This document shows positions 1-44,540 of a stretch of DNA of 44,540 nt, one piece after another (position 1 is the stretch's first letter; each line of letters starts with the position of its first letter). A program made the translations under genes and the position numbers. The DNA comes from Actinopolymorpha alba DSM 45243 (lineage in GTDB: Bacteria > Actinomycetota > Actinomycetes > Propionibacteriales > Actinopolymorphaceae): NCBI RefSeq assembly GCF_000373925.1, contig NZ_KB892761.1:1-44540 (forward strand), in the 5' to 3' direction. Below the pieces are notes generated by a model. It worked only from the letters and a program-made list of their open reading frames with translations. It had not been told where the DNA came from and ran no database searches.

Positions 1-1
1 C

Positions 2-163
2 GAACTACTCGCCACCCTGGGCGGCATCGAAGAAACCGTGCTGCTCTACCACGACGGCGGCAAAGGACGCCCCCGCGCCCGCCGCATGCTCACCGAAACA
101 ACCCCCACCCAGCAACACCTAGCCGACCTGTTCAACATCCACCAGTACGCACCCACCCGCTGA
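2..163 (+). CDS. Transposase C-terminal fragment, IS1634/IS4-like (partial at window start)
   Basis: The reading frame is open from the first bases of the window and ends in TGA at 161-163, giving the last 53 residues of a longer protein. The tail has a small-residue/hydrophobic stretch ending in LLYHDGGKGRPRARRML, then a short helix and a YAPTR end, which resembles the C-terminus of IS1634-family (DDE, IS4-like) transposases. Codons are A/C-ended (GAA, ACA, CAA), unlike the G/C-ended style of the neighbouring genes, which fits a mobile gene. Whether the upstream part is intact cannot be seen. The family call rests on this short tail only; another DDE transposase group is possible. Confidence 0.55.
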   Translation, partial: ELLATLGGIEETVLLYHDGGKGRPRARRMLTETTPTQQHLADLFNIHQYAPTR

Positions 164-167
164 CCCC

Positions 168-183
168 ACCCAACGACTTGGGT
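168..183. terminator. Short hairpin just after the transposase stop
   Basis: ACCCAA-CGAC-TTGGGT forms a perfect 6-bp stem with a 4-nt loop five bases after the transposase stop codon. It may be a weak terminator or part of the insertion sequence end. There is no T-run after it. No second copy of the terminal repeat is inside the window, so the element boundary cannot be set. Confidence 0.3.
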
Positions 184-274
184 AATACACCAGCCGAGCC
201 CGCAAACCCAGCCCCACCAGGCAAAACCAGCTAAACGATCAAGAAAGACCGGAAACTCCCGCTAGGAGGAGATC

Positions 275-727
275 GTGTACCCAGCACCTCGTACACCCGA
301 ACAGCGCAAGAAGGACACGCTGGCCAGGTTCGCGACCGAAGTCGATGCCTGGGTGGCAACCGCCGGCAAGGACGGTGACGTCTATCTGACCCCGCTGTCG
401 TACCACTGGAACGGCGCGACCTTCACGATGGCGACCGCCGAGCAGACGACGACCGCGCGCAACCTCCGGACGGCCGGCGAGGTACGCCTGGCGTTCGGTG
501 AGACCCGTGATGTCGTCCTCGTCCATGGCGTGGTCGAAGCCTTTTCCGAAGAAGCCGTCCCGCTGAAGCTGGCTGACGACTTCGTGGCTGAGGTGTTGTG
601 GGATCCGCGCGGAGGCACGAACCCCTACGCCTTCTTCCAGGTCACTCCCCGGCGCATCCAGGCGTGGCGCGAGGAGAACGAACTCGATGGCAGGGACCTG
701 ATGAAGGACGGCGTCTGGTTGGTCTAG
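275..727 (+). CDS. Pyridoxamine 5'-phosphate oxidase-like FMN/F420 split-barrel protein
   Basis: A 150-residue protein of the flavin split-barrel (PPOX) fold. The GTG start at 275 is chosen because AGGAGGA lies 4-10 bases before it. The core looks typical: an N-terminal helix, a strand ending in TPLSYHW that resembles the family's 'SPhWF' substrate strand, a TTTARNLRTAGEVRLAF segment matching the usual phosphate-binding 'K.rNl..np.v.l' region, and a C-terminal TPRRIQAWRE strand. Members are small cytosolic dimers that bind FMN or F420 and reduce or oxidise small molecules; the substrate cannot be inferred. It stands alone between the transposase tail and the catabolic genes, with 139 bases to the next start, so membership of the downstream operon is uncertain. 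Confidence 0.7.
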   Translation: MYPAPRTPEQRKKDTLARFATEVDAWVATAGKDGDVYLTPLSYHWNGATFTMATAEQTTTARNLRTAGEVRLAFGETRDVVLVHGVVEAFSEEAVPLKLADDFVAEVLWDPRGGTNPYAFFQVTPRRIQAWREENELDGRDLMKDGVWLV

Positions 728-866
728 CCCGATCGGGCGCACCACCTTGTCCGCCGTACCTTGCCTGATGGGTGATCCACACGCGAGGGTGGACTGGTCG
801 GTGTGGCCTTCGAGGATCGGTGTTGCGTCGAGGAGAGTCGGTGCTCCTTTGAGGAAAGGAAGGCAG

Positions 867-1604
867 ATGAACGTGCTGCGGTGGCGTGAGCAGACCCGGG
901 AACGCCTCAACGAGCTCCTGCCCGAAGCGGTGGTCGTCCTGCCGATCGGCGCGACCGAGCAGCACGGTCCGCACCTCGCGACCGGCACCGACGCGCTGAT
1001 GGCCGAGACCGCGGCCGAACGCGCCGTGGAGCGGGCCGCTGAGGCCGCACCGCGTCCGCTCGTCCTGGCGCCCACGATTCCGGTGGGTGCGTCCGACCAT
1101 CACCTGCCGTTCGGAGGCACGCTGTCGCTGCGTCCCGAGACGCTGCTCGCCGTCCTGGTCGACCTGGCGCGTTCGGTCGCCGACTGCGGTGGGCGCCGGC
1201 TCGTCATCGTCAACGGTCACGGCGGTAACCGCGGGATCTGCTCGGCCGCTGCCGCCGCGGCGTCGGTGCGGTCACCGATCACGGTCGCGTACGCCGACTA
1301 CTGGGACGCCGCGGTCGGGGCTGACCTTGGCGGGACTCCGCTGCCGGGGCACGCGGGCGGGTTCGAGACCTCGCTGGTGCTTGCGGTGGCGCCCGACTGG
1401 GTGAAGGAGCGTGCCGGCCGGTCCGTCGTTCCGGAGATTCCCGCGGTGACCGGGCTCGAGATCCACCGGCAGGCGTCGTGGCACGAGCAGGACGGTTTCA
1501 CCGACGAGCCATCGGAAGCGAGCGGGGAGAAGGGGCAAGCCTGGCTTGACCATCTCGTCGCGGTGCTGGCGGATCGGCTCGTCGACCTGGCCAAGACGCT
1601 GTAG
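867..1604 (+). CDS. Creatininase-family amidohydrolase (copy 1)
   Basis: A 245-residue creatininase-family metallohydrolase (creatinine amidohydrolase fold, usual length about 240-260). ATG 867 follows GAGGAAAGGAAGG; an upstream in-frame extension to 747 lacks family similarity. Candidate metal ligands sit in the right order: E31 and H33 in GATEQHGPHL, D42 in TGTD, H118 in NGHGGN and E167 in GGFETS. The GASDHHLPFGGTLSL segment is the family's substrate-loop region. Known members hydrolyse cyclic amides or formamides (creatinine, FAPy, inosose ring), so the family gives a reaction type, cyclic C-N hydrolysis, but not the substrate. It heads the group with a cysteine hydrolase (15 bases on) and a cupin, and a second divergent copy lies at 8532. 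Confidence 0.85.
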   Translation: MNVLRWREQTRERLNELLPEAVVVLPIGATEQHGPHLATGTDALMAETAAERAVERAAEAAPRPLVLAPTIPVGASDHHLPFGGTLSLRPETLLAVLVDLARSVADCGGRRLVIVNGHGGNRGICSAAAAAASVRSPITVAYADYWDAAVGADLGGTPLPGHAGGFETSLVLAVAPDWVKERAGRSVVPEIPAVTGLEIHRQASWHEQDGFTDEPSEASGEKGQAWLDHLVAVLADRLVDLAKTL

Positions 1605-1619
1605 CGACTTTTTACGCCG

Positions 1620-2417
1620 TTGAAATCGGCGCTTGCCAGCCTGTGGGGGGTGCGCACCCTTGGAGCGAATGAGCGCAATTCCTGGCAGGTGAGCGACCGG
1701 CTGGTGGATCTGCGCCGGCCTACCCGGACGAGCCGCCCAGTGCGGGTTGACACCGAACCCCAAACGCTGGTGGTCGACCTCGCCCGTACCGCTCTCATCG
1801 TCGTCGACATGCAGAACGACTTCTGCTCACCGCATGGTTGGCTGGCCTCGATCGGCGTCGACGTCGAGCCGGCTCGCCGCCCGATCGAGCCGCTGCGCGC
1901 GCTGATCCCGGCGCTGCGGAGCTTGGACGTACCCATCGTCTGGCTCAACTGGGGAAACCGGCCCGACCGCGCGAACCTGCCCCCGAACGTCCTGCACGTC
2001 TACAGCCCCGACGGTCACGCGCCCGGAATCGGCGAGCGGCCGCGCCCCGGCGGCTCGCCCACTCTGCAGGCAGGAAGCTGGTCGGCGGCGGTCGTGGACG
2101 AGCTCACGGTCGAGCCCACCGACATCCGCGTCGACAAGTACCGCATGAGCGGGTTCTTCGACACTGCCCTGGACGGTGTGCTCCGCAACCTCGACGTGAC
2201 GACGCTGCTCTTCGCGGGCGTGAACGTCGACCAGTGCGTGTTCGCCACGCTCACGGACGCGGCCTGTCTCGGCTACGACTGCATCCTTCTGAAGGACTGC
2301 TGCGCCACCACCTCGCCGGCGTACTGCGAGGACGCGACGCACTACAACGTACGCCAGTGTTTCGGGTTCGTGGCTGATTCCAAGGCACTCGCACACGGCA
2401 TCGAGAGTGACCGCTGA
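1620..2417 (+). CDS. Isochorismatase-family cysteine hydrolase (carbamoylsarcosinase/biuret hydrolase/RutB-like)
   Basis: A 265-residue alpha/beta cysteine hydrolase. The catalytic triad is readable: D63 in VVDMQNDFC, K173 in DKYRMSGF and C206 in GVNVDQCVFATL, including the usual cis-peptide strand before the cysteine. The long insert between Asp and Lys, with the WLNWGNRPDR segment, matches the ureidoacrylate/biuret/N-carbamoylsarcosine branch, which cleaves a terminal urea-like C-N bond to ammonia and CO2, rather than true isochorismatases. The start is uncertain: TTG 1620 is the longest frame, with GTG 1650 or 1689 as alternatives; the domain proper begins near residue 28. It lies 15 bases after the creatininase and 25 before the cupin. 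Specificity within the superfamily cannot be decided by eye. Confidence 0.82.
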   Translation: MKSALASLWGVRTLGANERNSWQVSDRLVDLRRPTRTSRPVRVDTEPQTLVVDLARTALIVVDMQNDFCSPHGWLASIGVDVEPARRPIEPLRALIPALRSLDVPIVWLNWGNRPDRANLPPNVLHVYSPDGHAPGIGERPRPGGSPTLQAGSWSAAVVDELTVEPTDIRVDKYRMSGFFDTALDGVLRNLDVTTLLFAGVNVDQCVFATLTDAACLGYDCILLKDCCATTSPAYCEDATHYNVRQCFGFVADSKALAHGIESDR

Positions 2418-2442
2418 TCCCTTGTCTGAAAGGAACCTGCCG

Positions 2443-2844
2443 ATGAAGGTGTACGCACCCGCGGACTTCCGCTGTTACCGCATCTCGCCCGGAGACACCG
2501 TCCGGCTCGCGCTCGTCCACGCGCCGACTCCCGACCACGACGTCACGGTGGTCTTCGAGCTGTGGGACGTCGGCGGCGCCCAGCCCTTCAACAGCCATCC
2601 ACGGTCGACGGAGACGTTCTTCTTCCTCGCGGGCGAGGGTGAGGCGTACTGCGACGACGAGAAGCGGCCGGTCGCGGCCGGCGACTTCCTGGTCCTCGAG
2701 CCGGGCACCAACCACCGCATCGTCAACACCGGCACGGGTCCGATGGCCGCGATCACGACGATGTCACCCGACGACGGCTTCGCCGATCTCATCCTGCGCG
2801 GAGAGCCCGCGGAGCTCACGCCGGCCGACCTTGAGGTGTTTTAA
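2443..2844 (+). CDS. Single-domain cupin protein
   Basis: A 133-residue single-cupin protein. ATG 2443 follows GAAAGGA; a longer in-frame reading from 2407 overlaps the previous gene and lacks a ribosome site. The two cupin motifs are present: motif 1 around FNSHPRSTETFFFLAGEGEAYCDD, in which one metal His is kept and the second is replaced (SHPRSTE), and motif 2 around PGTNHRIVNTG. Such proteins act as small isomerases, dioxygenases or ligand-binding proteins. It is the last gene of the first short group (867-2844) and is followed by an independent promoter, so it may be co-transcribed with the creatininase and cysteine hydrolase. The substrate is unknown. Confidence 0.72.
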   Translation: MKVYAPADFRCYRISPGDTVRLALVHAPTPDHDVTVVFELWDVGGAQPFNSHPRSTETFFFLAGEGEAYCDDEKRPVAAGDFLVLEPGTNHRIVNTGTGPMAAITTMSPDDGFADLILRGEPAELTPADLEVF

Positions 2845-2850
2845 GCGTTC

Positions 2851-2878
2851 TTGACACACAAGTAACAGCGCGGAGACT
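2851..2878 (+). promoter_or_regulatory. Candidate sigma-70-type promoter of the 2951 operon
   Basis: A perfect TTGACA (2851-2856) is followed after 16 bases by GAGACT (2873-2878), which resembles the actinobacterial -10 TANNNT except at the first base. Transcription would start near 2885, ahead of the palindrome at 2903 and the TTG start at 2951. It lies directly after the cupin stop codon, so the large operon can be expressed separately from the first three genes. Confidence 0.45.
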
Positions 2879-2902
2879 GGGCCGACACAGCCGTCCCAGA
2901 AT

Positions 2903-2921
2903 ATGTTGATGCCATCAACAT
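2903..2921. promoter_or_regulatory. Palindromic operator ATGTTGAT-GCC-ATCAACAT
   Basis: Perfect 8-bp inverted arms around a 3-bp centre, AT-rich in an otherwise GC-rich region, lying between the candidate promoter and the ribosome site of the amidohydrolase gene. Spacing and symmetry are those of a dimeric repressor site (GntR, LacI, IclR or XRE type). A repressor here would block transcription just downstream of the start point. The XRE-cupin protein encoded at the end of the same operon (12495) is the nearest candidate to bind it. Confidence 0.55.
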
Positions 2922-2950
2922 TTTGCTCCTTCCTCCGAGGGGGGCGTGCG

Positions 2951-4270
2951 TTGACAGAGACCATTTCTGGAGTCGGCGGCCTGCGGTTGACCGGCGCCAC
3001 ACTTGCGGGTGGCCAGCCCGGGCTGGTGCGGATCGAACGCGGCCTGGTCACGGACGTGGCCGAAACGCCGGCTGCCCTCGAGTGCTCCTCGGCCGGCGCC
3101 GACGGCACGGAGCCCGTGAACCGCAGGGAGCACCTCGATCTCACGGGGTACGTGCTCCTGCCGGCAGCGGCCGAACCCCACGCGCATCTCGACAAGGCCC
3201 TCACCTGGGACGCGGTGGGCTGCGCGCCGGGCGACCTGCGCCATGCCGTCGTCTCCTGGCGGGAATGGTCCCGAAAGCTCTCGCCGGCGAACGTCCGCCA
3301 GCGCGCGCTCCGGGCTCTGGAAGACCTGGTGGCACATGGAGCCACCGCCGTACGCACGCATGTCGACCTCGGACCAACGGCGAGCCGGCTGCCGGTGATT
3401 GAGGCGCTGGTGTCACTCCGCGACGAGGTGGCCGGTGCGGTCTGGGTGCAGCTGGCGGCACTCACCGCTCCGGACACGCCGGAGAGTGTCGTACGCCAGG
3501 CGCTCGCCGCAGGCATCGACCTGGTGGGCGGCGTTCCCCACCTCGCCGACGATCCCACTGCGGAGACCAGGCGGCTGTTCGCGCTGGCCGAACACGCGGG
3601 CGCGGGACTGGACCTCCACATCGACGAGCACCTGGCGCCTGCGCCGCTCACCCTGCTCGAACTCGCTCGGCTGGCACGGGATACTCCGCTGCCGCGCGGT
3701 ATCACGGCCAGCCACTGCGTGAGTCTTGGCATGCTGGCCCCGAGCCGGCGGCAGGAGGTCGTCGAGGCGCTGGCCCAGACCACCATCGGGATCGTCACGT
3801 TGCCCCTCACGAACCTCTACCTGCAGGGGAGGGGATGGTCGAGCAGCCCACCACGGGGGCTGACCGCGGTGCAATCGCTTCTTGACGCCGGGATCCCGGT
3901 CGCGGCCGGAGGCGACAACATCCGCGACCCCTTCAATCCCATGGGCCGCGCCGATCCGCTCGAAACCGCGTCCCTGCTCGTGACCGCCGGCCACCTCGGT
4001 GTGGTCGAGGCGTACGACGCGGTGAGTACGACGGCCCGGCGCGTCCTCGGCCTTGACCCGGCCGGCCCGGTCAAGGGCGCGGCCGCGGATCTCCTTGCGG
4101 TGAAGGCGGAAAGCCTCTCCGAGGCGATCGCGACGGGCACCGAGGACCGGCTGGTGATCCGTGCCGGCCAGGTCATCCGCCGGACCACCGTGACCCGCAG
4201 CGGTCCCGCGCTGTCTGGCGTCAGGTCCGGCCGTCCCGAGGCGACCGAACTCGTCGCCACCTCTGGATAA
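2951..4270 (+). CDS. Cytosine deaminase-like amidohydrolase
   Basis: A 439-residue amidohydrolase-superfamily enzyme. TTG 2951 is chosen because GAGGGGGG precedes it by seven bases; an upstream ATG frame runs through the operator. Six metal/catalytic residues match the CodA pattern in order: H77 and H79 (PHAHLDKALTW), H223 and E226 (LHIDEH), H255 (ASHCVSLG) and D322 (GGDNIRDPF). The DPFNPMGRADPLETASLL stretch is typical of the cytosine deaminase/AtzC branch. Members deaminate or hydrolyse ring amidines: cytosine, creatinine, N-isopropylammelide. The context of creatininases, a carbamoyl-cleaving cysteine hydrolase and an AtzH-amidase fusion suggests it opens or deaminates an N-heterocycle imported by the adjoining ABC transporter. 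The first gene of a roughly 10-kb operon; the exact substrate is unknown. Confidence 0.83.
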   Translation: MTETISGVGGLRLTGATLAGGQPGLVRIERGLVTDVAETPAALECSSAGADGTEPVNRREHLDLTGYVLLPAAAEPHAHLDKALTWDAVGCAPGDLRHAVVSWREWSRKLSPANVRQRALRALEDLVAHGATAVRTHVDLGPTASRLPVIEALVSLRDEVAGAVWVQLAALTAPDTPESVVRQALAAGIDLVGGVPHLADDPTAETRRLFALAEHAGAGLDLHIDEHLAPAPLTLLELARLARDTPLPRGITASHCVSLGMLAPSRRQEVVEALAQTTIGIVTLPLTNLYLQGRGWSSSPPRGLTAVQSLLDAGIPVAAGGDNIRDPFNPMGRADPLETASLLVTAGHLGVVEAYDAVSTTARRVLGLDPAGPVKGAAADLLAVKAESLSEAIATGTEDRLVIRAGQVIRRTTVTRSGPALSGVRSGRPEATELVATSG

Positions 4271-4284
4271 CGAGGAGGATCCCC

Positions 4285-5082
4285 TTGTCCGCAAGCGCAG
4301 AAGCGGTGCCAGCAACAGCCGCCGCTCGCTCCACCTCCCCGTCCGCGTTGCGGTTCGAGGGCGTGAGCAAGCGGTTCAGCACCGGCACGCTGGCCCTGGA
4401 CGCCATCGACCTGACCGTGGACGCGGGCGAGTTCGTCAGTGTCGTCGGGCCTTCGGGCTGTGGCAAGAGCACCTTGCTGCGCCTTGCCAGCGGCCTGAGC
4501 CAGGCAACGGCTGGTGCGGTGGTCACGGGCGACGTGCGGGTGAGTTATGTCTTCCAGGACCCGACGTTGTTGCCCTGGCGTACGGTCCTCGGCAACGTCG
4601 AACTCGTCGGTGAGCTCGCGAAGCTGCCCCGGAGCGAGCGTCGCGAGAAGGCGTTGCGGATCATCAAGCTGGTCGGCCTGGAAGGATTCGAACGTCAGCG
4701 TCCCGGCCAACTGTCCGGCGGCATGCAGATGCGGGTCTCGCTGGCCCGTGCGTTGTTGCTGGATCCGGGGTTGTTCCTCTTCGACGAGCCGTTCGGCGCG
4801 CTCGACGAGATGACGAGGGAGCGGCTGGGAGACGAACTCCAGCAGCTGTTCCACTCCCGGCGGTTCGCTGGGCTGTTCATCACCCACTCGGTCGCGGAGG
4901 CGGTCTTCCTGTCGACCCGCGTGGTGGTCATGTCGGCCCGACCCGGCCAGATCGTTGCCGACGTGGAGATTCCGTTCGACTACCCGCGGTCGACGGAGCT
5001 GCGCTTCACCCCGGAGTTCGCCAAGATGACAGGCGTGGTGTCGGCCGCCCTGCGACGGAAAGGCAAGGGTGAGTTGACATGA
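4285..5082 (+). CDS. ABC transporter ATPase, nitrate/sulfonate/pyrimidine type
   Basis: A 265-residue nucleotide-binding subunit of an SsuB/TauB/ThiZ-type importer. TTG 4285 follows GAGGAGGA. Motifs: Walker A GPSGCGKST, Q-loop FQDPTLLPW (the family's hallmark LLPW), signature LSGGMQMR, Walker B LFLFDEPFGALD and switch His in THS. It couples ATP hydrolysis to the permease encoded next, with which it overlaps by four bases (ATGA), implying translational coupling. It starts 14 bases after the deaminase-like gene. Importers of this family carry sulfonates, nitrate, taurine or pyrimidine precursors such as hydroxymethylpyrimidine; with a deaminase in the operon a heterocyclic substrate is the better guess (inference). 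Confidence 0.9.
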   Translation: MSASAEAVPATAAARSTSPSALRFEGVSKRFSTGTLALDAIDLTVDAGEFVSVVGPSGCGKSTLLRLASGLSQATAGAVVTGDVRVSYVFQDPTLLPWRTVLGNVELVGELAKLPRSERREKALRIIKLVGLEGFERQRPGQLSGGMQMRVSLARALLLDPGLFLFDEPFGALDEMTRERLGDELQQLFHSRRFAGLFITHSVAEAVFLSTRVVVMSARPGQIVADVEIPFDYPRSTELRFTPEFAKMTGVVSAALRRKGKGELT

Positions 5083-5954
5083 GCCTGTCGCTGACCAAGG
5101 CGTTCAGAACGGCGGGGAGCACGCCGGCGAAGGGACCAGGTGTGCTGGCCGGCGCACCGCGGCTGGTCCGGCTCGCGATCCCGCCATTCGTCACGCTCGC
5201 GGTGATCCTCGGCATCTGGCTGACGATCACGTACGTCATCCTCGCGCCGGAGCGGCGGTTCCTCATGCCGCCGCCACACGAGATCGCCAAGGTGGGGTTC
5301 CTCGATCCGGCGAACCGGGCGCAGATGCTAAGCGCCCTGCTGCTCTCGACCCAGGTGGCCATGGTGGGCCTGGTGATCGCCACGGTGATCGGGGTCAGCG
5401 TCGCGGTGGTGATGAGCCAGGCGCGGGCGATCGAGCGTGCGCTCTATCCGTACGCCGTCGTACTGCAGACGATCCCGATCCTCGCGCTGGTTCCGCTGAT
5501 CGGGTTTTGGTTCGAGTTCGGGTTCACGAGTCGGGTGATCGTCTGCGTTCTCATCGCGTTGTTCCCGCTGATCGCCAACACGCTCTTCGGGCTGCAGTCA
5601 GTCGACGCGGCCCACCATGATCTGTTTACACTGCACGGCGCGAGCCGGTGGGAACGCCTTGTCAAGCTGCAGTTTCCGGCCGCGCTTCCGGCACTCTTCA
5701 CCGGTCTCCGGATCGCCGCCGGCCTCTCTGTCATCGGCGCCGTCGTCGGTGACATGTTCTTCATGCAGGGCCAGCCCGGAATCGGAACCCTGCTTGACCT
5801 TTACCGGTCCCGGCTGCAGTCAGAACAACTCTTCGCCGCGATCTTCCTGTCCTCGCTGCTGGGCATCGTCGTCTTCTCCGCGTTCGGGTTGCTGGGTCGG
5901 TTGGTCGTCGGCTCGTGGTCGACGTTCGGCGGCGGCAGCGGCCGGGAGCGCTGA
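5079..5954 (+). CDS. ABC transporter permease, SsuC/ThiX type
   Basis: A 291-residue integral membrane subunit with about six hydrophobic segments (first near residues 28-52). The cytoplasmic coupling loop is visible as HGASRWERLVKLQFPAALPALFTGLRIA, matching the EAA motif of binding-protein-dependent permeases. ATG 5079 overlaps the stop of the ATPase gene. It forms the transmembrane channel of the importer with the ATPase and the lipoprotein encoded 30 bases later. Length and topology are usual for the family; nothing looks damaged. Confidence 0.9.
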   Translation: MSLSLTKAFRTAGSTPAKGPGVLAGAPRLVRLAIPPFVTLAVILGIWLTITYVILAPERRFLMPPPHEIAKVGFLDPANRAQMLSALLLSTQVAMVGLVIATVIGVSVAVVMSQARAIERALYPYAVVLQTIPILALVPLIGFWFEFGFTSRVIVCVLIALFPLIANTLFGLQSVDAAHHDLFTLHGASRWERLVKLQFPAALPALFTGLRIAAGLSVIGAVVGDMFFMQGQPGIGTLLDLYRSRLQSEQLFAAIFLSSLLGIVVFSAFGLLGRLVVGSWSTFGGGSGRER

Positions 5955-5984
5955 GTCTTCCGCTTCTTGGAGGTTGTGACACCA

Positions 5985-7166
5985 GTGAAACTCTCTTCTC
6001 GCACGGCTGGATCCGTGGCAGTCATGATGTCCGCGCTCGCCCTCGCCGCGAGCGCCTGCGGGGGCGACGCGACCACGGAGAACCCACCGGCCAAGGCGGC
6101 CGCGGCCTCGTCCGCTCCGCCGGAGCAGACCCTGGCCGGTGTCTGCCCCGCCACGGTGGTCGCGCAGACCGACTGGAATCCCGAAGCAGAGCACGGCGCT
6201 CTGTACGAACTCGTGGGTCCTGGCTACCAGATCGACGCGGACAAGAAGCGGGTTTCGGGTCCGCTGATGATCGGCGGGAAGGACACCGGGGTCAGGATCG
6301 AGGTACGCACCGGCGGGCCGGCGATCGCCTACCAGACGGTGACCTCGCAGATGTACCTCGACCCGTCGATCACGCTTGGCATGGTGTCGACTGACGGCGC
6401 GATCGGTAACTCCGACAAGCAGCCGGTCGTCGGCGTGGTGGCCCCGCTGCGCAAGAACCCACAGATCCTCATGTGGGACCCGAAGGCACATCCCGACTGG
6501 AACACCATCGCCGACATCGGCAAGAGCGATGCGCGGGTCCTCTACGTCCAGGGTTCGCCCTACGGCGACTACCTCGTGGAGAAGGGGCTGCTGAAGAAGA
6601 GCCAGCTGGACGGGAGTTACAAGGGAACCCCCGCGACCTTCGTCGCCGAGGTCGACAAGATCGCCCAGCAGGGATTCGCGACCGCCGAGCCCTACATCTA
6701 CGAGCACGAGGTCCGTGCGTACGCCCGGCCGGTGAAGTACCAACTGATCGCCGACACGGGTTACGACCTTTATCCGCAGGCCCTTTCGGTGCGGGCGAGC
6801 GCCTTGAAGGAGCTCTCGCCATGCCTGAAGAAGCTGGTGCCGATCATCCAGCAGGCCCAGGTCGACTACATCAGCTCGCCCGATCGCACCAACAAGCTGA
6901 TCGTCGAACTCGTCGAGAAGTACAACAACGGGTGGGCGTACTCCGAAGGAGTGGCGGCCTTCGCTGCAAAGGAGATGCGCACGCTCGCCATTGTTGGCAA
7001 CGAGGACGGCAATACCCTGGGCAACTTCAGCTCCGAGCGGGTTCAGAAATCGTTCGACACCATCGCCCCGCTGTTGAAGAAGTCTGGCAAGAACCCGAAG
7101 GTGGGTCTCAAGCCGACGGAGCTTTACACCAACCAGTTCATCGACTCCACGATCGGACTCAAGTAG
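5985..7166 (+). CDS. ABC transporter substrate-binding lipoprotein, NMT1/ThiY-like
   Basis: A 393-residue exported binding protein. A lipoprotein signal is clear: positively charged start, hydrophobic stretch, then LAASAC with C25 as the lipidated residue, followed by a low-complexity TTENPPAKAAAASS linker. GTG 5985 is preferred since GGAGG lies 11 bases upstream; an in-frame TTG at 5967 overlaps that ribosome site. The body resembles periplasmic-binding-protein-like II (NMT1/SsuA) proteins with many Tyr/Lys/Gly-rich turns. It would capture the substrate outside the membrane and deliver it to the permease at 5079. NMT1-type proteins bind pyrimidines, sulfonates, nitrate or riboflavin-like ligands; the ligand here is unknown. 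Confidence 0.82.
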   Translation: MKLSSRTAGSVAVMMSALALAASACGGDATTENPPAKAAAASSAPPEQTLAGVCPATVVAQTDWNPEAEHGALYELVGPGYQIDADKKRVSGPLMIGGKDTGVRIEVRTGGPAIAYQTVTSQMYLDPSITLGMVSTDGAIGNSDKQPVVGVVAPLRKNPQILMWDPKAHPDWNTIADIGKSDARVLYVQGSPYGDYLVEKGLLKKSQLDGSYKGTPATFVAEVDKIAQQGFATAEPYIYEHEVRAYARPVKYQLIADTGYDLYPQALSVRASALKELSPCLKKLVPIIQQAQVDYISSPDRTNKLIVELVEKYNNGWAYSEGVAAFAAKEMRTLAIVGNEDGNTLGNFSSERVQKSFDTIAPLLKKSGKNPKVGLKPTELYTNQFIDSTIGLK

Positions 7167-7212
7167 GCGCCACTCAGTAGGCACCTGTCGACCACCGAAA
7201 CGGGAGGGGTAC

Positions 7213-8496
7213 GTGAGCGTGGTGGAACTCGCCAGTGAGTTGGAGGACCTGCTGGGATCGGTCGGCGTGAGTGTCGACGAGCGGGTCCGGCGGACGGCAT
7301 CAACCGACTGGGCGCACATGTCGCCGGTCCTGTCGGCGAAACTTCCGGCGGGCCTGGCGGATGTCGTCGCGTTCCCGCGTACGCCGGAGGAACTCGCGCG
7401 GGTCCTCCAGGCTGCCTACCGGCGTCGGGTACCCGTGACGCCACGGGGCAAAGGCACCGGTAACTACGGCCAGGCCATCCCGCTGGCCGACGGGCTCGTC
7501 ATCGACCTGACCCGCTGCCGGCGGATCCTCGAGATCGGTGACGGTTACATGAAGGCCGAGGCGGGTGCGACGTTCGTGGTGATGGAAGCGGCCGCACACC
7601 GCGCCGGCCAGGACGTGTGTGTCTTTCCGTCGACTGTCGGGAGCACCGTCGGCGGTTTCATCTCCGGCGGCAGCGGGGGTACGGGCTCGGTGGAGCATGG
7701 CCGCACCTGGGACGGCAACATCCTGGCGCTGGACGTCGTGCCGTGCACCGAGGACGCGGATCTCCTTGCCCGCAAGGGATTCGAGGAAACGCTGCCGTTC
7801 TGTCACGCGTTCGGCACCAGCGGGATCGTCGCGACCGCGACCGTACGCCTGGCACCGGCCCGCCAGTGGACCGCGCTCTTCACCAGTTTCGAGCACTTCG
7901 CGGACGCGGTGGAGGCGGGCCGGCAGATCATGGCGCTCGATCCGCCACCGCGCCTGCTGTCGATCGACGACCCCGGCCTCGTCGAGCACTACGGCGATCC
8001 AGCCGCGATGCCGTTAGGCAAGGTGAGCTTGCGGGCGATCATCGACACCTCGGTGGTGTCAGACGCCGGCGCGGTAGTCACGGCCGCTGGCGGGACGGTG
8101 GAGGAGGTACGCCCGAAGGGCGCCGGGCTGCTCACCTCCCTGTCGTTCAACCACAGCACCTACCGCCTGCGCAAGGCGCGCCCGGAGTTCACTCACCTAC
8201 AGGTCGGGGGAGCGGGCCTAGTGGAGCGGACGCGTGAGGCACGCGAGGTGCTTCCCGAAACGCTCCTGCATCTGGACGGCGTTCAGGGACCCAGCTACGC
8301 GGGGATGCTGATGTGTAGGTACGACGGCGAGGCGGCGCTGCTTGCCGGCATTCGTGGCCTGGAAGGGCTTGGTGTCACGGTGAGCAGCCCGCATACCTGG
8401 GAGCTCCACCATGACCGGGTGGGGCTGATCCGATCGACCGCGGCGCGACTCGATCCGGCCGGGCTCCTCAATCCCGGCAAGCTTCCCGCGGCGTAA
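7213..8496 (+). CDS. FAD-binding oxidoreductase (PCMH/GlcD-type)
   Basis: A 427-residue flavoprotein of the vanillyl-alcohol-oxidase/PCMH fold. GTG 7213 follows GGGAGGGG. The FAD-binding half (about residues 45-215) shows PRGKGTGNYGQ, a pyrophosphate-contacting FPSTVGSTVGGFISGGSGG stretch and FGTSGIVATATVRLAP; the C-terminus ends in LDPAGLLNPGKLP, the usual end of FAD-linked oxidase C domains. No iron-sulfur domain is attached. Members oxidise hydroxy acids, alcohols or amines with O2 or a quinone. In this operon it may oxidise an intermediate before or after ring hydrolysis, but the reaction cannot be named. It is separated from the transporter by 46 bases and from the second creatininase by 35. 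Confidence 0.85.
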   Translation: MSVVELASELEDLLGSVGVSVDERVRRTASTDWAHMSPVLSAKLPAGLADVVAFPRTPEELARVLQAAYRRRVPVTPRGKGTGNYGQAIPLADGLVIDLTRCRRILEIGDGYMKAEAGATFVVMEAAAHRAGQDVCVFPSTVGSTVGGFISGGSGGTGSVEHGRTWDGNILALDVVPCTEDADLLARKGFEETLPFCHAFGTSGIVATATVRLAPARQWTALFTSFEHFADAVEAGRQIMALDPPPRLLSIDDPGLVEHYGDPAAMPLGKVSLRAIIDTSVVSDAGAVVTAAGGTVEEVRPKGAGLLTSLSFNHSTYRLRKARPEFTHLQVGGAGLVERTREAREVLPETLLHLDGVQGPSYAGMLMCRYDGEAALLAGIRGLEGLGVTVSSPHTWELHHDRVGLIRSTAARLDPAGLLNPGKLPAA

Positions 8497-8531
8497 GGGC
8501 GGCGGACTCACCCAAGGACTTGAGGAGGCAG

Positions 8532-9335
8532 ATGAGCGCCACTGTTTCGCAGCCCGAGCGTCGCCTCGGGATGCTCACCACTGACGAGATCGCCGCGATC
8601 AGCAAGGCGGACGCGCTGGTCCTACAGCCCATCGGCGCCACCGAACAGCACGGGCCGCACCTGCCCTGCCTCACGGACGCCCTGATCGCCCAGGCCGCGG
8701 CCGAGCGGGCGGTCGCGCAACTTCCGGTTGACGCGAACGTCTGGTTGCTGCCGCCGTTGTGGTACGGCAAGTCCACCGAGCATCTGGGGCGACCCGGCAC
8801 GGTGAGTATGTCGGCGCAGACGCTCGTCTCGGTGTGCCTCGACCTTGGCCGCTCGCTCGCCGCGTCAGGCTTTCGCAAGCTGGCGTTCGTCAACGGGCAT
8901 GGTGGCCAGCCGGCACTGCTGGACATGGTCGCCCGCGACATCCGGTACGACACCGGCCTGCAGGTGTTCCCGCTGATGGTGTCGCGGCTCGGACTTCCCG
9001 AGGACGTGGTCTCCTCCGACGCGGGGTTCGGGATCCACGCCGGCGAAGTGGAGACGTCGGTGATGATGGCGCTGGAGCCGTCGACGGTGCGTTCCGACCG
9101 GCTGCCCGTGGACGGCGCCGACGTCGCGAAGCTGTTCGCCGACTGCGAGCACCTCACCCTCGAAGGCGCGATTCCGACGGCCTGGTTGACCGATGACCTC
9201 TCCGAGAGTGGCGTGATCGGTGACGCGCGCGGAGCGAACGCGGAGCTGGGGGAGCGGGTCCTGCGGCACTGGTCGGCACGGCTCGCGGTGGCACTCACCG
9301 AGATGGCGGCGTTCGAGTTTCCCCGTACCCGATGA
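8532..9335 (+). CDS. Creatininase-family amidohydrolase (copy 2)
   Basis: A 267-residue second member of the creatininase family. ATG 8532 follows TGAGGAGG. Candidate metal ligands are kept: E38 and H40 in GATEQHGPHL, D49, H123 in NGHGGQ and E174 in AGEVETS. The substrate-loop segment reads KSTEHLGRPGT instead of the SDHHLPFGGT of copy 1, and the two proteins are clearly diverged, so they probably act on different intermediates rather than being a recent duplication. The stop overlaps the ATG of the next gene (ATGA), so it is translationally coupled to the AtzH-amidase fusion. The substrate is unknown; cyclic amide hydrolysis is the expected chemistry. Confidence 0.84.
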   Translation: MSATVSQPERRLGMLTTDEIAAISKADALVLQPIGATEQHGPHLPCLTDALIAQAAAERAVAQLPVDANVWLLPPLWYGKSTEHLGRPGTVSMSAQTLVSVCLDLGRSLAASGFRKLAFVNGHGGQPALLDMVARDIRYDTGLQVFPLMVSRLGLPEDVVSSDAGFGIHAGEVETSVMMALEPSTVRSDRLPVDGADVAKLFADCEHLTLEGAIPTAWLTDDLSESGVIGDARGANAELGERVLRHWSARLAVALTEMAAFEFPRTR

Positions 9336-10954
9336 GGGCGAACGAAGGTGAGGTGGCGGTGAAGGGCCTCGGCACCGAACCCGCTGGACTGATAGAGGCG
9401 TTCTGGTCGTACGAGAACGCGCTGGCGACGAACGACCTCGACGCTTTGGACCGCTGGTTCCTCGACGCACCGACCACGCTGCGCGCCGATGCGGTCGGCG
9501 TTCTGGTGGGGCAGCAGGCGATCAGTGACTTCCGCCGGGAACGCGGCGGCGCGCCGTTCCGGATCGCCGAGCGGGTTCACGTCCAGGTCTGCGGGGACGG
9601 CTGCGCGGTGGTCATCGCCGAAACCCGGCGTCCCGACGGGGCCCGGGGGCTACAGAGCCAGACCTGGGTCGCGACGCCAGACGGGTGGCGGATCGCCGCC
9701 GCCAGCGTGGCGGGGGTAGGTCACAACGGCGTTGGGGTCCGCCCGGCAGAGCAGGAGATCGATACGAGCGCGGTCTGGCGGGAGGTCGGTACGCCACTGG
9801 TGACGGGGGTGCCTGAAGGGCCACTCGCGGGACGCGGTGTGGCTGTCAAGGACCTCTTTGCGGTGGCGGGTCACCGGGTGGGCGCCGGCAATCCGGCCTG
9901 GCTCGCGGAGGCCGTGCCCGAACCCCGGCATTCCTGGGCGGTGCAAGCCCTGGTTGACGCGGGCGCCGACCTCACCGGGATCGCCCAGACCGACGAGTTG
10001 GCGTACAGCCTCTCGGGCACCAACGTGCACTACGGCACCCCACCCAACCCGGCGGCGCCCGGCCGGATCACCGGCGGCTCGTCGAGCGGTCCGGCCTCGG
10101 CCGTGGCGCTCGGACTGGCCGACATCGGTCTCGGCACCGACACCGCCGGCTCGATCCGGGTACCCGCGTCGTACTCCGGCCTCTACGGGCTCCGCACCAC
10201 CCACGCGGTGGTGCCGGTGGAGGGCGTCGTGCCGCTGGCACCGTCGTTCGACACGGTCGGCCTGCTCACGCGGGACGCCGCGACCCTGGCCGCCGCCGGC
10301 GACGTGCTGCTACCGCCGGGTGCCGCCGGACCCCTCCGCCGGTTGGTGGTGCCGGAGGACCTGCTGGCGTTCGCCGAACCAGAGGTGCGTACGTCGTTCG
10401 AGGCGGCCTGCCGGGCCCTCGCCGGTCTCCCCGGTGTGCGGATCGAGCGCGCGGAAGCCCTCTGCGCTGGGCGGCTGGAGGAGTGGTTCGCGGCGTTCCG
10501 GACCGTGCAGGCGACGCAGGCCTGGGAAGTCCACGGACGATGGATCACCCGCCATCCCGACGCGCTCGGTGGCGGTATCGCCGCGAGGTTCGCGATGGGC
10601 GCCCGGGTCACACCCGACGAGCGCGAATCGGCCGAGCGCGTGCTCACCGACGCTCGCGATGCCGTCCGTCAAGAGTTCGTTGACGGGATGGCGTTCGTCC
10701 TCCCGGCGACCAGCGGGGTGGCCCCACCACCGGACCTCGATCCTGCCGTCAAGGACGCCTTGCGGGGCGCGACGCTCCGGCTCACCTGCCTGGCCTCCCT
10801 TGCCGGGCTCCCGGTGGTGGTCCTTCCCCGGTTGCGAGTCCGCGGCCTGCCCGCCGGGCTCGCGGTGATCGGCGCGCCCGGCACCGACCGGGCATTGCTG
10901 CGCTTCGCCGTGGCCGCCGAGAGTGGCCCGGCGCCGTTCCCACCGCAGACCTGA
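9332..10954 (+). CDS. AtzH-like domain fused to amidase-signature hydrolase
   Basis: A 540-residue two-domain protein. Residues about 15-130 form a SnoaL/NTF2-like domain of the AtzH/HpxZ (DUF3225) type: LIEAFWSYENALATNDLDALDRWF, a GQQAISDFRRERG turn and a C-terminal strand QTWVATPDGWRIAAASVA. Residues about 150-535 are an amidase-signature domain with Lys173 (VAVKDLF), a GGSSSG cis-serine loop (S250-S252) and nucleophile S274 in GTDTAGSIRVP. In cyanurate catabolism AtzE (amidase) hydrolyses 1-carboxybiuret and AtzH acts on the product; here the two functions appear in one chain. ATG 9332 overlaps the previous stop; GTG 9359 has a better ribosome site (GAAGGTGAGG) and may be the true start. 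Operon context supports ureide catabolism. Confidence 0.85.
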   Translation: MRANEGEVAVKGLGTEPAGLIEAFWSYENALATNDLDALDRWFLDAPTTLRADAVGVLVGQQAISDFRRERGGAPFRIAERVHVQVCGDGCAVVIAETRRPDGARGLQSQTWVATPDGWRIAAASVAGVGHNGVGVRPAEQEIDTSAVWREVGTPLVTGVPEGPLAGRGVAVKDLFAVAGHRVGAGNPAWLAEAVPEPRHSWAVQALVDAGADLTGIAQTDELAYSLSGTNVHYGTPPNPAAPGRITGGSSSGPASAVALGLADIGLGTDTAGSIRVPASYSGLYGLRTTHAVVPVEGVVPLAPSFDTVGLLTRDAATLAAAGDVLLPPGAAGPLRRLVVPEDLLAFAEPEVRTSFEAACRALAGLPGVRIERAEALCAGRLEEWFAAFRTVQATQAWEVHGRWITRHPDALGGGIAARFAMGARVTPDERESAERVLTDARDAVRQEFVDGMAFVLPATSGVAPPPDLDPAVKDALRGATLRLTCLASLAGLPVVVLPRLRVRGLPAGLAVIGAPGTDRALLRFAVAAESGPAPFPPQT

Positions 10955-10962
10955 GGAGTGGC

Positions 10963-12483
10963 ATGACCACGACGGATCTCCCCGCTGGTGGGGCGCCCTC
11001 GCCGGGCGTCCTCACCGGGCTCGACGTGACCCACCGGCCGGGTGTGCCGATGCGGACCCGCGACGGCGTGACGCTGGTCGCCGACCTGTGGCATCCCGAG
11101 GGCGCCGGGCCGTGGCCGGCACTGCTGGTCCGTACGCCATATGGCCGTACGCTCGCGTCCGCCATCACCTCGCCCCATCCGAGCGTCCTCGCCCGGCGCG
11201 GCTATCTCGTCGTCACCCAGGACGTCCGCGGCCGCGGTGACTCGGCGGGGGAGTTCGTGCCGTTCGCTCACGAGGCGAACGACGGTGAGGACGCGATCGG
11301 CTGGGTGGCGGGTCTCCCCGAGTGTGACGGCCGGGTCGGCACGTACGGCTTCAGCTACCAGGGCTGCGCCCAACTGCTGGCCGCCGCCAACAAACCCCGA
11401 GCGCTCCGGGCGATCGCGCCCGCGATGTGCAGCGCGGATCCGGCGGAGGGGTTCCTCTTTCATGCCGGGATCCTGCGGCTCGGCTACGCGGTGAGCTGGG
11501 GATCGCAGCTGTCCGGCGCTGACGGGTTCCTCGGTCCGGCGGCGGCCGGCGTACTCGCTGCCCGGATCGCGGCCGAGGACGTTCCTGACTGGGCGTACTG
11601 GCAGGACTGGACGGAAGGCCGCTGCGGCCCGGTCGCCGACCTCAGGGCGGTCGAGGTCCCGGCCCTGGTCACGATCGGGTGGTACGACACCTTCGCCGGC
11701 GGCGGCGCCCGCGACCTCGCTGCCCTCAGCGACAACGGCTACCTGCTCGGCGCCCCGTGGGCCCACATGCCCTGGTCGCCCGACTCCGACGTGGCGTTCG
11801 AGACGCACCTGGCGTTCTTCGACCAGCACGTGGCCGGACGGCCCGGGCCCCGGCTGCCGCGGGCCCGCTCGCTGGCGGTGGACGGTGGCTGGCAGGACCT
11901 TCCCGCCTGGCCGCCGGCGCCCACCCGGCAGCGGTTCTACCTCACCAGCGACGGGAACGCCGCGACCCGCTGGGGCGACGGCTGCCTCGCACCGCAGCCG
12001 CGGACCGGTGCGCCGGTGGTGGCGACGTACGAACCCGCGGTCCCGGTGCCGTCGCTCGGCGGCGCTGCCAACGGGAACGTCGGGCGGGTGGGTCGGGTGG
12101 ATCAGGGCCCGGTCCAGGACCGCACGGACGTACTGGTCTACACCAGCGAGCCGCTCACCGAGCCGCTGGAGATCGCCGGAACGCCGACGGCCCACCTCGC
12201 CCTCAGCAGCACCGCCCCGACGCACGACGGCTGCGTGACGCTGTGCTCGGTCGCGCCTGACGGCTCGTGCGGGAACCTGGCGTTCGGCGCCGCCCGTGGC
12301 ACCGGCGACCTCGAGGTCGAACTCGCACCCGTCCACGCCATCGTGCCGGCCGGCCACCGGTTGCGGGTCGCGGTGGCACCGAGCGCCTTCCCGGAGCTCT
12401 CCCCGAACCGCAGCAGCGGCTGGCACCAGGTGGTCCGGGTGTTACGGTCCGGGTCGTGGGTCGAGCTGCCGGTACGCACCTGA
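10963..12483 (+). CDS. CocE/NonD-family serine hydrolase
   Basis: A 506-residue alpha/beta hydrolase of the X-Pro dipeptidyl-peptidase/cocaine-esterase group. ATG 10963 follows GAGGAG, eight bases after the previous gene. The triad is visible: nucleophile S131 in GFSYQG, D242 in GWYDTF and H268 in APWAHMPW; DVRGRGDSAGEF is the conserved oxyanion-side strand. The C-terminal half, from about residue 310, is the beta-sandwich of the PepX C domain ending in the usual GHRLRVAVAPSAFP segment. There is no signal peptide, so it acts in the cytosol, hydrolysing an ester or amide with a bulky acyl part. In this operon it may remove a side chain from the imported compound (inference). Confidence 0.86.
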   Translation: MTTTDLPAGGAPSPGVLTGLDVTHRPGVPMRTRDGVTLVADLWHPEGAGPWPALLVRTPYGRTLASAITSPHPSVLARRGYLVVTQDVRGRGDSAGEFVPFAHEANDGEDAIGWVAGLPECDGRVGTYGFSYQGCAQLLAAANKPRALRAIAPAMCSADPAEGFLFHAGILRLGYAVSWGSQLSGADGFLGPAAAGVLAARIAAEDVPDWAYWQDWTEGRCGPVADLRAVEVPALVTIGWYDTFAGGGARDLAALSDNGYLLGAPWAHMPWSPDSDVAFETHLAFFDQHVAGRPGPRLPRARSLAVDGGWQDLPAWPPAPTRQRFYLTSDGNAATRWGDGCLAPQPRTGAPVVATYEPAVPVPSLGGAANGNVGRVGRVDQGPVQDRTDVLVYTSEPLTEPLEIAGTPTAHLALSSTAPTHDGCVTLCSVAPDGSCGNLAFGAARGTGDLEVELAPVHAIVPAGHRLRVAVAPSAFPELSPNRSSGWHQVVRVLRSGSWVELPVRT

Positions 12484-12494
12484 ACAGCCATGCC

Positions 12495-13058
12495 GTGGAG
12501 GCTTCCGCCGAGGATGGCGTACGCCGGCTCGGCGCGGCGATCCGGCAGCTGCGCCGGCAGCGCCAACTGACCCTGGTGCAGCTGGCGGGACGCGCGGGGC
12601 TGTCCCACCCGTTCCTGAGCCAGGTCGAACGCGGGCTGGCCCGGCCGAGCATGTCGTCCCTCCACCGGATCGCGCAGGCGCTCGGCACCACCCAGCAGGC
12701 GCTCATGGCGGCCGAACCCGGAGCGCCGGCCGTCTCGCCGGTCAGTCTGGTCCGCGCCGGCGACGGCGAGCCGCTCGACCACGGCGACGGGCACGCTCGG
12801 AGCCTCGTGCGCGGGCGCCGGGCGATGTATCCCGTGGAGTTCACCGGGGCCGCACTGACGTACGACGAGTACTACACGCACGCCGGCGACGAACTCGTCC
12901 ACGTGGTCGAGGGCGAGATCGAGGTGGACCTCGACGACCAGGGCCGCCACCTGCTCAGGCCCGGTGACACGCTCTACTACGCCGGCGGCACACCGCATCG
13001 CTGGCGTGCGGTCAACGCCGGACCGTCCCGCCTGCTCGTCGTTCAGGACGGCCGTTAG
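12495..13058 (+). CDS. XRE-family regulator with C-terminal cupin
   Basis: A 187-residue helix-turn-helix/cupin regulator. The HTH covers about residues 8-65 (GAAIRQLRRQRQLTLVQLAGRAGLS, then SQVERGLARPS); the cupin_2 domain covers about 110-185 with THAGDELVHVVEGEIEV and GDTLYYAGGTPHRW. Regulators of this build sense a small metabolite in the cupin and control their own catabolic operon. GTG 12495 is used; GTG 12456 inside the previous gene is in frame and equally lacks a strong ribosome site, so translation is probably coupled to the hydrolase gene. As last gene of the operon it would be made with the enzymes; the palindrome at 2903 is a plausible binding site. Confidence 0.82.
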   Translation: MEASAEDGVRRLGAAIRQLRRQRQLTLVQLAGRAGLSHPFLSQVERGLARPSMSSLHRIAQALGTTQQALMAAEPGAPAVSPVSLVRAGDGEPLDHGDGHARSLVRGRRAMYPVEFTGAALTYDEYYTHAGDELVHVVEGEIEVDLDDQGRHLLRPGDTLYYAGGTPHRWRAVNAGPSRLLVVQDGR

Positions 13059-13069
13059 AGCCAGGCCAT

Positions 13070-13116
13070 GATCATGAAGGATTTTCGTCGCTATTTGACC
13101 AAAATCCTTCATGATC
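13070..13116. terminator. Long inverted repeat (16-bp arms), probable terminator
   Basis: GATCATGAAGGATTTT (13070-13085) and its exact reverse complement (13101-13116) flank a 15-base loop, starting eleven bases after the XRE stop codon. The arms are AT-rich, unlike the surroundings, and the first includes the palindrome TGATCA. Position suggests the end of the 2951-13058 operon. It may also be one copy of a dispersed genomic palindrome; another TGATCA-containing inverted repeat closes the DHDPS gene at 24336. Confidence 0.6.
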
Positions 13117-13929
13117 CTTGAAGGCGCAGCCTCATGTCTCAGCATCCAGACGGCCCGCAGGGTTGAGGGGTTGTTCAAACTCTTCAGCGGTGCGGGGCAG
13201 GTTCCCACCAGGCACGGCGAATTTGCCGCATAAGCTGGGGATTTGGCGGGTGAGGTCCAGCAGCGATCGGGCGCGGCAGCTTCGTGGTGGGCGGGCCATC
13301 TGTGATTTTTTCCGGGGTGCTATAACCCCCGGAGTCTCCACGGTCTTCCTGCGGTACCGCGGATGTGAGAGCAGTTCGGGTTCTCGTACGCCGAGTCGTC
13401 ACCAAGCAAGGCGAATTGGGCGTGCTTCGTGGGTAGATGCCGCGTGAGGTGGCGGCTATCTCGAATGGTGGCTTATTCAAAACTCCGTCGCGCCCGACAG
13501 TTTGCTGCGCCTGGCCCGAGCGGAGGCTGACGTGGGACATGGCGACGATGTGGTGGCCGGGGGATCCCATGCTCGCCATACCTTGAGTAGGTGCCCACTT
13601 TCGCGTGGAACTGGGCATCTACTCGAGGATCGACGCGAGGGCTTCTTCAGGTCTGTCCGCGATATGAGACAAGCCCTTTGGTCTGGTCGAGTCGTCATAG
13701 GTTTCTCGGTCTCTTAGCCGACATTCCTATGACAACACGGGGTTGCCTTGCCTGGTGGGGAAATGCCCCGCCTGGTACCAGAGAAGGTGTACGCAATGTG
13801 AGACGCCACCCGCGGCACGCCACGCGAGCATGGACCCCAGCAGGGGCCGTCCGAGACAGCCCTTGGGGTTTGCCTGGCTTCGTGATCGGGAAGCTGCCAC
13901 GGGTGTGGCTACCACCGGGGAGGTAACGC
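13117..13929. other. 0.8-kb intergenic region without a supported gene
   Basis: Reading frames on both strands here are short, have no recognisable domains and use codons unlike the neighbours; several carry Arg/Ser/Pro-rich translations typical of non-coding GC-rich DNA. GC is lower than in the flanking genes. Visible structures are a hairpin TCCGGGG-9-CCCCGGA (13311-13333) preceded by a T-run, and a small GGGG-5-CCCC hairpin near 13760. The 3' part must hold the promoter and leader of the phosphoketolase gene, whose ribosome site GGGGAGG is at 13917-13923. It may contain eroded mobile DNA, but no transposase segment could be read. Confidence 0.5.
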
Positions 13930-16311
13930 GTGAACGCACGCATCGCCGCCACGGATACGGCGCTCCCCGAGTCGGAGCTCCTGCGGGTGGATGCCTACTG
14001 GCGGGCTGCCAACTACCTGTCGGTCGGGCAAATCTACCTGCTCGACAACCCGCTGCTTCGGGAACCGCTGCGGCCCGAGCACCTCAAGCCGAGGCTGCTC
14101 GGACACTGGGGCACGACGCCGGGCCTCAACCTCATCTACGCGCACCTGAACCGTCTGATCCGGGCCCGTGACATCTCGGCGATCTTCGTCACCGGGCCCG
14201 GCCACGGCGGTCCGGCCGTCGTAGCGAACGCCTATCTCGAGGGCACCTACAGCGAGATCTATCCGCATGTGACCCGGAACGAGACGGGCCTGCGACGGTT
14301 GTTCCGGCAGTTCTCCTTCCCGGGCGGGATCCCGAGCCACGCCGCGGCTGAGACACCGGGTTCCATCAACGAGGGTGGCGAACTCGGGTACTCCCTGGTG
14401 CACGCGTACGGCGCGGTCTTCGACAACCCCGACCTGCTGGCCTGTTGCGTGATCGGCGACGGTGAGGCGGAGACCGGACCACTGGCCGCCAGCTGGCACT
14501 CCAACAAGTTCCTCAACCCCGTACGCGACGGCGCGGTGCTCCCGATCCTGCACCTCAACGGGTACAAGATCGCCAACCCGACAGTGCTGGCGCGGATCCC
14601 CGAGCCGGAGCTGATGAGCCTGCTGGAGGGCTACGGTCACCTGCCGTACTTCGTGGCCGGCGAGAATCCGGAGCTGGTCCACCGCCAGCTCGCCGCCGCT
14701 CTTTACCGGGCGTACGACGACATCGCCGCCATCCAGCGCGCCGCTCGCGAGGGAGGTCACGTCACCCGGTCGCGGTGGCCGATGATCGTCCTACGGACGC
14801 CAAAAGGTTGGACCGGTCCGCGCACGGTGGACGGCGTCCAGGTCGAGGGGACGTTCCGGTCCCACCAGGTGCCGCTCGCGGAGGTACGCACCAACCCGGC
14901 CCATCTGGCCGAGCTGCGGGACTGGCTTCTGAGTTACCGGCCGGAGGAGCTCTTCGACGCGGAGGGGCGGTTGCGGCAGGACCTCGCCGAGCTGCCGCCG
15001 AAGGGCGAGCATCGGATGAGCGCCAACCCGCACGCGAACGGCGGGTTGCTGTTGAGCGGCCTGGAGCTGCCCGACTTCCGGGCGTACGGCGCGGTAGTGC
15101 CCTCGCCAGGTGGGACCTCCAGCGAGCCGACGCGGGTGCTCGGCACCTGGCTGCGCGACGTCATACGGGACAACCCCACGTCGTTCCGGCTCTTCGGGCC
15201 GGACGAGACGGCATCCAACCGCCTGTCCGCGGTCTTCGAGGCGACTGACCGGACCTGGGTGGCCGAGCGGTTGCCGACCGACGACCATCTCGCTCCAGAC
15301 GGCCGGGTGATGGAGGTGCTGTCGGAGCACCTGTGCCAGGGCTGGCTGGAGGGGTATCTGCTCACCGGACGGCACGGGCTCTTCAACTGCTACGAGGCGT
15401 TCATCCACATCGTCGACTCGATGTTCAACCAGCACGCGAAATGGCTGAAGGTCACCCGCGAGATCCCCTGGCGGCGTCCGATCGCGTCCCTCAACTACCT
15501 GCTCTCCTCCCACGTCTGGCGGCAGGACCACAACGGTTTCTCCCACCAGGATCCGGGCTTCCTCGACGTGGTGGTCAACAAGAAGGCCGAACTCATCAGG
15601 GTCTACCTGCCGCCCGACACCAACACCCTCCTGTCGACCATGGACCACTGCCTGCGCAGCAGGGACTACATCAACGTCGTCGTGGCGGGCAAGAACCCCG
15701 CGCCGAACTGGTTGACGATGGAGGAGGCGATCGACCACTGCACCCGCGGCATCGGCATCTGGGACTGGGCCAGCAACGACGAGGGCGGCGAACCCGACGT
15801 CGTGCTCGGCTGCGCCGGTGACGTGCCGACCCTCGAAACGCTCGCCGCGGTCGACCTGATCCGCGAGTATCTGCCCGAACTCAAGGTCCGCGTCGTCAAC
15901 GTCGTCGACCTGATGCGCCTGCAACCGGACACCGACCACCCGCACGGCTTGTCCGACCGCGAGTTCGACGCGTTGTTCACCACGGACAAGCAGGTGATCT
16001 TCGCGTTCCACGGGTACCCGCCGCTGATCCACCGGCTGACGTACCGCCGGACCAACCACGCCAACATCCACGTCCGCGGTTACAAGGAGGAGGGCACCAC
16101 CACGACGCCGTTCGACATGGTGATGCTCAACGACCTTGACCGCTTCCACCTCGTCATGGACGTCATCGAACGCGTGCCAGGTCTTGCCGTCCGCGCGGCC
16201 GCCCTGCGCCAGCGGATGATGGACGAACGCCTGGCGGCCCGGCGGCACACCCGCGAGTACGGTGAGGACGCGCCGAACATCCGCGAGTGGACCTGGCCGG
16301 GGACGGCCTGA
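13930..16311 (+). CDS. xfp: Phosphoketolase
   Basis: A 793-residue thiamine-diphosphate enzyme that splits xylulose-5-phosphate (or fructose-6-phosphate) with phosphate into acetyl phosphate and glyceraldehyde-3-phosphate (or erythrose-4-phosphate). GTG 13930 follows GGGGAGG. The three domains are complete: N-terminal XFP_N (about 1-365) with [28 protein letters not shown] and the TDP motif [19 protein letters not shown]; central domain (about 370-580) with [11 protein letters not shown] and [17 protein letters not shown]; and C-terminal domain with VNVVDLMRL and [10 protein letters not shown]. Length is usual (about 790-830). The stop overlaps the acetate kinase ATG by one base, so acetyl phosphate is turned directly to acetate and ATP. 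Xylulose- versus fructose-phosphate preference cannot be read. Confidence 0.96.
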
Positions 16312-17429
16312 TGCGGATCCTCGTGGTGAACGCCGGATCCGTCAGCCTGAAGCTGGCTCTCCTCGACGGCGAACACCTGCTCGCGAACCAGCACGTGGAG
16401 ATCGCCAGTGTCGAGGAGGGCGAGCGCTCGCTGTCGGAGGCGCTCGCCGATCTCGACAACCCCGACGCGGTGGGCCACCGGGTGGTGCACGGCGGCGGGG
16501 TCTTCACGGACGCCGTCCGCATCGATGTCGAGGTACGGGACCGGCTGGGCGACTTCGTCGCGCTCGCGCCCCTGCACCAGCCGAGTGCGCTCGCCGGCAT
16601 CGACCTGGTGAGCCAGGTGCTTCCCGGCGTACCCGCGGTGGCCTGTTTCGACACGGCGTTCCACGCCACGATGCCGCCCGCGGCGTCGACGTACGCCATC
16701 CCCGCGGAATGGCGGGACAAGCACGGCCTGCGCAGGTACGGCTTCCACGGTCTGTCGCACGCCTACGCGTCACGGCGGGCGGCGGCGATGGTGGGCAGCC
16801 CGATCGAGGAGCTGCGAATCGTGGTGTGCCACCTCGGCGCCGGGGCCTCGCTGTGTGCGATACGTGCGGGCGAGAGCATCGACACGACGATGGGCTTCAC
16901 CCCGCTGGAGGGGCTGGTGATGGCCAGCCGCCCGGGCAATGTCGACCCCGGGCTGCTGGTGTGGCTGCTGCGCAACACCGGCATCGGCATCGACGACCTC
17001 GACGAGGCGCTGGAACACCGCTCGGGGCTGATGGGCCTCGCGGGTACGCCTGACATGCGGGTGGTCATCGAACGCGCGCAGGCCGGAGAGGACGCCGCAC
17101 TGGTGGCGCTCGAGGTTTACCTGCACCGGTTGCGGGCCGGCATCGCCTCGATGGCGGCGAGCCTCGGCGGCTTGGACGTCCTCGTCTTCACCGGCGGCGT
17201 CGGTGAGAACGCCCCGGTCATCCGGGCGGGCGCGGCCACGGGGCTGGGGTTCCTGGGTGTCGAGGTCGATGCCGAACGCAATGCGGACGCCGACGGCGAC
17301 TCGGAGATCGGTGCTCCCACCGCGTCCGTCCGCTGCCTCGTCATCGGTGCCCGCGAGGATCTCGAGATCGTTCGCGAGGTACGGCGGGTACTCCAGCCCT
17401 CCGGCAGTCAGGAACCGACGCGGTCGTAG
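16311..17429 (+). CDS. ackA: Acetate kinase
   Basis: A 372-residue acetate kinase (acetyl phosphate + ADP to acetate + ATP), ATG 16311 overlapping the phosphoketolase stop by one base. The ASKHA-fold motifs are present: N-terminal ILVVNAGSVSLKL (usual NxGSSSxK with Val for one Ser), GHRVVHGGG, FDTAFHATMPP, GFHGLSHAY, HLGAGAS, DTTMGFTPLEGL and FTGGVGENAPVIR. It is slightly shorter than enterobacterial AckA (about 400), as is common in actinomycetes. Pairing with phosphoketolase forms a short pathway yielding one ATP per pentose phosphate. Its 3' end overlaps the convergent DUF4037 gene by 22 bases. Confidence 0.95.
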   Translation: MRILVVNAGSVSLKLALLDGEHLLANQHVEIASVEEGERSLSEALADLDNPDAVGHRVVHGGGVFTDAVRIDVEVRDRLGDFVALAPLHQPSALAGIDLVSQVLPGVPAVACFDTAFHATMPPAASTYAIPAEWRDKHGLRRYGFHGLSHAYASRRAAAMVGSPIEELRIVVCHLGAGASLCAIRAGESIDTTMGFTPLEGLVMASRPGNVDPGLLVWLLRNTGIGIDDLDEALEHRSGLMGLAGTPDMRVVIERAQAGEDAALVALEVYLHRLRAGIASMAASLGGLDVLVFTGGVGENAPVIRAGAATGLGFLGVEVDAERNADADGDSEIGAPTASVRCLVIGAREDLEIVREVRRVLQPSGSQEPTRS

Positions 17430-18448
17430 AACGCCCGGAGCTGCCGCGCGCGTCCGGCCGCACTCAGCACGTCCGTGGAGTCGACGAACTGGTCGACCGA
17501 CCCGACGAGGGGGAGCTCCCGAAGCGCGGGATCGGCGATCGCGTCGACGCAGGCCCGCGCGAACCTTCCCGCGTCCAGCACCCGGAACGGCCGGTCGTGG
17601 AACAGCCGGACGGTCGGGTCAAGTGCTGGGGTGAGGGCGGCCTGGTTGTGCTGGCGGGCGAGCGCCTCGTAGGCCGCCGCCAACGCGCCCTCGCGGGTCG
17701 CGAAGTCAGTCGCCGCCACGGCCCGCTCCAGCATCGGGCGGGGCTCCGCCGCACTGGCGAGCTGGTTGAACGCCGTTCCGAACCACTTGGTGTACGGCTG
17801 GTACTGGCGTTCGAGCAGGAACGCCAGCCCCATCAGCTCGCGGGCCAGGCGGCCCGCGACGAGGCGGGATCCCAGCTCGTCGCCGACCTCGCTCGTCCGT
17901 CCGACGAACGCCTCCTCCTGGCTGATCCGCTGCCACTGCGCGCCGAGCAGCCACAGCCAGACGTCGTGGGGATACCAGTCCAGGGCCTTCCGCACCGCGG
18001 CCAGCTCGCCGGCGGGATCTGCGTACACCGCGCCCTTCACCACACCGAGCAGCTGTTGCTGGGGGATGGCGAGCCAGTCGAGCGGGTCCAGGTCAGGCCG
18101 CGGGTCGACGCCGAGTTGGCCGACCAGCCAGTCACCGAGGGGCAGGACGTCGACCCGGTGGGCTACCTCGGCGTTGTCCCAGCCGTACCAGACTGGCCAG
18201 CCCCGGAACGATTCGGGCAGCCCGGTGTCCACCTGCCGGCGTACCGTGTCCACGTCGTCCTTGTCGACGAAGAGCTGTAGGCGCGGCCCCCAACCATGGT
18301 CGGTCGAGCGTTCGGTGTCGTAGCCGAGGACGTCAGAGCCCCAGCCGAGCAGGGCCGCGGCGTGCGGGTAGGGCGCCACGAGCGGCGCCACGACCTCGCG
18401 GTAGAAGGCGTCGTTGAGCTGGAGCGAGGGTACGAAGGTGCCGGCCAT
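17408..18448 (-). CDS. DUF4037 domain protein (nucleotidyltransferase-like)
   Basis: A 346-residue protein on the minus strand. The N-terminal part has the DUF4037 signature LGWGSDVLGYDTERSTDHGWGPRL, which resembles a nucleotidyltransferase GS...D core, followed by a mostly helical C-terminal half rich in Arg/Ala (LARELMGLAFLLERQYQPYTKWFGTAF). ATG at 18448 (MAGTFVPSLQLNDAFY) is chosen; the longer frame to 18652 enters the promoter region of the divergent dehydrogenase gene and has no family-like sequence. The role is unknown; members are cytosolic. It is convergent with ackA and divergent from the dehydrogenase gene at 18596, so it is probably an independent unit. Confidence 0.8.
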   Translation of the reverse strand: MAGTFVPSLQLNDAFYREVVAPLVAPYPHAAALLGWGSDVLGYDTERSTDHGWGPRLQLFVDKDDVDTVRRQVDTGLPESFRGWPVWYGWDNAEVAHRVDVLPLGDWLVGQLGVDPRPDLDPLDWLAIPQQQLLGVVKGAVYADPAGELAAVRKALDWYPHDVWLWLLGAQWQRISQEEAFVGRTSEVGDELGSRLVAGRLARELMGLAFLLERQYQPYTKWFGTAFNQLASAAEPRPMLERAVAATDFATREGALAAAYEALARQHNQAALTPALDPTVRLFHDRPFRVLDAGRFARACVDAIADPALRELPLVGSVDQFVDSTDVLSAAGRARQLRAFYDRVGS

Positions 18449-18505
18449 GGCGCCTATCCTGCCCGGCTGTTCCACGGGTGGTGCAAGCGGATTTTGTCGC
18501 TCCTG

Positions 18506-18542
18506 TTGAGGAAAGCGCCCGCCAGTCAGTACGATCAATCGT
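18506..18542 (+). promoter_or_regulatory. Candidate promoter with overlapping palindrome
   Basis: TTGAGG (18506-18511) and TACGAT (18530-18535), 18 bases apart, fit a sigma-70-type promoter for the dehydrogenase-amidohydrolase operon. The inverted repeat ACGAT-CA-ATCGT (18531-18542) overlaps the -10 box, as expected for a repressor site. The following AT-rich stretch up to 18575 contains GAATTGTTTACGATATTC. The IclR-type regulator at 32589 is one candidate to act here. Confidence 0.4.
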
Positions 18543-18595
18543 CTCGGATCAGGGAATTGTTTACGATATTCAAGAAGATCCGGTGAGGCTGCCTC

Positions 18596-19600
18596 ATGCG
18601 TCGAATCCACCTGGTCCTCGTGGGCCTCGGAGACATCGGCCTGAAAGCCCATCTGCCGGCACTGCTGCGATCAGACGAGGTTGAGGTCGTCGGCCTGGTC
18701 GATCCCTCGCCGGAGCGCCGAGCGGATGCCGTCGCGATGACCCATGGTCGCGTTCCGGCGTACGCCGACGTCGGTGAGGTCCGAGGGCTGGCGGGCGTGG
18801 ACGGCGTCGTCCTGGCAACTCCGCCGTGGGTGACGCCGGCGCTCGCCCGGCGGTTCCTGCGAGCTGGCCTTGCTGTGCTGGCGGAGAAGCCGCTCGCGAC
18901 GTCACTCCAGGAGTCCCGACCGCTCGCCGAGTTACCGGCGGACCTCCGGCGCCGGTTGCAGGTCGGCCTCACCTACCGGCACGACCCGGCGCTCGCCCGG
19001 CTGCGTACGTGGATCAGGGATGGCCCGCTGGACGGTCCGCTTCTGGTCCGCGCGCATATCTACGACGAACGCCTCGACCCCGCTGACCCCACGCACGCGG
19101 CGCGTCTGCGCACCACACTCGAGCACGGACCGCCGGTCGTGCACGAGGGCGCGCATGTGTTCGACTGGCTGGCCTTCGTGCTGGACGCGGCGCCCGCGCG
19201 GGTGGTGGACGCGTGGGCGGTCTGCACGGATCCGGGCGCCGGCCTGCCCAACCTGAACGGCGCCCGGCTGGTCTACGACGGTGGTACGACCGCACTGGTG
19301 GAGTTCGGCTGGCTGACCCACGAGCTGCCGCGCTGCGAGCTGAGCTTCCTCGGGCAGCGCGGGTACGCCGTGCTGGACGGCTTCACCTTCCGGCTCCACC
19401 TGCGATCGTCGGCCGGTGAGGAGGTCGTCGACGACCCGGTGGACCGTACGACGCGGTGCTTCGATCGGCAGCTGGCCGCGTTCGCCGACCTGGTGGCCGG
19501 CCGGGTCGACACTGCCGTGCCTGGTATCGCGGAGGGACTGGCCAGCCTCGAGCTCAGCGAGCGGGTGGCGCAGCTGGCGAGGCGGAGCGAAGGAGACTGA
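18596..19600 (+). CDS. Gfo/Idh/MocA-family oxidoreductase
   Basis: A 334-residue NAD(P)-dependent dehydrogenase. ATG 18596 follows GGTGAGG. The N-terminal Rossmann fold reads LVGLGDIGLKAHLPALL; the family's EKP motif is in LAEKPLATS; the C-terminal alpha/beta substrate domain contains HEGAHVFDWL, in which the His may be the catalytic acid. Members oxidise or reduce a hydroxyl of sugars, inositols or related polyols. One base separates it from the following amidohydrolase gene, and it is the first gene of the operon reaching 23171. The substrate is not known; oxidation of a cyclic polyol or hydroxy-acid followed by lactone or ring cleavage would fit the neighbours (inference). Confidence 0.87.
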   Translation: MRRIHLVLVGLGDIGLKAHLPALLRSDEVEVVGLVDPSPERRADAVAMTHGRVPAYADVGEVRGLAGVDGVVLATPPWVTPALARRFLRAGLAVLAEKPLATSLQESRPLAELPADLRRRLQVGLTYRHDPALARLRTWIRDGPLDGPLLVRAHIYDERLDPADPTHAARLRTTLEHGPPVVHEGAHVFDWLAFVLDAAPARVVDAWAVCTDPGAGLPNLNGARLVYDGGTTALVEFGWLTHELPRCELSFLGQRGYAVLDGFTFRLHLRSSAGEEVVDDPVDRTTRCFDRQLAAFADLVAGRVDTAVPGIAEGLASLELSERVAQLARRSEGD

Positions 19601-19601
19601 C

Positions 19602-20366
19602 GTGATCGACTTCCACACCCACACACCGGCTTGGAAGAGCGCGACCTGGCTTGCGGGCGCGACGTTCGGTGCGCGGGAGTTCGTGGCGTTCATGGATTCG
19701 GCTGGGATCGACGCGGCGGTCGTGCTGAGTCACGACGGCCTCTTCGATCCCACGCCGGAGGCGAACGACGAGGTGGCCGCCTTCGTGGCGGAGTATCCCG
19801 ACCGGATGGTGGCGTTCGGCACGGTGAGCCCCCGGCAGAGCACGGCGGTGGCGGAGGTCGAACGCTGTTTCGCCGGGTTGGGCATGCGCGGGTTGAAGCT
19901 CCATCCATGGCTGCAGGGATTCTCGCTGCACGAGCGATCGCTCGACCCGATCTGCGAGGTCGTCGCCGGGGCGGGCGGGATCCTGCTGAGCCACGACGGG
20001 ACGCCGCCGTACTCCACGCCGTTGCAGATCGCGGCCCTCGCCCGCCGGCATCCGCGGTTGCCGGTGGTCCTGGGGCACGGTGGCCTGCACGACTGCTGGC
20101 GGGAGGCGCTGGCCGCCACCGTCGAGACGCCGAACCTCTACCTGTGCATCTGCGGCACCCCGCCCTACGCCGCCCGCAGGATCCTTGCCGAGGCGCCGCC
20201 TGGCAAGGTCATGTTCGGGACCGACGCGGGTCTGTCCGACAAGGCCAGCCAGGACTACGCGGTGGCGCGGGTGCGGGAGATCGACGGCTGGGGCATCACC
20301 CCGGCGCAGAAGCACTCGATGCTCGTCGAGGCCCCGAAGGCGCTGCTGTCGGGTTGGCTCTCGTGA
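19602..20366 (+). CDS. Amidohydrolase_2-type metal-dependent hydrolase (first of three)
   Basis: A 254-residue TIM-barrel protein of the ACMSD/LigI-like amidohydrolase_2 group. GTG 19602 follows AAGGAG. Metal-site elements are present: HTH near the N-terminus (H5, H7), LKLHPWLQGF, SHDGTPP, LGHGGLHD and the final Asp in FGTDAG. Members are decarboxylases, lactonases or hydrolases. The TPP-PLQIAALARRHP segment is closely repeated in the third paralog at 22413, so the two are related copies. GTGA overlap with the enolase-superfamily gene suggests coupled translation. The particular reaction is unknown; lactone hydrolysis or decarboxylation of a product from the dehydrogenase is possible. Confidence 0.83.
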   Translation: MIDFHTHTPAWKSATWLAGATFGAREFVAFMDSAGIDAAVVLSHDGLFDPTPEANDEVAAFVAEYPDRMVAFGTVSPRQSTAVAEVERCFAGLGMRGLKLHPWLQGFSLHERSLDPICEVVAGAGGILLSHDGTPPYSTPLQIAALARRHPRLPVVLGHGGLHDCWREALAATVETPNLYLCICGTPPYAARRILAEAPPGKVMFGTDAGLSDKASQDYAVARVREIDGWGITPAQKHSMLVEAPKALLSGWLS

Positions 20367-21469
20367 CGGTCACGATCGCCGCCGTCCACACCGCGTTGGT
20401 AAGCCTGCCGGCACATCCTGACCTCGTCGTGCGCGGTGCGAAGGGTACGCACGACCGCTCCGACTTCTGCGTGGTGCGGGTGGTGGGGAGCAACGGCGTC
20501 GAGGGATACGGCGAGGTCAGTGCGACGCCCCTGTGGAGCGGTGAGGATGGCACGTCCGCGCGGCACTTCATCCAGACCGTCCTGGCGCCCGCCCTTGTCA
20601 ACCAACCCTTGACGCCGGTCGCGGGACTCGAGCAGGCGATGGACCAGGTGCTTGCCGGCAACCCGTTCACGAAGGCAGGTGTGGCCATCGCCGTGTGGGA
20701 CGCGTACGCCAGGACCCTCGGCGTGCCGCTCGCGCAGGCGCTGGGCGGACCACTGCGCACCGAGATCCCGATCAAGCTCTCGCTGTCTGGGGACGGCGAG
20801 CGGCTCGAACGCGTCCACGCCGCCGCGACCAAGGCCGGCTTCGCGGCGTTCAAGGTCAAGGTCGGGCTGGGCGTGCCCGGCGACCTCGCCCGGGTGGCGC
20901 ATGCCCGCGGGCTGGTCGGACCCGACACGTTCCTGGGCGTGGATGCCAACGGTGGCTGGAGCCGGGCCGACGCGCGGGCGGCGGTGCGTGGTCTCGCGCC
21001 GTACGACATCGCCTTCGTCGAACAACCCGTGGCCGCCGACGACCTGGAAGGCATGGCGGCCCTGCGCGCCGAGGGGTGTCCGGTGGTCGCCGACGAGTCC
21101 GTCTTCGGCATGGCCGACCTGCGCCGGGTGATCCGGTCAGACGCGGCGGACGTGGTGAGTGTGTACGTCGGCAAGGCCGGGGGACCAGGCCGCGCGGTCG
21201 AGTTGGGCCGGGTTGCCGAGGCGTTCGGGTTGCAGGCTCTGATCGGCTCCAACGGTGAGCTTGGTCTGGGCGCGGCCGCGCAGGTCCACGTCGCGGCCGC
21301 CCTGCCGGGACTGACGACGGTGTTTCCGTCCGACATCATCGGCGCGCACTACTACGCCGACGACATCCTCGCCGAGCCGCTGGACAGCGACGGGCGCAAC
21401 GTCCGGTTGCCGAGCGGCCCCGGCCTTGGCGTCCGGCTCCGTGACGACGTGCTCGCCCTGCTGCGGTGA
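20363..21469 (+). CDS. Enolase-superfamily enzyme, muconate-lactonizing subgroup
   Basis: A 368-residue mandelate racemase/muconate cycloisomerase-family protein, GTG 20363 overlapping the previous stop. Active-site residues read by eye: K164 and K166 (FKVKVG), metal ligands D194 (DANGGW), E220 (VEQPV) and D244/E245 (ADES), and K271 (YVGKAGG) on the sixth barrel strand. A K-x-K plus opposite Lys set is that of the MLE subgroup (cycloisomerase, dipeptide epimerase, o-succinylbenzoate synthase, amino-acid racemases), rather than the His-Asp dyad of sugar-acid dehydratases. It abstracts a proton alpha to a carboxylate bound to Mg2+. With the dipeptide-type importer downstream, an epimerase or cycloisomerase on a carboxylated substrate is likely (inference). 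Confidence 0.87.
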   Translation: MTVTIAAVHTALVSLPAHPDLVVRGAKGTHDRSDFCVVRVVGSNGVEGYGEVSATPLWSGEDGTSARHFIQTVLAPALVNQPLTPVAGLEQAMDQVLAGNPFTKAGVAIAVWDAYARTLGVPLAQALGGPLRTEIPIKLSLSGDGERLERVHAAATKAGFAAFKVKVGLGVPGDLARVAHARGLVGPDTFLGVDANGGWSRADARAAVRGLAPYDIAFVEQPVAADDLEGMAALRAEGCPVVADESVFGMADLRRVIRSDAADVVSVYVGKAGGPGRAVELGRVAEAFGLQALIGSNGELGLGAAAQVHVAAALPGLTTVFPSDIIGAHYYADDILAEPLDSDGRNVRLPSGPGLGVRLRDDVLALLR

Positions 21470-21522
21470 GCCCTGGCAGCGTGATTCCCCTTACCTGGTA
21501 GGAGAAAGGACGCCGGTCCCTG

Positions 21523-22416
21523 ATGATCGTCGATGTCCACAACCACACACCCACCCACCGCTTCGAGGTTCCCGACGGCGAACGCCTTGTCTTTGAGGGC
21601 TGGCGGTCAGATCGGCCCGTCGTCACCACCAATTCCTGGAACGACTTCGACCGGCACCAGGCCGCCGCCGACGTCACCATCGTCTTCAATATCGCCGTCG
21701 AGGATCCGCTGCACGCGACCGGCCTGCCCTATCCGCCGGAACGCACCAACGACGCGACCGCGGAGTTCGTCGCCGCGGCCCCGGACCGGCGGATCGGTTT
21801 CATGTCTGTCAACCCCACCTGGACAGCTGTCCTCGACGAGGTCGAACGCTGTGTCGAGCTTGGCCTCGTGGGGGTGAAGCTCGGCCCCAACTACCAGAAC
21901 TTCGATCCGCAGTGCGCCGAAGCGCTGGCCTTCTACGGGTACTGCGAACGCGCCGGCCTGCCGATCCTCTTCCACCAGGGCACCTCGCCGATCCGGGAGG
22001 CGCCGTTGCGCTACACGCATCCGCTGGTGATGGACGACATCGCCCTGCGCTTTCCCGAACTCCGGATCGTGATGGCCCACCTGGGTCATCCATTCGTCCG
22101 CGAAACCGTGTCGGTGATCCGCAAGCACCCGCACGTCTATGCGGATGTGTCCTCGATCTACCTGCGTCCCTGGCTGTGCTGGGAGGCGCTGACGTTCGCG
22201 ACGGAATGGAACGTCACCCACAAGCTGTTGTTCGGCTCCGACTATCCGATCGCGACGTCGGCGGAGGCGATGGACGGACTTCGACGGGTCAACGCCATCG
22301 TCGAGGGCAGCAAACTTCCGCGGGTACCAGACGACGCGATCGAGCGGATCATCCACGCGGACGCCCTGAGCGCCTTGGGATTGGCGAAGCCAGGTTCGGA
22401 AGGAGCACGGCGATGA
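21523..22416 (+). CDS. Amidohydrolase_2-type metal-dependent hydrolase (second of three)
   Basis: A 297-residue TIM-barrel hydrolase. ATG 21523 lies 12 bases after GGAGAAAGGA. All metal-site elements seem intact: H6 and H8 (DVHNHTP), GVKLGPNYQ, ILFHQGTSP, VMAHLGHPF and FGSDYP. This matches ACMSD/aminocarboxymuconate-decarboxylase-like and 2-pyrone-dicarboxylate lactonase-like enzymes. It is longer than the other two paralogs by about 45 residues owing to an N-terminal insert (GWRSDRPVVTTNSWNDF). The stop overlaps the ATG of the third amidohydrolase gene by four bases. It is 53 bases after the enolase-superfamily gene, the largest gap in the operon. Decarboxylation or lactone hydrolysis is the expected chemistry. 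Confidence 0.84.
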   Translation: MIVDVHNHTPTHRFEVPDGERLVFEGWRSDRPVVTTNSWNDFDRHQAAADVTIVFNIAVEDPLHATGLPYPPERTNDATAEFVAAAPDRRIGFMSVNPTWTAVLDEVERCVELGLVGVKLGPNYQNFDPQCAEALAFYGYCERAGLPILFHQGTSPIREAPLRYTHPLVMDDIALRFPELRIVMAHLGHPFVRETVSVIRKHPHVYADVSSIYLRPWLCWEALTFATEWNVTHKLLFGSDYPIATSAEAMDGLRRVNAIVEGSKLPRVPDDAIERIIHADALSALGLAKPGSEGARR

Positions 22417-23171
22417 TCATCGATGCCCACGTGCGGCTGGGGCAGGGCCGGGAGGTCACGCTGGTCGCCGACCAGCTCCTCGCGACCATGGATGAGCTCG
22501 GGATCGACAAGGCACTCGTCGCTCCCGACGAACGCTGCACGGCCTACGACAACCAGGAGGGCAACGCGGCCGTCTGTCAAGCCGCACTTGCCTCAGGCGG
22601 TCGCCTGCTGGCGTACGCGGTGGCGAATCCCTGGCGTGGCCGACGAGCGGTCGAGGAACTTGCCCGCGCCCGTGACGCCGGTGCCGTCGCGCTGGCGGTC
22701 GACCCGGTCCTGCAGGGCTTCGACGTGCTGGACGGTCTGCTCGACCCGTTGCTGGCGTACGCCGGCGAGCAGGACTGGTTCGTCTACATCCGTACGGGCA
22801 CCCCGCCGACCGCGTTGCCGTTGCCGGTGGCGACGCTGGCCCGGCGCTATCCGGAGCTACGGTTCTTCATGGGCAAGAGCGGCGCCACGGATTTCTGGAT
22901 CGATGCCGCACCGGCGTTGCGGCACGCGCCGAACCTCTGGGCTGACACGGCATACGCGCCGTGGGACACGGTGCTCAGTGAGTTCGCCCGCGACCCGGAG
23001 ATTGGCACCCGGCGGTGTGCCTTCTCCACGGATGCTCCCTACACCGTGCCCAGGGCCGAACTCGCCCGCGTCCTGGAATGGTCCACGATCTCCGCGGAGC
23101 AGCGTGCTGACGTCCTCAGCGGTTCGGTCGTCCGCCTGCTCGGCCCGCACGCGCCCTCGACCTGGAGCTGA
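22413..23171 (+). CDS. Amidohydrolase_2-like protein lacking the metal ligands (third of three)
   Basis: A 252-residue paralog of the protein at 19602; ATG 22413 overlaps the preceding stop (ATGA) and follows GGAAGGAG. The fold is recognisable, but the metal site is eroded: the N-terminal HxH reads DAHVRL, the barrel His reads VYIRTGTPP where the first paralog has LSHDGTPP, and LGHGG reads MGKSGATD. Only the late Asp (FSTDAP) remains. The frame is otherwise clean and codon use is normal, so it seems maintained. It may be a non-catalytic partner of the second amidohydrolase, with which it is translationally coupled, or use a metal-free mechanism. It is the last gene of the operon. Confidence 0.8.
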   Translation: MIIDAHVRLGQGREVTLVADQLLATMDELGIDKALVAPDERCTAYDNQEGNAAVCQAALASGGRLLAYAVANPWRGRRAVEELARARDAGAVALAVDPVLQGFDVLDGLLDPLLAYAGEQDWFVYIRTGTPPTALPLPVATLARRYPELRFFMGKSGATDFWIDAAPALRHAPNLWADTAYAPWDTVLSEFARDPEIGTRRCAFSTDAPYTVPRAELARVLEWSTISAEQRADVLSGSVVRLLGPHAPSTWS

Positions 23172-23290
23172 ACGATCGCGTCTTCACGGACGGCGTTCGC
23201 TGTGCTTCAATAACGACGTTCGGTATTTAAGAAATATGGCTGGCATTTCGTAGAGAGTTGGTCCTCAGGAAACAGCGGCGAGCTTGAGAG

Positions 23291-24271
23291 GTGCGGGTGT
23301 CCACGACCAGGAACCCTGAGGCGCTGGCGTCAGCCCGGCGCGACCCTGATCCCATCTCCTTGGTGCGTGGGGTCTCACCCGTCCTGGAAGTCCCCTTCAC
23401 CGACACCAGTGAGGTCGACTACGCGGGTTTCGACCGGGTGGTGCGCCACGTGCTCGGGGCCGGGGTCACGAGCGTGATGTTCCCGGGCTTCGCGTCGGAG
23501 TTCCACAAGCTCTCCGACGACGAACGCCAGCGGCTTGTCGGCGTCCTGCTCGAGCACACCCGCGACCGTCCGGACGTGGCGGCGATCCTCGCCGTCCAGG
23601 ATCACGCGACCACGCTCGCCATCACGCATGCTCGCCAACTCGTCGCGGACGGCGCCGACCTGATCAACCTGCTGCCGCCGTACTTCCTCGCGCCCACGCC
23701 CGCGGCCGTGCGGGCGCACGTCCGTGCGGTGCTCGACGCGGTCGCGCCCGTTCCTGTCGTGCTGCAGTACGCCCCGCACCAGACCGGCACCAGCCTCGAT
23801 GCCGGGACGATCGCGGCCCTTGCCCGCGACCACCCGAACCTCGCGCTCGTCAAGGTGGAGTCGACACCACCCGGCGCGTTCATCGCGGCCCTGCGGGCGC
23901 AGGAGCCCGCGCTGTCCGCGGTCGTGGGGTATGCCGGTGTGCAGTTGCCTGACGCGGTGCGGCGAGGTGCCGTCGGGCTCCAGCCGGGCTGCTCGGCCAC
24001 CGAGGTGTACGTCGAGATCTGGCGGCGGTTCGAGGCCGGTGAGCCAGAGGGCGCGACGGAGCTCCATCGCCGGCTGCTGCCGTACATCTCCTACTGGATG
24101 CTCGAAACGGAGCTGATCATCGCGGCGGAGAAGCTGATCTCCGTGCGCCGTGGGCTCTTCGAGAGTTCACATTGCCGGATGCCGGCGCACGAGCTGGACA
24201 CCGAAGAGGTCGCGATGATCGACAGGTTCCTGGCGGAGTTCGCCGACTACCTGCCGCCGGTCGATATCTGA
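23291..24271 (+). CDS. Dihydrodipicolinate synthase/N-acetylneuraminate lyase-family protein
   Basis: A 326-residue class I aldolase-type TIM barrel. GTG 23291 is used; GTG 23297 is an alternative. The Schiff-base lysine is K188 in LALVKVES, and Y160 in VVLQYAPHQTG replaces the usual YNxP tyrosine context. The phosphate/carboxylate loop normally read as GTTGE is FPGFASEF here, so it is unlikely to be the lysine-biosynthetic enzyme. Members cleave or form 2-keto acids, or dehydrate sugar acids. It has its own 119-base upstream region with an AT-rich stretch (23205-23240), and ends at a large inverted repeat. It probably performs a terminal aldol cleavage in the pathway of the upstream operon (inference). 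Confidence 0.86.
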   Translation: MRVSTTRNPEALASARRDPDPISLVRGVSPVLEVPFTDTSEVDYAGFDRVVRHVLGAGVTSVMFPGFASEFHKLSDDERQRLVGVLLEHTRDRPDVAAILAVQDHATTLAITHARQLVADGADLINLLPPYFLAPTPAAVRAHVRAVLDAVAPVPVVLQYAPHQTGTSLDAGTIAALARDHPNLALVKVESTPPGAFIAALRAQEPALSAVVGYAGVQLPDAVRRGAVGLQPGCSATEVYVEIWRRFEAGEPEGATELHRRLLPYISYWMLETELIIAAEKLISVRRGLFESSHCRMPAHELDTEEVAMIDRFLAEFADYLPPVDI

Positions 24272-24335
24272 CCTGGATCGCGATCACTTGGGCCCGACCC
24301 TCGACTTCGGGGTCGTTCCCGGGCCCAGCCGCATG

Positions 24336-24413
24336 GTGAAGTTGATCAACGGTCCGCAGAACGGGCGCTCCCCGCAGCGGATGTCCGAATCCGAGACCGT
24401 TGATCAACTTCAC
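24336..24413. terminator. Inverted repeat with perfect 19-bp arms between convergent genes
   Basis: GTGAAGTTGATCAACGGTC (24336-24354) and its exact reverse complement (24395-24413) flank 40 bases. Each arm itself contains the 10-bp palindrome GTTGATCAAC, so it can fold as one long stem or two small ones. It lies between the convergent DHDPS-family gene (ends 24271) and the minus-strand gene (ends 24470), the position of a bidirectional terminator. Confidence 0.65.
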
Positions 24414-24469
24414 TCCGCCAACTCCAGAAGCCCGTCCCCCGGGACAACCCCTGGATCAACCCGCCGGTG

Positions 24470-25921
24470 TCAACCCTTGCTTGCCAGGCGTTCGGCGGCC
24501 GCGTGGTATTCCGCCGCGACGGCGGCGAAGGTACGCCGTGGCTGATCGGGCACGATGAGATCGATCGCGACCAGCGGCACGCCGTGGCTCCTGGTCAGAG
24601 TCCAGCCCGCGCGGCTTTCGAAACCAGGGTTGTCGACCGTGAACCCGATCGTCTCGATGTGGTCGAAGCCGGTGTCGACCGGAAAGACCTCTCCACCGCC
24701 GCGATATTCGTACAGCCGGAAAGCGAGTTTGGCGCTGCTCTTGCCACGCAGCCTGCTCGTCACGTCAAGCGGGCCGTGCAGCGTCGAGCACTGCTGCCAC
24801 AGTGGGAATCCGTACGGCACGGCGACGTCTTCGGACCACACGACCTCATCGTCGATCAGCACCTGCTTCAGGTGCTTGCCAGGAGTTCCGAACTTCGAGC
24901 TGAAGACGTCGTTGTGCCAGAAGGAGAGTTCGTATCTCGCGGCGTCGGGGTCGACCCGCACGATCTGGGCCGCCTCGGCGTACGCGCCCTCCTCAGTGGA
25001 TATCGGTGGGACCAGGAAGCTGAGCCGGCCGTTGCCGTACATCGCCTTGTTGTGCGAGGAGATCGTCGGTGCGTCGTCGAGTTGGAGACCGTACGCCGTC
25101 ACACCGGCGATCCGGCCGTCTCGGGCATACTCCAGGCCCGTCCGGACCGCGGCGGCGCTGTAGTCGTCGGTCGGCTCGTACCACGCGTCCAGGAAACGTC
25201 CCGTGTAGACGAGAAGTACGACGTCGAGGTCGTGGGGTGCGACGGCCGCGCGGATGTCGTCGAGGCACTGGCCGACGCTCCCGGCCACCTGGGTGTTGAG
25301 GTTGTGGCCGTCGAGGAACGGATAGAGCACGAGATCGAGGTGCGGTCCGTACTTCGCCAGGAACTCCGCGTTTGTTGCCGCGTGGTAGTAGGTGCACAGG
25401 TAGAACGCGAGCTCGGGATTGATGTCGCGGGAGATCTTCCGCATGTGCGCGACGTACTCGGTGGTGAACGTGTCCTGGTTGAACTCGAAGTCGTCGATGC
25501 CCCACGCCTTGACGTTCGGGTGTTCCAGCGAGAGTTCCGCGCAGGCGCGGGACCAGGCGAGATAGTCCATGACGTAAGGCCGCGAGGCACGGCCGCCCGC
25601 GCGGTCGGTTTCGCTCGGGGGGACGAGGTAGATCCAGACGTCGATTCCGGCCTCGGCCGCCGCCGGGGCGAACTCGAGTCGCAGGTCATCCCAGTCGGTG
25701 GGGGAATCCCAGATGCCATAGATATAGGTGTTGGCGCCGAGTTCCTTGAGCCTGCCAATGAGGGCGGGCGTGTCGAGGTGCCGATATCCGTCCTCGCGGG
25801 GCGAAGCCTCCCGTAGGGCCGCACCAACGGTGTTGCCCCCGCACTGGGTGGCGCGGATGCCGCCCGGCGGGATCAGATTGCTCGGGCGGTGCCGGCCTGC
25901 CGTGGCTGTCCCGGTCGTCAT
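24470..25921 (-). CDS. Unrecognised 483-aa protein, probable TIM barrel plus beta-sandwich
   Basis: A complete frame with good actinobacterial codon use; ATG 25921 preceded on its strand by AAAGGGA. I do not recognise the family. The first about 290 residues alternate strands and helices like a (beta/alpha)8 barrel: LKELGANTYIYGIWDS, AGIDVWIYLVPPSE, VKAWGIDDFEFNQ (D143, D144, E146), LAFYLCTYYH, LDLVLYPFLD, LDVVLLVYTGR and IAGVTAYGLQL. An acidic cluster at the end of a strand is typical of retaining or inverting glycosidases, but this is only resemblance. Residues about 300-465 look like a jelly-roll with many Trp/Tyr strands. No signal peptide, so cytosolic. It is divergent from the importer operon (302 bases) and so likely controlled with it. 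Confidence 0.7.
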   Translation of the reverse strand: MTTGTATAGRHRPSNLIPPGGIRATQCGGNTVGAALREASPREDGYRHLDTPALIGRLKELGANTYIYGIWDSPTDWDDLRLEFAPAAAEAGIDVWIYLVPPSETDRAGGRASRPYVMDYLAWSRACAELSLEHPNVKAWGIDDFEFNQDTFTTEYVAHMRKISRDINPELAFYLCTYYHAATNAEFLAKYGPHLDLVLYPFLDGHNLNTQVAGSVGQCLDDIRAAVAPHDLDVVLLVYTGRFLDAWYEPTDDYSAAAVRTGLEYARDGRIAGVTAYGLQLDDAPTISSHNKAMYGNGRLSFLVPPISTEEGAYAEAAQIVRVDPDAARYELSFWHNDVFSSKFGTPGKHLKQVLIDDEVVWSEDVAVPYGFPLWQQCSTLHGPLDVTSRLRGKSSAKLAFRLYEYRGGGEVFPVDTGFDHIETIGFTVDNPGFESRAGWTLTRSHGVPLVAIDLIVPDQPRRTFAAVAAEYHAAAERLASKG

Positions 25922-26223
25922 GACGTCCCTTTCGAAGCTGTCGTGGACACGAGGGGCGCGAAGGCGTTGCCGGGAGCCGTAGCCAGCTGGTGACGAAGCC
26001 GTAACCGGCAGGGGCTGGGCACGCGACCGCGATCACGCTACTATCTCTTATCTCGTAGATATGTCTCCATTCTCGAATATCTTTCGTTCTCGTCAAGGCC
26101 TCTTGCGGCCGAGATGAGACGGGCCCGGTGGGCAGCACTTCGGGGGCTCTGGGCGACCTGGCGATGGTGGCGCACCTGTGCCGCGTGATGCGGCGCGGTC
26201 GCCGGCGACGAGGAGGGCTGGAA
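25922..26223. promoter_or_regulatory. Divergent intergenic region with AT-rich regulatory core
   Basis: The 302 bases between the minus-strand 483-aa gene and the binding-protein gene contain a markedly AT-rich core at 26038-26100. It holds an inverted repeat TATCT-CGT-AGATA (26049-26061) and TCGAATATC (26082-26090), a motif also found in reverse in the 18570 promoter region (TTGAATATC). Promoters for both directions must lie here, but no pair of boxes stands out enough to be named. The part from 26110 to 26210 is GC-rich and shows nothing further until the ribosome site AGGAGGG (26211-26217). Confidence 0.45.
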
Positions 26224-28191
26224 GTGGCCTCGAATTTCTCTCGCAGGGATCTCATGAAGGTCGGTGGTGGCGCCCTGGTGGGCGGCACGATGCTGAGTGC
26301 GTGTTCGTTCCTCTCCACCGATCCGAAGAAGAAGGCGGGTCCGTCCAAGGCAGCGTCAGGTGCGAAGGAAGCGCCGATGCTGGCGGAGCAGGTGAAGGCC
26401 GGCAAGCTTTCGCCGCTGGCCGAGCGGATCCCGAAGAAGCCGATGGTGGTGAAACCGCTCCAAGGGCCGGGAGTCTATGGCGGGATGCTCCAGCGGGCCC
26501 AGATCGACCGCAACTTCAGCAGCAACCAGTACATGACCTGGGCGTCGCTGGTCGAATGGACGCCGACGACACCCCCGGAGCCGGGCCCCGGTCTGGCCGA
26601 ATCCTGGGAGATCGAGGACGGCGGGAAGGCCTATGTCTTCCACCTGCGGGACGGCCTGAAATGGTCTGACGGAGAGCCGTTCACCACCGACGACCTGATG
26701 TTCGTGTACGAGAACGTCTACACCAACCCCGAGCACTATCCCGTCTTCCCGACCTGGCTCACCGCCGGCGGCAAGCCCGCGAAGTTCGTGCAGGTCGACA
26801 AGCAGACGATCCGGTTCGAGTTCGCCGCACCGCACGGTCTGCTGCTGAAGTACCTCTGTTTCATGGGAGCGTCAGGGGACCTGCTGCACCCGCGCCACTA
26901 CCTGAAGCAGTTCCACCCGCGGTTTGTCGACAAGACCAAGCTGGCCGCGTTGCTGAAGGAATACAAGGTCGCGACCTGGCAGGACCTCTACGGAAACCGG
27001 CGCAGCATCTGGCTCAACCCCGACTATCCGGTCCTCGGGCCCTGGCGGGTCACCAAGCCGATCTCGGGTTCGGGTAACACCGCGACGGTGGAGCGCAATC
27101 CCTATTACTGGAAGGTCGATCCCGACGGTCGGCAGTTGCCGTACATCGATGGCGCCGTGTTCACGGTGCTTCCGGGAGAGACGCTCGGACTACGGGCATC
27201 CAACGGTCAACTCGACCTGGCCGCATGGGACATCCAGTCGGCGGTGATCCCGCTGCTCATCGAGAACGAAGAGGCCAAGCCCTACAAGGTGTTGCGGTGG
27301 ACGCCGGACGGGATGTTCTCGGCGGTCAACCTCAACCAGAGCCACCCGGACCCGGTGCTTCGCCGGCTCTTCCAGAACGTCGAGTTTCGTGCCGGCCTCT
27401 CGCACGCGATCAACCGGCAGGAGATGAACGACGCTCTGCTGGCCGGCCAGGGCATCATGACCCATCCGTGTGCGCAGCCGGAGGATCCGTACTTCGTCAA
27501 GGGCATGGGTGAGCGCTTCACGGAGTTCGATCTCGACAAGGCCAACGAATATCTCGACAGCGCTGGACTCACCAGACGCGGGAGCGACGGCAGGCGGCTG
27601 CGACCGGACGGCCGGCCGTTGAAGCTGATCGCGACGACGTTCGAGGTGGGTGTCGGTGTCGCGATGGTGGATGTCCTGGAGTACGTACGCCGCTACTGGG
27701 CGAAGGTCGGCATCACCATGTCGATCAAGAACATCTCCAACACGTTGTGGTACCAGCAGATTCCACAAGGCAACTACGACATCGCGGGCTATCCGCCGGC
27801 CGGCTACCTGTGGGACATCGACTCCTTGTGGTACGTCCCGACCAGCGGCCTTACCTACTGGGCACCGAAGTACGGCAACTGGTACGGCGACCCGAAGGGG
27901 AAGTTCTCGATGAAGCCGGAAGGTGAGATCCGGCAGCTCCAGGTGCTCTATGACGAGCTGAAGCAGACCGCCGACGACCAGGCTCGACTCCAGATCGGTC
28001 AGGAGGTCCTCAAGCTCCACGACAAGAACGTCTGGATCATCGGCACGGTCAAGCCGCCGTTCACGCCGGTCGTCGTGAGCGAGGACCTGGGCAACGTCCG
28101 GGAGAAGGCCGTCGCGAGTTTCCGTACGCACTATGAGGCCGCCATGGACCTCTCCCAGCTGTACTTCAAGAATCCTGACCGGCATTCCTGA
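26224..28191 (+). CDS. Dpp/Opp-type ABC substrate-binding protein, Tat-exported lipoprotein
   Basis: A 655-residue SBP_bac_5-family binding protein. GTG 26224 has AGGAGGG six bases before it. The N-terminus carries a twin-arginine motif (FSRRDLMK), a short hydrophobic stretch and a lipobox LSAC with C27, so it should be folded in the cytosol, exported by Tat and lipid-anchored. The body is typical: ESWEIEDGGKAYVFHLRDGLKWSDGEPFTTDDLMF, YWKVDPDGRQLPYIDG and FRAGLSHAINRQEMN. It is longer than simple DppA (about 530), as seen in the oligosaccharide/opine-binding branch. First gene of the importer operon; 21 bases to the permease gene. The ligand is unknown: peptides, oligosaccharides or glycosides are all handled by this family. 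Confidence 0.88.
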   Translation: MASNFSRRDLMKVGGGALVGGTMLSACSFLSTDPKKKAGPSKAASGAKEAPMLAEQVKAGKLSPLAERIPKKPMVVKPLQGPGVYGGMLQRAQIDRNFSSNQYMTWASLVEWTPTTPPEPGPGLAESWEIEDGGKAYVFHLRDGLKWSDGEPFTTDDLMFVYENVYTNPEHYPVFPTWLTAGGKPAKFVQVDKQTIRFEFAAPHGLLLKYLCFMGASGDLLHPRHYLKQFHPRFVDKTKLAALLKEYKVATWQDLYGNRRSIWLNPDYPVLGPWRVTKPISGSGNTATVERNPYYWKVDPDGRQLPYIDGAVFTVLPGETLGLRASNGQLDLAAWDIQSAVIPLLIENEEAKPYKVLRWTPDGMFSAVNLNQSHPDPVLRRLFQNVEFRAGLSHAINRQEMNDALLAGQGIMTHPCAQPEDPYFVKGMGERFTEFDLDKANEYLDSAGLTRRGSDGRRLRPDGRPLKLIATTFEVGVGVAMVDVLEYVRRYWAKVGITMSIKNISNTLWYQQIPQGNYDIAGYPPAGYLWDIDSLWYVPTSGLTYWAPKYGNWYGDPKGKFSMKPEGEIRQLQVLYDELKQTADDQARLQIGQEVLKLHDKNVWIIGTVKPPFTPVVVSEDLGNVREKAVASFRTHYEAAMDLSQLYFKNPDRHS

Positions 28192-28212
28192 CAACAGGGA
28201 GAGGGGAGGAGG

Positions 28213-29205
28213 ATGGGGCTCTATCTACTCCGCCGTGTCCTGGCGATGGTACCGACGGTATTTCTCGTGTCCCTGGTGTCGTTCACGATCATCCAGCTGC
28301 CGCCGGGCGACTTCCTCGACACGGTGGTGGCCAACCTCTCCCAGCAGGGGCAGACGATCGAGCCGGCTCAGTTGGCAGCGCTCCGTCAAAGGTACGCACT
28401 CGATCAGCCCATGGTCGTTCAGTACACCACCTGGATCACCAACATCGTCACCCGTGGCGACTTCGGCCAGTCCATGTTGTATGGCAAGCCGGTCTCGGAG
28501 TTGATCGGTGAGCGTCTTCCGTTGACCCTCGGCCTCGGTGTCTCCGTGTGGTTGTTCGGCTGGGCGATCGCGCTGCCCGCGGGCATCTACTCAGCCGTCC
28601 GTAAGTACTCCCTCGGCGACTACGTGCTGACATCCATGGCCTTCGTCGGGATCGCGGTTCCCGGATTCCTGCTGGCGTTGACGGTGGCCTTCATCCAGTT
28701 CAGGTACTTCGACAAGGCGGTCGGCGGGATGTTCTCGCCGGAGTACGCCGACGCGGCCTGGAATCTCGGGAAACTGTTGGATTTCCTGGACCACCTCTGG
28801 CTCCCGGTGCTGGTGCTGTCGCTTGGCGGGATAGGCGGCACGATCAGGGTGTTGCGGGCCAACCTGTTGGACGAGCTACGCAAGCCGTACGTCGTGACGG
28901 CACGCTCGCGCGGGCTCTCCGAACGCCGGCTGCTGGTCGCCTATCCCGTGCGGGTCGCGCTGAATCCGTTCATCGCCACGGTCGGTTGGCTGATTCCGGC
29001 GTTGTTCGACGGTGAGGTGCTGGTGTCGACCGTCTTGGGACTGGAAACAACTGGCCCACTCCTCCTGCGATCGCTGGAAAGTCAGGACATGTACCTCGCC
29101 GGCAGCATCATCTTCATCGCCTGCGTGCTCACCGTGATCGGCACCCTGATCTCCGACATCCTGCTCGTGCTCGTCGATCCGCGGGTCCGTGCCGGCTATG
29201 CGTAA
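28213..29205 (+). CDS. ABC transporter permease, DppB/OppB type
   Basis: A 330-residue membrane subunit; ATG 28213 follows GGGAGGAGG. The start MGLYLLRRVLAMVPTVFLVSLVSFTIIQLPPGDF is the classic DppB N-terminal anchor, and an extracytoplasmic loop with QRYALDQPMVVQYTTWI follows. The EAA-type coupling loop is ANLLDELRKPYVVTARSRGLSERRLLVAYPVRVALNP. Six membrane segments are expected. It pairs with the permease encoded 12 bases downstream to form the channel. Nothing is truncated. Confidence 0.92.
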   Translation: MGLYLLRRVLAMVPTVFLVSLVSFTIIQLPPGDFLDTVVANLSQQGQTIEPAQLAALRQRYALDQPMVVQYTTWITNIVTRGDFGQSMLYGKPVSELIGERLPLTLGLGVSVWLFGWAIALPAGIYSAVRKYSLGDYVLTSMAFVGIAVPGFLLALTVAFIQFRYFDKAVGGMFSPEYADAAWNLGKLLDFLDHLWLPVLVLSLGGIGGTIRVLRANLLDELRKPYVVTARSRGLSERRLLVAYPVRVALNPFIATVGWLIPALFDGEVLVSTVLGLETTGPLLLRSLESQDMYLAGSIIFIACVLTVIGTLISDILLVLVDPRVRAGYA

Positions 29206-29217
29206 GGAGGGGTGCCT

Positions 29218-30354
29218 GTGAATGACCCTGTGAGTGACCCGGCGAGCGACCCTGTTAGGGACCCGGACAGGGACGAGGAGATCTATGTCGCGCCGCAGTA
29301 CAAGCTGGTGTGGTGGCGCTTCCGCCGGAATCGGCTGGCGGTCGCCGGTCTGGTGGTGCTGGGGTTCCTCTATCTGCTCGCGGCCTTCTGTGAGTTCTGG
29401 GCCCCACACACCCAGGACCACTATCGTGCCGTCTATTCGTACGCACCTCCCCAACGCATCCACGTGTCGTTCGACGGTGGTGTGCACTTCTTCGTGTACG
29501 GCTACAAGTCCCGGCCCGACCCGGAGACGCTGCTGCGGACCTTCACCGTCGACCGGTCCACCCGGGTGCCGTTGCGGTTCTTTCCGCGCGGTGAGACCTA
29601 CCAGTTGTGGGGGTTGTTCGGGACCGACCGGCATTTCTTCGGACCGGTGAAACCAGGGGACCCGATGTATCTGTTCGGGGCTGACGAGCAGGGACGAGAT
29701 CTCTTCTCCAGGCTCATCTACGGCTCGAGGATCTCGATGTCCGTGGGCCTGGTCGGGGTCTTCCTGAGCCTGGCACTCGGCGTGCTCCTCGGCGGTATCT
29801 CCGGCTACCTGGGCGGGATCACCGACAATCTCATCCAGCGATTCATCGAGTTCTTCATGTCGATACCCACCCTGCCGTTGTGGTTGGGTCTCGCCGCCGC
29901 CATCCCGTCCGGGTGGGGACCGATCACGTCGTACTTCGCCATCACGATCATCCTGTCGCTGATGGGCTGGACCGGCCTGGCGCGGGTGGTGCGCTCGCGG
30001 TTCTTCCAGATCCGATCGGAGGATTACGTCCTGGCCGCGGAGCTGGATGGTGTACGCCGGATGCGGATCATCCGGCGGCACATGCTGCCCGCGTTCACCA
30101 GCCACGTGATCGCCTCACTGACCCTTTCGATCCCCGGGATGATCCTGGGCGAGACCGCACTGTCGTTCCTCGGTCTCGGACTCCAGCCTCCAGTCGTGTC
30201 GTGGGGAGTGCTGCTCAACGACGCCCAGAACGTCCGAGTGCTCTCGACCGCGCCGTGGCTGTTGCTGTCCGGGGCCGCGGTCGTCGTCGCGGTGATGGCG
30301 TTGAACTTCGTCGGTGACGGCCTGCGTGATGCCGCCGATCCCTATGAGAGCTGA
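29218..30354 (+). CDS. ABC transporter permease, DppC/OppC type, with acidic DP-repeat N-terminus
   Basis: A 378-residue second permease subunit. GTG 29218 is preferred: AAGGAGG at 29204-29210 leaves a seven-base spacing, while GTG 29212 would be too close. The first 20 residues are a tandem DPVSDPASDPVRDPDRDEE repeat, encoded by repeated GAC-CC units, before the conserved WWRFRRNRLAVAGLVVLGFLYL anchor. An unusually long loop (about residues 65-150, with YAPPQRIHVSFDGGVHFF) follows the first membrane segment and precedes GADEQGRDLFSRLIYGSRIS; this extended loop marks the glycoside/oligosaccharide-type branch. The coupling loop is EDYVLAAELDGVRRMRIIRRHMLP. Complete and in operon with both ATPase genes. 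Confidence 0.9.
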   Translation: MNDPVSDPASDPVRDPDRDEEIYVAPQYKLVWWRFRRNRLAVAGLVVLGFLYLLAAFCEFWAPHTQDHYRAVYSYAPPQRIHVSFDGGVHFFVYGYKSRPDPETLLRTFTVDRSTRVPLRFFPRGETYQLWGLFGTDRHFFGPVKPGDPMYLFGADEQGRDLFSRLIYGSRISMSVGLVGVFLSLALGVLLGGISGYLGGITDNLIQRFIEFFMSIPTLPLWLGLAAAIPSGWGPITSYFAITIILSLMGWTGLARVVRSRFFQIRSEDYVLAAELDGVRRMRIIRRHMLPAFTSHVIASLTLSIPGMILGETALSFLGLGLQPPVVSWGVLLNDAQNVRVLSTAPWLLLSGAAVVVAVMALNFVGDGLRDAADPYES

Positions 30355-30359
30355 GGACA

Positions 30360-31448
30360 ATGGATCCTGCGTTGTTGCGGGTGCGCGGGCTGCGCACACA
30401 TTTCGCGTCGCCGGAGGGCGTGGTCCGCGCCGTGGACGGCGTCGACCTGGTGGTACGCGAAGGCCAGACGCTGTGTGTCGTGGGGGAGTCGGGGTGCGGC
30501 AAGAGCATGACGGCACGTTCGATCCTCCAGCTCGTCGACCCGCCCGGACGGATCGTCGACGGCGAGATCCTCTTCCGGCTGGGCGCGCCAGCTGAACCGC
30601 GGGCCGCGGCGGCCGAGCACGGTGTGGTTGACCTGGCCCGGCTGGATCCGCGCGGTCGTGCGATGCGGCGGATCCGGGGCAAGGAGATCGCGATGATCTT
30701 CCAGGAGCCGATGGTCTCCCTGAGTCCGGTGCACACGATCGGACACCAGATCGCGGAGAACATCCGTACCCACCAGGACGTCTCCAAAAAGGAGGCACGC
30801 GACCGCGCCATCGAGGAGCTGCGCCGGGTGGGCATCCCGCGACCCGAGCACCGGGTGGACGCGTACACCTTCCAGCTCTCAGGTGGCATGCGGCAGCGGG
30901 CGATGATCGCGATGGCGCTAGCCTGCCGTCCCAAACTCCTCATCGCCGACGAGCCGACCACCGCCCTCGACGTCACCACCCAGGCCCAGATCCTCGAACT
31001 CCTGCAGGAGCTCCAGGAACAGCTCGGGATGGCCGTCATGTTCATCACCCACGACCTGGGCGTGGTGGCCGAGATCGCGGATGAGGTCGCGGTCATGTAT
31101 CTCGGCCTGGTGGTGGAGCAATGCGGGGTTGACGAACTCTTCCACGACCCCAGACACCCTTACACCAAAGCACTTCTGGAGTCAGTGCCGACCGCGGGTC
31201 CGCGCGCCAAGCAGCGGTTGACGACGATCACCGGCTCGGTGCCGCATCCCTACCACCGACCGAAGGGCTGTCCGTTCCACACCCGGTGCCGCCAGGCGAT
31301 ACCCGGCGAGTGCGACCACAAGCTTCCGCCGGTCCTTGCCACCGGCACCGCGGACCACCCCGGGAGCCGCGCTGTCCGCTGCCTGCTCTACCAAACTCCG
31401 GCGGACGTCGCGGCCGGCGTCGACACCCTCGGGGAGGTGAGCCGATGA
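30360..31448 (+). CDS. ABC transporter ATPase, DppD/OppD type
   Basis: A 362-residue ATPase subunit, ATG 30360, five bases after the permease stop. Walker A GESGCGKS, Q-loop FQEPMVSLSP, signature LSGGMRQR, Walker B LLIADEPTTALDVT and switch His in THD are complete. The C-terminal oligopeptide-transport domain includes GCPFHTRC and an additional Cys (ECDHKLPP), in the pattern of the iron-sulfur-binding C-terminal motif seen in OppD/DppD proteins. It forms a heterodimer with the next ATPase, whose ATG overlaps its stop by four bases. Confidence 0.92.
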   Translation: MDPALLRVRGLRTHFASPEGVVRAVDGVDLVVREGQTLCVVGESGCGKSMTARSILQLVDPPGRIVDGEILFRLGAPAEPRAAAAEHGVVDLARLDPRGRAMRRIRGKEIAMIFQEPMVSLSPVHTIGHQIAENIRTHQDVSKKEARDRAIEELRRVGIPRPEHRVDAYTFQLSGGMRQRAMIAMALACRPKLLIADEPTTALDVTTQAQILELLQELQEQLGMAVMFITHDLGVVAEIADEVAVMYLGLVVEQCGVDELFHDPRHPYTKALLESVPTAGPRAKQRLTTITGSVPHPYHRPKGCPFHTRCRQAIPGECDHKLPPVLATGTADHPGSRAVRCLLYQTPADVAAGVDTLGEVSR

Positions 31449-32521
31449 CCACGGTCAACGCGGACCGGTCACACACCGACGCACCGTCTGGTGCCGCCAG
31501 CGCCGACGTCCTGCTGCGGATCAGGAACCTCTCCATGCGGTTCCAGCTCTCCAGCGGCTTCCTGGGGCTCACCGGCCGGACGAGTTTCCACGCCGTCCGC
31601 GAGGTCAATCTCAGCATCCGCCGCGGCGAGACCCTCGGCCTCGTCGGCGAGTCCGGTTGCGGCAAGACGACCCTGGGCCGCTGTGTCCTGCGGGCGTACA
31701 AACCGACCCATGGGGAGCTCGCGTACCGCCGTGAGGACGGCACCGTCGTCGACCTCGCCAGGCTCGGGAGGGGCGAGCTGCGGCCGTACCGTCGTGAGAT
31801 CCGGACGGTGTTCCAGGACCCGAACTCCTCGTTGAACCCACGGATGACGTTGCTGCAGATCGTCGGCGAACCCCTCCTGGTCAACGACCTCGCCCGCGGA
31901 GCGGAGCTGAGAGATCGGGTGGCGGAGGTCCTCCGGCTGGTTGGCCTGCGCCCCGAATACATGCGCCGCTATCCCCACGCGTTCTCCGGGGGTGAACGCC
32001 AGCGGATCGGCATCGCCCGTGCGCTGGTCACCCGGCCGCGTCTGGTCGTTGCCGACGAGGCGGTCTCGGCTCTGGACGTGTCCGTACGCAGCCAGATCCT
32101 CAACCTGCTGGAGGATCTGCAGGAACAGCTCGGCCTCACCTACCTCTTCGTCTCCCACGATCTGTCGGTGATCCGGCACCTGTGCGACCGGGTGGCGGTG
32201 ATGTATCTCGGACGGATCGTCGAAGAGGGCGCCACTGACGACCTCTTCACCCGTCCCCGACACCCCTACACGGAGAGCCTTCTGCGCGCACTGCCGCTGC
32301 CTGATCCTCGGCTACGGAGCACCAAGAAGCGCGTGCCCCTGCGGGGGGAGGTGCCTGATCCGGCGTCCCCACCGCCTGGATGTACCTTCCACCCGCGGTG
32401 CCCGTACGCCCAGGGCCGCTGCGCCACCGATGAGCCCGCCCTCATTCCTCTGGGGAGATCGGCCGCCGCGAGGTGCCATTACGCCGACAGCCTGCAGCTT
32501 GCCGGCGTCACCGACAGCTAA
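31445..32521 (+). CDS. ABC transporter ATPase, DppF/OppF type
   Basis: A 358-residue ATPase subunit; ATG 31445 overlaps the previous stop (ATGA). A longer in-frame reading upstream lies inside the previous gene and is rejected. Walker A GESGCGKTT, Q-loop FQDPNSSLNPRM, signature FSGGERQR, Walker B LVVADEAVSALDVS (Ala-Val in place of the common Pro-Thr) and the SHD switch are present, with a C-terminal GCTFHPRCPYAQGRC cluster. As usual for OppF, the sequence between strands mentions a substrate-independent core (RMTLLQIVGEPL). It completes a five-gene importer; the IclR gene follows 67 bases later. Confidence 0.92.
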   Translation: MTTVNADRSHTDAPSGAASADVLLRIRNLSMRFQLSSGFLGLTGRTSFHAVREVNLSIRRGETLGLVGESGCGKTTLGRCVLRAYKPTHGELAYRREDGTVVDLARLGRGELRPYRREIRTVFQDPNSSLNPRMTLLQIVGEPLLVNDLARGAELRDRVAEVLRLVGLRPEYMRRYPHAFSGGERQRIGIARALVTRPRLVVADEAVSALDVSVRSQILNLLEDLQEQLGLTYLFVSHDLSVIRHLCDRVAVMYLGRIVEEGATDDLFTRPRHPYTESLLRALPLPDPRLRSTKKRVPLRGEVPDPASPPPGCTFHPRCPYAQGRCATDEPALIPLGRSAAARCHYADSLQLAGVTDS

Positions 32522-32588
32522 TCTTCGAGATGCTGAAGAAAGGCGGGATCGGATCCGGGGGACCGGAGTGACCAGCGAGGAGGGCCGC

Positions 32589-33425
32589 GTGAGCGCGGAA
32601 GAAGCAGCCGTACCCAAGTCCCGGCCAGCGTCACCGTCGACCGACCGCGCGCTGACGGTGCTCGAAACGCTGGTCGAGGCTGAGGGCCCTCTGACCCTCA
32701 CGATGCTGGCGCAGACCGCGGGCGTCCCCCTCGCGACCTGCGCGTCGATCGTTCAGACCCTCGAGGTGCGCGGGTACGCCGCCCGCCAGGTCGTCGGGCG
32801 CAGCCACTTCTGGCGTCCGACGTTGCGGATGTACGCGCTCGCGACCCAGCTGATCCGCAAGGTCGACCCGGCCAGCGTGTCGCAGCGTCACCTGCGCCGC
32901 CTCAGCGACGAACTCGGCATGCCGGCCCATCTCGGCGTGCTCGACGGGGCCACGATCGTGTACGTCGCTAAGGCCGCGACTCCGGGGTTCATCCAGTTCG
33001 ACACGTTCGTAGGCAAGGTCGCGCCCTACAACCTGACCGCCCTCGGCCGGGCGATCGCGGCGTACCTTCCCGAGCCTGCGCTGGTGCCGCTAGTCGACCA
33101 GCTCGTCGCCGGTAGCGGGCCGAACGCGCGGCGTCCCAGCGTCAAGGCGTTCCGCGCGGAGCTGGCCACGACCCGTGAACGCGGGTACGCCGTCGAGGAC
33201 GAGGAGGAGCAGGCCGAGATCAGCTGTGTGGCGGCTCCCGTCTTCGACGCCTCTGGCGGGGCGGCGTTCTCTGTCGGCGTCACCGGGTTCGCGCGGGAAC
33301 TCATGGGGGAGCGCCTCCCCAAGGCGATCGAGGCGGTACGCCAGGCCGCCGCGGCGATCTCGGCGGAGCTGGGCTCCGCTGTCCTGCCGGCGGCCACCGA
33401 CGACCGTCGCTTCAGTAGCTGGTAA
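32589..33425 (+). CDS. IclR-family transcriptional regulator
   Basis: A 278-residue regulator. GTG 32589 follows GAGGAGGG; GTG 32568 seven codons upstream is possible. The N-terminal winged helix (about residues 15-80) has STDRALTVLETLVEAEGPLTLTMLAQTAGVPLATCASIVQTLEVRGYAAR; the C-terminal IclR effector domain has LGVLDGATIVYVAKA, NLTALGRAIAAYLPE, RERGYAVEDEEEQAEISCVAAPVFD and FSVGVTG. IclR proteins bind carboxylated aromatic or sugar-acid metabolites and control adjoining catabolic genes. Position at the end of the importer operon suggests it governs that operon and those at 18596 and 23291. Its 3' end overlaps the convergent DinB-like gene by 14 bases. Confidence 0.9.
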   Translation: MSAEEAAVPKSRPASPSTDRALTVLETLVEAEGPLTLTMLAQTAGVPLATCASIVQTLEVRGYAARQVVGRSHFWRPTLRMYALATQLIRKVDPASVSQRHLRRLSDELGMPAHLGVLDGATIVYVAKAATPGFIQFDTFVGKVAPYNLTALGRAIAAYLPEPALVPLVDQLVAGSGPNARRPSVKAFRAELATTRERGYAVEDEEEQAEISCVAAPVFDASGGAAFSVGVTGFARELMGERLPKAIEAVRQAAAAISAELGSAVLPAATDDRRFSSW

Positions 33426-33933
33426 CGCCGTCGGCGAGTTCGCGGAGAGCGTCCAGGTGGCCGAGGTGCCGCGCGGTCTCCTCGATCAGGTGCCCGAGAA
33501 TCCATCGCAGCGAGACAAGCTCGAGGCCCGGCGGGGCGAAGCGTTCCAGCTCGTCCAGGTCGTGCGCAGCCACGATCGCCCGCGAGCGTTCGCATTGCTC
33601 GTCGTACTCATCCAGCAGCCGCGCCAGGGGGATGCCGCCAACGCGCCACGGGGCGTGCGGGTCATCGTCGGTCGACGGCGCGCGATCCGGCTCGCCAAGG
33701 AAGCTGGTCTCGAACCAACCGTGCTCGACCCAGCGCAGATGCGAAACCACGCCCGCGATGGTCATCACCGGCGAGGACGGAAGCGGCGCTCGGCGTGCGT
33801 CGACGTCCGAAAGCCCGGCACATTTCAGGCGTACCGTGGCCCGCTGCCAGTCCAGCCACCCGGTGAGCATGGTGCGCTCGTCGGCGTTCGCGGGTGGGCG
33901 CTGTCTGGAGGTGTTCTCCCGGCCAGGTCTCAT
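33412..33933 (-). CDS. DinB/DUF664-family protein (possible thiol transferase)
   Basis: A 173-residue four-helix-bundle protein of the DinB superfamily. Candidate metal-site histidines are in GVVSHLRWVEHGWFE and in the C-terminal LGHLIEETARHLGHLD, the typical spaced His pattern. In actinomycetes this group includes mycothiol-dependent transferases and detoxification enzymes, but this protein's substrate is unknown. ATG 33933 is used though no strong ribosome site precedes it; the protein begins to match the family at ERTMLTGWLDWQRATV near residue 19, and an internal ATG at 33870 is possible. Convergent with the IclR gene; probably the first gene of the chromosomal backbone part. Confidence 0.82.
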   Translation of the reverse strand: MRPGRENTSRQRPPANADERTMLTGWLDWQRATVRLKCAGLSDVDARRAPLPSSPVMTIAGVVSHLRWVEHGWFETSFLGEPDRAPSTDDDPHAPWRVGGIPLARLLDEYDEQCERSRAIVAAHDLDELERFAPPGLELVSLRWILGHLIEETARHLGHLDALRELADGVTSY

Positions 33934-34024
33934 GGGAGCAACAGCTTGTCATCAGGCGCTGACCGGGGGGACGACGTGTCCGCGAGTGGCATACGCCGCC
34001 CCGCCGCCGGGCCCTGCGCGCAGC

Positions 34025-34049
34025 TAGGCTCGGCGGGTCCCACTGGGAC
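34025..34049 (+). promoter_or_regulatory. Candidate -10 box and 13-bp palindrome before the acyltransferase gene
   Basis: TAGGCT (34025-34030) fits the actinobacterial -10 consensus TANNNT; no convincing -35 is seen. Seven bases later GTCCCA-C-TGGGAC (34037-34049) is a perfect palindrome around the expected transcription start, a position suited to a repressor. The GTG start of the next gene is at 34094. Confidence 0.35.
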
Positions 34050-34093
34050 GACAGCGACGGAAAGTGCGGCTCGGCTGAAGGGAGAGGCGACGC

Positions 34094-35098
34094 GTGAGTG
34101 CGTTCGTAGATGCCGCGGCGGTGGCCGCGCGCCTGGGGTCGGCGGAGGAGTTCACCACCTGGGTGGAGGAGTTGGACCGGATCGGCCCGCCGGCCGCGGA
34201 GGTGGCGCTCCCTGAGCCTGACCAGCTCGACGAGCTGTTCGAGCGACTCGGGGTCCACGCCGACGACGCGGAGGACCTCAAGGCGACCAGGCCCTCGCCG
34301 TCTGAGGATCCCGAACTCTGGTGGCTCCTCCAGCGATGTCACCAGACCCTGCTTCGGGACCTCGGTAACCTCGACGCGCAGTGGCTGCGGTGGCCGCACC
34401 TGCCGGCGGACTTCGGTGCGAAGGGGCGGTTCTTCTACCCGCACGTGTTCCTCGCCTCGATCCCGGCGGTGCTCCGCTATCACGAGAAGCGCGGGATCTC
34501 CGAGGACGTGAGCTGGGCGACGCTCGCCGACCTCGGCCGGCAGATCGCGATCTACCGCCGGATCAACGGCGTGGGCGGGCTCGACGTGCAGTTCTGGTTC
34601 TCGCTGCACTTCCGGGGCCTCATCTATGACATGGGCCGGCTGCAGTTCAACCGCGGCAAGATCCACTACGACGAGCAGATGATCGAGGCGACGGGCGCGC
34701 CGTTCCGTCCGGGCGACACCGCGCTCGGCGTTCACATTCCGGAGTCGGGTCCGATGACTCAGGAGGCGTGCGAGGAGTCGTTCCGGAGGGCCAAGGACTT
34801 CTACGACCGGTACTTTCCGGAGGAAAACTACCGGTACGCGCTCTGCACATCCTGGCTCCTCGACCCGCAGCTTGCCGACTACCTGCCCGAGGACTCCAAC
34901 ATCATCAGGTTCCAGCGCCGCTTCCAGGTGGTGCCGGGCGGGCACGACGGCGACAAGGACGTCTTCCAGTTCGTGTTCCGGATGATCAACCCGTCGATCG
35001 ACCAGCTGCCGCGGCGTTCCACCCTGGAACGCGCGGTCGTCTCGCACCTTGAAGCGGGCAAGCACTGGAAGGTCCGCTCGGGCTGGGTCGCACTCTGA
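34094..35098 (+). CDS. Acyltransferase-domain protein (NAT_N/GNAT_C type)
   Basis: A 334-residue protein of the two-domain N-acyltransferase group found in actinobacteria (N-terminal NAT_N and C-terminal GNAT_C regions). GTG 34094 follows GGGAGAGG. Diagnostic stretches are LQFNRGKI, LGVHIPESGPMTQEACEESF, CTSWLLDPQLADYLPEDSNI and FQRRFQVVPGG. The biochemical role of the family is not established to my knowledge. It is a single gene between the DinB-like gene and the aroH-tyrA block, with hairpin and repeat structures after it, so it is probably transcribed alone. Frame and codon use are normal. Confidence 0.8.
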   Translation: MSAFVDAAAVAARLGSAEEFTTWVEELDRIGPPAAEVALPEPDQLDELFERLGVHADDAEDLKATRPSPSEDPELWWLLQRCHQTLLRDLGNLDAQWLRWPHLPADFGAKGRFFYPHVFLASIPAVLRYHEKRGISEDVSWATLADLGRQIAIYRRINGVGGLDVQFWFSLHFRGLIYDMGRLQFNRGKIHYDEQMIEATGAPFRPGDTALGVHIPESGPMTQEACEESFRRAKDFYDRYFPEENYRYALCTSWLLDPQLADYLPEDSNIIRFQRRFQVVPGGHDGDKDVFQFVFRMINPSIDQLPRRSTLERAVVSHLEAGKHWKVRSGWVAL

Positions 35099-35154
35099 TC
35101 ACTTGCAACCCACCCTGATCATCGGGAACGCGCTCTGATCATCGGGGCCACGCC
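35095..35154. repeat. Three CTGATCA repeats at exact 20-bp period
   Basis: CTGATCA begins at 35095, 35115 and 35135; the second and third units share the 12-mer CTGATCATCGGG. The first copy includes the stop codon of the acyltransferase gene. The two-helical-turn spacing puts each palindromic TGATCA on the same DNA face. It lies 120-180 bases before the aroH start, so it may be an array of regulator sites or a decayed dispersed repeat. Confidence 0.55.
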
Positions 35155-35163
35155 GCGGGGCAG

Positions 35164-35194
35164 GCCCGCCTGCACGCCGGGCACGCAGGCGGGC
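35164..35194. terminator. GC-rich hairpin, 10-bp perfect stem
   Basis: GCCCGCCTGC (35164-35173) and GCAGGCGGGC (35185-35194) pair perfectly around an 11-base loop, 66 bases after the acyltransferase stop and before the aroH start. There is no T-tract, which is common for actinobacterial terminators. Alternatively it is part of an aroH leader. Confidence 0.5.
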
Positions 35195-35270
35195 GTGGAT
35201 ATGGTGAGCCGGAAACCAGGAGGCGGCAGCAGGCTGCCGCGCCCACACGGCGTACGAAAGGACACGGACG

Positions 35271-35702
35271 GTGGCTGTTCGGGCAGTGCGCGGCGCGACC
35301 CAGCTCGAGGCCGACGAACGCGAGCACCTGCTGGAGCGCGTCGCGGAGCTCGTCAAGGAGGTCCTGCGGAGCAACGACCTCACCAACGACGACCTGATCA
35401 GCGTCGTGTTCACAGCCACCGGAGACGTGCGCTCGGAGTTCCCGGCCTATGCCGCCCGCCTCATGGGCATGACCGACGTGCCCCTGCTCTGCGCGCGCGA
35501 ACTCGAGATCGACGGCTCCATGCCGCGGGTCGTCCGGTTGATGGCCCACGTCGAGACCGACCTCTCCCGCCAGCAGATCACCCACGTCTACCTCCACGGT
35601 GCGGCCGCCCTGCGGCGCGACCTTTCGCACGTGTACGCCGTCCCTGACGAGCCGGCCGGGTCGCTCGCCGGCGCCGCGCCAGCGTCCGAGGTCCGGCCGT
35701 GA
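35271..35702 (+). CDS. aroH: Chorismate mutase, AroH class
   Basis: A 143-residue chorismate mutase (chorismate to prephenate) of the trimeric AroH fold. GTG 35271 follows GAAAGGAC. Family features: the N-terminal VRAVRGATQLEADE (Arg of the active site), SNDLTNDDLISVVFTATGDVRSEFPA, CARELEIDGSMPRVVRLM and a C-terminal VYLHGAAALRRDL. The GTG of prephenate dehydrogenase overlaps its stop (GTGA), so the first two steps from chorismate to tyrosine are translationally coupled. Confidence 0.95.
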   Translation: MAVRAVRGATQLEADEREHLLERVAELVKEVLRSNDLTNDDLISVVFTATGDVRSEFPAYAARLMGMTDVPLLCARELEIDGSMPRVVRLMAHVETDLSRQQITHVYLHGAAALRRDLSHVYAVPDEPAGSLAGAAPASEVRP

Positions 35703-36793
35703 CTCAGCCACCCCTGCGCCAGGTCGTCGTCATCGGTGCCGGTCTCATGGGCACCTCGGTGGCGCTCGCCCTGGGGCGTGCGGGCGTCGAGGTCTATCTG
35801 GAGGACGCCGACCCGGCCCACCTGCGGGTCGCGGTGTCGCTGGGCGCGGGTGGTCCGATGCCGCCCGACGCGGAGCTGCAGCCCGACCTTGTGATCGTCG
35901 GCGTACCCCCGTCGGCGCTCGGGCCGGTGATCGCGGCCGCGCTCGCGAGGTTCCCCCAGGCGACCGTGACCGACCTCGGGAGCGTCAAGGCGGCCGCGCT
36001 CGCCGACGCGACCAGGCACGCGCCCGCACTCCTTGACAGGTACGTCGGTAGCCATCCGATGGCCGGAAGCGAGCAGTCGGGGCCGCTGGCCGCACGGGCC
36101 GAGCTTTTCGACGGCCGGCCGTGGGCGGTGACCCCGCATCCGGGCAGCCGTCCCGAGGCGGTCGAGGTGGTGGAGAGCCTGGTCGCGGCCTGCGGGGCGT
36201 TCGCCGTACGCATGACGCCGGCCGACCACGACGAGGCGGTCGCGCTGGTCTCGCACCTACCGCAGGTCGCGTCCTCCGTCGTTGCGGGGATGCTCACGAC
36301 CGCCGCCGAGGGGCATCTGGTCCTGGCCGGGCAGGGCCTGCGGGACGTCACCCGGATCGCCGCGGGAGACCCCGACCTCTGGACCCAGATCCTCCTCGCC
36401 AACGCCGAGCCGGTGGCCCGCCTCCTGCACGAGGCCGCTGACAACCTCCACCAGGTGGCGCTCACGCTGGAGAAGCTGGAGCCAGGATCGCCGAGCGTCG
36501 AGGAGTTGCGGGCGTCCATCGAACGCGGCGGGACCGGCGTCCGCCGGCTGCCCGGCAAGCACGGCGCCCGCCCGGAGGAGTTCGCCTCCGTACCCGTCAT
36601 TCTGCCCGACCGGCCGGGCGAGCTGGCCCGGCTCTTCGCCGACGTCGGCGCCGCCGGCGTCAACATCGAGGACGTCCGGATCGATCACAGCCCGGGCGCT
36701 CCGGCGGGTCTGGTGCAGCTGGCCGTCCATCAGGACGTCGTACCCGCTCTGCTCGAGGCCCTGGCGCAGCACGGGTGGGACGTCCACGGGTAG
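35699..36793 (+). CDS. tyrA: Prephenate dehydrogenase with ACT domain
   Basis: A 364-residue NAD(P)-dependent enzyme oxidising prephenate to 4-hydroxyphenylpyruvate. Rossmann motif VVVIGAGLMGTSVALALG, GSVKAAAL, catalytic-region GSHPMAGSEQSG, and the helical dimer domain with QILLANAEPVARLLHEAADNL. A C-terminal ACT-like domain (about 298-364, beginning PVILPDRPGELARLFADVG) suggests allosteric control by tyrosine. GTG 35699 overlaps the aroH stop by four bases; 47 bases separate it from cmk. Confidence 0.95.
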   Translation: MTQPPLRQVVVIGAGLMGTSVALALGRAGVEVYLEDADPAHLRVAVSLGAGGPMPPDAELQPDLVIVGVPPSALGPVIAAALARFPQATVTDLGSVKAAALADATRHAPALLDRYVGSHPMAGSEQSGPLAARAELFDGRPWAVTPHPGSRPEAVEVVESLVAACGAFAVRMTPADHDEAVALVSHLPQVASSVVAGMLTTAAEGHLVLAGQGLRDVTRIAAGDPDLWTQILLANAEPVARLLHEAADNLHQVALTLEKLEPGSPSVEELRASIERGGTGVRRLPGKHGARPEEFASVPVILPDRPGELARLFADVGAAGVNIEDVRIDHSPGAPAGLVQLAVHQDVVPALLEALAQHGWDVHG

Positions 36794-36840
36794 CCTCCAA
36801 CGGGATCGAGGGCAGGTCGCCCTGAGGGAGGAGACAACAG

Positions 36841-37548
36841 GTGGAGCGGGCCGACAAGGCAGGTCTGGACCGGATCGTGGTGGCCATCGACGGCCCGTCA
36901 GGTTCGGGGAAGTCAAGCGCGTCCCGCGGGGTCGCACGGCGGCTCGGACTGCGGTATCTCGACACCGGTGCGATGTACCGCGCGATCACCTGGTGGATGC
37001 TGCGGGCCGGCGTTCCCGTCGATGACGCTGACGAGGTGGCTGCCCGCTCGGGCGCGCCCGGGCTCGAGATCGGCACCGACCCCGACGCTCCCACGGTCGC
37101 CGTCGACGGCGTCGACGTCTCCGGCCCGATCCGGTCCCGCGAGGTGACCAACGCCGTGAGCGCGGTCGCCGCGGTGCCGGCCGTGCGACAACGGCTGATC
37201 ATGCTGCAGCGGGCCGAGATCGACGCCGGAGGCATCGTCGTCGAGGGACGCGACATCGGTACGACGGTGGCGCCCAATGCCGACGTCAAGGTCTACTTGA
37301 CCGCGCACGCGGAGGAGCGCGCCCGGCGCCGGGCGGCCGAGGGGCTCGCCGGCGCCAAGGTGGAGGTCAACCTCGCCCAGCAGGAAATGGCCCGCCGCGA
37401 CCAGCTCGACTCCGGCCGGGCCACCTCGCCGCTCGCCCAGGCCGCTGACGCTGTGGTCCTCGACACCACCGAACTCAACCTCGAGCAGGTCATCGACCGC
37501 ATCTGCGCCCTGGCCGACGAGCGGGTCGGAGCTTCGGGCGCCTGCTGA
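36841..37548 (+). CDS. cmk: Cytidylate kinase
   Basis: A 235-residue (d)CMP kinase. GTG 36841 follows GGAGGAG by eight bases. The P-loop is AIDGPSGSGKSSASRG; YLDTGAMYRAITW, GRDIGTTVAPNADVKVYLTA and the lid HAEERARRRAAE with RDQLDSGRATSPL are all present. It phosphorylates CMP/dCMP with ATP for nucleotide supply. It stands in the conserved tyrA-cmk-acyltransferase-der order typical of actinomycete chromosomes, supporting backbone status. Confidence 0.96.
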   Translation: MERADKAGLDRIVVAIDGPSGSGKSSASRGVARRLGLRYLDTGAMYRAITWWMLRAGVPVDDADEVAARSGAPGLEIGTDPDAPTVAVDGVDVSGPIRSREVTNAVSAVAAVPAVRQRLIMLQRAEIDAGGIVVEGRDIGTTVAPNADVKVYLTAHAEERARRRAAEGLAGAKVEVNLAQQEMARRDQLDSGRATSPLAQAADAVVLDTTELNLEQVIDRICALADERVGASGAC

Positions 37549-37574
37549 GCACACCGGGCCGGGGCGTGCCGCGC

Positions 37575-37595
37575 ACCGGCGTACCGGCGTACCGG
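37575..37595. repeat. Short tandem repeat ACCGGCGT x2.6
   Basis: Two full ACCGGCGT units followed by ACCGG in the 112-base gap between cmk and the acyltransferase gene. It may be only simple-sequence drift; there is no gene in this gap. Confidence 0.4.
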
Positions 37596-37660
37596 ATCGG
37601 AGCGGACCAGATCGGGTGCCATGATTCGCGGTTCGTAGGCACGATCGTCAAGGGGGAACG

Positions 37661-38419
37661 ATGGACGGCCTGGAGGTTCCGCCGTACTGGCACGGAGGAG
37701 GTGGCCCGCCCCGCTTCGGTGTGCGGGCCACGCGACCGCTGGTCGCCGGGCTGGTGCGGGCCGCCTGGAAGGTCCGCGTTCATGACCTGTGGCACGTGCC
37801 GAGTGCGGGACCGGTGATCCTGGCGTCCAACCACACGGGCATCCTCGACGGGCCGCTGCTGTGCGGAGTCGTACGCCGGCCCGTACACGCGGTGGTCAAG
37901 GAGGAGATGTTCCGCGGCGTGGGTGGGGTACTCCGGAACCTCGGTCAGATAGCGGTCGATCGCCAGGCGGTCGACCGGGCGGCAGTCAGGTCCGCGCTCG
38001 CGGTGCTGGACCGCGGGGACGTGCTCGCCATCTATCCGGAGGGTGCGCGGTGTAGTGGAGATTTCTCCACCATGAGGGCCGGCGTCGCCTACCTCGCGCT
38101 CTGCACCGGCGCTCCCGTCGTACCCGTGGCCTGCCTCGGTGTACGCCCACGAGGTGGGTCGGTGGGAGCATTGCCTGCGTTGCGTGCGACGCTCGACGTC
38201 GTCTTCGGCCAGCCACAGGCCCTGGAGGCGATCCCGTGGCCCCGGTTCAAGGACGTGGTCCAAGATCGCGCACGCTGGTTACAGAAATGGCTGGCGGCCC
38301 ACGTCCGTTATGCGTGCGAGGTCACTGGCCAGCGGCTACCTGGCGGGGCCTCCACCGAGCCCGAACCCGGCGCGGTCGCGATCGCCCGGCCCAGCACCGA
38401 CATTGAGGACGTTTCGTGA
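37661..38419 (+). CDS. Lysophospholipid/1-acylglycerol-phosphate acyltransferase-like (PlsC family)
   Basis: A 252-residue membrane-associated acyltransferase; ATG 37661 follows AAGGGGGAA. The catalytic NHx4D box is SNHTGILDG, the second block is VKEEMF...GQIAVDRQ and the acyl-acceptor box reads YPEGAR in place of the common FPEGTR, then [17 protein letters not shown]. It should transfer an acyl chain to a lysophospholipid or glycerol phosphate at the membrane's inner face. The stop overlaps the GTG of der by four bases. Which acyl acceptor it uses is not visible; it may not be the sole PlsC of the cell. Confidence 0.9.
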
Positions 38420-39822
38420 GCAACGAGGAATTTGAGGGATACGACGTCGACGTCGAGGAGCTCGACGGCTTCGGCGTTGAAGGTGACGGTGACGCGACGC
38501 CTGAGGACGCGCCCGTCGTCGCGGTGGTGGGCCGGCCAAACGTCGGAAAATCGACGCTGGTCAACCGCATCCTCGGCAGGCGCGAGGCGGTCGTCGAGGA
38601 CGTGCCGGGCGTGACCCGGGACCGCGTGGCGTACGACGCCGACTGGCGTGGGCGGCGGTTCACCCTGGTCGACACCGGTGGCTGGGACCCCGACGCGAGG
38701 GGGTTCATGGCCCGGGTGGCCGCGCAGGCCGAACTCGCGGTCGCCGCCGCCGACGTCGTGCTCTTCGTCGTCGACGTCACCGTCGGTCCGACCGACGTGG
38801 ACGAGGCCGTCGTCCGCATTCTCCGTCGGTCCGGCAAGCCGGTGATCCTGGCCGCCAACAAGGCCGACGACCCGCGCAGGGAGGCCGAGGCGTCGGCGCT
38901 GTGGTCACTTGGCCTCGGCGAGCCCCAGCCAGTCTCCGCGATGCACGGGCGGGGGAGCGGTGACCTTCTCGACGCCCTCTTCGAGGTGCTTCCCGAGGCG
39001 CCCGCCGAACGCGAGCCAGGTACCGGCGGTCCGCGCCGCATCGCCCTTGTCGGCAAGCCGAACGTCGGCAAGTCCAGCCTCCTCAACCGGCTCGCCGGTG
39101 AGGAGCGGGTCGTCGTCGACGAGGTGGCCGGCACCACTGTCGACCCGGTCGACGAGCTCGTCGAACTCGGCGGCAGGACCTGGCGGTTCATCGACACCGC
39201 CGGCATCCGGCGCCGGGTCCGCGAGGCGTCCGGGCACGAGTTCTACGCCAGCCTGCGTACCTCCGCCGCGATCGAACGCGCCGAGGTCGCAGTGGTCCTG
39301 CTCGACGCGAGCGAGCCGCTGTCCGAACAGGACCTGCGGATCATCTCGATGGTCGTGGACGCGGGGCGGGCCCTGGTGCTGACGTTCAACAAATGGGACC
39401 TGCTGGACGAGGACCGGCGGCTGCGGCTGGAGAAGGAGCTGGACCGGCAGGTTCGGGTCCAATGGGCGCCGCGGGTCAATCTCAGCGCGCGTACCGGCTG
39501 GCACGTCGACCGGCTCGTCCGGGCGATCGACACGTCCCTCGAGGGCTGGTCGACGCGGGTCTCGACCGGGCAGCTGAACGCTTTCCTCGGGCGGCTGGTG
39601 GCGTCCCACCCGCATCCGGTTCGTGGTGGTAAGCAACCCCGGATCCTCTTCGGGACCCAGCCGCAGACGGCGCCCCCGAAGTTCCTGCTCTTCACGACAG
39701 GCTTCCTGGAGGCGAGCTACCGACGGTACGTCGAACGCCGGCTGCGGGAGGAGTTCGGGTTCGACGGGTCGCCAGTGGTGATCACGCAGCGGGTACGGGA
39801 GAAGCGGAAGCGGCAAGGCTAA
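38416..39822 (+). CDS. der: Ribosome biogenesis GTPase Der
   Basis: A 468-residue double-GTPase essential for 50S subunit assembly. GTG 38416 overlaps the preceding stop. After an acidic actinobacterial N-terminal extension (about 1-33, [23 protein letters not shown]) come G domain 1 ([18 protein letters not shown]) and G domain 2 ([18 protein letters not shown]), then the KH-like RNA-binding C-domain ([14 protein letters not shown]..., [26 protein letters not shown]). The stop codon lies inside the terminator hairpin. Complete and ordinary. Confidence 0.97.
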
Positions 39823-39847
39823 GAGGTCGCAGCGCGACCTCTAAGCC
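39817..39847 (+). terminator. Strong hairpin terminator after der
   Basis: GGCTAAGAGGTCGC and GCGACCTCTAAGCC pair over 14 positions with a single A-A mismatch and a 3-base loop (AGC). The TAA of der is inside the left arm. There is no T-run, but stability is high; it should end the aroH/cmk-der transcript. Confidence 0.8.
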
Positions 39848-39860
39848 GGTGGCGGGCGGG

Positions 39861-39888
39861 CGGATGGGCTGCGGTAAGGTTCCATCCG
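39861..39888 (+). promoter_or_regulatory. Candidate tRNA promoter within an inverted repeat
   Basis: TAAGGT (39875-39880) fits a -10 box 30 bases before the tRNA; it sits in the loop of an inverted repeat CGGATGG (39861-39867)/CCATCCG (39882-39888). No clear -35 sequence is visible upstream because that space is taken by the der terminator. Confidence 0.35.
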
Positions 39889-39909
39889 CTCGGCAGTTTC
39901 TGCGGGCAA

Positions 39910-39983
<74 letters not shown>

Positions 39984-40056
39984 CAAGCATCACTGCAGGT
40001 CAGAGGCTATTTCGGTGGTATCGACGCGGGTCGACTCGGCCCGCGTAGGCCGCGGA

Positions 40057-40075
40057 ATCTCACAGATATCTCACA
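40057..40075. repeat. Direct repeat ATCTCACA x2, 11-bp period
   Basis: ATCTCACA occurs at 40057-40064 and 40068-40075, between the tRNA and the integrase stop codon. Closely spaced short direct repeats here could be integrase arm-type binding sites of an attachment region. No copy of the tRNA 3' sequence was found elsewhere in the window to mark the other end. Confidence 0.3.
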
Positions 40076-40079
40076 CACA

Positions 40080-40757
40080 TCACTGGGCGAGGGCTCGCGC
40101 GAGGGCATTCCCGGCTTCCTTCAGGCCCTCCCGCACGGCGTGCTGATAGCCGTGGGTCACCGTGATCTGGGACTGACCGAGCCACGCCGCGACAATCACG
40201 TCCGGCATCCCCAGATCCGCCAGCAGAGACGCCGAGCAGTGCCGTGCACCGTGCAATGGGATCACCGGTACCCCAGCCTGCCCGGCCAGCCTGGAGAACC
40301 GGTCGGAGAACCACTCTGGCCGGTACGGGCGGCCGATCTCGTCGACCACCACCAGGTCGTCGTCGTTGCAGTAGGCGACACCGGCCGCCAGCCTCTCCTC
40401 CGCCTGCCTCTTCCGCAGAGCACGTAGGGCATCGACGACCAGGTCTGGAAGGTCAAGGGTGCGCCGGCTGGCCTTCGTCTTCGGTGCCGAGTTGATGACC
40501 TCCCCGGCCACGGTGACGCGGGTATGCCGAACCATGAGGGAGGGTCCGTCCATCCGCCGCGCGGACGCCTGGTCTCCGGTCAGGTCAACGTCGGACCATC
40601 GGAGTCCAAGCACCTCACCGCGCTGCATCCCGAACAGGGATAGGAGCCACGCGGCGTACAGGCGGTCCTCACGGACGAAGCGGAGGAACGTCGTCGCGTC
40701 GCCTGTCTGCCAGGCGCCACGGTCGGCGCCAACCTGCTCGTTGGGGACCTTCTCCAC
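40080..40757 (-). pseudogene. Tyrosine site-specific integrase, 5'-truncated
   Basis: A 225-residue C-terminal catalytic half of a phage/ICE-type integrase, full-length relatives being about 370-450 residues. Catalytic positions: R46 (GMQRGEVLGLRW), probable K95 (PKTKASRR), H169 and R172 (LHGARH) and nucleophile Y204 (THGYQHA). The usual His in LGHS is Gln here (WLGQSQ). Integrase-like sequence continues upstream of GTG 40757 to about 40770 (CAELVEKVP), where it abuts glycosyltransferase sequence; the arm-binding and core-binding domains are missing. It lies between tRNA-Pro and gene remnants, so it is what remains of an integrative element, similar in arrangement to actinomycete elements in tRNA-Pro. 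Probably inactive, though the shortened frame is open. Confidence 0.85.
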
Positions 40758-40770
40758 CAGCTCGGCGCAA

Positions 40771-40950
40771 CGTGTGGAAGAGGATCACCGCCGGGACACC
40801 GCTGCGGAGAGCGCCCCTGATCAGAGCCGGGAGCATGCAGTCGACGACCACCAGGTCGGCGCGTCGCTCGGCGATCAGCGCCTCCGCGACCGCGAGGGTC
40901 GGCGGCACGTTCCCGCCCAGATCAGCAGTAAGGAAGAGGATCCTGATCGT
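40771..40950 (-). pseudogene. Glycosyltransferase remnant (MGT/UGT-like) with internal deletion
   Basis: Minus-strand reading from 40950 gives IRILFLTADLGGNVPPTLAVAEALI, the typical start of GT1-type glycosyltransferases, but then jumps directly to ADLVVVDCMLPAL and GVPAVILFHT, which normally lie about 70 residues further on, implying an internal deletion. The frame then runs into integrase sequence at about 40770. The expected start position reads ACG (40948-40950) behind a good ribosome site, so the start is also lost. Clearly a broken gene. Confidence 0.7.
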
Positions 40951-40959
40951 GGTCTCCCT

Positions 40960-41241
40960 TCAGATCCGTGCGGTGAGGTCGGTCCCATTGGCCGGGCTGC
41001 GGCAGGTCCATTCCTCGGTGAGGAGGGTGGGACCGGACCGGAGAGTCTCCGTCCGCAGGAGCGCGCCGGCGCTCGGATCGGTGTAGGTGATGGTGCGCAG
41101 GCCTTCCGTCTCGAACCGGCTGCTGTCCGCCTCGACGACGACCTCGTGGTCGAACGCGCCGTCGGTGCTGTCGAGGTAGCCCTCGCCGCTGCTGACCGCG
41201 AGGCTGCTCGTCACGGCGAGCGATGACCTGGTGACGCTCAC
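40960..41241 (-). CDS. Hypothetical protein fragment, beta-rich
   Basis: A 93-residue minus-strand frame (GTG 41241) with strongly G/C-ended codons, so it is or was coding. The sequence is rich in Ser/Thr/Glu strands (VTSSLAVSSGEGYLDSTDG, FDHEVVVEADSSRFETEGLRTITYTD) and ends CRSPANGTDLTARI, ten bases before the glycosyltransferase remnant with a ribosome-site-like AAGGGAG between them. I do not recognise it. Its upstream continuation meets IS1380 transposase sequence at about 41245, so the 5' part was probably lost by insertion or deletion; the GTG start may be fortuitous. Confidence 0.45.
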   Translation of the reverse strand: MSVTRSSLAVTSSLAVSSGEGYLDSTDGAFDHEVVVEADSSRFETEGLRTITYTDPSAGALLRTETLRSGPTLLTEEWTCRSPANGTDLTARI

Positions 41242-41244
41242 GAC

Positions 41245-41484
41245 GTGCGTGTACTCGCCGTCATGGCGTTCAACCTCACCCGCGCCGCTGCAGTGACCAC
41301 TGGCCCGTCACTTGCGAGGGCGACCAGCGCGACGGTCCGACGCAAGCGGATCGCCGTCCCCGCACGCCGGGCATCCTCTGCCCGACGGATCACCGTGCTC
41401 CTGCCAGCCGCCTGGCCGTGGGAAACCGCGTGGACCCGACTGTTCACCCACGCCTGCGGCCCACCAACCCCGGCGACGACCTGA
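41245..41484 (+). pseudogene. IS1380-family transposase C-terminal remnant
   Basis: The frame reads RVLAVMAFNLTRAAA, then ATSATVRRKRIAVPAR, SARRITVLLPAAWPWETAWTRLF and a stop at 41482-41484. This matches the C-terminal end of IS1380-type transposases (conserved MAFNLTRA, RR/LI.VPAR and L.LP..WPW..AW..LF). Only about the last 79 residues remain; no N-terminal part is found on either side. The minus-strand frame over the same bases is a shadow. Confidence 0.7.
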
Positions 41485-41594
41485 CCACCCAGCCGCACGG
41501 CGCGACCCGGAACCTCAACGTGGCAAGCTGGCAGCCAGGCCAGGCACCACCACATACCCTGCCCACAAACCCCGGCGCCAGAGCAATCGGCCCG

Positions 41595-41808
41595 AGCGAA
41601 CCCGGCTTCGTCCGGGCTCTGCACGCGTTCATCGACGCTGTGCGGTGCCATATCAGGGCGGAAGAGGCCCGCGTCCTCCCGGTGATGCACGAACGTTTCG
41701 ATGGCGCTCGCCGCGGCCAGTTGGGCGGGGCGTTCACCGACACGCGCCGCCGGCACTACCCGGCCGAGTCGCCGGTGCGGGCGGGCGTGGTCCGGTTCCT
41801 CGAATCAG
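41595..41808 (+). pseudogene. Hemerythrin-like (HHE) domain fragment
   Basis: Within a frame reading from about 41418, residues encoded here (EPGFVRALHAFIDAVRCHIRAEEARVLPVMHERFDG...FTDTRRRHYPAE) show the HHE-cation-binding pattern HxxxEE.RVLP. The preceding and following residues are low-complexity and do not match the family, and the usual N- and C-terminal histidines cannot all be found. Probably a partial, decayed gene; a short diverged HHE protein cannot be excluded. Confidence 0.4.
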
Positions 41809-41919
41809 CTAGGGGCGCCCGCACAGTGTCGTCGTCGGGATCGGGGAGCCGATCGCTTTCGAGGCGGAAGCGCTCCGGCTTGCGCGGGTCGGATCAGCAG
41901 GTTGTTCCCGGTAGGTCGC

Positions 41920-42102
41920 ATGTGGAGTGACGCCGACGCGATCATCGTGCTGATCCTGGGGTTCATGGGCGGGATCGCCGTCCTGCTGATCCTGCTCGCC
42001 CGGCTCGAGGACAACCTCGACCCTGCCCGGCCTCGCGGACTGCGCGCGCTGCGCGCATGGTGGCGCAGCACCTCCAACCGCGGTGCGAAAGGGGGATCAT
42101 GA
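41920..42102 (+). CDS. Small single-pass membrane protein
   Basis: A 60-residue protein (ATG 41920) with one hydrophobic segment (about residues 7-27, AIIVLILGFMGGIAVLLILLA) and a basic C-terminal tail. Ribosome site is weak (GTAGGTC). The stop overlaps the ATG of the truncated P-type ATPase gene by four bases, so the two were an operon. Small membrane proteins encoded ahead of cation pumps may be regulatory subunits, but no family is recognised. Confidence 0.5.
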   Translation: MWSDADAIIVLILGFMGGIAVLLILLARLEDNLDPARPRGLRALRAWWRSTSNRGAKGGS

Positions 42103-42530
42103 CCACGCTGCCAGGGCGCGAGGGAGACGCGGGCGTCTCGGCCCCGGAGCGAGACCAGGGACTGGGTTGGCACGCGCTCGAGGCGGCGGCCGTCCTGGAG
42201 CGTCTTGATAGTGGGCCGACCGGGTTGGACGAGGCCGAACGGGCGCGTCGGCTGGCCAGCTACGGGCCTAACGCCCCGACCGAACGTAAGCCAGAGCGGT
42301 GGTGGGCCGAACTCGCCGAGTGGCTTACTGAGCCGCTGCAGTTGCTGTTGATCGCGGTCGCCGTACTCTCGGCGGTGTTCAGGGAGGTCTCCGACGCGGT
42401 CGCGATCGCATACCTGGCCGGCGGAATCACCTGCCGGCATATCTCGACATTGCGCGGGCCTTCGACGAGGCCGGCATCGACCTGTCGCTGTCTGGGCACG
42501 TTGCGATGTACCTGCGCCCGCATCCGCTGA
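42099..42530 (+). pseudogene. Cation-transporting P-type ATPase, N-terminal fragment
   Basis: ATG 42099 with AAAGGGGGA upstream. Residues about 22-102 match the cation-ATPase N-terminal domain and first membrane helices: WHALEAAAVLERL, GLDEAERARRLASYGPNAP, WWAELAEWLTEPLQLLLIAVAVLSAVFREVSDAVAIA. The similarity stops near 42415; the rest of the frame, to 42530, is Cys/Arg/Thr-rich and does not match. The actuator, phosphorylation (DKTGT) and nucleotide domains, about 750 residues, are missing, so it cannot be a pump. Confidence 0.75.
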
Positions 42531-42640
42531 AGAACGATCTCGTGGTCGATGACGGTGAGGGTGCCACCTACATCACCGGCGCGGCCGCCGCGAGATGTGA
42601 GCCAACCGAGCTCACATACGTGAGCACAAAGTGCAGGTAG
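42428..42640 (+). pseudogene. Unidentified C-terminal gene fragment
   Basis: In a frame different from the ATPase fragment, HLPAYLDIARAFDEAGIDL, VAMYLRPHPLKNDLVVDDGEGATYITG and a stop at 42638-42640 read as well-formed coding sequence with G/C-ended codons. It begins where ATPase similarity ends, with no start codon, so it is the tail of another gene joined by deletion. The family is not recognised. Confidence 0.4.
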
Positions 42641-42642
42641 CT

Positions 42643-42875
42643 ATGCCGATCAAGAAGGATCAGAAGGCCAACCGGCTCAAGCGCGACTCGTCCAGGGCCG
42701 TCCGCCTAACTTCGACGCCGGACACTATAAGGAACGCAACACCGTTGAGCGCTGCGTCAACAAACTCCGCCAGTTCCGCGTTGTGGCCACACGCTTCGAC
42801 AAGCGCGAGGTCATCTACTAGGGAACCATCGACGTCGCGTCCATCAAGGTCTGGCTCCGCGATCCCGTTTCATGA
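42643..42875 (+). pseudogene. IS5-family transposase C-terminal remnant
   Basis: Reading from 42643 gives PIKKDQKANRLKRDSS; after a frame change at about 42694, GRPPNFDAGHYKERNTVERCVNKLRQFRVVATRFDKREVIY, an in-frame TAG, then GTIDVASIKVWLRDP and TGA at 42875. The GRPP.FD...YK.RN.VER...L.QFR..ATR.DK block is diagnostic of IS5-family (DDE) transposases. A frameshift plus an internal stop show it is dead. The bases just after it (GAAGGCACGCCCTAG) may be the element's terminal repeat, next to the methyltransferase stop. Confidence 0.8.
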
Positions 42876-42891
42876 TCCGAGAAGGCACGCC

Positions 42892-43716
42892 CTAGGGTTT
42901 GCGGGCCAGTCCGGCCAACATCCACCGGGACCCGTCGCTGTCGGCCTCGGTGGGATCCTCGGCGCCCCACAGGCCGGCGAAGGTGATGTGGGGGTCGGCG
43001 CCGGAGTAGGGCGGCACCAACTCCAGTCCATCGAAGAGATTTTCGATGTAAGCCCGGGAACGCAGGTTGAAGTTGCCTCCCTTGCCGAGAACGCCGCGGA
43101 AACGATTCGCCACCTCGGGGCTCTGCTTGTCGTCGGTGGGGTGTGACAGGGCGAGGTAGCTGCCAGGCACGAGGGCGTCGAGGTAGCGCGTGACGAGGCC
43201 GCGCGGATCGAAATCGTCGTCCACGAGCATCAGGAGCCCGGTCATGAACAACCCGATGGGTTGGTCGAAGTCGAGGAGTGCCCGGGTCTGGACGTTCTTG
43301 AGGATCCCGTCTGGCTCGCGGACGTCGCCGGTGATGAAGGTGGTGTGAGGCGAACCATGGAGGAGATCCGCGGCGTGCGCCTTGACCATCGGGTCAATAT
43401 CGACGTACACGACCTGCGCGTCAGGATTGACCTCCTGGACAACCTCGTGCGTGTTGCGCTGGGTCGGAAGACCCGAGCCGATGTCGAGGAACTGTCGGAT
43501 GCCGGCTTCGGCCACAAGCCACCGGGCGGCCCGTTGGTGGAAACCGCGATTGGACCAGGCGATGTCCTCAAGCTCCGGCAGACCCTGCCGGGTCTTTTCG
43601 ACCGTGAGCCGGTCGACCTCGAAGTTCTGGCTACCGCCGAGAATGTAGTCGTAGACTCGCGCGGCCGCGGGCTTGGTCGGGTCGACACCGGGGGGAGCGG
43701 CATCAGGTCCTGGCAT
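42892..43716 (-). CDS. SAM-dependent methyltransferase, DUF574 type
   Basis: A 274-residue protein of the actinobacterial S-adenosyl methyltransferase (DUF574) family, ATG 43716 preceded on its strand by GGAGG. Family marks: DPTKPAAARVYDYILGGSQNFEVDR at the N-terminus, FLDIGSGLPTQRNTHEVVQ (SAM-binding motif I), VVYVDIDPMVKAHA (motif II with acidic Asp), TTFITGDVREP, and ENLFDGLELVPPYS near the end. Usual length. These proteins occur in many paralogs per actinomycete genome and their substrates are largely unknown. It is intact, in contrast to the fragments on its left, and probably marks the end of the decayed zone. Confidence 0.9.
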   Translation of the reverse strand: MPGPDAAPPGVDPTKPAAARVYDYILGGSQNFEVDRLTVEKTRQGLPELEDIAWSNRGFHQRAARWLVAEAGIRQFLDIGSGLPTQRNTHEVVQEVNPDAQVVYVDIDPMVKAHAADLLHGSPHTTFITGDVREPDGILKNVQTRALLDFDQPIGLFMTGLLMLVDDDFDPRGLVTRYLDALVPGSYLALSHPTDDKQSPEVANRFRGVLGKGGNFNLRSRAYIENLFDGLELVPPYSGADPHITFAGLWGAEDPTEADSDGSRWMLAGLARKP

Positions 43717-44183
43717 GTTGCCTCCACGAGAGTCGCTGCTGGTTCGTTATCCGCACGCTCGGGTGGAGGACCGGGCCGGGCCGCCTGCACCTGCCGTACC
43801 GCGTCGTGGCCGCCCAACATCGCGCGCGACGATGCTATCCATGTGCCCGGGGTCAAGCAAGATCATGACGTGGTGGGCGGCCCCGGTCCCTTTGTCACGC
43901 CGGAGGCTGACGGACCGGCAAGAAGTGCTCGTCCCGGCCGATCACAACTTGGCTCTAGTCGCCCCCCGTCGAGGTCCTCCCTCTTGGCGATCCGTGCTCG
44001 GAGGAGTTCCCTGCCACCTACTGATCCGGCTGCCAGCGCTTGCCGTACGCCGCAGCCCGAGGACGGCATGCGCGGCCGCCCTCGCGGGTGGCGCTGGCGG
44101 GCTGTCCTGGGAGTCCGGCATGCGACATCCGAACGGCAGTCTTGACACTTCGCCCCTGTCAGATCAGATTTGGGCGACAGATT
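43717..44183. other. Gap without a supported gene
   Basis: About 470 bases between the methyltransferase start and the stop of the last gene. Frames are short and their translations are Arg/Pro/Ser-rich without domain resemblance. The right side (44145-44185) is AT-richer with a CTTGAC-like string (44140-44145). Promoter elements of the minus-strand methyltransferase are expected near 43740-43800, but none stands out. Confidence 0.4.
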
Positions 44184-44540
44184 TTAGTTGAGTCGGATGA
44201 AGCGGACTCGGCGGGCTTGCGGGTCACCGATGCGAAGTTGCGAACGGTCGGCTGAATAGCGCATCACAATGTCTGTCTCGCCGGATCCCGTGGAGTGTGG
44301 CACGGTGGCGAGGAAGAGTTCAGGGCCGAGTGGGCGCATGTCGATCGTGGGCCATCCGGTGCGACGCAGGCGAAGCGGTCCGGTTGCGGGGATGTCTATG
44401 TGAACGATTGCCTCGAGTTCGTCACTGAGGAACGTTCCGGCGCAGCTCGGGTCCGCAGTCTCTTCCATCGGGGCGTCGAGGCGTTGACAGAATCGCTCCC
44501 CACTCTGTTCAGGATGAACAACGATGCCGTCCGATGCACG
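44184..44540 (-). CDS. C-terminal end of a protein, possibly beta-lactamase/serine-hydrolase tail (partial)
   Basis: The minus-strand frame is open from the window edge (44540) to the stop at 44184-44186, 118 residues, although an internal ATG exists at 44468. The segment AGTFLSDELEAIVHIDIPATGPLRLRRTGWPTIDMRPLGPELF, then strands ending RRVRFIRL, resembles the beta-barrel extension (DUF3471-like) found after beta-lactamase-type serine hydrolase domains ('Y.SdEl.a.y.v.....l.l'). The catalytic part would lie outside the window. The resemblance is moderate. Confidence 0.5.
   Translation of the reverse strand, partial: RASDGIVVHPEQSGERFCQRLDAPMEETADPSCAGTFLSDELEAIVHIDIPATGPLRLRRTGWPTIDMRPLGPELFLATVPHSTGSGETDIVMRYSADRSQLRIGDPQARRVRFIRLN

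Follow-up and report, generated by a model that had tools for sequence, protein, structure and literature searches.

The window, a stretch of 44,540 nt of forward-strand DNA from Actinopolymorpha alba DSM 45243 (contig NZ_KB892761.1, positions 1 to 44,540), contains the following genes and features near its 5' end:

867 to 1604, plus strand: creatininase-like protein 1 of the MftE/creatininase superfamily (PF02633, 2.3e-58)
1689 to 2417, plus strand: RutB/BiuH-like cysteine hydrolase with Asp-Lys-Cys (PF00857, 3.7e-39; start codon uncertain)
2443 to 2844, plus strand: small cupin (PF07883, 1.5e-15)
2903 to 2921, unstranded: operator-like palindrome ATGTTGA-N5-TCAACAT, 30 nt 5' of the CodA-like start at 2951
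2951 to 4270, plus strand: CodA-like metal-dependent deaminase, candidate pterin deaminase (PF07969; PDB 1k6w, 1.8e-64 by profile)
4285 to 5082, plus strand: ABC importer ATPase (PF00005)
5079 to 5954, plus strand: ABC importer permease (PF00528)
5985 to 7166, plus strand: predicted substrate-binding lipoprotein (without Pfam or NCBIfam match)
7213 to 8496, plus strand: FAD enzyme, homologue of the 6v42 flavin oxygenase (6v42, 1.6e-77, full length)
8520 to 9335, plus strand: creatininase-like protein 2, core member (PF02633, 5e-70; start may be ATG 8532)
9332 to 10954, plus strand: AtzH-like domain fused to an amidase (PF11533, 3.8e-24, and PF01425, 5e-49)
10963 to 12483, plus strand: CocE/NonD family hydrolase (TIGR00976, 314 bits versus a cut-off of 66)
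12495 to 13058, plus strand: XRE-cupin regulator (HTH_31 and Cupin_2)
13070 to 13116, unstranded: 20-nt inverted repeat 3' of the last gene, a possible transcription end

All genes that an earlier note on this DNA had listed were present at its coordinates according to Pfam and NCBIfam, and the Asp, Lys and Cys that it had assigned to the triad of the cysteine hydrolase were readable in the sequence. Its account of the spacing from 2951 onwards, with gaps of 8-46 nt or 4-nt overlaps, was equally accurate, while the intergenic gaps 5' of 2951 measured 84, 25 and 106 nt. The Pfam match of the FAD enzyme was FAD_binding_4. Translation probably starts at GTG 1689 for the cysteine hydrolase (an isochorismatase family protein) and at GTG 12495 for the XRE-cupin protein. 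A further in-frame ATG of the CodA-like gene, at 2903, falls within the palindrome; the start of this gene was placed at 2951 because the homologous part of its relatives begins near that position. Palindrome and inverted repeat flank the operon on either side, and the palindrome points to 2951-13058 as a single regulated operon.

Conservation of the gene set was analyzed in an actinobacterial sample consisting of the best 80 loci from a genome scan, out of a larger number of existing loci. A six-gene core, comprising the CodA-like deaminase, the ABC ATPase, the permease, the lipoprotein, the FAD enzyme and creatininase-like protein 2, was complete in 63 of these best 80 loci, and in 57 of the 64 among them for which 8.5 kb on either side was available. 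Core genes were all located on one strand in 56 of the 80 and occurred in the order of the window in 53. Some core gene was absent from 17 loci, 10 of which end at contig ends and 7 of which do not. Counted individually over the best 80 loci, the lipoprotein was present in 74, the ATPase in 72, and the permease, the CodA-like protein and the creatininase-like protein in 71 each, while the gene for the XRE-cupin regulator accompanied them in 56. The satellite was rarer, with 9 loci encoding the fused AtzH-amidase, 9 the small cupin and 8 the isochorismatase. Creatininase-like protein 1, for which a separate orthologue was called in 0 of the best 80 loci, and the CocE hydrolase, with relatives in 1 of them, were nearly private to this genome. 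General gene-order conservation was rejected as the cause of the co-location, because none of the best 80 loci contained the PPOX, phosphoketolase and acetate kinase genes that flank the block in the window. The core set thus recurs together beyond chance, and the locus represents a genuine, conserved operon for catabolism, accompanied by a less constant hydrolase satellite. The earlier note had drawn a single, even block of twelve genes, a picture that gives way to a six-gene core with its XRE-cupin gene, a rarer satellite and near-private genes. It had also named a split of homologous clusters into unrelated units as evidence against itself; the core holds together across loci, with the satellite only loosely attached.

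The sets closest to that of the window among the best 80 loci were found in Streptomyces (L028-L030, L032 and L048), each of which combines the core with the cupin, the AtzH-amidase, the isochorismatase and the XRE-cupin protein. Within the order, homologues of the FAD protein (E 1e-30 or better) occurred in 10 of 391 genomes, own genome counted, and in 0 of the 5 congeners present in the table; distribution of the cluster is therefore patchy. Nine other loci belong to the same order, and in eight of them the complete core was contained in 20 kb, including L018, where it is divided between two divergent units. Locus L019 encodes relatives of the FAD enzyme, creatininase, amidase, isochorismatase, cupin and CocE hydrolase, without deaminase or importer. 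In a phylogeny of the FAD protein comprising 48 rows, the window grouped near Allorhizocola and Streptomyces; support at its own fork was weak (95/63).

The 8-Mb genome contains ATGTTGA-N5-TCAACAT in exact form just once, at 2903. For the palindrome at 2903-2921, the chance expectation was 0.05 with up to 2 mismatches allowed. A separate count over the own genome with this tolerance gave 12 sites, versus 3 for a reversed control pattern. The core of the palindrome, TGTTG-N7-CAACA, occurred 52 times, in 48 of the best 80 loci (expected: 0.33 on average over three first-order resamplings), and 45 of the 52 occurrences were situated within 460 nt 5' of the CodA-like match. The remaining seven comprised four 5' of the ABC ATPase, two 5' of the small cupin and one ambiguous case (L074); a third cupin case was seen in L020, outside the 80. 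In all three of the cupin loci (L069, L097 and L020) the palindrome lies 64-81 nt 5' of the small cupin match. Among the 71 loci with a CodA-like gene, the XRE-cupin gene was present in 47 of the 48 with the palindrome, versus 8 of the 23 without it (Fisher 7e-9, which is not a true probability because the loci are related and some end early). This association suggests that the XRE-cupin protein may bind the palindrome. The palindrome was not found in 32 of the best 80 loci, in 7 of 7 proteobacterial loci or in 5 of 6 further loci of the order, nor, at up to 3 mismatches, in Rhodococcus L041; Streptomyces L028 contained two imperfect copies (0.10 expected). A core conserved as a unit and a shared operator-like site support the general idea of the earlier note, import of one N-heterocycle followed by its stepwise attack.

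Diverged versions of the cluster were present in Pseudomonadota. All six kinds of gene were detected on six proteobacterial plasmid loci, from Rhizobium (L023, L107), Alloyangia, Roseateles, a Comamonadaceae strain and Klebsiella, with identities to the window proteins of about 21% (lipoprotein, which scores low) to 46% (ATPase). A RidA family gene was found in 7 of the 7 proteobacterial FAD loci read, and an NAD(P)H-dependent or VanB-type reductase in 5 of these 7. No reductase of either type adjoins the FAD gene in the window, and the PPOX flavoprotein encoded at 275-727 as partner of the FAD enzyme is only a guess. The deaminase was missing from an Agrobacterium locus (L024); in Aminobacter, the 19 kb read at the locus of a related deaminase contained no FAD or creatininase relative.

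The FAD enzyme, to which the earlier note had given little weight, carries the best clue to the substrate. Among solved structures, its profile had 6v42 as sole full-length sequence match (1.6e-77, positions 7-422); the second-best PDB sequence reached 5e-25 with partial coverage. Identity of the two proteins is 29%. A structural model based on a 44-sequence alignment (pLDDT 91.8; 34 for a single-sequence model) also had 6v42 as its first Foldseek hit (9.7e-37, TM 0.89 by query length), followed by D-lactate dehydrogenases and alkyl-DHAP synthases, as expected for the fold. The motif R-G-x-G-T-G-N-Y-G-Q and the histidines H314, H353 and H394 were conserved in 44 of 44 sequences (the window and 43 of the best 80 loci) and are present in 6v42 too, while two of the three GlcD-like paralogues in the own genome, the two that aligned, differ at NYGQ. 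The PDB entry 6v42 is titled 'Crystal structure of the flavin oxygenase with cofactor bound involved in folate catabolism'; the folate assignment is that of the depositors and is known from this title. The 6v42 protein is 66% identical to Rhizobium plasmid proteins, and one plasmid region that encodes such a protein contains the same type of cluster as the window. The window protein thus resembles the 6v42/6v43 flavin oxygenase in full-length homology, fold, motif and conserved histidines, and in the gene cluster around a close plasmid relative of the latter. It differs in belonging to an actinobacterial branch, and the window block has no gene for RidA or an NAD(P)H-dependent oxidoreductase.

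Active-site residues of the deaminase and the creatininase-like proteins were compared with those of their characterized namesakes. In an alignment of 28 deaminases (the window protein and 27 of 71 available relatives), the six metal ligands (H77, H79, H223, E226, H255 and D322) were identical in 28 of 28, although this amidohydrolase site is common to many other deaminases and hence weak evidence. Asn 323 was likewise invariant (28 of 28), where cytosine deaminase has a second Asp after the metal Asp (D313-D314 in the E. coli enzyme). The best cytosine deaminase model (NCBIfam) gave 210 of 403 bits. Among 26 creatininase-like sequences (the two window proteins and 24 of 70 relatives), the E, H, D, H, E metal-site pattern of the PF02633 superfamily was kept in 26 of 26, as were H127, G128 and G129 of the family's NGHGG motif. 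In both window proteins, Gly replaces the Glu of the HYEN motif (NGHYEN) of Pseudomonas creatininase, which we take to be the catalytic E122 and which is Gln in another solved creatininase chain. The creatininase model TIGR04448 yielded 83 and 99 of 235 bits for the two proteins. Because active-site residues are changed (Asn for Asp; Gly for Glu), both cytosine and creatinine are disfavoured as substrates.

A proven folate-degrading enzyme of Variovorax offers a comparison for the deaminase. In the excerpts available of PMC9513972, the pterin deaminase (PDA) of Variovorax sp. F1 is described as deaminating folate and pteroate and as 37% identical to Arad3529 of Agrobacterium radiobacter, and a conserved 'endoribonuclease' gene downstream of the pterin deaminase gene in V. 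paradoxus aided cloning of the F1 gene. By description, PDA and Arad3529 resemble the CodA-like protein as deaminases of a cyclic amidine, an activity for which the latter is a candidate, and the RidA-type (endoribonuclease) gene near PDA recalls the proteobacterial versions of the cluster. In contrast to the present case, the same excerpts deal with two single enzymes instead of a gene cluster, and do not settle how breakdown continues. A search for the pterin deaminase primer sequences in 112 loci gave no match.

For the lipoprotein, no Pfam or NCBIfam family was found, and its profile had no PDB match at E 0.01. NMT1 matched weakly in 4 of 38 aligned members (best 0.006) and not in the window protein itself, and a ligand clue was absent from this family comparison. 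Taurine, nitrate and sulfonate systems were among the best matches of the ATPase and permease, below cut-offs, a kinship that agrees with the SsuABC/ThiXYZ-type importer named previously. The best NCBIfam models for the cysteine hydrolase were RutB (5e-38; 131 of 378 bits, below cut-off) and BiuH (118 of 370 bits), and PDB 8bkd, a RutB, matched at 1.4e-31. For the AtzH-amidase fusion, AtzE (174 of 461 bits) and HpxZ (75 of 135 bits) both remained below cut-off. The block resembles the Rut pathway (RutA, RutB, RutC) in its logic of flavin-dependent ring oxygenation followed by a cysteine amidohydrolase and a Rid-family step, as well as in the best match of the window isochorismatase. However, the RutB cut-off was missed, and the window FAD enzyme is of the FAD_binding_4 type, from which the fold of RutA presumably differs. 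Similarly, an AtzH-like domain together with an amidase-signature domain recalls the cyanurate proteins AtzE/AtzH and the oxalurate protein HpxZ, but the window encodes one fused protein that missed the AtzE and HpxZ cut-offs.

These comparisons bear on the substrates that the earlier note had proposed. The names of the families involved (creatininase, AtzH/AtzE, RutB/BiuH and CodA/AtzC) would suit creatinine, a hydantoin, a triazine, barbiturate or a pyrimidine as the compound degraded. The residue changes described above, in the catalytic Glu of creatininase and the second Asp of cytosine deaminase, argue against such a compound, as do the scores for creatininase, cytosine deaminase, RutB, BiuH and AtzE, which all fell far short of the cut-offs. 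A search for AtzD/barbiturase in the own genome gave no match, but its control matched nowhere either, so the result does not demonstrate absence. We regard such a substrate as very unlikely. Equally little probability is assigned to a pteridine-like compound that does not derive from folate (lumichrome, for instance, or a different product of flavin breakdown), or to the thiamin pyrimidine; chemistry would be alike for another vitamin. The faintly NMT1/THI5-like binding protein would fit this reading, as would the ATPase and permease, since the taurine/nitrate/sulfonate group of importers includes pyrimidine importers. Against it, the block showed no recognisable gene for flavin or thiamin degradation, and 6v42 is titled for folate.

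The main rival to a pteridine is a purine-like substrate, for instance an 8-oxopurine, a methylated or otherwise modified purine, or a urate relative, with a pteridine-type FAD enzyme recruited for a fused-ring purine product. Neighbourhoods of 86 loci were clustered by similarity, and the clusters were identified from representatives. Allantoinases were encoded near 18 of the 86 loci, XdhC near 16 and uricase near 15, and locus L040 also encodes a protein with OHCU decarboxylase and HIU hydrolase parts. Amidohydrolases of the 8-oxoguanine-deaminase type occurred near 62 loci, 54 of them forming one tight group, of which a member (L033) matched TrzN, 8-oxoguanine deaminase and 2paj in the PDB; 2paj we take to be an isoxanthopterin deaminase. 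Other neighbours included ferredoxin-type reductases (53 of 86 loci), PdxH-like proteins (40 of 86) and MTHFR-like proteins (23 of 86; weak, at 66 bits versus a cut-off of 453). This environment supports a purine or a pteridine context and does not choose between them. However, in Streptomyces, in Kribbella and in the window the core occurs without the purine-type neighbours, and the best match to the 8-oxoguanine-deaminase-like protein in the own genome was poor (1.4e-5, followed by 2e-4). Together with the folate title of 6v42, these observations make a purine-like substrate unlikely, though less so than the two preceding alternatives. A pteridine is the best-supported substrate class, with one structure title as the key link.

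On balance, it is somewhat probable that the operon is inducible and imports, deaminates, oxygenates and hydrolytically opens a pteridine; we infer its substrate, order of steps and activities from the comparisons above. The substrate would most likely be a folate breakdown product, for example a 6-substituted pterin or lumazine. Lipoprotein and ABC importer would take up the pteridine, after which the CodA-like metal enzyme would strip the amino group from the ring, converting pterin to lumazine. The FAD enzyme would then oxygenate the ring, perhaps after prior hydroxylation by a xanthine-dehydrogenase-type enzyme encoded elsewhere in the genome, where domains of this type were found on three other contigs. 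The creatininase-fold enzymes could open the activated cyclic amide, and the RutB/BiuH-like, AtzH-amidase and CocE hydrolases could free ammonia and small acids from the opened fragments. The XRE-cupin protein may sense an intermediate and act via the palindrome at 2903-2921.

A paper on this cluster was not found in the open-access literature. According to the excerpts of PMC9513972, environmental folate breakdown is not fully understood, and whether and how bacteria further decompose pteroic and deaminopteroic acid is a question posed there. Bacterial genes for breakdown of the pteridine ring are still largely unknown. More tentatively, the cluster might supply the route, so far missing, by which bacteria open the pteridine ring of folates, found in Actinomycetota and, with diverged genes, in Pseudomonadota; such a route might comprise a dedicated importer, a deaminase, a flavin oxygenase, a creatininase-fold ring hydrolase, an XRE-cupin regulator and a palindromic operator. 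If the substrate is another ring, the cluster would still be a conserved catabolic unit without described function. If the pteridine reading is true, candidates for the genes of uptake, deamination, oxygenation and ring opening would be at hand for many soil and plant bacteria, further members could be sought by means of the palindrome, and many cytosine deaminase, creatininase family and FAD-binding oxidoreductase annotations in such clusters would be corrected.

The solute-binding lipoprotein of the importer (window 5985-7166) belongs to a family that was frequently found beside the candidate operon, with a member at 74 of the best 80 loci listed, and for which searches of Pfam and NCBIfam returned no clear model. 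Genes that flank the catabolic block in the window include:

275-727, directly before the block: small PNPOx-type flavoprotein
13930-17429, approximately 0.9 kb past the block end: phosphoketolase (XFP) and acetate kinase

The PNPOx-type flavoprotein could be a flavin partner; it occurred near the core genes in none of the best 80 loci listed. Among those same loci, neither phosphoketolase nor acetate kinase was seen near the core.

Another gene set in the window, at 18596-28191, is catabolic in appearance and includes a MocA-type oxidoreductase, a mandelate racemase-like enzyme, an amidohydrolase 2, a DHDPS-like protein, and a family-5 solute-binding protein. Two long open frames, which may be genes, gave zero matches in a Pfam search:

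22423-23253, + strand: long open frame
24467-25816, + strand: long open frame

At the Klebsiella locus L111, one additional gene each for an amidohydrolase and a binding protein, together with a 2OG-Fe(II) oxygenase gene (all within 2076-5505), adjoin the diverged version of the cluster.

In the Microbacterium flavum locus (L074), a copy of the operator-like palindrome was located at position 6987, approximately 440 nt upstream of an MTHFR-like component frame. This placement hints that the MTHFR-like protein, a relative of folate enzymes, may be a member of the regulon.
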